Below are positions 1-64,000 of a stretch of DNA of 64,000 nt, one piece after another; the stretch's first letter is position 1, and each line of letters opens with the position of its first letter. Source of the stretch: Anaspis maculata (lineage: Eukaryota > Arthropoda > Insecta > Coleoptera > Scraptiidae); NCBI GenBank assembly GCA_949128115.1, contig OX421966.1, positions 61,687,416-61,751,415 of the forward strand, in the 5' to 3' direction. Made by a program: the position numbers and the translations under genes. The notes beneath the pieces are model-generated. The model did no database searches. It had not been told where the DNA came from and saw nothing but the letters and a program-made list of their open reading frames with translations.

Positions 1-2586
1 CCAATCTGGTAATTGTATCTGGCGCTCTGTGAATTACAATTATTGATCTATCTGAATTACATCTGAAACTTTCTGAAAATCATTTGATACATCTGAATTT
101 CACTTGATGCTTTCTGATTTACGGCTGGAAAAAGTGTACCTAGATCAAATAAAAAATTTGCTCGATTCTATGTATAGTATTTTATCCAGAGTTTTATCGT
201 AACGCTCAAGAATATTTTCCATTGCTCCACGTAGTGACAGATTCGATCAATCTTCTTCGTAACTACGTTGATCTCTTGAAAGAAATTCTATATATCAACA
301 TTCCCTAAATTTTGAGTTTTCCGGAAAAAAATGGAATTTTGGATTTTTTCTTGGAAATTTAAATTTCGGGGATGTTGATATCTGGAGCTTTTCTGTAGCT
401 TTTCGAGACTGTCAGAAAAAAAATCTGAAAAAAAAAGTGTTATGTGACTAATATGGCAGGCACCCAACGCGGCCACCTGAAGGTAGATGAGAAGTGGTTT
501 ATGAGAAACGTGGCAGATAGAACCTTTTTGGGTGGACGTTCTGGGATTCTCGCTCAACCTGGCAGGTGTTTTCCCCTGATTTTTTCCAATTACATTCCTT
601 TTTCCGAACGTGATCAAAATCATTGCTTGCGCTGGTTAGGTAGGTACCTACCGCCGGGAAAAAATTGTGTCGCCCATAACAGATTGTTTTGCAACTGACT
701 TTGATTCTGATTGAAAGGTCAGATAGACCATCAATATTTTTGTCGACTCAATACTCACCCCAGAGAGTCTTCTAAAGCAATCGGGAAAAAGTGATTGGTT
801 CTGAAGCTTACCTGGAACAAAGAAAGTGCAATTAGTACCTGCATTATACAGACTTGCTGAAGTTCTGAACTAAAAATATGTAGATACCTAGTTGTTGATC
901 AGAAACGTATTCATCGAACTTCCGCCTTTCCGCACACGTGCCCAACGACACGGTTTGAAATTCAGCGCAACCGAATAAACTATTGAAGAATGTATAAGAT
1001 AAGTTCGATAGCTATCTTACCGACCGAGATTTGAGTAACAGACGTAAATTTGTGCCAGAAAAACTAAGGATACACATTGCACATTTGTTAAATTTCCCTC
1101 TATTCATGGAATTCAAGTTTTTTGAAAAGTACAATTTGACGATTTTCTTGTCAATAACCTTTTCAGCCTCCATTTTCTATATAAATTGGAGTGTCAGCTG
1201 TCAGACTTTGGCACTCATATATTGTACTTACTTGAATTTACTTGAGTAGGTATGTGTTAACTTTAAGGTGTCACCATCGTCAAATTGTCAATTTTCTTAC
1301 CTGTGACAATAATGGCTCTCAACCATTAGCTATTCTCAGTCACTAAAGTGTTTTCATTTTATTTTTTTTTCCATTCAAACACAATCATTTTATTTGAAGT
1401 TTGAACAGCGCTGTGGTGGGATTCACTCAAGAGGCAGGATACCGGCGCCAAAATCCCCCCTCGGCGAGGTTCTGGGCAAACCGAGGGGCAAACCTTCCAA
1501 GTACTCCGGTCCTCGAAAGCTTTCTCTGGGATAGTGATTGGCTGTTGCTATTCAGTGTGGTTCGGAATCCACTTTAAACTGTAGGTCTCCTATTCAATAT
1601 GAATAGGCAGAGAATTTAAGCCAGCCAAAACCTTTCATGGGTTCCTATGACTTTTTTTTTCATTTGTCAAATTTTACATCTGTCATTCTTGTTAAATTGT
1701 CAATTTTCTGTCTGTGACAGTGACTTTCAACAGCCTCAACCATTACTTTCAGTAGCCAAAAGGTTTCCATTCCTCTATTTCAACACAAGTTTAGTTTTAT
1801 TTAAAATCAACACCACCTTCGTTATTCCCCAACAGTGACCTGCAAAACAATGTCTTTTAGTGGTTTTCTTACGATTTCCTGCGATATTTCGCCCTGTCTT
1901 TTGTTTTGGGATGCGTTATTTTCAGCTTCTCCCCGCCCAACACCCTTATTTTGCTCCCCGGTTCCGTTGGTGTGTTTTATCTTCCGTTTAGTTAGTACCA
2001 TTTCCATTCCGTTCGGAGAGTTGTATATCCGTACGGCGCTAAAAATACCCTCTGCAGCGTAGTTTCCTACCTCTCTTGATTTTTTCTTGGAAATTTGTGG
2101 ATCTTCCGCAAAATTTCCTTCAAAAAACCTTCTTGGTCACTGTTTGTAGTCCATTTCTACTCTTGGAATGATCTAAATCGAACTCCTCCTTTATGACACG
2201 GTCACTGTGCGCATTGGTAGATGGTAGATATCTTATGATATATTTTTAGTTTAAAAACATATTAGTTTACATTTTCAAACGTTGACATTGTTAAAATACA
2301 GTGAGTATGTACATGCGATAGTATTTTTGATTTTTTTTTCTTAAACGCGCACCCTTAAGTTTCGTTCATAATGGCCGGTAACTTATGCCGCATGCCGTAG
2401 GATGTAGGATGTAGGATGTAAACTTGACAGTACGGACCGCGGTCTATAATATGAAATATACACAGACTTGAAGGTTTGCGGGGTGGGTGGCACTGATGGT
2501 AACTGGTAGTATAATAGGACTAGTAGCCAGTAGTATTAGTTGGTACTATCCTCCTAGGTTGGTACCCTTGATCTTGGGTGTAGAGC
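1..2586. other. Intergenic region, no convincing gene
   Basis: Only short open frames without family resemblance are visible. A GC-richer block near 1415-1530 interrupts the AT-rich background and could be the tail of an old retroposon, but I see no poly-A tail, target duplication or coding motif that would prove it. Confidence 0.5.
1281..1787. repeat. Pair of diverged direct repeats
   Basis: The segment from 1281 to about 1373 recurs in the same orientation at about 1693-1787. Both begin with AAATTGTCAATTTTCT and run through a similar CAACCATTA stretch. The spacing is about 412 bp. This is probably an old local duplication. Confidence 0.45.
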
Positions 2587-2771
2587 GTGCTTTCCACCTA
2601 GCCCCAAGTTCGGTACACCTGCCATTTACGCATGTGCGGGTTCCAAACGGTGCTTTCCATCTACGTGTTCCTACTCGGTTCTGCGCTGTTCATTGGATCA
2701 CCTAGAATTTTGTGCCACACTATGGAACATGTGCCGTCTGGTGGTATTTGTACCGTCTAGGTGGAAAGCAC
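2587..2771 (+). mobile_element. 185-bp MITE with GTGCTTTCCACCTA termini
   Basis: It starts with GTGCTTTCCACCTA and ends with the inverted complement TAGGTGGAAAGCAC. A second copy of identical length lies inverted at 27818-28002. A third, interrupted copy lies at 26617-26943 and is also 185 bp once its insertion is removed. The constant length and termini mark a non-autonomous DNA transposon family. Superfamily uncertain. Confidence 0.75.
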
Positions 2772-2954
2772 CGAGAACTTGAATCTTGGACAAGTTTGAC
2801 AGAACGGCATAACGGCATAAGTCAACATCTTATTGTGAACCAAAACATTGATTTTCAACTGTTGAAGTTTTACGGTTACGGAATAAGTTCAAGTTGACAG
2901 CCATTATGGACGCTGTTTTATTTTTCAGCGAGTTTGTCAGACTTTGACGCTATC

Positions 2955-5244
2955 CAGGGTGGCCCAATGAAAACAGAATAGAGGGGTTTCCGGGTATTTA
3001 ATAATAATAAACTGTCTTTATATTGATTTTCCAGAATTAAGTAGGTGTAAGAAATAAAAATTAAAGTCAAATAAACAATGAAAAATCAAGGGCGATTCCA
3101 CATAATTTTCTCGAAAAAAGCTCAGAAAGGTCGATTTTTATATCGAGGGGGACATCTGAAACATATATTGACAAAGGACCCCGCACGATTCTTATGGGAA
3201 ATGGCTCCCGGTTAAATTCTCTGAATTTTTGATATGTTGTAGCTCATGAGATACTTATCAAAAACCGTGAACCCCAAACTCAAATAATGGACAGTTTTTT
3301 ACCCACAGGGGGCTGAAGTTGGAGGTTTTGACAGCTTAAAAATGATATTCTGACGTAAATAAGAGCTTTCTATTTGGTTTCTCTTCAAGTTGTGTTTCAT
3401 GCTAAATGTATTTATTTGACAGAAAAATATCAACCCCCTCCTCCACCCCCATCCCCTATCTACCATCACAAAATTCGAGATTACTCTCAAAAGCCATGCA
3501 GATGGCTTCTGTGATTTAAATTATGAATTTTGACATAAAGATTATTTTCCACCCCTAATGTTGGGGTGCCGATTTTCCAATTTTTCTCGGTTAATTTGGC
3601 TGAATTTTTGGTATTATGTACTTCTGATTCTGCTGAACAAAAAGTTTCGATGTCAAATCTTATTCCTATTGACAGTTTTTGTTCTACAGGGGACTGAAGT
3701 TGAAGATTTGAGAGCATAAATATTGAACTTCAGTCCCCTGCAGAACAAAAACTGTTCATAGGAATAAGTTTTGGTTCCAGAACTTTTTGTTCAGCAGAAT
3801 TAGAAGTACACGATACCAAAAATTCAGCCAAATTAACTGAGGAAAATCGGAAAATCGGCACCCCAACATTAAGGGTGGAAAATAATTTTCATGTCAAAAT
3901 TCATAATTTAAATCACAGAAGCCATGCGCTAGGCTTTTGTGAGTAATCTCGAATTTTATGATGGTAGATAGGGGTTGGGGGTGGAGGAGGGGGTTGATAT
4001 TTTTCTGTCAAATAAATACATTTAGCATGAAACACAACTTGAAGAGAAACCAAATAAAAAGCTATTATTAACGTCATAATATCATTTTCAAGCCGTCAAA
4101 ACCTCCAACTTCAACCCCCTGTGGGTAAAAAACTGTCCATTATTTGAGTTTGGGGTTCACGGTATTTGATTAGTATCTCATGAGCTACAACATATCAAAA
4201 ATTCAAAGAGTTTGACCGGGAGCCATTTTCCATAAGAATCGTGCGGGGTCCTTTATATCTTCAGCCCCCTCACCCCTTCCTACCTCAACTTTAGAATTTC
4301 GAAAGACACCATTTATTTTGCGATACATCAAATCAAAGAGAATCAAATTCTTTTTCTGAAAAGAATATTTTCAAAATTTTCAACCCCACCCCCCATCTTC
4401 CTACATTTCTCCGACTGTCCCATTTTATATCTTCGACCCCTCAATTCTCTCCAATTCAATCAGCGTCATCCTAAAAAGCATCTCGGGAGAAAATTTTTGG
4501 CGGAGAAAAGTGTTAAGTACCCAAATTCACTCTTTTCCTCTCCCCCACCCCAATTTCAAAACTCAAGAGACACCACCTGCTTTGTGATACATCGAATAAA
4601 AGGAAATTGATTTCTCTTTCTGAAAACAATTTCTTTTTGAAATTCTCAACCCCTTTCCTGATAAATTGAACATTCGGAGTATTTAGGGGGGAAGGGGGCT
4701 TTTTGAAAATTTTGAAAATATTTTATTCAGGAGGAGAATTCAATTTCCTTCGATTTGATGTATCACAAAGTAGGTATAGTGTCATTTTAGATTTTGAAGT
4801 TGAGGTGGGGGAGTGAAGGGGTGAATTTGGGTGCCACTTTTTACACAGAAAATTTTCTCCCTCGATGCTTCGCAGGATGACGTTGACTGTACTGAAGAGA
4901 ATTGAGAAATTGAAAATATTACATGTTGGAAACTCTGGCAATTCTAGAAAGAAGGAGGGGTGGGGTTGAAAATTAGAAATATTTTTGCAGAAAGAGAATT
5001 TCATTCTCTTTGATTTGATGTATCGCAAAGTGGGTGCGGTGTCATTTGAAACTTCAAAGTTGGGGTGGGCGGGAGTGAGGGCCGGGGCCGAGGCCGGGGC
5101 TAAAGATAAAAATCCGCCAATGTATTTTTCAGATGTTCCCCTCAATATAAAAATCGACCTGCTCAAGTGCTCAAGCTTTTTCAAAAAAAAAATAAGGTGA
5201 AATGCCCGAGAACCCCTCTGTTCTGTTTTCGTTGGGCCACCCTG
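2955..5244. mobile_element. Foldback element with CAGGGTGG termini
   Basis: CAGGGTGGCCCAATGAAAAC at the left is answered by its complement ending CACCCTG-TA at 5244. The arms stay complementary for hundreds of bases, sharing the segments around GGGGACATCTGAA and the pyrimidine-rich AGCCCCCTCACCCC tracts. The left arm is split by a second palindrome at 3174-4253. Relatives occur at 25433-28599, 8050-9360 and, degraded, at 32925-33600. No transposase frame is visible. The right flank is TA but the left flank is TC, so the target duplication is imperfect. Confidence 0.75.
3174..4253. mobile_element. Nested foldback with AAGGACCCCGCACG termini
   Basis: A palindrome of about 1.08 kb. The left end AAGGACCCCGCACGATTC is mirrored by GAATCGTGCGGGGTCCTT at 4236-4253. 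Arms of about 530 bp meet near 3720, where GGGGACTGAAGTT and AACTTCAGTCCCC face each other. The same family has a larger copy at 35565-38781 and an incomplete one entering the right edge of the window near 63774. No coding capacity is seen. It probably moved in trans. Confidence 0.8.
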
Positions 5245-5264
5245 TAGGCAGAGCTGGGTAGTAT

Positions 5265-5570
5265 TTGATGTTTAAATACTTTTCAAATAATAAATACTAA
5301 ATACTTTTGAAAAGTAAAAAAGTATTTAAATACTCAGTATTTGAATACTTCCATCTGCTGTCGGAAAAGTATTTATTACTTTACACCCAAGATATTGATT
5401 ATTTGTAAAAGTATTTACAAATACTCAGCCAAATACTTTTACGTTATTTTAATACTTTCCAAAGTATTTAAATACTTTTGTAAGTATTTGGTATTTAATA
5501 TTTGGAAAAGTATTTGTAAATACTTTTACGCTATTTGAATACCTACTTTCCAAAGTATTTAAATACTTAT
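5265..5570. repeat. Left subterminal AGTATTTAAATACTT repeats
   Basis: Many short, partly palindromic copies of AGTATTTAAATACTT and variants lie just inside the left terminus of the hAT-like element. A smaller patch is at about 6165-6250 and a matching block at 9475-9800. Clustered subterminal motifs in hAT elements are known transposase-binding sites. That role is inferred here. Confidence 0.7.
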
Positions 5571-6122
5571 GGCACTCCGGATTTGTCCTTTATTAATTCC
5601 CCCAGTTCGTTCAAAAGTGATTTGGCATCTGATCCCCATGTTCCGAAAGTTTCAAAAGCAATAGGTAAAAATTCATAATTTGTCATAATTTCTTTGTACT
5701 TTGAATTTTTTAAGCGCTCAGCTGTAGCAGCAGCAGATCCAGGATGTAAACAACTATTTTTGATGTGTGTTGAGGCAACGGTATCTACGCAGGTGACATC
5801 CCATACCAAAGATCGGCCTTTTTTCCAGGGTATCAAGGTTACACCATCAGGACGTTTACCATCATTTCTCAACATGCCGCCCGGTTCTAGGATGCAGGGA
5901 ATGTCCACTGATGTGAATGCTCTTTTTAAAATGTTGTTGATGGCGCTGTGGCGTGAATATCTTCCGGAGCTTTTCTGACATGATAGCCCATGATGTCCCA
6001 AAGTCAAAAAGTACCTGCAACAGCACATCAGCATTGCCATTCAGCGAGGCAACGCTGCTAGTGTTCTGGGCACAGTGGAGAAGACAGATGGCATTGAAGA
6101 AATTTTTTACATGTTTTAACAT
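5567..6122 (-). pseudogene. C-terminal fragment of a non-LTR retrotransposon ORF2
   Basis: Read leftwards from about 6040, the frame contains LGHHGLSCQKSSGRYSRHSA, then RPDGVTLIPWKKGRSLVWD and a conserved VTCVDT segment, closing at 5567. As I recall, this pattern (GLSC, the NDI/NNI-type helix, RPDG and the WDATC/WDVTC motif) is the region downstream of the reverse transcriptase in a widespread class of animal retrotransposon ORF2 proteins. The part toward 6122 continues in another frame, so a frameshift near 6010 is likely. The polymerase core is missing. It lies inside the hAT-like element between two repeat blocks and is a dead relic. The exact clade cannot be named from the sequence alone. 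Confidence 0.65.
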
Positions 6123-6596
6123 TTATTTATTGTACTATATTTACCTTTACTACATAATAATTACTTCCATCAATACTTATGTAAATATTTGGTATTTATT
6201 ATTTGGAAAAGTATTTGTGAATACTTTTACGTTATTTAAATACTTTTCGTGTCAAATAAACTACGAAACATCGAATACGACACACAGGAATTTTTTCGGA
6301 CGGTTCGGAATCTGTCTGTGCCGTTGCTTAGCCCAATCTTTTGGTAATTTTTTAAATAAACATTGGAGGCATAAAAGATGAACTCGTACCTCGACACGTT
6401 GCGTGATTCATTTCTCTAATATCTTTTATCCACAGGGCGGCATAAAAAAAAACAGTTTCTTGGTTTCTGCGGATATCATTTTTTTAATTTTTGCCCGAAT
6501 TTCAAAATCCAAGGCTCAAATTGAAGCTAAAACCTCGAGTAAGATTATCCCATAATAATCAGAGTCGACTGGAAACAAACATTAAACATGTATGGT

Positions 6597-6766
6597 CAGG
6601 GCCGGATTACCATGTTGGAGGCCCCTGAGCTCACAAATATTTGAGGCCCCCCTCCCAAAAATATAAGAGAAAGTAACAATAAAAATACGGATTTCTTCGA
6701 AATTTCAAAAAATGAAAAAATGCCATGACTTGGCCGTATGATTGACCATGTCATAATACGGCCCTG
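6597..6766. mobile_element. 170-bp hAT-type MITE
   Basis: The termini are CAGGGCCGGATTACCATG and, inverted, CAGGGCCGTATTATGACATG. Both sides carry the perfect 8-bp duplication TGTATGGT (6589-6596 and 6767-6774). This supports a hAT-superfamily MITE that jumped into the larger hAT-like element. Confidence 0.85.
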
Positions 6767-6774
6767 TGTATGGT

Positions 6775-8050
6775 TAATGATGGCGTTGTTGAGAATAATA
6801 GCGTGTTTGCGCGATACAATTTTCCCTTGTGAGAAATAAACATAACCCAAATTGAATAGGCTAGTGGACATGGGTTTTTTTATTTCTTTTTATGAAAGAT
6901 CCTCCCAAAATTGTTGCATTGGCAAAAAGATTTTGTTCAAAAAAGTTTTTGTACATATAAAAAAAACATGAAAAAGATTTGTCTGTTTGAATGGCGCGGC
7001 AAGTGCGTGACGTCACATTTTGAGGAGCCAATAGAAACTCTGGTTGACCATTCAATGATTGAAGAACACCTTCTCGTTTTGAACTGATTTATACCAAAAA
7101 AATATAATGCAACGCTGAAGTGCTATGGTTTGACCTCACATTTTGGTCGATTCTTCCTTAAAATTCACTTATTTTTGCTCGTGCAGGTTTCGGATTAATG
7201 TCACAATAGTGTTGTTAGTGCCATTATATGAGTGGCAGTACTGCGAGTGTTGCATGCCATATGTCAACCCCACGTCAAATAATCTAGTTTTTTTTCAATA
7301 CAATCTCGCTTCGTAATACATAATAATTCCATGTGATGGCATCAAAAATAAGTTCCTTGTGATAAAGTTGTGCTCGCACGTGAAAATACACCACTACTTA
7401 ATAGATCCAGAACGAATGCTTCGTTCGAATGTCAAATGCGTTACCCTCTCCTTCCTCCCTCCCACCTCCTAGCCCACATTCAAGCTGTGACGTACCTAGC
7501 ATATTATTATTCCTGATTTGAATAAGTCCACTTTCAAACTGATTTTTTACCGAAATGAAATCGTATTTCGGAAAACTTTTCCAACTACAAATTCGTCATT
7601 CAGATATTTATCAGGTTTATGATACTTTTATACTGAAATGCGATTGATGTCCAGTAGCCTATTGCGCAAACACGCTATCAACCCTTTACCTTTTTGTTGT
7701 TTTTTTTTATTCTTGAAGAATCTCATTTTCTAATTTTTGTTGAAAATGAAAAAACATATATTATTATATCAATGAAATAAATACCGAAATGCATACGTAT
7801 GTGTACTTGATAGCATTGTCATTTGTCATTGTCGAATTGGCTGATCTATCTGAACATAGCACACCTCACACTTCAACTTACAAATCACGTTGACATCTTC
7901 TAAAATGTTAAATTCTACGATATTTTTGCCTCGTCCTCGTGTTTTTATTAAGGTGAAGTAACCATAAAAATTGAAAGAAATCGTGATAAAAAATAAAAAT
8001 ATAATAAGGTATATTACATATTTTCGTATTTGTATATTTTACATACTAAC
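6775..8050. other. Interior of the hAT-like element, no gene
   Basis: AT-rich sequence with scattered short frames and no recognisable protein motif. Confidence 0.45.
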
Positions 8051-9360
8051 ATCTAGGGGGACATCTGGAACACATATTGCCAAATTTTTATATTTACCCC
8101 CTTCGCCCCCACCCCGACCTACTTTAAAATTTCAAATAACATTTCCTATTTTCTAATACATCAAATTGAAGGCAATAAAATTCTCTTTCCGTCAAACGTA
8201 ATTCTAATTTTTTCAAATCACCCCCCCAACCCTTGTGAAAATCCTCTGTTTGTCAATGAAAGAACAATTTTCCCCCTAAACTTCCGATTCTTGAGAAATG
8301 GACTTTCCAGCAAAAACAGCTCGACTTTTATTTCAAGAGGTCATCTAAGACACGAATGGCCAAATTTTCATCTTCAACCCTTTCGCCCCCACCTTACCCT
8401 ACCTTGAAATTTCAAATAGCATTACCTATCTTCTGATACATCAGATTTAAGGCAATAAAACTCGTGTCTTAGATGACCCCATTGAAATAAAAATGGACAT
8501 ATTTTTGCTTGGAAGTCTATTTCTTAAGAATCTGGAGTTTATAGGGGAGAAATTTTCCTTTCATCAACAAATACAGAATTTTCACAAGGGTTATTGAAGG
8601 GTGGTTTAAAAAAATTAGAAATACAGGGTGTTTCAGGGATGATAGCAAAAAAATTAACTGTGGGTAGATCTCATCAAAATATGAGGAAAACCTATATATC
8701 ATTAGGCAAAGTTTGGCCTAATGACGAAGATACAGCCCTCCAAAGTTCACTTTTTTCGGATTTAAAAAAATTGTAACTCAGGAACGTTTCGACAAATTCA
8801 GCTTTTCTTCAGCAGAAGCTGGTTTGTCATAATTATCTATCAACCTGTCAAATTTGGGAAGAATCCAACCAGTGGTGTAGGAGTTATGAGGGTCAATAAT
8901 TTAGAAGCACCCGAAGAAAAGTTAACTTAAGGTGACCCCTCATAACTTCTACGCCACTGATTGGATTCTTTCCAAATTTGGCAGGTTGATGAATAATTAT
9001 GACAAACCATCTTTTGCTAAATTAAAGCTACATTTGTTGAAACGTTCCTGAGTTACAAATTTTTGAAATCCGAAAAAAGTGAATTTTGGAGGGCTGTATC
9101 TTCGTCATTAGGCCGAATTTTGCAAAATGGTATATAGGTTTTCGTCATATTTTGACAAGATCTACCCACAGTTAAATTTTTTGCTATCATCCCTGAAACA
9201 CCCTGTATGTTTGGCGGAAAGAGAATTTTGTTGCCTTCAATTTGATGTATCACAAAATAGGTAATGCTATTTGAAATTTTAAAGTAGGGTAGGGTGCGGG
9301 CGAAAGGATTGAAGGTAACAATTTAGCGATATGTGTCCTAGATGTCCCCTTCAAAACAAA
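8050..9360. mobile_element. Foldback related to the CAGGGTGG family
   Basis: The left arm begins near ATCTAGGGGGACATCTGG. The right arm ends with its complement near CTAGATGTCCCCTTC at 9338-9352, followed by AAAATCGACCTG as in the full-length relatives. The termini themselves are missing or diverged. The middle is occupied by a small palindrome at about 8285-8530 and by the TA-flanked element at 8624-9205. Confidence 0.6.
8624..9205. mobile_element. TA-flanked palindromic MITE, CAGGGTGTTTCAG termini
   Basis: CAGGGTGTTTCAGGGATGAT is mirrored by ATCATCCCTGAAACACCCTG, with TA on each side. The 582-bp element is palindromic over nearly its whole length and its arms meet near 8915. TA duplication suggests Tc1/mariner-type mobilisation. 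Confidence 0.8.
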
Positions 9361-9474
9361 AATCGACCTGTTTTGGCGTTTCCCTGTGAAAAAGTTTGGC
9401 GGCCAGAAATCAGGGGTGAGAACTCTTTGAATGAACACCCTGCGTAGATATAGGTATGTCTTCTAGAAATTTCT

Positions 9475-9800
9475 TAGGTAATTCAAATACCTACTTTCAA
9501 GGTAGGTATTTAAATACTTTTAGTTCACCAAATACTTTGGGGGTATTTAAATGAAAAAAGTATTCAAATACTTTCAAGGTATTTAAATGGAAAAAAGTAT
9601 TTTAATACTTTTAAGGTATTTAAATTAATAAATTATTTAAAAACTTTGAAGGTATTTGAATACTTTGAATGTATTTAAATTATTAAAAGTATTTAAATAA
9701 AGATATCTACTATTTGTTATTTAAATACTCACACTTGAAATAAAGTATTTATTATTTCAATAATATTTTTTCGCCGAATGAAAAATATTCGAAAATAAAT
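9475..9800. repeat. Right subterminal repeats of the hAT-like element
   Basis: A mirror block to the one at 5265-5570, made of GTATTTAAAT and AATACTTT motifs, ending at the terminus AGTATTCCACCCAGCTCTG. Confidence 0.65.
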
Positions 9801-9837
9801 ACTCTCAAAAAGTATTCCACCCAGCTCTGCCTGTAGG

Positions 9838-10824
9838 TATATTTCCTTTTGCAGATTTTAAACGGTCGTTTGACCCCTCGGAGGATTCCAAACTTTCCTC
9901 AATCTTGCAATCAAGTTCCAGCTTCACGTCTCGAACAAAAATTTCCATAGGTCCCTGAAAACTAGTCGGGAACTGTCGTGCCACCCACAGCAGATTTTTT
10001 CTCGTTTATTTTCGACGCGCATAATGCGAATGCGGTAGGCTTCTCAGTAGGTAGGTACCTCCTATAGGTACTCAGTATAAAAATTGTGTAATTCAGTAGG
10101 CACCTAAGTAGATATACCTAGTGGTATACCTACCTGGTGTAGCTACTCATAAAAAAATAATCGACAATAAAACTGAATTCGAAACGAGACTTTGATCAAG
10201 TGTGCCGGATAGCCCCGGTCTCTCCTACCTACGGATTTCGTTTTTACAAAGATAAGTTCATTTTATCGCCTTCATTAGTCACAACAATACAATGTAACAT
10301 GTAACCGCTTATCGAAAGTAGAAAATACCGAAATTCCTATACATAAACCAAGTACCTACCTACGAGAGAAGCTCTGGATAAGTAGGTAGTAAAGTGATTC
10401 CCACATCCCACATCATACAGTTTGCGTGCAAACATGTGGTCATCACTGGGGTCATCATTACTTTCCCTCATAGTAAGTACGAAATTCGAGCTTCATACCT
10501 TCACCGACTCAAGTGACTACCTGTTTAAAATCACGATAAATACCTCTGTTAGCATCTACCACGTTCATTATTGATTAAATGAAGAAGTTAAGTTGAAATA
10601 AAAATAGTTGGAAGGTAAATTTTGAATCAAATCCAAGAAAATAGGAATAAAAGGTATGCAACCAGTAATACGCGCTTGTCGAACGGGTCAGCGTCAACCA
10701 TAACAAGAGCAACAAGTGTCAATTTGCAAGGAGGCTCAAAGAGTGAGGTTAATCTATTTTGAGCCTGTGTTTTGAGCTGTTTTTGGATGCTTTATTGCTG
10801 TTCAGTACTGCCCTATCAGAAATT
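9838..10824. other. Upstream region of gene A1
   Basis: No other gene is visible. The stretch 10040-10150 is rich in TAGGTACC-type micro-repeats. An insect-like initiator (TTCAGT) at 10801 lies 24 bases before the A1 ATG and could be the start site. No clear TATA box is seen. Confidence 0.4.
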
Positions 10825-13795
10825 ATGGATCATTTGAAGCGTATCTGGACAAGAGTGAGTATCTGCGTAGAATAAAATCATAAGGTATTGCTTATCCTAC
10901 AACAATATTTTCCTTGAATTATTGAGTGCATTTACAAGGCTCGATTAGGTACCCATAGATAAAGTGCAGGCTCAACTTAGAGTAAATAAAGAAAAAATGC
11001 AATAAATAACCAGGAACAATACAGTAGTATTGTATTCTTCTGGTTCCAAATTATACCAAAGTAGCAGCGTACCTATATAAGTACCTATAATACCAATTCC
11101 CATTGCACAATGCAAATTCATGCAGGGGGGTCACATTACTAGCTAGTAGCTACGGCATTCAGGGCAAGAATCCTTGAATTGCACGCAAAATTGATGTTAT
11201 AATTGAATAATAATCGTATTTCAGGACCCATCCCGTGACAAGAAGAAAGAAATCGAAAAGCATTTGGATTTGCTGGATATTGATTTGAGAAGAACCAATC
11301 CTTCTGCTCTCGATGGTTCAAGGATGGAACATTTTTCTGGATGTCTTCATGATGCAAGAAATCAAATTATGGCCATTCAAGAGGAATTCAAGAACCGCCA
11401 GTGTCGACAACTCTTTAATCTAATTCGAGGTATTGATCTAGAACTGATGAGACGTTGGGATGCTTCACCTTACAATCCAAAGTCATCTCTTAGTCCAGCT
11501 CGCAATCCACAACCAAAGGACAAAAATGAGAAGGAGAGAGTGAATGTCAGTTATGTCAATGAGAAAATGCCAACTAGGAAGGTTTCCAAAGAGGGCAGAG
11601 GTGATGGCAGGAATAGAAATGATATTGCAAAAGTTCATGCCGACGCCCCAGAAAAGGAAAACATCAAAGCAACTTACTTCAAGTCGGAGCACACTGAGCC
11701 GATGATTACTGCAAGCACAGAAGTATTAAAAGCGACTTCGGAGAGAGACTATGGATCAAGCAGTTATGCCAAAGCTGTTAAGGATTCATTTTCGAAAACC
11801 TCAAACTTTCCTTCAACCAAGCCAGCAGCAGTGACAAACAATATGAGGTCTGATTACAAAATATATTCAAACAAAGTCAACTCGAATAGAATTGCAAGTC
11901 CACTTCTACCCGAGTATGGAGGTAATGTGCAAGAGTCTTCGGATGCTGACAGAAAGCTTCTGCCCACCCGGTTGGCCAAGCTGACAAACCTTGATCACGC
12001 TCACAATCAACTCAATCACTGGTCCAAGGCGAAAGCTTTGAATGCTGAAAAAGATTCAAATAAAAATTCAGAACAGCATGCTTTCAGTTCAGGTGATAAA
12101 AAATCAAATCGCTTGGATTTGACTGAGCTTAATAATGCTGCGACACAAACAAGTGGTTTGGAATCAAAGCTGCAACCTAGTGTCAAACAATTCTTTAATG
12201 AGTATTCTGATCAGTATGTTGAACAATACGTTCGTGAATCAAAGCACTCTCACCTTATGGTTGAACATTCTGAACAACATTCTGGTCGTTATCTAGCAGG
12301 TCCAATTGATCAACTCAGCGATCAGCGTTTCGAACGTGCGCTAAAAAATCATTCTAATCAATTGTCTGCAGATGACTTGATGTCTGGTTCTGGTTCAAGA
12401 CCCAGTGAACCAAGTCATCATAACGAAGCTAATCACCGCTCTGCCATTGATCAACAGTTTGAACGTTTGAGTGAACGTTATACTGAACCTGTTTCAAACG
12501 ACTTGACTTCTGGTTCTAATTCAGGACGTTTTGAGCAAATGGAACAAAACGATTCCAACGATGGGCATTTGAACCGCAATGTTGAGCAACAGACTGAAGA
12601 GTCAATGAAACGTCAATCGCATTCTGGACGTTATCCAGTTCAAAACAGCGATCCCACTGGTGTTTCTAAATCAAGAAAACTTGAACCAAGTGATGAATCA
12701 AAGCGTTCAAGCCGTAACGTTGACCAGCATGCCAATCTTGGGCGTCCTTCTGGTCACCCTTCAAAACGCAACGAGAACCGCGAGCAACTTGAACAAATGG
12801 AGCCCAATTCGAAGCGCAACTTCCAACAGTCCAACAATCAATATTCTCAGCGTAACCGTAGTCAAAATAATCAACCAAAGCAGTTTACAAAATCTCAAGC
12901 TCAGCAACGGCCCAATCACAACGTTTCTGTTGATCAAAACAGACCAAATACCCGCAGTTACGCTGGTGCGGTCTCCAAACAAACTTCACAGCATGAAAAT
13001 CGCAACTTTACAACTAGACCCGGTCAACAACACGGTCCTCAACATCATCCCAATCGTTCTCACCATGATGATTTTCCACATCTCCCAAATTTTGAGCAGG
13101 AAAATCCCAACTCAATTTTACAGAACATGTCGCATGAGCAAGGTTGGGTGGAGCAACAATTCCCAAATTCTAACCAATCCTACGGTGGTTATAATCAATA
13201 TGGGAACCAGAAAGTTTATCATTATAATCAACAGCAGTACGCTCCAAATTGTTACCAGGGCGCCAAGCAGCAAATCCAAACGCACCAAGCTAATCAGCCC
13301 TGTCAACACCAAAAACCTCATGCCTGCCACCACCATCAACAGCAAAACGCTGATGGCTGCCGCCACCACCAACAACAGCCATGCCATCCTCAACAAAACG
13401 TACAGCACGATCAAGTGACTCAGGCCGTTGAGAAAGAGGAAGCAGAAGAAGTGGAAATGGCCCAAGAATCCAAGATCAAAGTTGACGAAGTCCACGACAT
13501 GACCGGCCATTTCCAGAACCACGATTTGAAAGAACACCTAGGGACGATGCCCCAAAACGAATACATAGCCCTGGTGCGATCCAAGGCCGAAAAATTCGAA
13601 CCCCAAATCGCAGCGGCCGAATCCTTCGACTTCATGGAATTCTTCATCATCGACGAGAATTTGAACCAGTTCATCACCTATTTGGACAAGACCCACATCA
13701 AAGACAACGACGAGTTGACCAGTCAAAAAATCAAAGTCATCAAGTACATTAAAAATATGCAAGAGGAGCTGGACAAGAAACGATCGGATGATTGA
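10825..13795 (+). CDS. A1: two-exon Q/N-rich protein with family A C-terminal domain
   Basis: The predicted gene joins 10825-10854 (MDHLKRIWTR) to 11225-13795 through a 370-base intron with donor GTGAGT and acceptor TTTCAG, both in phase 0. I chose this ATG because the long frame has no good ATG of its own before a convincing acceptor. The product is about 866 residues: a charged N-terminus, YAxAV motifs near residues 191 and 589, imperfect Ser/Glu/Gln/Asn/Arg-rich repeats from about 320 to 690, a Cys/His/Gln-rich block at about 703-735, and a conserved helical domain from about 757 to the end that also ends A2, A3 and A4. The middle should be disordered. I see no signal peptide or membrane segment. 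I do not recognise the family. Protein or RNA binding is possible from composition alone. Confidence 0.82.
12360..12372 (+). promoter_or_regulatory. Cryptic phase-1 splice acceptor inside A1
   Basis: The coding sequence reads AATTGTCTGCAG followed by ATGACTTGATG. In A3 and A4 the matching CACTTGTCTGCAG is the acceptor of exon 2 and enters in the same phase 1. The site may be used for an alternative A1 isoform, or may be a trace of exon/intron conversion. Confidence 0.4.
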
Positions 13796-13846
13796 ATAAC
13801 ATTTAATGTGTTATAGTGTCATATTTTTACCTTTCAATAATTGCTG

Positions 13847-13852
13847 AATAAA
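13847..13852 (+). terminator. Polyadenylation signal of A1
   Basis: AATAAA lies 52 bases after the A1 stop codon. It sits in the segment TGAATAAAATACGCTT, which is conserved after A2 and, in shorter form, after A3 and A4. Confidence 0.75.
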
Positions 13853-14240
13853 ATACGCTTTTTAATCACGCCGTGTGTTTTTTGCCGTCCAGCGGTAACT
13901 TTTATCGACTAGATATACTCGTACTTGGTTCAAGACCCCAGAGCAAAATGGTTGAAATCAAGAATTGCAAGCCCTCCAAACAGGGTAGAGCCAATGAAGC
14001 AGATGACCATTCTGAGTTTTTGTTTCACCATTCGTGTAACGTTTCTCCAGGAAAAGCATTTCAAGATGAGCGACCGAAAGGAGATGGTGAAAAAGGTCAT
14101 GGAAAACCCAGCTGACAATGGTGTGGATCGGCAACCGAAAGATGATGAAGACGCAGCCTCGATTGAAGATGGTGTTAACAAGCAAGAAACTTTGGCCGAT
14201 TCAGGACAAACCGAGAAACTCCAAAAATTTGAAATATCTG

Positions 14241-16223
14241 GTAAGCTTTTCATTGGACTATAGTTTTGAGTCATAAACGAGGCGATGAATTGTAGTCAAC
14301 TTCAAATTATAGCTTTTGTTTCATCTTATTTTGGTTTTGAGTTTACAACAAGCGCCTCTCCGTAAAAAGACGGCTTTTTCAACCTTACCGCTTATGGAAT
14401 CAAGTAACGTTAAAATTACTGCCAGATTCGTACCTCTTATGTCTATTTTAATGAGAAACGATATCTCACGTGTTATTTTCAAAAACCAAAAAATTTGACA
14501 GCTGCGTCATTTTTTTGGGAATTGTCGAAATTTTGACTTTTTCCAAAAAGCAAGTGGGGTATCTTTTTTTACTAAATCGAGCACGGCAAACACGAATATG
14601 ACCATTATTATTAGTTTATGTTCAAAAATCGCAAAATTATTTGAATAAAATCTTGTAAAATAATGACGTGGCTTCAAAATTTCTTCCAGAATAATTTTGG
14701 CGATATTAAATTTAGTAAAACAATATACCTATTCACTTATTTTTTCCAAATTTGACATTTGACAGGTGATTGTGAGCCTGTCATAACTCACTATTTCTGA
14801 AAACGGCAAGTGGAATGTCGTTTTCTGTTAAAACGAACAGAAGCAATCCCATTCCGAATCAGCTTGTCATGTCACGCGGTTTCAAAAATTAACAAGAAGC
14901 GACATTCCACGTGCTGTTTTCAAAAAACGAAAAATGTGACAGCTGCGTCATTTTATTTTTTTTTTAAATTGTCGAAATTTTGACTTTTCCCAAGGAGTTA
15001 GTAGGGTATCGTTTTCTACTGAATCGAGCACGAGCATGGCAAACACGATTGTTATCTTCATTTTCACGTTTTCTTCGAAAATCGCAGAATGGTTTGAGAA
15101 AAATGTTGTGAAAATGACGTGACGTCCAAATAAAATTTCTACCAGAATAGTGTTGGCGATGTCAAAGGTATACTGCGTTCAACCCTAGTGTGATTTTAGT
15201 GAGCTATGATTTTCCGAATTTCTCCTTTCCAAAGGCGTCGCGTGGCGAGACTCCCAGCCAGCTAGAATCACACTAGGGTTGAACACAATATAGAACAAGT
15301 TTTTCCACTTTTTTTTTAATTTTCGAATTTGACATTTGACAAGTTCTTGTAACATGTCATGATTCACCGTTTTTGAAAACGACATGTGAAATGCCGTTTT
15401 CGCTTGAAACGAACAGGAGTAGTGCTCGTCCCAATCAGCTTGTTTTGCCACGCAGTTTTTACAGATCAGCAAGAAACGATATTGCACGTGCGATATTCAA
15501 AAAACCGAAAAATTTGACTGTTGAGTCATATTTTTTCGAGTATTTTGTTGAAAATATTTGAAATTTTGACTTTTTTCAAAATACTAGTAGGGTATCGTTT
15601 TCTACTAAATCACACAATTATGATCTTCATTTCCATGTTTTGTTTGAAAATCACGGAATTATTCGAGTGCAATCTTATAAAAATGACGTGACGTTATAAT
15701 TTCCACCAGAATAGTGTTCGCGATGTCAAATTCAGTGAAAACTATACTTCTCTTGTATTTTTTAAATTTTCAAATTTGACATTTGACAGGTTGTTGTGAA
15801 CCTGTCACAATTCATCAGTTTTGAAAACGGCAAGTGAAATGTCGTTCTCTATTATTGAAACGAACAGGGGTGAACAAGAACATTCCAAATTAGCTTGTCT
15901 TGTCACGCGGTTCTTACAAATGACCAAGAAATAATAGACCATGTGCTATGTTCAAAAACAAAAAACAAAAATGACAGCTCTGCGTAATATTTTTTTGAAA
16001 ATTGTCGAAGTTTTGACTATTTCCAAAGAGCTAGTGGGGGGTATCGTTTTTCACTAAATCGAGCACGGCAAACACGGTTATGATCTCAATTTTCACGTTT
16101 TGTTTAAAAATCGCGAAATTGTTTGCGTGAAATTTCGTAAAAATGACGTAACTTGAAAATTTGCACCAAAATAGTGTTGAGTTTTTGAGTTTCTGTTTCA
16201 CCATTTGTGTAACGTTCCTTCAG
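14241..16223 (+). repeat. B1 intron made of degenerate tandem repeats
   Basis: Several units of roughly 450-570 bp share the order: AAACGAACAGG, a CAGCTTGT-TGTCACGCGGTT segment, ACGTGCTGTTTTCAAAAAC, TTTGACAGCTGCGTCA, GGGTATCGTTTT, AATCGAGCACGGCAAACACG, AAAATGACGTGACGT, then TTTGACATTTGACAGG. The AAACGAACAGG landmarks at about 14832, 15406 and 15856 give the spacing. The same units fill the other B introns. Confidence 0.75.
15174..15287. mobile_element. 114-bp palindromic MITE in a B1 intron
   Basis: TGCGTTCAACCCTAGTGTG at the left is mirrored by CACACTAGGGTTGAACACA at the right. It interrupts one intron repeat unit that continues normally on both sides. Confidence 0.7.
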
Positions 16224-16420
16224 AAAAGAAATTACAAGATGAGCAACCGAAAGGAGATGGTGAGAAGGTCATGGCAAACCCAATTGGAAATGGCGTGAAT
16301 CGCCAACCGGATATGATGATAAGGACGCAATCAAAAACCAGATTGAAGATGGTATAAATGGGCAAGAAACTTTGACCGATTTAGGACCAGCCGAAAAAAT
16401 TCAGAAATCTGAAATTCCTG

Positions 16421-17363
16421 GTAAGCTCTAGCATTTCAGTAATCTAATAGATTTCAGTCATAAATTGTAGTCTACTTCAAATCATAGCTTTGAATGTATT
16501 TCATTTTGTTACGAGTTTAAAACAATAATATCCTCTCTATGTGACATGGCGGCGTTTTTTAACTAAAACCGCTTACAGAATCAAGTGACGTAAATATTAC
16601 TACCAGATTCGTACTTCTCGTGTTTGTTTCAACAAGAAACGATACCCCACATGTTATTTTCAAAAAAACAAAAAATTGACAAATGCGTCATATTATTTTG
16701 AAAATTGCATAAATTTTGATTTTCTCCAAAAAGCAAGTGGGGTATCTTTTTCTTCTAAATCGGGCACGGCAAACACGATTATGACCTTTATTTCCAAGTT
16801 TTGTTTGAAAATCGCGAAGTTGTTTAAATAAAATCTTGTAAAAATGACGTGACGTGAAAATTTATGCCAGAATAATGTTCACGATGTCAAATTTAGTAGG
16901 AAGAGATACTTCACTTTTTTTTCAATTTCAGAATTTGACATTAGACAGGTTATTGTGAACCTGTCATAATTCACCATTTTTTAAAACGCCAAGTGTAATG
17001 TCGTCGTTTCCTATTTAAACGAACAGGAGCAATTTCATTCCAAATTTAGCTTGTACTGTCACGCGGTTTTCACAAATCACCCAGAAACAATATCCCACGA
17101 GCTATTTTCAAAAACCGAAAAATTTCATAGCTGCGTTTAATTTTGTTGGAAATTGTCAAAATTTTGACTTTTTCCAAAAAGCCAGTGGGGTATCGTTTTT
17201 CACTAAATCGATCACGGCAAACACGATTATGATCCTCATTTCCACGTTTTGTTTGAAAATCGCGGAATATTGAGTAAAATCTTGCAAAAATCACGTGACG
17301 TGGCTACCAGAATAGTCTGAAGTTTTTGAGTTTTGTTTTACCGTTCGTGTAACGTTTTTTCAG
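16421..17363 (+). repeat. B1 intron repeats between cassettes 2 and 3
   Basis: This is the same degenerate unit as 14241-16223, ending in TTTTACCGTTCGTGTAACGTTTTTTCAG, the conserved pyrimidine tract and acceptor used before cassette exons. The version at 46733-47411 is nearly the same over long runs, showing a segmental duplication. Confidence 0.7.
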
Positions 17364-19866
17364 CAGAGGAATTACAAGATGAGCAACCAAAAGGAGATGG
17401 TGAAAAAGTCGTGGTAAACCCGACTGAAAATGGTGTGAATCGGCAGCCGGAAGATGATGATAACGACGGTATCGGAAACCCTATCAATGAGCAACAAACT
17501 GATTTGTACCAAGCCATTAAATTCCAGCCAAAATTTGGAATGCCTGGTAAGTTCTAGCATTTGAATGGGTCAATAGTTTCCAGTCATAAATTGTAGCTTA
17601 CTCAAAATCATAGCTCTGATTTATTGATCTCATTTTGTTCCGAGTTTTCAAATTGCTCCTCTTTGAAACAGGGCGGAGTTTCTTACCAAGCCGCTTACTG
17701 AATCAAGTGACGTAAAAATCACTTCGAAATTCGAACTTCTCGAATGCATGTTAACAAGAAATGATATCAACACATGTTATTTTCAAAAACTGAAAAATTT
17801 GCGGCATTGCGGCAATATTTTGGAAAACCGTCGAAAATTTTGGTATTTCGAAAACAATGTAATGTGAATTTTGAACTTGGAGCTATTAGTGGGTTTTCTT
17901 ATGTTCATCTTTTGAGGCCCGTGTGCAAGTTGAGACTAGAGTATAGTGGTTGGTGCCAAATTGTTCCTCAGATCATGCTGAACTAGGATCGCGATGGCGA
18001 ACATCTGAGACCCGCGACTGGGCAGCGGGGGGGGGGGGGGGGGGTAAAATGTGATGAAGACATGAAAAATGTTGAATTATGAACCGAAAGATGTACAGTG
18101 ATGGAAGTTACCATACGTATTCGCCATTTCACGCCAATGAAGGTTTAGCAAACTGATTTCAAAAATATCAATCGTTTCCAGAGATATCTTTAAAAATATA
18201 ATTCTATTTGTGGACATTTTATTGTTAAAAAAATCCAAGAATTTTGAAGTTGGAAAGATGAAAATTGACATTTAGACTATTAGAGATGTTAGGAATATAG
18301 TCGTGATTGGGGAAAATTGCTCGGCCTACTATTTCAAGAAACAAGACCTTCAACTGTTTTCACCAGCTTGGCCGCAATCTTGGATTTCCTTTTGGTGCAG
18401 TAGGCGCAAAAACGACAGGGGACTGTGAGTATGGTAGCATTAGATCATTTCAATACGGAAAGTAACTCCCCAGGGGGGGGGGGGGTAAGTTAGGTACTTC
18501 TTTGTCGAAAAAAATTGCCATTTTGTTATCTCCGGCTCCTGCCGAATCCAGAGTGCCAGTGATGGCTGATTTGGAGATGGAAGCGGCACAATACGTTTTG
18601 TACCATAAAACTTGATAGTTTGTGGAGTCAACCACAAAATTTATGATCATGAGTCAAATGGTTTATTGTTGGTGATTGGTTGAAGCAAAATGTGCTAATT
18701 TTTGGCAGAGAATGCATAACAACTGAGTTTTTAGTGAACATTACAAAGCTCTGGAGGGAGACCTGCGGCCAAGATTGGCGGCGAAAGTCATGTAACTAGT
18801 TGAAGTGAGTATGCTTTACAACAAGTAGCTATATTGAATCGTGTAGGTCGCTTGGAGACCTCTAGGGAAGTCGACAAAGATGTTTCTTCATGATAATATT
18901 TTCAAGTACAGTCCCCCCCAAAAGTCTGTGAGTGTGTGAAAAATCACCATCATAAATTTTTCGGCTCCGTGAACTGCGGTTAACCGAATACCGATTTCGA
19001 ATAAACCGAACAAATGAATTGTTCGAGTCTTGCAAATGTTCCGTGGTCGGGAGAGTTGGTCCCTAGAGAAGTGAGAAACTTTTGAAAGGGACTGTACTTG
19101 AAAATATTATCATGAAAAAACATTTTTGGCGACCTCTCCCTGGAGATCATCAAGAAACCTACACCATCCATGACAGCTACATGTTATTGAGCATACTCAC
19201 TTCAACTAGTTACATGACTTTCGCCGCCAATCTTGGCCGCAGGTCTTCCTCCAGAGCTTTGTGATGTCCACCAAAAACACAGTGTTTATGCATTTTCTGC
19301 CCAAAATGAGCACACTTTGCTTCAACCAATCACCAACAATGAACCATTCGATTCATGATCATAAATTTTGGTGGTTGACTTCACAAACTATCAAGTTTTA
19401 TGGTACGAAACGTATTGTGCCACTTCCAGCTTCAGATCAGACATCATTGGTACTGGATTCGCGCAGGAACCGGAGATAATGAAATAGCAATTTCACTCGC
19501 CAAAGAAGCAACTAACCCTCTCTGGGAAGTTACTTTTCGTATTGAAATGATCGAACGCTACCGTACTCATAGTCCCCTGTCGTTTTTGTGACTACTGCAC
19601 CAAAAGAAAATCGAAGATGGCGGCCAAGCTGGTAAAAACATATGACGGTTTTGTTCCCCAAAATAGTAGGCCAAGGAATTTTTGCCAATGACGACTATAT
19701 TTCTAACATCACCAATTGTCAAACTCTAGAGTTTCATTTTTCCATCTCCAAAATTCTTCGATTTTTTCAACAATAAAATGTTGATAAAAATTTTTATATT
19801 TTTGAAAATATCTCTGAGAATAATTGATATTTTTGAAATCGGTTTGCTGAGTTCAAACCGATTTCA

Positions 19867-19888
19867 AATTCATTCATTCATTCATTCC
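19867..19888 (+). repeat. ATTC microsatellite
   Basis: Short tandem ATTC units lie in the right arm of the foldback. Confidence 0.6.
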
Positions 19889-20548
19889 GATTCATCAATT
19901 CAATAGCGTGAATCCACGTTTCCCGAAAGGTTTCTGCGCATACCTGTGAAAGTAGGACGTTGCCATATCTATATCACGACAACAAGTTGACAACACTGTA
20001 ACACGGTGTGCGTGTGTAACGTCACGCAAATTTCAGCTGACAGCGCTTGACGTCGATTTGACGTTTCGACAGATCTAGCTAAATAACGCTCTTGTTTCGT
20101 CGATCGCCTTGCAGCTCGTTGTGTTTCGTATCACCTGAATCTTTTTTGCGTCTTTCTGCCATACGGCACGTCGTAACATTTCATTCTGAACAATATTAAA
20201 CGTTGAATGGTTAGGAGGTTATGTTTGTTGTTTGTTTACATTTCGATTATTGATTGACAGTTGCCATTGACAGTGACACTTCGTGCGTCAAAATTGAAAT
20301 TACCGCGCTCTGCAGGTATGCGTTCTCATGTATGCGCTGAAGTGATGTACGTGATGGTAAACGTGGATTGATGAATACGTATGGTAACTTTCATAACTGT
20401 ACCTCTTTCGGTTCATTACTTAACATTTTTTATGTCTTCATCGCAGTTTACACCCCTCCCGCTGCTCAGTCGCGGGTCTCAGATGTTCGCCATCGCGATC
20501 CTAGTTCAGCATTATCTAAGGAACAATTTGGCACCAACCACTATTGGC

Positions 20549-21583
20549 GAGTTTCAAGATCGAATACGCCATCTGACGGCCAACGTGTAAACGACGTTTG
20601 TGCACGGATCAACCTCAGATTTGTGTGGGCTCTTATGAGCGTTGCGGTGTTTGGCGACTTCAATTGACCCTATCTGACTTAACGCGGCGTTAATTTTTTC
20701 CAACAAAGTACGTGAGCCACGCATGTTTCATTATCTTGAATATACTAGGTGTCGTCGGTTGCAAAAGCATTCCATTTTTAAATAGGAGTGGCACGTGTAC
20801 GACGACTGGGAAGCAAAAGTGGCATCAGAATGGAAGGTGGCAAGAGAGTGACAGAAAGTGGCAGAGAATTGGTTGTGTTTCCGAGTGCGAGTCGCGCTGT
20901 GGAAACCGGAAAAAGGAAGAGTTACATTTTCACCGTTTCCCGTCGAAAGCGAAAGACGCAGGTTGGGTAGTCAAGATGACAAACTCGGCACTGTGGAAAA
21001 TATGACTACGAGAAAAGCCTGGGAAGTGTCGCTGAAAATGGGAACTTTTTATGGCTGCATCGAAGAAGCACAGTCTGCGATATATTTGTATGTCCCGGAC
21101 TGGCCTGCTTTTGCAAGTGCATTTGAACATTCCAATTTCACAGGAACTGCTACTACTATTTCTTTTATTTACATTCCCAGTTCCTCGTGAGGAGATTCAT
21201 ACCATGCGCTTGTTTGTAAACACAATCCAAATATGTCTATGTTAAAATTGATGCTTGATAGGGTTCGCTTTCGACCGCTTTCTCACAACCGAGAAATTGT
21301 GACTTCAGAATTTCCTCTCCCATCACGATAGGTAGGTAATATCGAGAATCCGTTGAGGCCATCAAGTGATTGAAAACCTCCATAACACTCAATTGCGCTT
21401 CTGCCATTTTCGAGTTCCACCGCAATACTAATTAACCACGTTTCACGTCTGGAGGACATTAAAAACCGCTTACTACTGATAAGATTATTAAGATTTTTGA
21501 ACGCGCGGGCAACAATCCGTGCCCTATCCGACATGTTTGTTTACATGCGAAGCGCATCAGCAGCGCCACCATCGGTAATGTTA
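20549..21583. mobile_element. Insertion in the right foldback arm, TTGGCGAGT termini
   Basis: The uninterrupted left arm reads ...AGTATAGTGGTTGG... In the right arm the mirror sequence is split after ACCACTAT and resumes at ATACTCTAG. The inserted piece starts TTGGCGAGTTT and ends ACTCGCCAA, a short inverted terminus. It probably carries the THAP-like remnant at 20712-21005. Confidence 0.6.
20712..21005 (+). pseudogene. THAP-like zinc finger remnant
   Basis: One frame contains SECESRCGNRKKEELHFHRF followed by PSKAKDAGW. The spacing Cys-x3-Cys-x-Asn/Arg, then a FHRFP turn and a downstream Trp, resembles the start of the THAP domain found in P-element-type transposases and THAP proteins. The later Cys-x2-His pair is not clear. 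A second, even shorter look-alike (VPGCKNRTKRT) lies near 22729. These may be decayed transposase starts. Confidence 0.35.
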
Positions 21584-23095
21584 CTCGCCAATACTCTAGT
21601 CTCAACTTGCACCATAAGAAAACCTACTATAGGCGATTGAATTTAAGATCCCAGCGCCAAGTGGCTAATTACGGAACTGTCCGAAACAACTTTACAGATG
21701 ACAATTTGACCTTGAACTTGACTGTTCGGATTTATAATTCAAATGAACTGTCACCTCGACTGACACTTTTCAAGTTTAAAACTCGCGCTTCGTTTTCATC
21801 GTGATGAAATATCAACCAGAATTCCTGTTCTCGAAGAGATTCTGCCTAAAGGATCTAACAGCTAATGCGGACGGGGAGTTTCTAAAACGCATGCGGCATG
21901 CAAATTGCATGCGGGGCACAAGGGCCCCTCCGACGGGGCTGATTTTTTGCACACGTGTGCTGCAAGACCTGCAGAGTCTAGTCACAAAAAATCAGCCCCC
22001 TACCTATAACATAAGGGTAGTTTACTCGAAATTGAAGGAGTATAGGCAACCAACAATACATCTACAGGGCTATATTTGGGACTACTGGTTCAATGATGAA
22101 AATTCATGTAATTTCTACGATCACTCCAGCCATTGACCCCCCCCCCCTCTTGCTGCACTCAACCCCTCATCATGGAACCAATGCCACCGCCCCCACTCAC
22201 CCCCTCACATGAATTACCGACCCCACCCCCTCACCCACTGACCACTGCCCGTCTCGCCTAACTTTTATAACACCCCCCTTTATCAATAGGCGAAATTCAG
22301 TGCCATTTCTGCGCTGGCGCAACAACGCTAGGGGATTTGGGAATAGTGCCGTATGCTAACACATGTAAAAAGCCTAATTTCAACATTGTATATTATTGAA
22401 ACGGTTGGAAATGAAACTTTCAAATGAGCTATGGAAAAAGAGTGTTTCTTGATCTTTCATTGTGTTCAAGACCAGCAATGATGGATCAGTTTCAGATACA
22501 CAAGGAGCGAAAATATGGTAACGTGTTTATCAGTTGGTGTGTTTTTGAAAATACCGCCCTACTTCTAGTATTCTTCTCTGCCTTACGGTTGCCGTCCTGT
22601 CTGTCAATGGCATGAAACTGCATGTAAACAAATGGTAACTAAAATTTTACCGGGTTATATGTATAATATATCAGAAGTTTTGTGTTTTTTCTGTTTTTTT
22701 TTTTCAAAAATGACGGGCAGTTTGTTGAGTGCCTGGCTGCAAAAACCGTACGAAAAGAACATTACAGTTTTATTTCATGTGTGTTCCCAAAAAACATCAC
22801 CTTCTAGGCAACCAGTTATACACTGAAAACGGCTTTTTCGTTCTTTTCGGAACACTATACGCGCGGAATTCATTTTTTCGACAGCAATGCACATGGACAA
22901 CATCATTCCTCATAATCTGGCATGGAAATTAGGAGTTTCTTGTCATCTATTTTCCTTTGTTAAATCGATGACTGAAAATCTGCAGGTTTTGACTTTTCCT
23001 AGCTCGCGCAGACGCATGAGTTCCATCCCCTAGCTTTGCGAACCTACAGCGCATGTCGTGCCTTTGAATATCGCATATTCGCCTTCCTGCCATAG

Positions 23096-23498
23096 AGCTT
23101 GTTTACGCGAGGCTTAGCAGATATTTTAACAGTGGTTAGTTAGGAGTGTTTACGCGCGCCGACCAAAATGACAGCCGACAGTCCCTTAACCTAGGCCGCT
23201 ATTCTTGAATCGTGTGAGAAAAGTCCCTGGCAGTAAAATACATTCCGCAGTACACTTCTGTAGTGAAAGTTGCCTGAAAACCACGATTTTAGGCAACATT
23301 CGCTACATCAGTGTACTGCGGATGGGCATGAGCGTTTACGTGCGATTGCCAACACTTGTTTGCTTACTAAATGCAATTTAAAATCACATTTAGCTAAGCT
23401 TAACAGCTGTTGCGAAACTTGCGTTTAGAGGTGTTTATGCGGACGATAACATTGATGTTACGGACCTTAACACCAGCTTTAAACCTTGCGTAAACAAG
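23096..23498. mobile_element. 403-bp MITE with 7-bp target duplication
   Basis: The ends are AGCTTGTTTACGCGAGG and, inverted, CTTGTTTACGCAAGG. GCCATAG is repeated at 23089-23095 and 23499-23505. The right arm of the giant palindrome has the empty site (TTGCCATAGCCACTAT in complement), which confirms the insertion. It contains a truncated copy (23194-23322) of the palindromic MITE at 50885-51065. Confidence 0.75.
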
Positions 23499-23689
23499 GC
23501 CATAGCCACTATTCCCCCCCCCCTCACCCATTAACATCACCACCTTCACACCCTTATAACTAAATACAATAGTTTCCCCAGAAAAATTGAAAATTACAAT
23601 TTCATCTGAGAGGTTGTAGTTTTTTAATCTATTTTTCCAGCGTAAGAAGCACAAGCAACTTATAAAAGGAAATGCCAAAAATCAACCCC

Positions 23690-24130
23690 GCACAGCAGCC
23701 GAAATAGTGTTTCACCCCAGCTTGTCTATTCTGCATGCGGGTTAATAACTTTTGAAGAAAAAATACCAGCGCCTCCAGATTTTCACAGAACCTATTTCTC
23801 AGGCTGCAGCACCTTTTGGCATAGGAAAACTACCCCTGAAGCCACCCCTTTGGAGGGGTGTTTTTGAAAAAAATCCCTATCTATCAAGAGGGGGGCTTTT
23901 TTTCATGCGTTCTTCCGCCAAAAAATACACAACCGACTTATCCAAGAAAATGCCAAGAATCAACCCCGCAAGTCTGATGCAGCCGACGCAGCAGCCGAAA
24001 TAGTGTTTCACCCCAGATTGTCTATTCTGCATGCGGGTTAATAACTTTTGAAGAAAAAATACCAGCGCCTCCAGATTTCCACAGAATCTCTTTATCAGGC
24101 TGCAGCACCTTTTGGCATACAAAAACCACT
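23690..24130 (+). repeat. 296-bp repeat units, left arm
   Basis: About one and a half units, with the landmark CTGCATGCGGGTTAATAAC at about 23735 and 24030. They are in opposite orientation to the large array at 28690-31340. Confidence 0.8.
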
Positions 24131-24189
24131 CCTAGAACCACCCCTGGCGAGGGGTGTTCTTAAGAATAATTCATATCTAAGGAGGGAGT

Positions 24190-24880
24190 TGCTTTTTTTC
24201 GAATAACGAAATTGAAAAAAAGTGAAACAGAAATGAGCGACAGGTGGAAGGGAAGGGTTGGACGGTAAGAGTAGGGATAGAAAGGGAATAAGGAAGGTAG
24301 GTGAAAAGATGAAAGAGATAAGAGGGAAAGGAAGGGGTGGAAACGGAGTAGGCAAGGTGTAGGAAGATGAAAAGGGAAAAGAGAATGGAGTGAAAAGAGT
24401 GAAGAGGCAAAAAGAGGGGAGTGTTGGAGGAAGGGGGGAAACGAAGTTGGCAATGTGAAGGAAGAGAAAAAAGGGAACGAAAAGGGGAGAAGGAGAAAGG
24501 GTAGGGAGGCAATAAGGAGGGGGCGGTAGTAGGGGAGGGAAAGGAAAGGTGGGTTGTAGAAAATGGGGGGGAACGGTAATGTGAACGAAGAGTTGAAGGG
24601 GGAAGAAAAGAAAGGGTAGAGAAAGTCAGGGAGGAAACAGGAAGGGAGGGTAATATGGGGGTGGGGAAGGGAAGGTGAGTCGCCTGAAGGTGGGGGGGCA
24701 ACTGGGTTAGGTTACAGGAAGAAGAAAAGGGAAAATGAGATAAAAGTATGAGTAACACTCTGGCATGGAGTAAAGGAGTGTGGTGGTAAATTGATAAAAG
24801 GGTGGGAGGGGCAAGGAGGGGAGATGAAAAGCAAGGAGGGACATAGGGAAGATCATGTAATTCCAGGAAAGCTGAGGAAA
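24190..24880 (+). repeat. Long polypurine-biased tract
   Basis: About 700 bases are made almost only of A and G on this strand, as variable GGAAGG, GAAAAG and GGGAGG blocks without a fixed period. Open frames on the opposite strand here are Ser/Pro/Leu/Phe-rich artefacts of this composition. Confidence 0.75.
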
Positions 24881-24981
24881 AAGGGAATAGCAGATAGATG
24901 TACTTGCTGGGATTGAAATTCTCGTTGCGCGGGTCGGGCGCGTGAATGAGAAAACGAAACCGTGATCATCGTCTTCGATGT

Positions 24982-25106
24982 CGTCGCGGAAATGAGACGT
25001 CAGAATCGTCGCGTAAATAAGATGTCGGAATCGTCGCAGAAATGAAATGTTGAAAATGTTACGTAAATAAGACGTCTGAATCGTCGCGGAAATGAGACGT
25101 AGTGAC
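24982..25106 (+). repeat. 25-bp minisatellite, about five units
   Basis: The unit is close to CGTCGCGGAAATGAGACGTC followed by AGAAT. Variants alternate GGAAATGAGACGTC and GTAAATAAGACGTC. The second and fourth units differ most. Confidence 0.7.
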
Positions 25107-26616
25107 AGATTCGAAAATAAGACGTCCAATCAGACTGGCTTGAAAAAAACTCTCGGTACCTTGTACATCCTCCTTGTTGGAAGGAAAAAATGTTTCTTGG
25201 GTTTTCTGTTCCTCTTGACCATCCGCGTTCAGCCGTATACGTCTTTACGGTCGACGATCTTCTCTATAGCTCATCTCCTGCTTTCTCTTAGCAACACTTA
25301 ATATCCCTATCTCAACCCCAACAACCCCATCTCCAGCAGCAACATCCCCATACTCAGCCCTTCTTTTAATACCCTCCTTCTCTTCGAGCTTTCCCCATCC
25401 TCCCCCTTAATTTTTTGTTTCAATTTTCAATACAGGGTGGACCAACGAAAACTCAACAGAGGGTTTCCAGGGCATTCCACCTCATTTTTTAGAAAAAAGC
25501 TCGGACAGGTCGATTTTCATATATGTAGAGGGGGACATCTAAAGCATAGGTACATTGAGGAATTTCTATCTTTAGCCCCCTCACCCCCACCCACCCAGAC
25601 TCCATAATTTAAAATGACACCACCCACTTTACGATAAATCAAATTGAAGAGAATCAAATTCTCTTGCTGAAAAAACATTTCCATAATTTTCAACCTTAAC
25701 CCTACCGCACAGCATCGAGGGAGAAAAAATTTTGTGCAAAAAGTGCCACTCAAATTCACTCCTTCACTCCCCCACCCCAACTTCTAAATCTAAAATAACA
25801 CTACCTACTTTGTGATACATCAAATTGAAAAGATTCCAATTTGTTGTATTTCTGCGTTGAAGCCATTTTTTTTTTGTTCCACAATATTCAGACTGACTAA
25901 CTGACAGCTGCGTACTTTTTGGCTTGTCTGTCATTCATCACGGTCAACTCAATTTTTGGAAAAAAAACTAAAATATAGCACATTTTGTGAATATTTCCGA
26001 TTATCTCGAAAAAATGGAGTTTGAGGATGGGTTACCCCCAGTAAAAATGTAAGAGGATAAAACAAGCTATCAGATAACATTAAAAAATTAGAGGCATGAC
26101 GTTTGAAAAAAAAAATAGTCATGATAAATACTTTGAAAATTATTAAGTTTGATTTTTTTTGTGAATTGGAATTCTTTGACAATGAGATATTGGTCTTCCA
26201 CTTGAGTATCACCATGTCAACTTTCATCTCTTAGTTTTGGAAAGCAAGGCCGCTACGATTTTTTCAAGAAAACTGTGAAAATGCGATTTCTTTCAATTTT
26301 TAATTTTTTGTTGGTAGCACTGTCCATAGAAGACACACTGTCACACAATTTAAGAACAGAAATACAGGCATAAGACAATTGAGGTCTCCAATTTTCCGTT
26401 GTCTCTCTTTACTGTGACGTCATGCGTATAAGATACGGTTAATCGAGGTCATTGGGCGCTTCCCAATAAGGCGTATAAGGTCACAATTGGACACATATGG
26501 ACACAATTCGACACAGCTAGCGTTCCAATAGCAGTAATAGCACCACTTGTCGACACAATCGAAACATTGGCGAGGCTGAGTTTGGCATTGAGTTGGCAAG
26601 TGCACTTTGACATTGG

Positions 26617-26943
26617 GTGCTTTCCACCTAGACGGTACAAATACCACCAGACGGCACATGTTCCATGGTGGGCGTTTTCCATTTAGCGACACAAGTCGAC
26701 TTGTGTCGACACAAACGCGTTCCATTTGATCTGTGTTCCTTTGTTTCATCGAACAAGCTAACACAAGCTGACACAAACCGACACAAATGTTTTAAATGGA
26801 AAGCGCCCGGTGTGGCACAAAATTTTACGTGATCCAATGAACGGCGCAGAACCGAGTAGAAACACGTAGATGGAAAGCACCGTTTGGAACCCGCACATGC
26901 GTAAATGGCAGGTGCACCGAACTTGAGGCTAGGTGGAAAGCAC
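26617..26943 (-). mobile_element. Middle MITE of the nest (185-bp family, interrupted)
   Basis: It has the same termini and internal sequence as 27818-28002 and the inverted copy 2587-2771. Its 327 bp equal 185 plus a 139-bp insertion plus a 3-bp duplication. Confidence 0.8.
26670..26808. mobile_element. Inner MITE of the nest, GGT duplication
   Basis: GGGCGTTTTCCATTTAG is mirrored by AAATGGAAAGCGCCC. GGT is duplicated at 26667-26669 and 26809-26811. The uninterrupted sister copy reads CCATGGTGTGGCAC, the exact empty site. A 3-bp duplication suggests PIF/Harbinger-type mobilisation. Confidence 0.8.
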
Positions 26944-27817
26944 GCATTGCGTATCAGCCTTGTCGCAGTTATTGGAAAGCGCCCCATGTTTAGGTATGAC
27001 ATTTCGTTTCTGACATAATGGGAAATTTTCGAATCTGACAAGCGCTCTGTCGTGTATTTATTTGATTTCAGCATGGATTTCATGATTTCACTTGTTCTTA
27101 CCCTCGTTCTTACCAATAAGTGTGTTATATATAGTGGAAAACTGAGAAGATACTTACAGAAATGGTTCCCGGCATGCACCGGTTCACGAAAGACCCAAAC
27201 TTGATGGAAGTGTGGCTGCACCAACACCAGCAGAGATCACGCTGCACCAGACACGTGCATCTTACTACGAAAAAACTCTATTACTTCGTCCATTAAAAAC
27301 TCCCTTATGGGCTCTAGTGACTTTCCCCACATGATAATGGGAACAGTATAGCTATCCGATTCAAAATTCCCGCAAAAGTCAGAAACGAAACGTCCAAACG
27401 TCATAAACGTCAAAACGTCAAAGGTGACCTCGAAAAACCATGGTATTTTCTATCTCCTAAAATTGGAAAGGTCAATTGAAGAAGCTGTACACTCTGAACA
27501 GAAAAATGCCAAAAAATATAGGTGTTCCATTAAAAAAATTTGACGTTTCGCTAATTCCGTCAAAATGGGACACCCTGTATAGCTGAAGATAATTTTAGGT
27601 TATGGGTCTTATCAAACCATATAACTTTTCTCCCACATCTTTTTCTCTATCTTGAACGGTAAGTCCGCTATTGGATAATTACGCTAGGATGGACCACCTC
27701 GTATATTGATGAATTTCCACCTCTTACCCCCTTACCGCCACCCACCCGCCCAAACTTCAAAATTTAACAAGACACCACCTACTTTGTGATACATCGAAGT
27801 CAATGGAATTGGATTGG

Positions 27818-28002
27818 GTGCTTTCCACCTAGACGGTACAAATACCACCAGACGGCACATGTTCCATGGTGTGGCACAAAATTTTAGATGATCCAATGAA
27901 CGGCGCAGAACCGAGTAGGAACACGTAGATGAAAAGCACCGTTTGGCACCCGCACATGCGTAAATGGCAGGTGTACCGAACTTGGGGCTAGGTGGAAAGC
28001 GC
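27818..28002 (-). mobile_element. 185-bp MITE, uninterrupted copy
   Basis: GTGCTTTCCACCTAGACGG at the left, TAGGTGGAAAGCGC at the right. It serves as the empty-site reference for the interrupted copy at 26617-26943. Confidence 0.75.
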
Positions 28003-28689
28003 GTATTATCTCTCTGAAAACAATTTTTCAGCCCCTCCCCCATTAAACTGAACATTCGGAGTATTTTAGGAGAAAAAAGCGGGTTTTTCAAAATTTAAAA
28101 ATATTTGATCTAGGAAGAGAATTCAATTTCTTTCAATTTGATGTATCACAAAGTAGGTAGTGCTATTTCGATTTTGAAGTTGGGGTGGGGGAGTGAAGGA
28201 ATTTGGGTGGCACTTCTTACACAAAAATTTTTCACCCTCGATGGTGTGCGGAATGATAACTGTACTGAAGAAAATTTAGAGGTTAGGAATATTGAATTGG
28301 AAACTCAGATAATTTTAGGGTGTGGGTTGAAAATTATGGAAATGTTTCTACAGCAAGAGAATTTGATTCTCTTCAATTTGATTCATCATAAAGTGGGTGG
28401 TGTCATTTTGAATTATGGAGGTGAGTGGGTGGGGGTGAGGGGGCTGGCGAAGATGGGAATTACTCAATGTACCTACTTTTAGATGTCAAGATGTCCCCCT
28501 CTACATAATATAAAAATCGACCTGTCCGAGCGCTTTTTTCAAGAAAATGAGGTGAAATGCCCTGAAAACCCTCTGTTGTGTTTTCGTTGGTCCACCCTGT
28601 ATTAAAAATTTGAACAAAAATTAAGAGGGAGGATGAGGAAAGCTCGGAGAGGGGGAAGGTATTGAAAGAAGGGCTTGCGTCGGCTGCAT

Positions 28690-31340
28690 CGAACTTGCGG
28701 GGTTTATTCTTGACATTTCCTTGGATTAGTCGGTTGTGTATTTTTTTGTGAGAGAATGCACAAAAAAGCACCCTCTCGATAAATATGAATTTTTCTCAAA
28801 AACACCCCTCGCCAGGGGTGATTATAGGTGTAGTTTTTCTATGCCAAAAGGTGCTGCAGCCTGAGAAATAGGTTCTGTGAATATCTGGAGGCGCTGGTAT
28901 TTTTTCTTCAAAAGTTATTAACCCGCATGCAGAATAGACAAGCTGGGGTGAAACACTCTTTCGGCTGCTGCGTCGGCTGCATTAGACTTGCGGGGTTGAT
29001 TTTTGGCATTTTCTTGGATAAGTCGGTTGTGTATTTTTTTGGCAAAAGGACGCATGGAAAAAAGCCACCCTCTTGATAGATAGGGATTTTTTTCAAAAAC
29101 ACCCCTCCAAAGGGGTGGATTTGGGGGTAGTTTTTCTATGCCAAAAGGTGCTGCAGCCTGAGAAATAGGTTCTGTGAAAATCTGGAGGCGCTGGTATTTT
29201 TTCTCCAAAAGTTATTAACCCGCATGCAGAATAGACAAGCTGGGGTGAAACACTATTTCGGCTGCTGCGTCGGCTGCATCAGACTTGCGGGGTTGATTCT
29301 TGACATTTTCTTGGATAAGTCGGTTGAGTATTTTTTGGAGAAAGGACGCATGAAAGAAAGCCACCCTCTTGATAGATAGGGATTTTTTTCAAAAACACCC
29401 CTCCAAGGGGGTGGCTTTAGGGGAAGTTTTTGTAGGCCAAATAGTGCTGCAGCCTGATAAAGAGGTTCTGTGAAAATCTGGAGGCGCTGGAATTTTTCTT
29501 CAAAAGTTATTAACCCGCATGCAGAATAGACAAGCTGGGGTAAAACACTATTTCGGCTGCTGCGTCGGCTGCATCAGACTTGCAGGGTTGATTCTTGGCA
29601 TTTTCTTGGATAATTTGGTTGTGTATTTTTTAGCGAAAGAACGCATGAAAAAAAGCCACCCTCTTGATAGATAGGGATTTTTTTCAAAAACACCCCTCCA
29701 AAGAGGTGACTTTAGGGGTAGTTTTTCTATGCCGAAAGGTGCTGCAGCCTGAGAAATAGGTTCTGTGAAAATCTGGAGGCGCTGGTATTTTTTCTTCAAA
29801 AGTTATTAACCCGCATGCAGAATAGACAAGCTGGGGTGAAACACTATTTCGGCTGCTGCTTCGGCTGCATCAGACTTGCGGGGTTGATTCTTGACATTTT
29901 CTTGGATAATTTGGTTGTGTATTTTTTAGCGAAAGAACGCATGAAAAAAAGCCACCCTCTTGATAGATAGGGATTTTTTTCAAAAACACCCCTCCAAAGA
30001 GGTGACTTTAGGGGTAGTTTTTCTATGCCGAAAGGTGCTGCAGCCTGAGAAATAGGTTCTGTGAAAATCTGGAGGCGCTGGTATTTTTTCTTCAAAAGTT
30101 ATTAACCCGCATGCAGAATAGACAAGCTGGGGTGAAACACTATTTCGGCTGCTGCTTCGGCTGCATCAGACTTGCGGGGTTGATTCTTGACATTTTCTTG
30201 GATAAGTCGGTTGAGTATTTTTTGGAGAAAGGACGCATGAAAGAAAGCCACCCTTTTGATAGATAGGGATTTTTTTCAAAAACACCCCTCCAAAGGGGTG
30301 GCTTTAGGGGTAGTTTTTGTAGGCCAAAATGTGCTGCAGCCTGATAAAGAAGTTCTGTAAAAATCTGGAGGCGCTGGTATTTTTTCTTCAAAAGTTATTA
30401 ACCCGCATGCAGAATAGACAAGCTGGGGTAAAACACTATTTCGGCTGCTGCGTCGGCTGCATCAGACTTGCGGGGTTGATTCTTGGCATTTTCTTGGATA
30501 ATTTGGTTGTGTATTTTTTAGCGAAAGAACGCATGAAAAAAAGCCACCCTCTTGATAGATAGGGATTCTTTTCAAAACACCCCTCCAAAGGGGTGGCTTT
30601 AGGGGTAGTTTTCCTATGCCAAAAGGTGCTGCAGCCTGAGAAATAGGTTCTGTGAAAATCTGGAGGCGATGGTATTTTTTCTCCAAAAGTTATTAACCCG
30701 CATGCAGAATAGACAAGCTGGGGTGAAACACTCTTTCGGCTGCTGCGTCGGCTGCATCAGACTTGCGGGGTTGATTCTTGGCATTTTCTTGGATAAGTCG
30801 GTTGTGTGTTTTTTGGAGAAAGGACACATGAAAAAAGCCACCCTCTTGATAGATAGGGATTTTTTTCAAAAACACCCCTCCAAAGGGGTGGCTTTAGGGG
30901 TAGTTTTTGTAGGCCAAAATGTGCTGCAGCCTGATAAAGAAGTTCTGTAAAAATCTGGAGGCGCTGGTATTTTTTCTTCAAAAGTTATTAACCCGCATGC
31001 AGAATAGACAAGCTGGGGTGAAACACTCTTTCGGCTGCTGCGTCGGCTGCATCAGACTTGCGGGGTTGATTCTTGGCATTTTCTTGGATAATTTGGTTGT
31101 GTATTTTTTAGCGAAAGAACGCATGAAAAAAAGCCACCCTCTTGATAGATAGGGATTTTTTTTCAAAAACACCCCTCCAAAGGGGTGGCTTCAGGGGTAG
31201 TTTTCCTATGCCAAAAGGTGCTGCAGCCTGAGAAATAGGTTCTGTGAAAATATGGAGGCGCTGGTATTTTTTCTTCAAAAGTTATTAACCCGCATGCAGA
31301 ATAGACAAGCTGGGGTGAAACACTATTTCGGCTGCTGTGC
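28690..31340 (-). repeat. 296-bp tandem array, about nine units
   Basis: The landmark ACCCGCATGCAGAATAGACA occurs at about 28921, 29218, 29513, 29809, 30105, 30401, 30696, 30991 and 31287, a period of 295-297. Each unit also contains a small hairpin, ACACCCCTCCAAAGGGGTG. Frames of about 83 residues run through the units but start without ATG and drift with the repeat, so they are not called as genes. Confidence 0.9.
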
Positions 31341-31954
31341 GGGGTTGATTTCTGGCATTTCCTTTTATAAGTTGCTTGTGCTTCTTACGCTGGAAAAATA
31401 GATTAAAAAACTACAACCTCTCAGATGAAATTGTAATTTTCAATTTTTCTGGGGAAACTATTGTATATAGTTATAAAGGGTGTGAAGGTGGTGATGTGAA
31501 TGGGTGAGGGGGGGGAGGCATAGTGGCTATGGCAAGAAGGCGAATTGATAAAGGGGGGTGTTATAAAAGTTGGGCGAGACGGGCAGTGGTCAGTGGGTGA
31601 GGGGGTGGTGGTGGTAATCCATGTGAGGGGGGAGTGGGGGCAGGGGGGCGGTGGCGGTGGTTCCACGATGAGGGGTTGAGTGCAGCAAGGGGGGGGGGGT
31701 CAATGGCTGGAGTGATCGTAGAAATTACATGAATTTCCATCATTGAACCAGTAGTCCCAAATATAGCCCTGTTGGTGTATTGTTGGTTGCCTATACCCCT
31801 TCAATTTCGAGTAAACTACCCTTATGTTAGAGGTAGGGGGCTGATTTTTTGTGGATAGACTCTGCAGGTCTTGCAGCACACGTGTGCAAAAAATCAGCCC
31901 CGTCGGAGGGGCCCTTGTGCTTCGCATGCAATTTGCATGCCGCATGCGTTTTAG

Positions 31955-32924
31955 TGACACCCATGCGGACGTCCCGGGTGTCAATAATATAATGTGAGGG
32001 CTGAAACGACCGGCACGTTGGAAAATACCTCTTGGATTTGATGGATTTCTTGTCTAGGACGTCGTCCTTAGCTGGCGGATGTCCTTCGAAGCAGCATCCT
32101 CCCCGAAAATGGCATAAAAATAAAAGCTTTTGCCACCCACAAGGTGCTGTGTGCTTGTCGATGAAGGTAAAAGGAACCCAAGGTGTGAGGTTATGTTTTA
32201 ATCTTGTTTTGCTTTCAGTTTTTGGGCAAAATTTCTGGGTCCAGAGAGCGTTGTAGCCCGTATCCTGTTCCCAAGTGGCTCCCCGAAATTTCCCCTGTTT
32301 CCTTCTGGTTTCCCCCCTTCGTCCTCATCAGAATGAAAAACGTCCTTCCCTTAATCGGCTGATATATTTCGCCCCAATTTATTAGGGCTTCTTTAGAGCA
32401 TCTACATGGTACGTACAGGGATGTTACTACAATGTTACAATACAAAAATGTGAACTATAATAATAAACTTTTTAATTTAAAACGGCTTCTCTTTCTCGAA
32501 TGAATTTTTCAAGAGGGTGTAGAGGTGTATCCGCACATTTCTCAACACAATTTCGAATTTTGGGGGGATCACTAGCACTCGCTTCCATTTCAAAATCCTC
32601 TTGATTACATTTCCGAGTGCCAGTGACAATTTCTTTACTGTGGCTGTGTAGTCATCTCAGGAAATTACTGGAAAGCGATGTTCCGGAGTTTGGAAAAACT
32701 TCAGAACTTTTTTCAACTTTTGTTCAGTTTAATACAAAAGTATGCCCCACTTGTCATTTGGAAAAAAAACTCTGACAGCTACGACATTTTCTGGAAAACT
32801 GTCAAAATTCGACGTTTTTGAAAACGAAAAGTGGATTATCGTTTTTTTTTTAACTAAACCAAGCACGACGAATACTAATCTGGAATTAATTTTCATCGTT
32901 TTAATTTTTTTTAATTTAGTCGGC
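31955..32924. other. Region without recognised gene
   Basis: There are no convincing coding motifs. The piece at about 32740-32880 resembles the B intron repeat (TATGCCCCACTTGTCATTTGG, then GACAGCTACGACATTTTCTGG). The same is seen at 48180-48320, so the B intron sequence may once have continued here. Confidence 0.4.
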
Positions 32925-33600
32925 GTCATCCTGAATAGCATCGGAGAAAAAAAAATTTGGTGGGAAAAGCGCTACCCAAATTCACCCCTTTGCTCTCCCC
33001 CACCTCAACTCCCAAATTTAACAAAACACCACCTACTTTGTGATACATTAAATTGAAGGGAATTGAATTCTCTTTCTGGAAAGAATTTTTTCGAAATTTT
33101 CTACCCCTCCCCCAATAAATTGGCCATTTGGAGTATTCTAGAGGGGAAATGGGGGGCTTTAAAAATTGTGAAAAAATCTTTTTTAGGAAGAGAATTCAAT
33201 TTCCTTCAATTTGATGTTTTACAAAGTGGGTATTGACATTTTAGATTTTTAAGGTCAGGTGGGGGGAGCGAAGGGGTGAATTTGGGTGGCACTTTTTTTT
33301 ATAGAAAATTTTCTCTTTCTATACTGTGCAGGATGACGTTGACTGTATTGAAGGGAAATGGAGGTCAAGAATATTAATTTGACACTCAGAGAATTTTAGG
33401 AAAAACGGGGGGTGGAGTTGAAAAATTTCAAAATATTTTTTTCTGGAAGAGAATTAAATTATCTTTAATTTGATGTATCGCAAGGTAGGTGGTGTCATTT
33501 GAAATTTCAAAGTTGGGGTGAGTGGGGGCGAGGGGGCTCAAGATATAAATTCTCCAATGTATTTTTCAGATGTCCCCCTCGATATAAAAATCGACCTGTT
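32925..33600. mobile_element. Degraded CAGGGTGG-family arms
   Basis: It resembles the interior of the 2955-5244 element: GTCATCCTGAATAGCATC, paired AATTGAATTC/GAATTCAATT borders, and the end GATGTCCCCCTCGATATAAA followed by AATCGACCTG. Terminal CAGGGTGG ends are missing. Confidence 0.55.
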
Positions 33601-33799
33601 TTTGCTCAAAGACATTTGCACTAGGAATCGGGAGATATTGCAGGTGGATAGTTTTCAAATGATCACCCGGTATATTAAGTATATAAGTTATGTCTTATAA
33701 TTATTATAACTTATAAGTAATTCATGTCTTTTATATACCTACCTAACATAATTTATACAGTCATGTATCAATTTTTTCAAGCATAATGAATATAATATA

Positions 33800-35283
33800 C
33801 AGGGTGGTGAAAATTTCGATGCTCACCATTGGTATCTTGGAAACGGTAAGAGATACGAGGTCGGTTAAATTAGAAAAAAGTTGCGCATTTTTGTGGCGAT
33901 TGAGAATCTGGAAAGAAACTTTGAATGTTTTGATTGGTTCACGATTTATCACGAAAAAACTAAAAATTTTGATTTCAGAAATTGTTTTTTATTTCTCCAA
34001 CCATTGGAGCTATTTCAATCAAACTTGGTAGTTTTATGTTTTTGATCACTCCGAGGCGATCAACGTTGACAGAAGTTTTCCAGGCCTTCTAGATGTCAAA
34101 TTATGACAGTCAACTTTTGTTTTTCTTATGGCCGCCATATTGGATTTTTGCACAAATAGATAGAGAAAAAAATTAGCTTTCCGAATTAGTAACCAACATG
34201 TTCTTTTTATGACATTTTAAGCGTCAAATTTTAAAATTTTCGTAAATTATTGACAGAATCGGGAATGCTTTGAAAAACAGTCGGGAATGCAGTTGAAATA
34301 TTATCAATAGCAACAACAAAAAAGTGACAGATGGTGTTCAATTGACGTATCTAACTTCTTAATGGTGTTTTGTGCTTGTTTGTACCGGTAGTTCATAAAT
34401 TGCATGGGTCAAGGGTGTCTGTGAGTTCAAAAACGTCTGTCGGAACTAGCATATCGTTCTTATTAAAGTTTGACAAATTTATTAGAAACGGAGTAAGGAT
34501 TACCCTAGTTTCGACAGACGTTTTTGAATTCACAGACACCCTTGACCCATTTAATTTATGAGCTCTCGGTACAAACAAGCACAAAACACGATTGAGAAGT
34601 TACGGCTCGATACCAAGTTGGGGCTGAGACCGCCGTAAGTGCCGTTTCCATAGCAACGGCGGATACCAACCAATCAGACCGCGCTGTATTTGGCGAGTTA
34701 CGCCGTCCCAAACTTCGCGCCTGCAACTTGGTATCGAGCCCTTAGATACGTCAATTGAACACAATCTGTCTTTTTTCTGTTGTTGCTATTGATAATATTT
34801 CAATTATTTTTCAAAGCATTCCCGATTTTGTCAATATTTACGAAAATTTCAAAATTTGACGCTAAAAATGTCATAAAAAGAACATGTTGGTTACTAATTC
34901 GGAAAGCTAATTTTTTTCTCCATTCATTAGTGCAAAAATCCAATATGGCAGCCATAAGAAAAACAAAAGTTGACTATCATAATTTGACATCTAGAAGTCC
35001 TGGAAAATTTCTGCCAACGTTGATCGACTCGGAGTGATCAAAAACATAAAACTACCAAGTTTGATTGGAATAGCTTGAATGGTTGGAAAGATAAAAAATA
35101 ATTTCTGAAATCAAAATTTTTAGTTTTTTCGTGATAAATCGTGAACCAATCAAAATATTTGAAGTTTCTTTTTAGATTCTTAATCGCCACAAAAATGCGC
35201 AACTTTTTTCTAATTTAACCGACCTCGTATCTCTTACCGTTTCCAAGATACCAATGGTGAGCATCGAAATTTTCACCACCCTG
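33800..35283. mobile_element. TA-flanked foldback, CAGGGTGGTGAAAATT termini
   Basis: CAGGGTGGTGAAAATTTCGA is mirrored by TCGAAATTTTCACCACCCTG, with TA on each side. The arms meet near 34470 at the GACAGACGTTTTTGAA hairpin. The right arm carries a 139-bp insertion at 34603-34741. Confidence 0.85.
34603..34741. mobile_element. PIF/Harbinger-like MITE with TTA duplication
   Basis: The termini are CGGCTCGATACCAAGTTG and CAACTTGGTATCGAGCCC. TTA is duplicated at 34600-34602 and 34742-34744. The mirror arm keeps the empty site (AAGAAGTTAGATACG in complement). Confidence 0.85.
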
Positions 35284-35564
35284 TATACATATGAATTAAT
35301 TACCTCTGAACGAGAAAACCTAGCGAAAATCGACTTCTTGTGTGTAACATTAGTCACCGGAGAATGGTATCAAGAAAAAAATTCTCAAACCGTCGCCATC
35401 TTGATCCGCAATGTCAAATTTTCTCAAAAGTGATCCGATTTTCATGAAACTTGGAATACACTCATGTTTCATATGTGAAAGTATGATTTTAATGTTTCCT
35501 TTTTGATTAGCCACCATTTTGTCCGCCATGTTGAAATTGGTTAAAGTGATCCGATTTTGATGGA
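35284..35564. other. Spacer between two foldbacks
   Basis: Contains two AGTGATCCGATTTT motifs and TGTTTCATATGTGAAAG. No gene is seen. Confidence 0.4.
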
Positions 35565-36152
35565 AAGGACCCCGCACGATTCTTATGGAAAATGGGTCTC
35601 GGTCAAATTCCCTAATTTTTTAATATTTTGTAGCCCAATTTGACACGAGCCAAAATCCATCGTCCGTTACCCAAAAAAATGGACAGTTTTTTTTTTATAA
35701 GGGGTTGAAGATGGGTTATTTCAAGGTAATGAAATATGTTCCAACGTAAGTGAGAACATTTCAAAGTCCTTTATAACATATATGGCTCATGACAATTCCC
35801 TATTTCTTATGTGAAAAAATCAACCCCCTCCCTCACCCCCAACCCCTACTTGTGAGTATCAAATTCGAAATTACGTTTGAAAGTCATGCAGATGGTTCTA
35901 TTTTGTCGAATTATGAATTTTGGCACAAATTGTTTTTCCAACCCCCAAATAGGGGGTGGGTTGAAAAAAAAAACCATCGGTCAATTCGGCTTAATTTCTG
36001 ATATTGTGCTTCATCAGTTACGCTGAACAAGATGACCAAAGGAAAACTCATTCGTATGACCAGTTTCCACCCCATAGAGTGTTGAAGTTGACTATAATGA
36101 AGCATAAAACATTCTTCCATGTCATAAACCAAATTTATGAAGATAGTGGACT

Positions 36153-36718
36153 TTCATATCGTCTTGTTTTGTAAAAATGTCTATTCTTCAAAAATAATTC
36201 CAACCCCGTCTCTCAACCCCTATCCTTGTTTCTGAACATCATATTCGAAATAAATCTTGAAATTGCAGGAGAAGGTCGATTGTGAATCCCCTCTCAAAAT
36301 TCACTTTCACTATGCTTACGTTAGAGTGCTAACATAAGCAGGGTGGGATATATATATTTTTTATGATTTTTGACTGGATTATTATTTAAAATATTGGTGT
36401 TCCTATCAAGTTTCAACTTTACAGCAGGTTAATTATGTTCACCTGTACATAATTTCTAACTTTTTTCTTTTAAACGGATACACCTCTATTTATAGTTTAG
36501 ATTGAAGAATTCAATGTCATTTGAAGCGAAAGCTGCTCAATCAAGGCAAAATATTATGTCACACTCTTATTCCAGCTACTGCGACCATGTGAAGGATGAA
36601 ATAAAAATTATTATAATTTTCAAGATTTATTTCAAATATGATGTTCAGAAACAAGGATAGGGGATGAAGGACGGGGTTGAGAGTATTTTTGAAGAATATA
36701 CATTTTTACGAAACAATA
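36153..36718. mobile_element. Small palindrome inside the AAGGACCCC element
   Basis: TTGTTTTGTAAAAATGT at the left is mirrored by ACATTTTTACGAAACAA at the right. The AACCCCTATCCTTGTTTCTG segment is mirrored near 36645. Confidence 0.65.
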
Positions 36719-36891
36719 TACAGTGCTCAACAATTGAAGTGGAACACCTAAAAATTTTGGTCAAGTTAAAATTGTCGTATTCTCTTGAGAAAAAACCGAA
36801 TTGCAATGAGCTTTATTTCCTGGGCAGCTAATGTCTTAGACTACAGCATGATAGAATTCCTTCTTGTTGCAAGCTTGTCATATTATTTATA

Positions 36892-38037
36892 CAGGGTGGA
36901 GTAGTGAAGTACTGCAAAAAATGTAAAGTTTGCACCTCTCCCGATTCGCGAAAAATTTTTTTTGAATTTTTACAACTCGTTCTAGAAAAACATTGAGCCT
37001 ATACCTCGGAATTGGGTTTTTGTCTAGCTGTGTTAATTACAGGGTGATCTCAAAAAAGTGATATTTTAGACTTTCAATGATAACTTCTTCCATTGTTATC
37101 CGATTTTAAACATCTTTAGCTCATATTGAAGCTGATACTTCAGGTGAGAACGCCGTGAGATCAAAACTTATCAAAAACAATTATTCAATACAAGGGGACG
37201 TATCAGAAGTGACCCGAATGCGAAACAGCTTCCGAGTATCTGTTTGATGAAAGACAAAAACAAATTGAAACTTGTCCTCAGAGGATCCGCTAATTTGGAC
37301 CATTCCGATCTGCATCTCGCTTTAGTTGTCTAACAAGTTTCCGTGGTAGAATCAAAACTTGACTGCGTGTTTTCGCGAAAAAATCGCATCCCTTATTCAC
37401 CTGAAGGCGGCCGTAACCTAAGTTACAAAATTCACAACAATTCCAAAAATTCTCCTTGACAATAAAACACGTATACCTGCCAATTCTGGATTTTGTAACT
37501 TGGGTTACGGTCGCCTACAGGTGAATAGGGGATGCGATTTTTTCGCGAAAACACGCGGTCAAGTTTCAGTTCTACCACGGACATTACCTTGGACAACTAA
37601 AGCGAAAACCAGATCAAAATGATCCGAATTAGCGGATCCTTTGAACACACGTTTCAATTTGTTCTTATCTGTTATTAAACGGAAAGTCGGGAGCTGTTTG
37701 GCATTCGGGTCACTTTTGACACGTCTTCTTATATTGAATTGTTGTCTTCAATAAGTTTTGACCTCACACTGTTCTCGCCTGAAGTTTCAGCTTTAATATG
37801 AGCCGAAGAAGTTCAAAATCGGATAACAATAAAAGAAGTTACCATTGAAAGCCTAAAATATCACTTTTTTGAGATCACCCTGTAATCAACAAAGATTAAC
37901 GAAAACCCAAAAAACCGTTTCGAGGTATGGGTTCAAAGTTTCTCCAGAACAAGTTGAAAAAACTCAAAAAATTGTTTTCACGGATCGGGAGGGGTGCAAA
38001 CTTTACATTTTTTGCAGTACCTTACTACTACACCCTG
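36892..38037. mobile_element. TA-flanked palindrome, CAGGGTGGAGTAGT termini
   Basis: CAGGGTGGAGTAGTGAAGTA at the left pairs with TACTACTACACCCTG at the right apart from a few mismatches. TA stands at both borders. Midpoint 37464. Confidence 0.8.
37040..37882. mobile_element. TA-flanked palindrome, CAGGGTGATCTC termini
   Basis: CAGGGTGATCTCAAAAAAGT is mirrored by ACTTTTTTGAGATCACCCTG, with TA at both borders. Midpoint 37461. It is the innermost of the set. Confidence 0.85.
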
Positions 38038-39069
38038 TATAAATAATATGAAAAGCTTGGACCAAGAAAGAATCATATCATGCTATAGTCTAAGACATTA
38101 GCTGTCCAGGGAAAAAAAACTAATTGCACGACCATTTTAATTTGACCAAAATTTTCAGGTGTTCCACTTCAATTGTTGAGCACTGTAATATGAAAGTCCA
38201 CAATTTCCATTCATTTGGTTTATGACATGGAAGAATGTTTTATGCTTCATTATAGTCAACTTCAACCCTCTATGGGGTGGAAACTGGTCATACGAATGAG
38301 TTTTCCTTTGGTAATCTTGTTCAGCGAATCTGGTAGAGCACAATATCAGAAATTCAGCCAAATTGACCGATGTTTTTTTTCAACCCCACCCCCTATTTGG
38401 GGGCTGAAAAAATAATTTGTGCCAAAATTCATAACTCGACAAAATAGAACCATCTGCATGACTTTCAAACGTGATTTCGAATTTGATACTCACAAGTAGG
38501 GGTTGGGGGTGAGGGATAAGGTTGATTTTTTCACAAAAGAAAAAGAGAATTGTCATGAGCCATATGTGTTAGAAAGGACGTTGAAATGTTCTCACTTACG
38601 TTGCAACATATTTTTTTACCTTGAAATAACCCATCTTCAACCCCTTATAGACAAAAAAACTGTCCATTTTTTTGGGTAACGGACGATGGTTTTTGGCTCG
38701 TGTCGAATTGGGCTACAACATATAAAAAAATTAGAGAATTTGACCGAGACCCATTTTCCATAAGAATCGTGCGGGGTCCTTGGAACCTAGTCGTGTCTTG
38801 TGTATGCACTGATGATTTTTATGTTAGTTCCACGATTTGCGCCATATATTGACGTGTCACAATCATGAAAATTAATCTCCAGCTGTGACAGAATCAATTT
38901 ATTCAAATATTTTCTGATCAAGAGGTTTCCGATTGAGTGAAAAACTTGTTGAGGGAAATCGGTTTTGTGTAAGTTCTCCCCTCGGTTCTCACCAGACTTG
39001 CGGAAAACAAATCGAAATTGAACAGGGCTACCAGAGAATTGAAAGAGATGATATAGGTACTCGAGAATA

Positions 39070-39452
39070 AAAACCAAAGCATTCAGCATTACCTGGAGGA
39101 TCTGACACCGACTGTTGAAACGGAATATTCGTTATGGAAAGCGACAAAAAATCAAAATGGCCCCAACAACAGAACCCACCAATCCGAAACAACAGTGAAT
39201 GGGCTCCAACAGATGAAGAAAAAACTGTTGCTTTTGCCAATCATCTGCAAAATGTATTCAGTCCATTTCCATCACAGTCGCCAGCCGAAAATGAGGAAGA
39301 ACTTAGTGAATATCTGACTGCACCATTATTTCAAATGGACTTTCCACATAAAAAATAAAACAAAGGAAATAATGAGAGTTATCCGAAAGAAGATGAACAT
39401 CAAAAAGGCTCCAGGATTCGATCTTATCACTGGCAAGATTGTACGGAATTAT
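39070..39452 (+). pseudogene. Jockey-like ORF2 fragment upstream of A2
   Basis: Across shifted frames it shows HYLEDLTP, EYSLWKATK, then RNNSEWAPTDEEK and NHLQNVFSPFPSQS, and finally KMNIKKAPGFDLITGKI. This is the order found between the endonuclease and the reverse transcriptase in the intact element at 42200-46720 (YSLWRATKK, EHLGEVFAPFPTQS, RKSPGYDLISAG). It is diverged and frameshifted and belongs to a different copy or family. It ends abruptly where A2 similarity begins. Confidence 0.75.
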
Positions 39453-39470
39453 CAAAAACGTGATCATCGT

Positions 39471-39968
39471 CCACACCAAAAACCTCATGCCTACCCCCAC
39501 CATCAACACCAAAACCCTGATAGCTGCCGCCACCACCAACAACAGCCACGCCATTCTTAACAAAACGTACACCGCGGTCAAGTAACTCAGGCCGTTGAGG
39601 AAGCAGAAGAAGTAGAAATGGCCCGGAAATCCAAGATCGAGGTGGACGAAGTTTACGACATGACCGGCCATTTTCAGAACCACGATTTGAAAAAAAACCT
39701 AGGGACGATGCCCCAAAACGAGTACATAGCCCTGGTGCGAACCAAGGCCGAAAAATTCGAACCCCAAATAGCAGCGGCTTTGGCAGCGGCCGAATCCTTG
39801 AGCTTCATGGAGTTCTTCATCATCAACGAGAATTTGAACCAGTTCATCGACTATTTGGACAAGACCCACATCAAAGACAACGACGAGTTGACCAGTCAAA
39901 AAATCGAAGTCATCAAGTACATTAAAAATATGCAAGAGGAGCTGGACAAGAAACGACCGAAAGAATAA
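39471..39968 (+). pseudogene. A2: 5'-truncated family A gene
   Basis: From about 39471 the sequence follows the A1 His/Gln-rich block and C-terminal domain closely. In the A1 frame a TAA replaces a Gln codon near 39558 (A1 HPQQNV region), so the long frame is broken. An ATG at 39618 still opens 116 residues covering the whole conserved domain (VDEVYDMTGHFQNHDLKK to the KKRPKE end), with a 12-base insertion giving an extra Ala/Leu/Ala repeat. The domain itself is intact, so a short product is possible. More likely this is the 3' part of a duplicated A1-B1 block joined to retrotransposon debris. Confidence 0.7.
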
Positions 39969-40019
39969 ATAACATTTCATGTGTTGTAGTGTCATATTTT
40001 TACCTTTCAATAATTGTTG

Positions 40020-40025
40020 AATAAA
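40020..40025 (+). terminator. Polyadenylation signal of A2
   Basis: AATAAA in the same conserved TGAATAAAATACGC context as in A1. Confidence 0.65.
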
Positions 40026-40120
40026 ATACGCTTTTTAATCACACCGTGTGTTTTTGCCGTCCAGCGATAACTTCTTATCGACTAGATACACTCGTACTTG
40101 GTTCAAGACCCAAGAGCAAA

Positions 40121-43100
40121 ATGGTGAAAATCAAGAATTGTGAGCCCTCCAAACAGGGTAGATCCAAAGAAGCAGATCATCATTTTAACATTTTGTTTTA
40201 CCGTTCGTGTAACGTTTCTCCAGGAAAAGCATTTCAAGATGAGCAACCGAAAGGAGATAGGGGAGAGGTCATGGAAAACCCAGCTGAAAATGGTGTGGAT
40301 CGGCAACCGGAAGATGATGGAGACGCAGCCCCGATTGAAGATGGTGTTGACAAGCAAGAAACTTTGGCCGATTTAGGACAAACCGAGAAACTCCAAAAAT
40401 TTGAAATATCTGGTGAGCTTTCTATTGGACAATAGTTTTGAGTCATAAACGAGGCGATTAATTGTAGTCAACTTCAATATATAGCTTTGATTTCATCCCA
40501 TTTTGTTTCAAGTTTATAACAAGCGTCTCTCCGTAAAAGGACGGCTTTTTTAACCTTACCGCTTACGGCATCAAGTAACGTTAAAATTACTGACAGATTC
40601 GTACTTTCATGTCTATTTTGATGAGAAACGATATACCACGTGTTATTTTCAAAAACCAAAAAAATTGACAGCTGCGTCATATTTTTTTGAAAATTGTCGA
40701 AATTTTGACTTTTTCCAAAAAGCAAGTGGGGTATCTTTTTCTACTGAATCGAGCAAGGCAAACACGATTATTATCTTCATTTTCACGTTTTCTTTGTAAA
40801 TCGCAGAATGATTTGAGAAAAATCTCGTGAAAATGACGTGACGTCAAAATTCCTAGCAGATTAGTGTTGGTGATGTCAAATTCAGTAGAACAAGATTTTC
40901 CACGTTTTTATAATTTCCGAATTTGACATTTGGCAGGCAGGTTCTTGTATAACCTGTCATAATTCATCGTTTTCGAAACGGACATGTGAAATGCCGTTTT
41001 CGGTTAAAACGAACAGGAGTAATGCTATTTCCAATCAGCTGATCTTGCCACGCAGTTTTCACAAATCAACAAGAAACATCAACCAAATCAATCAATCAAT
41101 CAAACGATATTGCAAGTTGGTGCAATATTCGAGAACCAAATAATTTGAGTGCTGAGTCATATTTTTTCGAGAATATTTGAAATTTTGACTTTTTCCAAAG
41201 TGCTAGTAGGGTATCGTTTTTCACTAAATCGAGCACGGCAGACACAATTATGATCTTCATTTCCATGTTTTGTTTGAAAATCACGAAATTGATTGCGTGA
41301 AATTTCGTAAAAATGACGTAACTTGATAACTTCCACCAAAATAGTGTTGAGTTTTTGGAGTTTCTGTTTTACCATCTGCGTAACGTTTCTTCAGCAAAAG
41401 AATTACAAGATGAGCAACGGAAGAGATATGGGAAAAAGGTCATGGCAAACCCAATTGGAAATGGCGTGAATCGGCAACCGAAAGATGATAATAAGGACGC
41501 AATCAAAAACCGGATTGAAGATGGTATAAATGGGCAAGAAACTTTGACCGATTTAGGACGAGCCGAAAAAATTCAGATATCTGAAATTTCTGGTAAGCTC
41601 TAGCATTTCAGTAATCCAATAGTTTCAGTCATAATAGAGCATTATACGTTTGAAAAAAAAAATTTTTTTGATGGAATCAGAAACTATATTGAAGAATAAC
41701 TGACCCGTATTTTTTTATACGCAATGCCAGCCAAAAATCGTATCGTTTGGCCGCAATAAATAAACGAAATTCCTATATTCTGCCTATTTCTGACGTCATT
41801 TACACAGGCAGTATAGTTGGTGACTCGCTGTGACGTCAGAACTAGTTGATGTTATTTATTTATTGCGCCCAAACGGTACGGTTTTTGACCGAATAAAAAA
41901 ACGGGTCAATTATTTTTTAATGTAGTTTCCATTTCAATAAAAAAAAATTTTAGTATAATATGTACTCCATTGTAGTCTACTTGAAATTATAGCTTTGAAT
42001 GTATTTCATTTTGTTCCGAGTTCACAACAAGATCTTCGCTCTGTGACAGGTTGGCGTTTTTTAACCAAACCGCTCACAGAATCAAGTGACGTAAATACTA
42101 CTAATAGATTCGTAGTTCTTGTGTTCGTTTTAACAAGAATCGATATCCCACATGTTATTTCCAAAAAAAAAACAAAAAATTTGACACATGCGTCATATTC
42201 GAGTCCGGCCCTGGCATTTGTTGTGACAGCTGGCCTGCGTCACTGTGTGCAATAAATTGGAGAATTTCTAAGGAAAAAGTTGAAATTAATGACTCAAACC
42301 TGCACCTCATCGGAGCTGATTTGCGGAAACACTGTCGTGAGTACTTGCGTGCCCGCAATTGCGATTTTGATGCACTCAATTGATTAAAACAGCTTCGTGA
42401 AAACACCTAAAGTCGTTATCTGTGAAACCACACCATCGCGCTATCAGCAGCAGACAAAAAACACACAGACCCGTACTCGGAGAAATTCCGGGGGGGACCG
42501 CGACCGTCCACCGCGACATTTCTACCGCGCCACCCCAGTGCCCACTGGGGGCACTGGGCGTCGTCGATCTACAACCCCTGAACCCCTCCGACGGGGGAGA
42601 ATCCAGCATGTCGCTGCAGCAAGGACCAAGACAACAACAGCAGTCGGAATCGCCATGGAAAATCGTTGAGAATCGCAAAAGAGGCCATGGTAGCCCAGAA
42701 GAAAAAACACGTCAAGTAAAACAAAAAAAAATTGATGAATACATTACTTCATCAATAGTTTCAAACAGGTACGCACCGCTTGAAACATTGAACGAGGAAT
42801 CAACTACAGAAAACAAAAAAACAGTCGTAGCTGAAAAAGCACCGAAACCTGCTCCGTTTGTAGTACCTGACGTAAACGACCTATCTCTGCTGAGGAAAGA
42901 TCTTGATACCATCTGTAAAGAAGACTATACACTCCAATTGATGTATAATAAACAAGTCAAAGTTCAGCCAAAATCATTAGACGCGCACGCCAAAATACTG
43001 GAATTCTTTACCGCAAGCAAGCAGTCATGTCACACATATCAGTTGAAAAAAGACAGGCTATTTAGAGTGGTACTGCGTGGCATGCATTACTCCTGCAGTT

Positions 43101-46100
43101 GTGACGAAATAAGGGCAGCCTTGGGGGACCTTGGACACGAAGTTGTTAATCTGACAAATGTTAGACACCGCGCCACAAAGGAACTGTTATCGTTATTCTA
43201 TGTGAACCTTAAGCCAGCAGAAAACAACAAAAAGATATACGAAGTCCAATATCTATTGAATTCCAAAATCTCGTTTGAACCTCCATATAAAAAACGGGAA
43301 ATACCTCAGTGTACACGCTGCCAATCATACGGACACACAAAATCCTATTGCTTTCGGAAGCCACGATGCGTGAAATGCGGACTTGACCACTTCACAACTG
43401 AGTGCAAAAAGTCGAAGGATACCCCTGCCAAATGCGCTCTATGCAGTGAACCACATCCTGCTAACTACAAGGGCTGCATGGTGTACAAGAACAAGCAACA
43501 ACGCATGTTTCCAGCGTTGCGACCGAAACAGCTACAGCAACAAAACGCAGAGACTCCAAACGTTGAATCAAGCGGCACCTCAACATCAGCACCAAGAAGT
43601 TCAGCTAGACCTGGGGTATCGTTTGCACAGGCGTGCGAGGGTTCCCAGCAGCCGCAACAGACGAACAACTCAGGAAGTCAGCCACAAGATAATTCAAACA
43701 TCTCTCGCCTGGAAAGTCTAATCAATAAATTCATGGAACGCATGGACCAAATGCTTTCTTTGATTACTGAGCTTGTCAAAAAAATTAAGTAATGTTAACG
43801 AACATAAAAATCGCAGTCTGGAACGCCAACGGATTAGCTCAGCATACCCTCGAGCTTAAACATTTCATCGCACAACACGACCTGGACATAATCCTAATAT
43901 CCGAAACTCATTTCACCGTCAGAAGCTACATGAAGATACCCAAATACACCATATATCATACACGTCACCCAGATGGAACAGCTCACGGGGGAACAGCTCT
44001 CATTATATGAAATTCAATTAAACATCACGAAATCCCTGGATACAACACACACTACTTACAGGCCACAAGTGTAGTCATAAATGACTGGAGAGGACCCATC
44101 ACCGTCTCGGCAATTTATTGTCCTCCTAAGCACATCATTCGACACGACAGTTTCTCTGAATTCTTTGATTCACTTGGAACTCGATTTGTCGCAGCGGGAG
44201 ACTACAATGCAAAACATCAAATGTGGGGATCCAGACTTGCTACACCCCGTGGAAGAGAGCTCCTGAAAGCAATGAACAAAAATAACCTGCGCCATCTTTC
44301 TACCGGCCAACCCACATACTGGCCTACAGATCGAAACAAAACTCCGGATCTGATCGATTTTTGCGTCGTCAAGGGAGTGGCCGGTAACTACCTGAAGATC
44401 GAGTCTTGCCTGGATCTCTCCTCTGATCATTCGCCCCTCTTGGTGAGCCTGAGTGCTCAAGTAACACAAAAACCAAGAAATCCAACACTATCGTCTAGAA
44501 AAACCGACTGGCATCAATTCAGGGGCGAACTGGAGCGGGAGATTTCGCTGGACGTTTCTTTGAGGACGGCAGCGGACCTGGAGGAGGCAGTGGAATACTT
44601 AACAAGATCCATACAGCGAGCAGCATGGAACGCGACACCAGAACAATCCGAAACTTCAACATCATCGGACAAGTACCCCGAGAACATCAGAAGATTGGTA
44701 GCCATAAAAAGAAGAATCCGAAGAGAGTGGCAAAGAAATCGAGATCCCAGGTCTAAAACTCAGCTCAATAATACAACCAAAAAGTTGAGCGGCATGCTTC
44801 AGGAATATAAAGACCAATGCATCAAAAACTACCTCGAGATGCTATCACCAACGGAAGCTTCCAACTACAGCCTATGGAGAGCCACAAAAAAACTGAAGCA
44901 ACCAACTCAAACGATCCCACCAATAAGGAAGAGAGATGGAACCTGGGCACGGAGCGACACGGAAAAAGCGGAGAGGTTTGCCGAACACCTTGGAGAAGTT
45001 TTTGCGCCCTTCCCTACACAGTCGGCGGATGAGGAAGCGGCAATCCAGCAATTTCTGAGGTCGCCTGGTCGAGAATTTCTCCCAATCAAACCAATAAAAA
45101 TAAATGAACTCAAAACCGCGATGCGCAAACTCGACCAGAGAAAATCTCCAGGGTATGACCTCATCTCCGCTGGGGTCTTGAGAGAGCTGCCTACTAAAGC
45201 CCTGAAACTTATACTCTACATCTTCAATGCTGCTCTCAGGCTGGGCCACTTTCCATTCCAATGGAAGGTGGCACAGATTATCCTCATTCTGAAACCTGGG
45301 AAGACACCGGAGGCGGCCGCTTCCTACAGACCAATAAGTTTACTACCGGTGCTGTCAAAAGTGTTGGAGGGGTTGTTTTTGGCCCGGATGCGCCCTTTAA
45401 TTGCTGGTGGTGGACTCATCCCGGACCATCAGTTCGGCTTCCGACGGGGGCACTCTGCTGTCGAGCAGGTACATAGAGTGGTAGATCACATATATCGAGA
45501 TTTCGAGGCGGGAAGGAGCTGCTCGGCGGCATTTCTCGACGTATCACAGGCGTTCGACAGGGTGTGGCACGATGGTCTGCTCTTCAAAATCAAGAGACGG
45601 CTTCCGCACCAGTTCTTCAAATTCCTGGAATCATTCTTATCAGAGAGAACTTTCCAAGTGAGGATCCAGCAGCACCTCACAGACCTATACCCCGTGGGGT
45701 CGGGGGTTCCGCAGGGCAGCATTTTGGGGCCGGTTCTGTATGCCCTGTACACAGCTGATCTTCCCTCGATGGCCGGAGTCACCGTGGCGACTTACGCCGA
45801 CGACACCGCAATCCTGGCATCGGATAGAAACCAGGCAGCTGCATCGCGGAGGCTGCAAAGTAGTCTGGATGAGGTGCAGAGGTGGATGCTGAAGTGGCGC
45901 ATAACGGCGAACGCAACGAAGTCGACACATGTCACCTTTACATTGCGGCATGATGCTTGTCCACCGGTGACACTGGGAGGATGTCCTTTACCACAGGCAG
46001 ACAGTGCAAAGTACCTGGGACTACACCTAGATAGACGGCTGACCTGGCAAAAACATGTCTGGACAAAGAGGAAACAGCTGGGTATAAGAGTGAGGCAGAT

Positions 46101-49100
46101 GGACTGGCTGATCGGAAGAAGATCCAAGTTATCCATGGAAAACAAACTGATCTTGTACAAGGTGTCGCTAAAACCCATCTGGACTTACGGGATCCAGTTG
46201 TGGGGGTCTACATGTAACTCCAACATCGAGATACTGCAGAGATTTCAGTCAAAAACCCTAAGATCAATTTTGAATCCACCTTGGTATACAACAAACAAAG
46301 AAATCCACCAATATTTGGACATTGAAGAAGTCAACGCAGTGATAACAAGATTGAGCCAATCGTACATCAGTCGCCTGGACGGCCACCCGAATTCTCTAGC
46401 GAGGAATCTCTTGAGGGTCTCAGGGAACAGAAGACTTAAGAAGTGTAGACCGATGGACTTGCCTGCGCGATTTTTGTGATCCGCCGTTTCACGTTGAAGG
46501 GCTGTGTTGTCATCAAATCAACATAAATTCGCGTTTGTGTTGTGTCTGGGTTTTTGTTGGGTGCGTCAGTGGACGGACTCCATATCAAGTCATGTAAACT
46601 GTTTTATTTTATTTTGTTGTATTGTTTATTTTATATATACATAAGTTTTACTAAATATCTTTACCGATAGATTGTAAAATATTCCACAGCTGTCAAATAA
46701 AAAAAAAAAATAAAAAAAAAATGCGTCATATTATTTTGAAAAAATTTCATAGATTATGATTTTCTCCAAAAAGCAAGTGGGGTATCTTTTTCTACTGAAT
46801 CGAGTACAGCAAACACGATTATGACCTCCATTTCCAAGTTTGGTTTGAAAATTGCGAAATTGTACAAGTGAAATCTTGTAAAAGTGACGTGGCGTGAAAG
46901 TCTCTGCCAGAATAATGTTCACGCTGTCAAATTTAGCAGAAAGAGATACCCACTTCACTTCTTTTTTCAATTTCACAATTTGACATTAGACAGGTTATTG
47001 TGACTTTGTCATAATTCACTATTTTTGTAACCACCACGGCAAGTGTAATGTGGTTTTCTATTTAAACGAACAGGAGCAATTTCATTCCAAATTTAGCTTG
47101 TCTTGTCACGCGGTTCTTACAAACTAACCAGAAACAATATTTCACGAGCGTTTTTCAAAAACCGAAAAATTTTACAGCTGCGTTTAATTTTTTTGGAAAT
47201 TGTCAAAATTTTGACATTTTCCAAAGAGCCAACGGGGTATCGTTTTTCACTAAATCAAGCACGGCAAACACGATTACGATCACTATTTCCACGTTTTGTT
47301 TGAAAATCGCAAAATATTTGAGTGAAATATTGTAAAAATCACGTGACGTGGCTACCAGAATAGTCTGAAGTTTTTGAGTTTTGTTTTACCGTTCGTGTAA
47401 CGTTTTTTCAGCAGAGGAATTACAAGATGAGCAACCAAAAGGAGATGTTGAAAAAGTCGTGGCAAACCCGACTGAAAATGGTGTGAATCGGCAGCCGGAA
47501 GATGATGATAACGACGGTATCGGAAACCCGATCAATGAGCAACAAACTGATTTGACTGATTTGGAACAAGCCATGAAATTACAGCCAAAATTTGAAATAC
47601 CTGGTAAGCTCTAGCATTTGAGTGGTTCAATAGTTTTCAGTCATGAATTGTAGTTTACTTCAAATCGTAGCTCTGATTTATTAATCTCATTTTGTTCCGA
47701 GTTTTCAAGTAGTTCCTCTTTGAAACAGGGCGGGGTTTTTTAACCAAGCCGGCCGCTTACTGAATCAAGTGACGTGAAAAATTACTTCGAAATTCGAACT
47801 TCTTCAATGCATTTCAACAATAAACGATATCACACGTTGTATTTTCAAAAACCGCAAAACTTGAAGCTATTGTTCAGTTCAGTACCGTATGATCAAAAAC
47901 TTTCCTCCTCTAGGCAGGCTGTGGCCTGGCCAAGATCAGCCTTGTTTGCCTGCCAATGGCCAGACCACAACCTACCTAGAGGAGGAAAGTTGTTGATCAT
48001 ACGGTATAGACAATACAAATAGAAAATACCATATGTGTCGTCACGGATCTTTACGGTTGCGTAGGAACCAGGCGAGTCCATCATTCAAAAAAAGGTTGGC
48101 TGATTTTTGATGCCCCAATATCCGTGACGACGGTGGTGATAACATATGGTTTTCTCTATTTGTATTGTCTATACAAAAGTATGCCCCACTTGTCATTGGA
48201 AAAAAAACTTTGACAGCTACGACATTTTCTGGCAAACTGTAAAAATTCGACGTTTTTGAAAACGAAAACTGGGTTATCGTTTTCTTACTGAATCAGGCAC
48301 GACGAATACTGATCTGGAATTGATTTTCATTGTACCTACGCGGTTCTGACTAGACAAACTGATCAATCATTTTCAAAAATCACATCGTTTGATAGAGTTT
48401 TTTCAAGTATCTCTCGTGACTAATTGGTCGGTTTCTCAACCGACTTTTGGACAAAAACAAAAAATGTTTCCAGAAACATGAATAAGCTTGTGTACAATTC
48501 AATCGCAGACGATACTCAACTTCTTTATTTCCAAAATCTTCTTCAGCTGTCACTTTTTTTTTTAAACTGTCAAAATCTGATGAAATAATACGTGACATAT
48601 ATTGCTTTTCACTGAAGCAATCACGAGCAGTACGATTCTAATCTCGATTTTCATGTCACGAGTTCCTCACGAGGAAAATTCTTCGATTTTTCGAAATGTA
48701 CACAACTTCTCAGTTTCAATTTTTTTTTAATTTGACAGCTGCGTCACTTTTTGGCGAACTGTCAAAACTCTACGTTCTCAGAAATGGCAAATGGGTTGTC
48801 GTTTCCTGTAAGACCAGAGCCAGACGATTCCGAGATCAGTTTTTATATCACGTGGTTTTCCGAAAAGAAACAATAATTGACGAATTGCAAGAGTTAAAGT
48901 TGAGCAAAAGTTTTTATCTCAAACAATGAAAAAATGTTATAGACGTGAAGCTCATGTCCAGCTTAGTACGAAACGATATCCCATTGGTCATTGTTCAACA
49001 TTGCTCAATGTGACAGCTGCGTCACTTTTTTTTTCGATCTCTAAAAAATTTCTATCTCACAGAATAAAGGGATATTATAAACTTGAAGCTTGTCTCCAAT

Positions 49101-52100
49101 TTATTATTGAGCGATATCCAACTTGTTATTTTCAGAACTGAATTCATCTGAAACGGCATTTTTTGAAAGTTTCATAATTGCCATCCGGTTCTCACGTGAT
49201 AGATTTGTCAATGTCTCAACACTCTCAACAGTTTTTGACACAAACAATAAAAAACGAAATTATTAACTTGAGGCTCAAGTCTCAAGTTCAATTTAGTCTG
49301 ACAGGATGCCCAACTTGCTATTTTCAAAACTTCTTTCATTTGACAGGTGCGTCACTACAAAAAAGCATCAAAATCCGATTTTTTCGAAAACGGCAAGTGA
49401 CAAATATCGCTTTCCACACAAAAGCCAGCACGACCAATACAATTCTGAAATAATTAAATTTCTGGTAGTTTTCACCCTTAGGAGTACAGAGAATTTATTT
49501 CCAATTTACCGTTGTCAGTAAAAACATGCAACACTGTGTACACAACATTACTTGTTATCGAGTTTTTGGTTTAACAATGCTTGTGGTCTATCAACTAAAA
49601 CTATTGATTTAGTTGAGAATAAATCTGATTCTGATCCAGCCTACTTGTAAAGACCATAAAGGCATGAAACTTCGGTATAATACCAACTACCTAACCATAG
49701 CCTACTCAACAAGCCATAATTCATCCTAGCTTTAGCGGTGAGCGTAAAAATGTCTCTAATTATGACAAAAATATGCAATTTTGTGTGTGGACTTATGAAA
49801 GTATCAGAAAAGTTGTTGGACGGAGAGGCAAAGAAAGTGATTTCAATTTTTCATTTTTTTCAACTTCATTTCTTTTCAATAATTTTTTTTTGTTCCTGAA
49901 ATGATTCGAGATTTTGGACTTAAATTTTTCATCACGGTAAATAATTGGTCAGTCCAAGAAACGCAAAATACGTGAAAAAATTGTTTGAGAAGAAATCATA
50001 TTATCCCACTTGTCATTATTAAAAACAAACTCAATTTGACAGCTGCTTCACTCTTTGGAAAAACTGTCAGAACTCGACGGTTTCGGTAACGGCCAGGGGG
50101 CCAATTTTCTACTCTTCGCAACTTTAAGAAACGTTAAGAAACGTTCGCAAGTTTGCGATTTCTGTAAATTCCAATTTTTGAGCCGTCGTTTCTTTGCGTA
50201 TGCGCATAGATGCGCACGTTTTCATACGTTTTGCTGCGAGCGGACCTGGGCCGGTGCGGGGCCAATTTTTTACTCTTCGCAATTTTAAGAAACGTTCGCA
50301 AGTTTGCGATTTCTGTAAATTCCAATTTTTGAGCCGTCGTTTCTTTACGTATGCGCATCGGTGCGCATGTTTTCATACGTTTTGCTGCGAGCGGACCTGG
50401 ACAGGCGCAAGTCACTTTGCGTATACGCTTCTATGATGAAGTGAGGTTAGGTATAAATGTTTTCAATGAAACAAACGACATTGCTGAAGGTATATGTGGC
50501 GATCATTGCGCCGAGGCAGGCGGGAAATGAGATACAGCACGGAATAACTCCACGAATGCGTCCTAATACAGGTTTCCTCAAAAGAGAGATGGAGAATCTG
50601 CGATTCCGCGCAGCTGTTTTCGGCACGTTCTGCGCACAGTGTGCCATGAGTGATCGCGCCATTTGTATTTACATTGGTCCGCCGTGTTAAAAGTGCGTTT
50701 CATTTTTTTAATTTTGAAGCCAACCATACTGGGAAAGTCGCTCAAAAATATAACGAACTTCTCAATGAATATTGCAAATGAATATTCCGCAGAGAAGAAT
50801 TTGCCAGAAAGCCATTTGATGCGCGTATACAACTATTTTCATAATGGATATATCAACGATATATGGACGTGCGCAGAAAGCACAGGGCCGCTATTCTTGA
50901 ATCGTGTGAGAGAAGTCCCTGGGAGTTTTATATAATCCGTACTACACTTCTGTAGCGAAAGTTGCCTAAAAACCACGATTTTAGGCAACATTCGCTACAT
51001 CAGTGTACTGCGGAATGTATTTTACTCCCAGGGACTTTTCTCACGCGATTCAAGAATAGCGGCCCAGGTAAATGCGTGTCCCATGTCCCACTTTTAATAT
51101 TTTTTATGGTGTATTATGGCCATCACTATAAATTTGAAGTGTTTGATGCAAAAATGTGGCCAAGTGTACCCTTGAATTAATGATACTTGATGAACTAAGC
51201 AGAAAGCTCCCTGCTGTTATAACGCTGAAGGGCTTGTGGTTCTTTTTGCTTCTTCGAGTGTCACGTCGTATTTTATGGATCCATGCTTAGGGACACATTC
51301 GCTGTATAACTTGTGGACTTGCATAGTGGCCCACAACATTTATTTCCCATAACTACTTGTGAAAACTGTATAAATACCAATAATAACACCATCAAAACAC
51401 ACGTTCGGCTTATGGAATCGGGGCAATGTTGGCACACTAGGACTGCGACGATTTACTGCGCAATCGAACGTGACGTCACGGGCCAGAAAGAGACGCTCAA
51501 TTTAGGAAACCTGTATTATATGCATTTACTCACATATAATTATTCCGTAATGAAGGATTTTCTCTTGGGGTAGATTTTTGGACACAAATAAGTAAAAACT
51601 CTAGGTCTACCAACTCTATGATTTGTGCCCAAAAATCTACCCCAAGAGAAAATCCTTCATTACTAAATCCAAATGGACAAGAATCAGAATCAAAATATAA
51701 TTATTCCTTTATTTGAACATTTTTATCGCATATTTTGATAGTTTTTAAGTAGATAAATACTGCATACTGAAACAAAGAAAAAACGTTCCAATAATATGGT
51801 GCATTTTCAGATCAGGGTAACACAGTCATACAAACTGTTATTTCGACTTCAATGGATAGCTCTTGTAGCCTCGTCAATGTAGAATCAAATTATAAAGATT
51901 GTTTAACTACAGGGTGTTTGAAAAAGCTCTAAAAAAAATTACATAAAGATAACTGAAAAATGCTGTTTTTCTTATGAATAAGTAATTTTCGTTGGTGTGA
52001 AAGTGGTGGTTGCCTTCAATTGCCATCAAAGTTTTTGATGACATTGTGTCAGTGGACCATTTATCCTCACAGAAACATTGAAATATCCTGCGACTATATG

Positions 52101-55100
52101 ACTCTGCAGTTGGTCAATTTTTTTTTCAAGAGTATTTTCAATAATTTTGCTGTAACTTTTTTTAATATAATAGGTGAATAGGTGATAAATCAGGTCAAAC
52201 TTGAAAAAATCATGGGCTATGGTGAGTGTGGTAAATGAATGTGATAATATTCAATGACTACCTCTTCCTAATGAAAAAAAAAAAAGAAAAAAAAAAGAAC
52301 TGCCCTCCAATAGGATTTGAACCCGAGATCTCTCGCATGGGAGTTCATGTCCAGCTAGCTGAGCTACTTCGCCCACGGTACGGCGCTTGGAACCTTCAGC
52401 AGGCTTAGTGTGGCTGGAATAGATAGTGCACCAATAATAATTGCAACGTTGCCGGGTCTACCATACGTTTATTTACGAAGACTCAATTCGAACATTTTTC
52501 GCTTTGCGAACAGTGGTCAAAAATTGGCAAACGGAAACGTATACGTAAATCGTCGTACGCAAATTTGCGCATACGCAACTTTACGTATATTTTCAAAAAT
52601 TGGCCCCCAGCGGTTTCGGTGGGCTATCGTTCTAGTGGATTTTCGGCAAGTTTTTATGTTGAAATAATAAAATGAGACTGAAAACATGAAGCTTAGCTTA
52701 TGAAATAACCACACAAAACCATGTCCCACTTGTCATTCAGAATTAAAAAAAAATCATTTGGACAGCAGCGTCTTTTTTTTGGAAAATTCAAAATTTGCTG
52801 TTTCTAAAAACTAAGAGTGGGTTTTCGTTTTTTTTTTTATGATCAGACACGATAGGATACTATTCCAAAGTTGATTTTAAATTTTCTTCTGGCGCAGTTC
52901 CAACGGTACCGCAATTATTATTTGATCATTTCCACTGCTGTATTTGACAGCTGCATGTTTTTTTGGAGTATCAAAAATTTACGTTTTTGACAATGGCAAG
53001 CGAGGTATCGTTTTTTGACTTGAGAGTGATCACGAGAAATACGATTCTGAAATCGAATTTCACAACCTGACCTGACAAATGAGTCACTTTCTGAACAGTC
53101 TCTCCCTAAGCATACTTTTTTTCCATTCGTTTATTCAACGTCGCGGCCTATTTCCGCAACGAGGCCTAACGCCGACGCCGGTGAATGCTTTCCTCCATTA
53201 TACCGGCAATTTTGCCTAACCCCTGTGTGTTTTAACACAGGGTAGGGATTTTTAACGACCACCAACATCGCATGGGGTCGGCACCATCGTTTGTATTTCA
53301 CGTGCTATGCGACAAACGGCGCGTCTTGCATTTAGAAAATCCGTCCCCGGCGGGGAGCGAGCCCGCGACCTCTGGTGTGGTAGTGGAGTGGTAACCATCA
53401 CCACACCACAAGCTCCTCCATACATTTTTGTTGAATTAACGTAAAATCAACGTCCATTGGTAATATAAACGTTATACATTGAACTTTCTAACGTAGCCCC
53501 AAGGTGGAAACCACTTCAACTAGGTACTCCTTTTTATTACGCCACTTCCTAACGTCAATAAAAAGATTGCTCAATTGTCCAATTTACAACGTTTGGGAAA
53601 CGTAAAAAATGATGTTGATATATCCGAAAATTTTAGCTTTACTGAAACGTTTCTCGGTTACAAATTCACTGTTGCTGGATTATTCAGGTGAATTAATGAC
53701 GTTATGGAAGCGTTTGCGAGCCAATGTATTTTTCCAAATGATTTCTGATGTTGGAAAAACCTTGAAATATAACCCTGAATCAGTTTTGCATTTTCACCAT
53801 CAAGAAAACGGAAAAGAATACTTATACAGGGTGTTCGGGTATGGTTATTACAAACTTTGAGGGATGATTTCCCATCAAAAATAAAGCCGAAAGAACAAGA
53901 AACTCATAGTCCTAAAATGCTTCCTTGAAAAGATACAGGGTGTTGAAGTTGACTTTTTCAAATCGTTTTTTCACCGTAACTTTTGAACCATCAGACGGAT
54001 TCCAATCAAATTTGATCCAAAGTTTAGTCAACTGAGTCTCCATCGAATAATAATACCACAATGCATCGAAAATTTCTGGGGGCGTAGATATTAGGAGACT
54101 GTCCTCTATTTTCGCCCCATTTTCATCTTCCCTAATTATTTTTCAAAATTGTTGATATTTTCGGATTTCACGTTCAATTTAGAAGAAAAAGTTACTCTTG
54201 CAAAATTTTGATTAGAGGCTTCATTCTCCAGATATTTGGGTTTGAAAAATCGGAAAACAACACAAAATCGCCACTTTTCAGGGCCCAAATTGTTTTTTCT
54301 GGAAAACTTCATGTTTCTCAACGAAAATGGTAGTTTATCAACTTAAAACACTCAGAAAACTCATTCCAGTTGACGAATCATAGGTTTTCTTGAATTTTAA
54401 TTTATAGGTCCAAGAAAGTGGCGATTTCGAGCAGTTTTCCAATGGTTCAATCCCAAATATCTCGAAAACCAAGCCCTTTATCAAAATTGCAATGCAAGAG
54501 TAACTTTTTCTTCTAAATTGAACGTTGAATCCGAAAATATCAATCAATGGGGTACTTGCCAATGAAACAGATTTGACTGGAAATACTTTCAATCATCAAC
54601 AAGAGTAATAAAGAGTATTTCCTGAAAATTTCTGGAAAATATATCCATTGGTTGAAAAGATTTTTTTTTTATTTTTCAAAATGTTGGTAACAGTAGGGAA
54701 ACGTCAGTGGGATTTTCATATCTGTATTTTTCAAATATTGTAATGTCACTCCAACAGTTTTTTGAGTTTCCAATCCAACAGTGCTGTTGGTTTAGTTTTT
54801 AGTATATTTGTGACGTCACAAATAAATTTTTGAAACACGCATCACGGCCGCAATTTTGGGAATTTAGGAAAAAGAAAAAATACGGGTACATTATTTTTAA
54901 TCACACTATTGATTAAGCCAATAAAAAAAATTGGGCAAGTACCCCATTATCATTATCAATTTTGGAAAATAATTAAGAAAGATAAAAATAGGGACGAAAA
55001 TAGGGGACAGTCCCTTATTATCTACGCCCCCAGATTTTTTTGATAAATTGTGGCATTATTATTCAATGAACACTCATTTGACTAAACTTTGGTTCAAATT

Positions 55101-56745
55101 TGATTGAAATCGGTCCAACGGTTCAAAAGTTACGGTGAAAAAACCATTTGAAAAAGTCAACTTCAACACCCTGTATCTTTTGAAGGAAGCATTTCAAGAC
55201 CATGAGTTTTTTGTTCTTTTGGCTTTATTTTTATTTTTAATGGGGAATCATCCCTCAAAGTTTGTAATAACCAGACCCGAACACCCCGTATAAAAGAAAA
55301 ACTGTTTTATGGTTGTATTTGCAACGTCATACTAACGTGAGATAACAGTGTTGATACATTCAAATTTTCACACGTTACCGAAACGTTACTGAATAACATA
55401 TTTGTTATCGCTGATTTATATAAGGTAATAATTCATTTGTCTTGTGTACGTTGTCATACGTTTGTGTATCAACATAATTATTGTTTTCGCACATTCCTAC
55501 AGCGGTAAAATTTATTGAATTTCAGTATTATATTTTTTTGTAGTTATTTTGACGTTAAGAAAACGTCAAAAAGCAAAATTTTGTAAAAAATCATTTTATT
55601 GTCAAATTTGAAATGTCAAAGGAACGCTAAATAACTATATTGATATACACTATGTACTTGTATCACTGTACATGTACAGTGACATGTACATGTATGTACT
55701 TGAATTTTGAAACCCTATTGAAAAGTGTTATTGTTTCTCATCACTTCTAATTTTAACAAAGATAGTGAACAATCAAATCTTACATTTTTCTTGTACTTTC
55801 AACGTCTACGGAACGTATAAAAATGCTTTACTATAAATACTTCTGAAAATGCGGTTTTTTAGTTTAATTAGCAACATCGCGGTGGGATGACATTGTTGAT
55901 ATCATACAGATTATTGAACGTTATCGAAACGTTACTGAATAACCGCTATGGCCCTTATGAAAACGCATTCATTTGCGTGTTTGTTTCCCTTCCTCAACAA
56001 TAATTGCTGAACTAGACGTCTAATGTCGCCGAAAATACCGTTATTTTTAACATAGACAGTAACGTTGGTTGAACGTTTCGAGTATGAAACGAGGTATGAT
56101 AACTTTTTGGTGATTTTTCAAACTGATATCAACGTTGAGCTGACATTAGTAAAACACAAAATATGTTACATTGACGCAATGTTATTAAAACATCATTTGT
56201 TGGATTAACTCTTGCTATCTTCAAAAATTCTAGAGTTGGGCAGCGTAGCTGTTTTCTGGAAATTGTCAAAGTCTTGACAAGCTCGAGTTCACAAGTTTTT
56301 TTGTTGTTGATCTGCTACAGTTCTCCTGCACACTTGAAGTCTGCTGAAGACCTCAAAAATAATGAATACAAAACCTCACTGATTCCTTATTTTTCATCTG
56401 TTCACAGAAGAAACCAAGAAGAAAGAATTGGAAGACTGCCAACATCTCGAAAAGGAGTTCAGGGAGAAGTTACGAGATGGAAAAATCAAGGTGTTCTCCG
56501 ACTTGATTCCGCTGGCAACGCTGATGCACTGTCCCAACATTTCCGTGGAAGACTATGTTCGTCTGCTGCAGGAAACGGCAATCAAGATGGTTGAACAATT
56601 CAGAAGCGACTGGAACCCGGCTGAAATACAGGCATGCCACGGGTTCCTCACCGAGCTGTTGGTGTTTTCGACCACTGACGTCGAAGGCTTTATGATGTAT
56701 GAACTCGAATGTGTCTACTGTATCCGTAAATTTTTAGAGCTTTAA
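40121..56745 (+). CDS. B2: five-exon gene with three phase-1 cassette exons and a helical C-terminal exon
   Basis: Predicted exons are 40121-40157, 40224-40412, 41395-41592, 47412-47603 and 56408-56745. Every junction is phase 1, all sites are GT-AG, and the total of 954 nt gives an open frame of 317 residues. Residues 1-12 are MVKIKNCEPSKQ. Residues 13-205 are three acidic, probably disordered cassettes sharing LQDEQ or FQDEQ starts and an NGV(D/N)RQP(E/K)DD core. Residues 206-317 are a helix-rich domain (CPNISVEDYVRLLQETAIKM, then TTDVEG and a YCIRKFLEL end). Intron 3 holds the Jockey-like element. Intron 4 (8.8 kb) holds MITEs and SINEs. No signal peptide or known domain is recognised. The joining of the last exon is inferred from phase and order, not from a transcript. 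Confidence 0.65.
40158..40223 (+). other. Very short, stop-free intron 1 of B2
   Basis: It is 66 nt, begins GTAGAT and ends AACGTTTCTCCAG. Its length is a multiple of three and it has no in-frame stop, so retention would add 22 residues without breaking the frame. The counterparts in B1 (66 nt) and B4 (48 nt) share this property. Confidence 0.6.
40413..41394 (+). repeat. B2 intron 2 repeats
   Basis: The same degenerate intron unit as in B1, with GACAGCTGCGTCAT near 40668 and AAACGAACAGG near 41009. A short ATCA microsatellite has expanded at 41078-41102. Confidence 0.65.
41593..42199 (+). repeat. B2 intron 3, 5' part
   Basis: Intron repeat sequence interrupted by a palindromic MITE (41637-41970). 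It ends in TTTGACACATGCGTCATATT, the retrotransposon target. Confidence 0.6.
41637..41970. mobile_element. Palindromic MITE in B2 intron 3
   Basis: GAGCATTATACG at the left faces TATAATATGTACTCC at the right. The internal arms AATCGTATCGTTTGG and CCAAACGGTACGGTTTT, and TGACCCGTATTTTTT and AAAAAACGGGTCA, are mirror images. Confidence 0.65.
42608..43792 (+). CDS. Retrotransposon ORF1, Gag-like RNA-binding protein
   Basis: From the first plausible ATG (MSLQQGPRQQQQ) the product has 394 residues. The N-terminus is basic and Gln-rich. A PRE_C2HC-type region precedes three CCHC zinc knuckles between about residues 235 and 290: CTRCQSYGHTKSYC, CVKCGLDHFTTEC and CALCSEPHPANYKGC. A Ser/Gln-rich tail and a short C-terminal helix follow. 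Jockey-clade ORF1 proteins coat the element RNA and have this three-knuckle layout. The open frame extends upstream to 42422 without an ATG, so this start is a choice. Its stop codon overlaps the ORF2 ATG. Confidence 0.88.
   Translation: MSLQQGPRQQQQSESPWKIVENRKRGHGSPEEKTRQVKQKKIDEYITSSIVSNRYAPLETLNEESTTENKKTVVAEKAPKPAPFVVPDVNDLSLLRKDLDTICKEDYTLQLMYNKQVKVQPKSLDAHAKILEFFTASKQSCHTYQLKKDRLFRVVLRGMHYSCSCDEIRAALGDLGHEVVNLTNVRHRATKELLSLFYVNLKPAENNKKIYEVQYLLNSKISFEPPYKKREIPQCTRCQSYGHTKSYCFRKPRCVKCGLDHFTTECKKSKDTPAKCALCSEPHPANYKGCMVYKNKQQRMFPALRPKQLQQQNAETPNVESSGTSTSAPRSSARPGVSFAQACEGSQQPQQTNNSGSQPQDNSNISRLESLINKFMERMDQMLSLITELVKKIK
43792..46479 (+). pseudogene. Retrotransposon ORF2 (endonuclease and reverse transcriptase) with one premature stop
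   Basis: The frame starts at the ATG within TAATG and spans 895 codons, broken by a single TGA at 44008-44010 (codon 73). The position follows a GGTALII segment where Trp is common in relatives, so a TGG-to-TGA change is plausible. An apurinic-type endonuclease covers about residues 1-225 (WNANGL, ISETHF, GDYNAKH, SDHSP). The reverse transcriptase has LDVSQAFDRVWHDGL, GVPQGSILGP and the catalytic YADD near residue 668. A downstream ATG at 44221 opens the rest of the frame. Family role: nicking of target DNA and target-primed reverse transcription. This copy should lack a complete endonuclease unless the stop is read through. Confidence 0.9.
46733..47411 (+). repeat. B2 intron 3, 3' part
   Basis: It resumes the intron repeat after the retrotransposon and runs to the TTTTTTCAG acceptor of cassette 3. 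It is very close to 16690-17363 in B1. Confidence 0.7.
47883..48006. mobile_element. 124-bp palindromic MITE
   Basis: TACCGTATGATCAAAAACTT is mirrored by AAGTTGTTGATCATACGGTA. The interior GGCAGGCTGTGGCCTGGCCA also folds. Confidence 0.75.
48007..48172. mobile_element. 166-bp palindromic MITE abutting the previous one
   Basis: TAGACAATACAAATAGAAAA is mirrored by TTTTCTCTATTTGTATTGTCTA. The middle arms GTCACGGATC and ATCCGTGACGAC also pair. Confidence 0.75.
49551..50091. other. B2 intron 4 sequence, nothing recognised
   Basis: AT-rich with no gene. It ends in a B intron repeat motif (TTTGACAGCTGCTTCAC, then ACTCGACGGTTTCGG). Confidence 0.4.
50096..50415. repeat. Direct repeat of about 161 bp, two units
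   Basis: CAAGTTTGCGATTTCTGTAA and CATACGTTTTGCTGCGAGCG occur in each unit, about 160 bp apart. They follow the left terminus of the composite insertion. Confidence 0.8.
50885..51065. mobile_element. 181-bp palindromic MITE, GGGCCGCTATTCTTGAATCG ends
   Basis: The left end GGGCCGCTATTCTTGAATCG is mirrored by CGATTCAAGAATAGCGGCCC. The central arms GTTGCCTAAAAACCACG and CGATTTTAGGCAAC also fold. A truncated relative is at 23194-23322. Confidence 0.85.
51547..51662. mobile_element. 116-bp palindrome
   Basis: TAATGAAGGATTTTCTCTTG is mirrored by CAAGAGAAAATCCTTCATTA. The arms stay paired through GGGGTAGATTTTTGG. Confidence 0.75.
52301..52378 (-). repeat. tRNA-like sequence, probable SINE head or tRNA pseudogene
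   Basis: On the minus strand the order is GGGCGAAGTAGCTCAGCTAG, an A-box-like start, then GGTTCAAATCC, a B box, then a long T-rich run on the same strand. The acceptor and T stems do not pair well and no anticodon can be assigned with confidence, so it is not called a functional tRNA. Confidence 0.5.
53112..53418 (-). mobile_element. Probable tRNA-derived SINE
   Basis: Read on the minus strand it has GGTGTGGTGATGGTTACCAC (A-box region), then GAGGTCGCGGGCTCG with CTCCCCGCC (B-box region, diverged). The body runs to GTTGAATAAACGAATGG and a short A tail. CATAC flanks both ends (53111-53115, 53419-53423). Confidence 0.55.
53430..53826. repeat. AACGT-rich sequence, left part
   Basis: AACGT or ACGTT recurs every few tens of bases, as at 55289-56210. 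The foldback 53827-55288 splits this block. Confidence 0.5.
53827..55288. mobile_element. TA-flanked palindrome, CAGGGTGTTCGGG termini
   Basis: CAGGGTGTTCGGGTATGGTT faces AACCAGACCCGAACACCCCG. TA stands at each border. Its own arms are about 109-115 bp and are separated exactly at their centre by a second element. Confidence 0.8.
53936..55173. mobile_element. TA-flanked palindrome inside the previous one, CAGGGTGTTGAAG termini
   Basis: CAGGGTGTTGAAGTTGACTT is mirrored by AAGTCAACTTCAACACCCTG, with TA on each side. The two elements share a midpoint within 3 bp (54554 and 54557). The middle holds two further inverted repeats, at about 54152-54542 and 54546-54950. Confidence 0.8.
55289..56210. 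repeat. AACGT-rich sequence, right part
   Basis: TTACCGAAACGTTACTGAAT at about 55375 recurs with one change at about 55925, about 550 bp apart. Many other AACGT motifs lie between. No gene is seen. Confidence 0.5.
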
Positions 56746-56794
56746 AAGTGTCTACCGGTCTCAATGTGTTCACACCGGGTGATTTTTTTTCCAG

Positions 56795-56941
56795 TTGCGA
56801 ATTGCTAGCTATGGAAGTAAAAAAACGTACGTCCGCGACTTGATTCAAATTGCGCTCGTGATGTGAGAGGCGGTAAGGTAAGGCGGGGAGATGAATCAGG
56901 TCGCGGACATACGTTTCCACTTCCACAGCTAGCTGCAGTTC
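56795..56941. mobile_element. Palindromic MITE in the B2 3' UTR
   Basis: GCTAGCTATGGAAGT at 56803 is mirrored by ACTTCCACAGCTAGC near 56919-56933. CGTACGTCCGCGAC is mirrored by GTCGCGGACATACG. Confidence 0.7.
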
Positions 56942-57050
56942 ACCATTTTGAAAAAAACTCTCTCGGTATTATTGTGTTAATTAGTTAGTATATTAATGTG
57001 TTGAGTGAGTTATGTGTGATAAGTGATTTTTCTGTTTATACAAAGTGACG

Positions 57051-57056
57051 AATAAA
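57051..57056 (+). terminator. Possible polyadenylation signal of B2
   Basis: AATAAA lies 306 bases after the B2 stop and is the first clear signal there. Confidence 0.4.
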
Positions 57057-57317
57057 GTGTAGAAATTTTTCTAAGTCGTAGCAATTTGTTTTGTTTTTTT
57101 TTGATCGTGTGCTTTTTTGCAGTCAGGTCAAATCGCAGGTCATGTTAATCAATTTCAAGACTTGAGTTATTATATTGAAATGATCAGACAAGGAATTCTG
57201 GTTTCAGTTACCCATACGTAAAAGTGCTTTTGACCACACGATAGCTTTCTGGAATTTCATATTGGTAAAAACATCAGCGTATGCTTTATGGATTCCTTAA
57301 AAAAAACCGAGATTAAA

Positions 57318-57418
57318 ATTTTACGATAACTTTTTTTGCCGTTTGCTCGTCTGCTCCTATAAGTTAACGTACTCACATAAGTTGTTGGTAGTGATTTTGC
57401 TTCCAAAGGAAAATAATC
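57318..57418 (+). promoter_or_regulatory. Promoter and 5' leader of A3
   Basis: This stretch is nearly identical to the one before A4. It includes CTCCTATAAGTTAACGTACT (TATAAG at 57358, 61 bases before the ATG) and CACATAAGTTGTTGGTAGTG. A start site about 30 bases after the TATA box would leave a leader of about 30 bases. Confidence 0.6.
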
Positions 57419-58497
57419 ATGGCTGATGTACCTGAAATTGAGAAAAAATGCGACCAGCCAGCAAAAGAAGTAGTTTCCGATCAAATTTTACGTGAACAGG
57501 CCAGTCTTGACGAGCTGTTGAATAACTTCAAAAAATGTTTGAAAGGTACTGCATCGGCCTCAGACAAACAAGCTCAAGTGTTGGGCTACGTCACCGAATT
57601 CTGTGCATCCGGCAAAAACAACAAAACCAGTGAGTCTCTCAGCACATTTCAAACATCAATGTCTCCCGGAACCTTAACAAAGCCAACTGAATCAACTGAT
57701 CATGATACGAAGCAATAATCTTGATCAACTCGATCAGTGTCTTGGAAGCGTACTCAAAAACTCATTCTAATCACTTGTCTGCAGGTAACGATCCTGATGA
57801 TGACTTGATTCCTGGTTCAAAACCTACTAAACCAAGGGATCGCAATGAAGCAAAACGCCCGCCTGTTACTGATGATCGGACTGATCAGAACCCTGCAAGT
57901 GGAACTGAAGAAGAAGAAGAAGAAGAAGAAGAAGAAGAAGAAGAAGAAGAAGAAGAAGAAGAAGAAGAGCAAGAAGAACAAGAAGAAGAGGAAGAAACTT
58001 ATTCTAGTCAATGGTCTGCAGATGACGAGCTTGATGACTTGTTTCCTGATCCAAAACCTATTGAACCAAGAGATCTCAATGGAAAAAAACGCCCGCCTGT
58101 TACTGATGATCAGGCTGATCAGAAGCCTGAAAGTACAACTGAAAAAGAAGCGGAAATGGACCGGAAATTCAACTTTGAAACTGAAGACATCGACGTCACA
58201 AATGTCGGCTATTATTTCCACGAAGCCTATTTGAAAAAGTGCAAAGAAACGATGCCCAAAAACGAGTTCATAGACCTGATACGATCCATGGGCAAAAAAT
58301 TTGAACCCCGAATCGAAGAAGCCGAATCCTTCGACTTCACGGAGTTCTTCATCATCGAAGAGAATCTTAGCCAGTTCATCACCTGTTTGGACACGACCAT
58401 CGTCGAAGGCAACGACGAGTTGACCAATCAAAGAAAAGCAGTCACCACGTACATAAGAAGGTTGCAAGCTGAGCTGGACGATAAACGACCGGACTGA
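57419..58497 (+). CDS. A3: two-exon acidic family A gene
   Basis: Exons are 57419-57629 and 57785-58497, joined in phase 1 through donor GTGAGT and acceptor TTGTCTGCAG, giving 307 residues. The ATG begins MADVPEIEKKCDQPAKE and is shared with A4. Residues 1-70 are helical and charged. A module SxxDDDLIPGSKPTKPRD with RPPVTDD follows, then a run of about 24 Glu with some Gln (112-141), then a second copy of the module (WSADDELDD, PRDLNGKKRPP). The conserved helical domain starts near residue 198 (MPKNEFIDL, FEPRIEEAESFDF, TYIRRLQAEL). No signal peptide is seen. Without the intron the downstream frame has no ATG, which supports the two-exon model. Function unknown. Confidence 0.82.
57906..57990 (+). 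repeat. GAA microsatellite coding for Glu
   Basis: A nearly pure GAA run of about 60 bp, then mixed GAA/GAG/CAA codons. It is absent from A4, which has only three Glu codons there. Confidence 0.85.
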
Positions 58498-58551
58498 TTT
58501 TAGTTCATTTTTCGTGTTGTAATGTCACATTTTTACCTTTTACAAGTGTTT

Positions 58552-58557
58552 AATAAA
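58552..58557 (+). terminator. Polyadenylation signal of A3
   Basis: AATAAA 54 bases after the A3 stop, in the conserved TAATAAAATACGCTTCTC context. Confidence 0.75.
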
Positions 58558-58659
58558 ATACGCTTCTCATTCACGCCGGCGTCGTGTGTTTTTTTCCGGC
58601 CAGCAATAATTTCTCATCGAGCAGATATATTCGCACTTGGTTGAAAAGCCCAGATCGAA

Positions 58660-58868
58660 ACGTATAGAGTCGAAAATATCAAAAACAAAAAGTGGCGTGT
58701 CCCAGAAGCGAATGGTACCTAAGCAGCTTGATTTGGTTTTATGGTTTGTGCAACGCGTTTTTTAGCAGAAGGTCGTCAAGACGAGCAACCGAAAGACAAT
58801 GCTGGCGGGGCCATGGCAAACCTGAATGGAAATAATGGTGTGAATGGGCAAAAATCTTCGGCTGATTG
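58660..58868 (+). pseudogene. B3: broken B gene
   Basis: It aligns with B4 but begins ACG instead of ATG (58660). The first exon runs to 58714 with donor GTACCT. A 51-base intron ends TTTTTTAG at 58765. The cassette starts at 58766 and keeps the DEQPKD and NGVNGQ motifs. It breaks off near 58868, where reverse transcriptase sequence takes over in the middle of a GCTGATT shared with B4. The lost ATG and lost donor both point to a dead copy. Confidence 0.7.
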
Positions 58869-59292
58869 TCACGTTGCGGCGATTTTCTTTGATCTGTCCC
58901 GAGCATTCGATCGATACTCTCGATATTGACTTTTTGTGTAGGAAGTAATACGCAATTGGAATAAGAGGCAATACCTGTACAATCTTATCTGTTCAATAGA
59001 AAAATGCGTGTTAAGGTAGATAGGGAGCTTTCAGATCTGTTTGACATCGACATGGGGGTACCGCATGGTTCTTTGCTGGGGTCCTTACTGTTTTTGTTGT
59101 TTTTAAATGATTCGCCCAATCACATTCCCGGGGGTGTGTTGATAATGTTTGCTGATGATAGCTCCATCGCGGTCTCGGCGCGGAGCCCTGAGGAGCTCGA
59201 GAGTCTTGGTTACTGAGGTGTCCAGACAGTTCCATCACTGGTGTTCTGGGAACAATCTTATTGTGAATCTCACCAAAACTGTTGTGATCAAA
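58869..59292 (+). pseudogene. Reverse transcriptase fragment of a non-LTR element
   Basis: It starts CHVAAIFFDLSRAFDR (motif with the first catalytic Asp), continues through stops, then gives a clean stretch: GVPHGSLLGSLLFLLFLN and IMFADDSSIAVSA, the catalytic FADD box, and later WCSGNNLIVNLTKTVV. Frames change at least twice. No A tail or target duplication is obvious. It sits between the B3 cassette and the A4 promoter copy. It is not the same family as the element at 42200-46720. Confidence 0.85.
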
Positions 59293-59339
59293 TATGTAAA
59301 AACATCAGCGAAGTTTTTACCGATTCCTCCAGAAAACCA

Positions 59340-59447
59340 GCTTAAAATTTCACGATAACTTTTTTCGTCTGTTCGTCTTCTCCTATAAGTTAACGTACTC
59401 ACATAAGTTGTTGATAGTGATTTTGCTTTCAAAGAAAAATAATAATT
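59340..59447 (+). promoter_or_regulatory. Promoter and 5' leader of A4
   Basis: Nearly the same as 57318-57418, with TATAAG at 59384, 64 bases before the ATG. Similarity to the A3 upstream begins at AAAACATCAGCG near 59299, right after the reverse transcriptase fragment. Confidence 0.6.
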
Positions 59448-60295
59448 ATGGCTGATATACCTGAAATTGAAAAAAAATGCGACCAGCCAGCAAAAGAAGT
59501 TTCCGATCAATATCTAAGTGAAACCGCTCTTGACATGCTGTTGAATCACTTGAAAAAAAGTTCGAAGGGTACTGCCTCGGTTTCAGACAAAAAAGCTCAA
59601 GAGCTTGCCAAACTCACCGAATTACTAAACTCCCGCAAAAACAACAAGACCAGTAAGTCCATCAGTAGCACATTTTGAACATCAATGTCTCCCGGAACCT
59701 TTACAGAGCCAACTGAATCAAGTGATCATGATACGAAGCAATAATCTTGATCAACTCGATAAGCGCTGTAAAAGCGTACTCAAGAACTCATTCTAATCAC
59801 TTGTCTGCAGATAACGCGCCTGATGACTTGATTTCTGGTTCAAAACCTACTGAACCAAGTGATGGCAATGAAGCAAAACACCCGCCTGTTACTGATGATC
59901 GGACTGATCAGAAGCCTGAAAGTATAACCGAAGAAGAAGAAGCGGAAATGATCCGAAAATTCAACTTCAAAGTTGACGACATCGACTTCACAAATATTGG
60001 CAAATATTTCCATGGAGCCTATTTGAAAAAGTGCAGAGAAACGATGCCCAAAAACAAGTTCATAGACCTGATGCAATCCATGGCCAAAAGATTCGAACCC
60101 CGGATCAAAGAAGCTGAATCCTTCCACTTGAACGAGTCCTTCATCATCGACGAGAATCTCAACCAGTTCATCATCTGTTTGGACACGATCATCGTCAGAG
60201 GCGACGACGAATTGACCAAACAAAGAATCGCAGTCACCGAGTACATACAAAGGCTGCAAGCTGAGCTGAACGACAAACGATCGGATCGATTTTAG
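59448..60295 (+). CDS. A4: two-exon family A gene
   Basis: Exons 59448-59652 and 59811-60295 join in phase 1 (donor GTAAGT, acceptor TTGTCTGCAG) to give 229 residues. The N-terminal 68 residues start MADIPEIEKKCDQPAKE. The middle has one module (APDDLISGSKPTEPSDGNEA, HPPVTDD) and a short Glu run. The C-terminal domain from about residue 120 shows IDFTNIGKYFHGAYLKKC, MPKNKFIDLMQSMAKRFEP and YIQRLQAELNDKR. It is the most compact intact member and best shows the family core. It lies about 950 bases after A3 with B3 and the RT relic between. Unknown function. No secretion signal is seen. Confidence 0.82.
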
Positions 60296-60344
60296 TTAAT
60301 TTCTTGTGCTGTGATGTCACCTTTTTTACATTTTACAAAAGCTC

Positions 60345-60350
60345 AATAAA
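60345..60350 (+). terminator. Polyadenylation signal of A4
   Basis: AATAAA 50 bases after the A4 stop, in the CAATAAAATACGCTTTTTAT context. Confidence 0.75.
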
Positions 60351-60448
60351 ATACGCTTTTTATTCATGCAGTGTGTTTTTTATTCCGGTCAGCGATAATT
60401 TCTTATCGGGCAGATATATTCGCACTTGGTTGAAAGTCCCAGATCGAA

Positions 60449-60731
60449 ATGTATAGAGTCAAAAATATCAAAAACACGAAGTGGAGTGCCCCAGATGAGA
60501 ACGGTAAGCAGCTTGATTTGGTTTCATGGTTCGTGCAACGCGTTTTTTCAGCAGAAGTTCGTCCGGAAGATGAGACGGCGGGTGGGCAACCGGAAGATGG
60601 GGCGGGTGGGCAACCAAAAGATGATGCTGGCGAGGCCTCGGCAAACCTGAATGGAGATAATGGAGTGAACGGGCAAGAACCTCCGGCTGATTCTGGACAA
60701 GCCAGAAGATCCCGGAAAAGTGAAACTCCTG
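60449..60731 (+). CDS. B4: first two coding exons of a B gene
   Basis: The first exon 60449-60503 encodes MYRVKNIKNTKWSAPDEN plus one base. A 48-base intron (GTAAGC to TTTTTTCAG) leads to cassette 60552-60731 (180 nt, phase 1 at both ends, donor GTGAGT). The cassette encodes a GGQPEDGAGGQPKDD repeat and NGVNGQEPPADSGQ. If the intron is kept the frame stays open and ends at a TAG just after the donor. Later cassettes and a terminal exon are not seen before the window ends, so the gene is incomplete here. Confidence 0.6.
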
Positions 60732-61828
60732 GTGAGTTTTAGACTACAGTTCTACAATACTTTTCTCGGGACTTTTCTATTCACTTTTTATTTTACTTTA
60801 GACAATAATTGTTTTGAAAGTTTCTCAATTTGTTCCGGGATTCAACAATTTCCTGTTCAAAACAGGGCGGCCCGGCCCTTTGAATCGAAATCGTTTACAA
60901 ACTCAAGTGACGTACAAATTAATCCAGGATTTGTACGTCTCGTGCTCATTTCAGTGGGAAACGATACTCCACGTGCTCGTCCACGTGCTGTTTTTTCAAA
61001 ACTCAAAAATTTGACAGCCGGAACACTTCTTTGGAAATTGCCGAAACTGGAGTTTTTTTAAAGGCAAATGTGGTGTCGTTTTTTTCTTAATTAAACATTT
61101 GACCGTGTCCAATTTAATAAAAAACAATGCTTCACTTGATTAAATAAAATTATAACTTGACGGCTGCATGACCATGAGTAAGGAAGAGATTGGGATAGAA
61201 TTTTTCTTCGGCGGTTTCGGCGCTACCAAATGCTCCAAATGTGGAAAGGAAGAAAACGTTAGTTTCTAAAATTGAGCTGGTTAGCTCAATAGCTTCAGTT
61301 CAATAGCTACTTTTTATTTTTTTTACAAAAATTCCGAAAATTTCTAGCAAAAAGAAAGAACAAAAAAGATATTTGACCAGACAATTTCAGATACCCGTTT
61401 TCTTCAGTTGTTCTTTCGAATCACTGATAGCAATGGAACCGTGAGAAGAAAAACAACATTCTGGAAGGTCAACCTTGAACAGGAACAGGACGGTATAAAC
61501 GTAAAACTTGTGTCGAATTTAGTGAGGCACGATACCCAACTTGATATTCTCAAAAATATCGGCATTTAACAAGAGGGGTCAACCACCTGCTAAAAATATG
61601 TGAAGTGATTTCCAATTTTGGAAATGATAGGAAGTATTTTGACTGTATTTCTAGACGAGATTTCTAGATAATTCCAATATATTTCCAAGTATTTTCGAGC
61701 AATTCCATAGGATTTTCAAGTTTTCCCAAGTTTATCCAATTATTTTCAGAGCATTTTCAAGTATTTCAGTTCACAAATTGGCTATCTATCAGGCGCAATT
61801 TTTTGACGTTGACGTTATCTACAATATA
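60732..61828 (+). repeat. B4 intron, diverged intron repeat
   Basis: It begins like the other B introns (TTGTTCCGGGATTCAACAAT, then AACTCAAGTGACGTACAAAT and GAAACGATACTCCACGTGCT). It fades after about 61100 into AT-rich sequence with no gene. Confidence 0.55.
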
Positions 61829-62638
61829 CAGGGTGGAAATGGTGGGAGTGCGAAAATGACCTAACTTCAGCGTGGTGCCATTTCAAGAAAACAAGTCGCA
61901 GAATTTTGCTAGCATATTTTCGAAAAACGTACGTCAATATCTCGAAATATTTTTGAACTTTAGATCATATTTTGTTTTTCCAAGGAGTTATTAATTTTTT
62001 GGAGTTTTTTTAATTTTTCCGTATAGATTCTGCCAGGGCTGTTGCGCATTGACAGGAACGTACATAATAGCTGTATCAAATGTAGGTACCATGAAACAAA
62101 TTAATCCCACCGGCCCTCAGAAGTGGTGAGGACCTAGACCTTTTGAGGGACCATGGCAAATCAAGCATGCTGTGACATTGCATTAAATGTTAAATGGCCC
62201 AGAATGGTTCAAAATGCATCAATGACAAGTATCCGTTGCGTTAATAGCTGTATTACACTACACAATTTCTTGTACAATCTGCCAAAATAGTGTCAAAAAA
62301 CAATGAACTTGATTGTTGATTTGACAGATTGTTCAAGAAATTGTACAAAAAATTGTGTAGTGTAATACAGCTATAAGATTGCCATTGTCACCAGTTTGTA
62401 CCATCATGGGTATTTGTTTTACTGCTCAATTCTCACTCAATAAATCACAAAACAAACAAGAACTCTTTGAAGAAAAAAACTACGATCAGAAGTGCAAAAC
62501 CCGAGGCAAAACCGTTTTGAGATATTGATATATGCTTCCCAGAAATGTGACCTAAATACAAGATTCTGCGACTTGTTTTCTTGAAACGGGATTTTGCTGA
62601 AATCAGGTCTCTTTTGCACTTCTTTAATTGTCACCCTG
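61829..62638. mobile_element. TA-flanked foldback, CAGGGTGGAAAT terminus
   Basis: CAGGGTG after TA at the left and CACCCTG before TA at the right, with long complementary arms (AAGAAAACAAGTCGCAGAAT and ATTCTGCGACTTGTTTTCTT). A smaller palindrome lies inside at 62252-62373. Confidence 0.75.
62252..62373. mobile_element. 122-bp palindrome
   Basis: ATAGCTGTATTACACTACAC is mirrored by GTGTAGTGTAATACAGCTAT. TTAA-like bases surround it. Confidence 0.75.
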
Positions 62639-63148
62639 TATGTCTCTCATGAAGTCAACAATCAGCCGGTTGAAGATGGCGTCTTGTAGTCAAAACATTG
62701 CTTTATCGAACACCATAAAAATGTTCAGAATCGGGCAATTTTTTCTTAAGATATCCCCATTTTTACCGAGGCAGAATTCCGGGGTGGTCCACTTCAATTT
62801 TGGCTCAGTTTAATTTTTGTCTAAATTTTGTGAGAGTCCGGGGCTGGAATCTAAACCTGATTAATTGTGCATTTGCTGCCAAAAACAAGATCATCTTGGG
62901 AAAAAAAGGGATTTGTTTGAGGTCCTTGGTGTCATTCTCCTGATTATACATAAGAGAAGCTCATTTCTTACTAAATTGTATCTCCTGAATCAAAACCCCC
63001 TATCAAAATTTTGATATTAACACGTTTCAACTTGTTATGCAAGAGGAAACATGTTTTTTGGGGTCCTATTTTTGGCAACCTTCAATCTGGACCCGAATAT
63101 GTTCTCCAGAATTTCTAACTTGATAAACCACCATTTTTTCTGAGAAAC
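62639..63148. other. Spacer, no gene
   Basis: AT-rich sequence without recognised features between the foldback and the SINE. Confidence 0.4.
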
Positions 63149-63163
63149 AAGAAGTTTTCAGGA

Positions 63164-63514
63164 GCGGCGGTGGCCGAGTGGTTTTGGTGTTGCCGCGCCA
63201 AGCCAGTCGTGATCTACCGCGCGGGTTCGAATCCCGCCTCGTCCATGGATATTTTGTGTTGTCCGATTGTTCCAAAAATTGTTCCGACCTTACTATGCCA
63301 TATCTGCACCTGTCTGACTACAGCGGTTACAGAAAAAATGGATTTCTGACTACAGAGTTGAGTGCTATCAGAGTACTGAGGCCTCACATAGTTAACAGTA
63401 GGCAATTCAAGTAGAATTAAAACGTGTACCAAAAACCCACTGAATGTCCCGTCGACGCTAATAACCTCGTAGTTGATGCGTCGTAAAACATTCAAAAAAA
63501 AAAAAAAAAAAAAA
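63164..63514 (+). mobile_element. tRNA-derived SINE with 15-bp target duplication
   Basis: The head is tRNA-like, with A box TGGCCGAGTGG (63171-63181) and a perfect B box GGTTCGAATCC (63224-63234), the internal RNA polymerase III promoter. An unrelated body follows, then an uninterrupted A tail from 63494. AAGAAGTTTTCAGGA is duplicated at 63149-63163 and 63515-63529. The acceptor stem does not pair, so this is not a tRNA gene. The head resembles a long-variable-arm tRNA (Ser or Leu type). The perfect duplication suggests a recent insertion. Confidence 0.92.
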
Positions 63515-63529
63515 AAGAAGTTTTCAGGA

Positions 63530-63773
63530 AAAAAAAAGCTCAACAAAAGTGGCGATTTCTTTATTGATGATTATACATACAGAGTATGTTCACACACGTC
63601 ACAAACAAGCAAAAAATGTAAAACACCGCAATACATCAAATGTATCACAACAGAACATCACAAGACATGAATTCATCTAATGTATAAAATGCATTTACAA
63701 TAAGAAAATTTTTAATTTCGGTCTTGAACTTTTCACGATTATGCGTCCGGGTTGAGGATGGTAGTTTATTTAT
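63530..63773. other. Spacer, no gene
   Basis: No recognised features. Confidence 0.4.
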
Positions 63774-64000
63774 TTGGACCCCGCACGTTTTATATGAAAA
63801 AGTGGTTTCGGTGAATTTGGCTAAATTTTTTATATGTTGTAGATCTTGATTCAAGAAATATATTCCTGAAAAATTGGACCCCTCCTATGAACAGTTTTTC
63901 CCCTACACCCCTAATAAGGCCAAAATTAGGAATAGTCTAAAAAATTTTGAAACTCATGAAACTGGTCCAAATCAAACTCGTGATCATGGGAAAAATAATT
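63774..64000. mobile_element. Left arm of another AAGGACCCC foldback, cut by the window edge
   Basis: TTGGACCCCGCACGTTTTAT, then GGCTAAATTTTTTATATGTTGTAG parallels the starts of the elements at 3174 and 35565. The right arm would lie beyond the window. Confidence 0.6.

Follow-up and report, generated by a model that had tools for sequence, protein, structure and literature searches.

A putative orphan gene with a linker of duplicated symmetric exons in a BAG-like gene cluster of Anaspis maculata

Introduction

A short start exon, three similar open cassettes and a longer last exon follow one another in the genome of the beetle Anaspis maculata, which raises the question of whether these pieces form one protein gene (B), how the cassettes were multiplied and whether they are used in varying combinations. 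We analysed a window of 64,000 nucleotides around them (contig C6, 61687416-61751415) and searched the 758-Mb assembly of 50 contigs that contains it. The original prediction had proposed a spliced gene with symmetric 1-1 cassettes placed before a helical domain, and this proposal appears backed by a paralogous gene (E), by repeats within the introns and by an AlphaFold2 model. Overall, B is in our view probably a genuine protein gene that has a single close paralog (E) and no relatives found elsewhere, and whose linker was enlarged by exon duplication.

Exon structure of the B gene

The B gene model lies on the plus strand. It comprises exon 1 (40121..40157, 37 nt, phase 1 at its end, MVKIKNCEPSKQ), three 1-1 cassettes, B1 (40224..40412, 189 nt), B2 (41395..41592, 198 nt) and B3 (47412..47603, 192 nt), and a last exon (56408..56745, 338 nt) that codes for a 112-aa helical domain and the stop. 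The exon sum (37+189+198+192+338 = 954 nt) gives 317 aa plus a stop, so that the 318 codons originally counted include the stop codon; the predicted borders, phases and stop-free frame proved exact. All introns (4/4) run from GT to AG and every junction is in phase 1. The common phase of the cassettes carries no independent weight because all three descend from one exon; the independent facts are that each cassette copy stayed open and that the start and last exons fit the cassette phase. When each exon was shuffled 1000 times with its dinucleotides preserved, the proportion that stayed open in frame by chance was 2.3% for B1, 2.0% for B2, 1.1% for B3, 1.4% for the third cassette of an upstream array (A3) and 0.1% for the last exon. 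The cassette of the E gene, which is GC-richer, remained open in 13.4% of such shuffles.

Intron 1 is 66 nt long in A and B and 48 nt in E, a multiple of three without an in-frame stop in each case, so exon 1 and cassette 1 could be a single unspliced exon in the same frame. The stretch of the downstream D unit that matches intron 1 contains a stop (read by eye). The last intron of B spans 8.8 kb and contains many repeats.

By the charge-hydropathy rule, the cassette part of B, which has a low hydropathy, is predicted to be disordered and the last exon to be folded. The AlphaFold2 model of the last exon has five helices, with a mean pLDDT of 71 from single-sequence input, which gives it limited confidence. 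The gene plan would be a short start exon, at least one symmetric 1-1 cassette exon coding for a charged linker with low hydropathy, and a single helical last exon of 112 aa. We interpret the product as a charged linker that bears a helical domain and whose length is set by the number of cassettes (~60 residues in E and ~193 in B) and may be the functional variable.

A one-cassette paralog beyond the window

The E paralog is, in our judgement, the best evidence that B is a gene. Using the B last exon as a query against the genome, we found two matches with an E-value of at most 0.001, namely the exon itself and a copy 12.2 kb to its right (C6 61756002-61756337; window coordinate 68587-68922), which is 50% identical over 112/112 residues. 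This copy is preceded by an AG (window coordinate 68586-68587) and connects in phase 1 with the E cassette, which in turn joins the ATG exon. The E cassette gene is made up of exon 1 (60449..60503, 55 nt), its sole cassette (60552..60731, 180 nt, 1-1), both on the plus strand, and a last exon of 338 nt (window coordinate 68588-68925), which lies outside the window, 4.6 kb past its right end. With every join in phase 1, these 55+180+338 nt give 190 aa and a stop. Exon order, phases and last-exon length are the same in E and B, whereas the cassettes number one and three, respectively.

Between the last exons of B and E, 99 of 333 sites are different, with neither an indel nor a stop; when substitutions of this amount were introduced at random, the frame remained stop-free in 4.6-5.7% of trials. 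The dN/dS ratio of this pair is 0.73 (interval 0.40-1.34), so selective constraint at the protein level is modest, and this pair does not prove it.

Cassette copies and their divergence

An HMM search found eight cassettes within the window and none outside it in 280 kb. Five cassettes besides those of B had been predicted, and the same total of eight was recovered; those at 17364 and 60552 are open, but those at 14051 and 16224 are frameshifted and that at 58766 is truncated. The latter belongs to the D unit (58766..58867, plus strand) and is cut off by a reverse-transcriptase fragment (58868-59287, read by eye). The five open cassettes differ in length solely by multiples of three. As genome queries, the cassettes matched at this locus only (E-value of at most 0.01). 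This result has a limit: the cassettes of E and D escaped the B1 query and were found by the E query, and other strongly diverged cassettes may escape as well. The cassettes had also been described as paralogous acidic modules. They are indeed mutual copies, and B1, B3 and E are acidic (net charge -11, -12 and -7), but B2 has a net charge of +1.

A dN/dS comparison across the cassettes had been proposed as a check. Among the five open cassettes, 9 of the 10 ratios are below 1 (the pairs are not independent of each other), and the bootstrap interval lies wholly below 1 in two pairs, A3-B2 (0.33) and B1-B3 (0.35; 0.15-0.75), and just reaches 1.01-1.02 in two others. On the other side, the B2-E pair has a ratio of 1.28 and the A/B pairs look neutral.

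Array A and the spread of the cassettes

The upstream array A, also on the plus strand, consists of exon 1 (13948..13984), cassette 1 (14051..14240, 190 nt, frameshifted by +1), cassette 2 (16224..16420, 197 nt, frameshifted by -1) and the open cassette 3 (A3; 17364..17546, 183 nt). The length changes of A1 and A2 occur in none of the other cassettes with sequence at these places, and hence most likely arose in A. The A and B blocks match from 13302 and from 39469, respectively, with 83.5% identity over 1.9 kb, and 32732-32899 matches 48171-48333 at 89.9%. A genome search with the last exon found no separate last exon for array A.

Pooled over the A/B cassettes, we counted 6 changes on 111.6 synonymous sites and 30 on 446.4 nonsynonymous sites; the number of synonymous changes in A3-B3 is 2 or 1, depending on the alignment used. 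Unlike older pairs such as B1-B3, these cassettes show no trace of purifying selection after they split and seem to have evolved neutrally. For the B array since that split, 18 random substitutions produced no stop in 46% of trials, so that an open frame is weak evidence by itself. The A/B identity is 0.942, 0.909 and 0.951 in the cassettes and 0.859, 0.813 and 0.883 over all flanks of the three blocks; we set this difference between exon and intron divergence aside as proof of selection, given that the flanks partly align non-orthologous repeat copies.

The introns were copied along with the exons, as indicated by blastn, in which blocks of ~1.0-1.2 kb match around neighbouring cassettes. They share an intronic repeat of ~250 bp, of which two strong copies are found in each of three inter-cassette introns (one copy being split by a LINE) and four copies in the A1-A2 intron. 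Decayed copies persist in the last B intron as far as 56284, which leaves 124 nt to the last exon. There, 11 matches of at least 10 bits were obtained (9 on the plus strand), compared with none in 30 shuffles of the region and one (10.5 bits) in ~38 kb of other window DNA, from which 32601-32999 was left out as it carries a known repeat copy. The same repeat precedes the E last exon (67647-68302). Weak copies also occur downstream of gene G, at window coordinates 80397-86059 (L004, L006), where neither a cassette nor a last exon was found.

The LINE just mentioned (42200..46720, ends approximate, plus strand), of the X-element/Jockey type, lies inside the repeat copy between B cassettes 2 and 3. 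It is flanked by a 12-nt target duplication, and the empty site is seen in array A.

The modules were multiplied by tandem duplication of a cassette together with its intron, most likely by unequal crossing over between the intron repeats. Later, a block with the 3' end of the BAG-like gene A, exon 1 and three cassettes was duplicated as a whole, after which copy A most likely gained its two frameshifts, and copy B is still open.

Alternative readings of the locus

The original prediction went beyond a spliced gene and saw in the cassettes a possible source of many isoforms through alternative inclusion. Array A might, in such a case, add a second promoter and a supply of cassettes for the same last exon. 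We regard this reading as rather unlikely. The predicted safety of skipping is arithmetically right, since 8/8 subsets of the B cassettes stay in frame from B exon 1 (16/64 from A exon 1), and symmetric exons made by duplication are argued, in a passage of PMC6335736, to be prone to skipping. However, any set of symmetric exons would behave in this way, and this is no evidence of splice variants. The cassette splice sites (donors GTGAGC in B1 and GTAAGC in B2 and B3), compared without splice-site scoring, are so closely similar that no cassette is marked as regulated, and they would fit constitutive inclusion as well as skipping. Furthermore, inclusion of A1 or A2 would disrupt the reading frame, and the view of the further cassettes as an isoform reservoir is weakened by the fact that 3/5 of them are broken. 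If B and E were instead relics, once coding and now untranscribed, one would understand that the A and D arrays are already broken, that the A/B comparison looks neutral, that B would have stayed open since the A/B split by chance alone in about half of the trials and that a LINE and other repeats sit within the introns. Yet both genes keep all exons open, together with splice sites and phases, and their last exon is free of indels at a nucleotide difference of 30%, which makes such a decay of B and E unlikely in our view.

The cassettes could also be a 3' alternative of the BAG-like gene upstream, exon 1 of D or E skipping the BAG exon and splicing to a cassette, so that there would be one gene only. 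In both BAG-like genes, D and E, the phase at the end of exon 1 is 1, as it is for the cassettes, and the ATG of the cassette gene follows an AATAAA of the upstream gene by only ~100 nt in A, B and E (by eye). Against this, exon 1 of gene A ends in phase 0 and B', a BAG-like remnant before B, has no 5' part, yet cassettes follow both; in addition, an ATG stands at the place matching the start of B exon 1 in A (13948) and E (60449), being lost in D (by eye). We therefore hold a single gene to be improbable. It is very improbable that repeats and unrelated open frames came together by chance here: the cassettes are repeats whose phases agree by descent, and the last intron with its 8.8 kb holds many repeats, but a paralog in which these exons recur with order and phase unchanged already largely refutes such an assembly, and the shuffle controls on exons and intron repeats speak against it as well. 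The reading of B as a gene with a duplicated linker, which would be transcribed and spliced, remains the one we prefer.

Relatives and comparison with known systems

The 317-aa B chain had no homolog at an E-value of at most 10 among 1415 candidates drawn from 5.8 billion proteins, nor had the D/E proteins among 7448 candidates from that protein set. As a control that the set includes insects, the LINE protein gave 3407 matches among 7974 scored; among the matches listed, one names its organism, Cryptotermes secundus (52%). The best LINE relative is only 57% identical, so the species and its near kin may be missing from the protein set. In viral contigs searched for the D/E proteins, 33 stretches matched a pattern and none was confirmed. 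Rfam gave no match at gathering thresholds, NCBIfam none above its cut-off, and the last exon matched PDB sequences at chance level only (E-value of at least 0.55). Within the literature searched, we found no description of the cassette gene.

In schistosome micro-exon genes (MEGs), exons are very small, 36 nt or less; the B/E cassettes, unlike these, measure 180-198 nt, and only exon 1 (37 nt) comes near MEG size. The likeness lies in the symmetrical exons of the B gene: the coding region of MEGs is described, in part of PMC4350168, as consisting largely of symmetrical exons and as showing accelerated evolution. Another parallel is tandem duplication of symmetric exons, Patthy's symmetrical modules, which, as stated in a section of PMC6335736, can be added or removed with the frame kept. 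B1-B3 resemble them in being multiples of three, with equal phases at both ends, and in being copied in tandem with their introns, whereas A1 and A2 depart from this symmetry by their frameshifts. What sets the cassettes apart is that they code for a charged linker, probably disordered, that no relatives of their gene were found, and that their copy number is one versus three between paralogs in one cluster. Growth by duplication of symmetric exons is already a well-known mechanism, and the interest of the locus therefore rests on the orphan gene and the BAG-like cluster around it. Within ~60 kb, a paralog with one cassette, a gene with three and a decayed copy that likewise has three form a natural series of the birth and growth of a linker; at the thresholds applied, none of them turned up in other parts of the genome.

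The surrounding BAG-like genes

BAG-domain proteins are nucleotide exchange factors of Hsp70, according to a portion of PMC4753570. As in these proteins, the neighbours A, B', D, E, F and G have BAG-like helical domains, and one or more genuine BAG genes lie nearby. On the plus strand of the window are gene A (10825..13795; exons 10825-10854 and 11225-13795), coding for 866 aa with the BAG-like domain at the C terminus; B' (39469..39968), a 5'-truncated copy of gene A that keeps this domain; gene D (57419..58497; 57419-57629 and 57785-58497), which has an acidic linker; and gene E (59448..60295; 59448-59652 and 59811-60295). When PF02179 was run on whole proteins, B' scored 15.3, D 18.7 and E 21.3 bits and A was unlisted, all below the curated cut-off of 23.4. 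On excised domains, 4/4 of A, B', D and E matched, with 15.8 bits for A and a best E-value among the four of 2.1e-4, and these four neighbours can be counted as having the BAG fold.

Unlike BAG-domain proteins, the last domain of the cassette gene shows no sequence similarity to BAG. The last exon gave no match to PF02179; its comparison with BAG sequences yielded shuffle P values of 0.32 to 1.0 over 8 comparisons, and hhalign a probability of 1.4% (E-value 0.038 over 18 columns). The idea that this exon is a diverged BAG domain found no support in its sequence.

The cassette genes B and E each directly follow a BAG-like gene or its remnant within the gene cluster, a position that suggests a possible role near Hsp70 chaperones. 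It is quite unlikely that we are dealing with a new orphan family, arisen in a co-chaperone cluster, in which splicing as well as genomic cassette number (one in E, three in B) would vary the length of the charged linker and a single last exon would serve both array A and array B upstream of it.

Some further features of the region should be noted. BAG-type frames extend over ~225 kb of contig C6 (window coordinates -54.8 kb to 170.5 kb), and a long minus-strand frame at ~149-153 kb contains several weak BAG-like repeats. In D and E, the end of the intron and the start of exon 2 (57721-57854 and 59747-59882) are ~74% identical to coding DNA of gene A (12306-12437); this stretch includes the splice acceptor, so that coding DNA would have become intron, or the reverse. 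Gene D carries 30 GAA repeats, coding for poly-glutamate, at 57907-57996. A satellite of nine 296-bp units, 92% alike, occupies 28676-31337 and has inverted relatives at 23499-24200.
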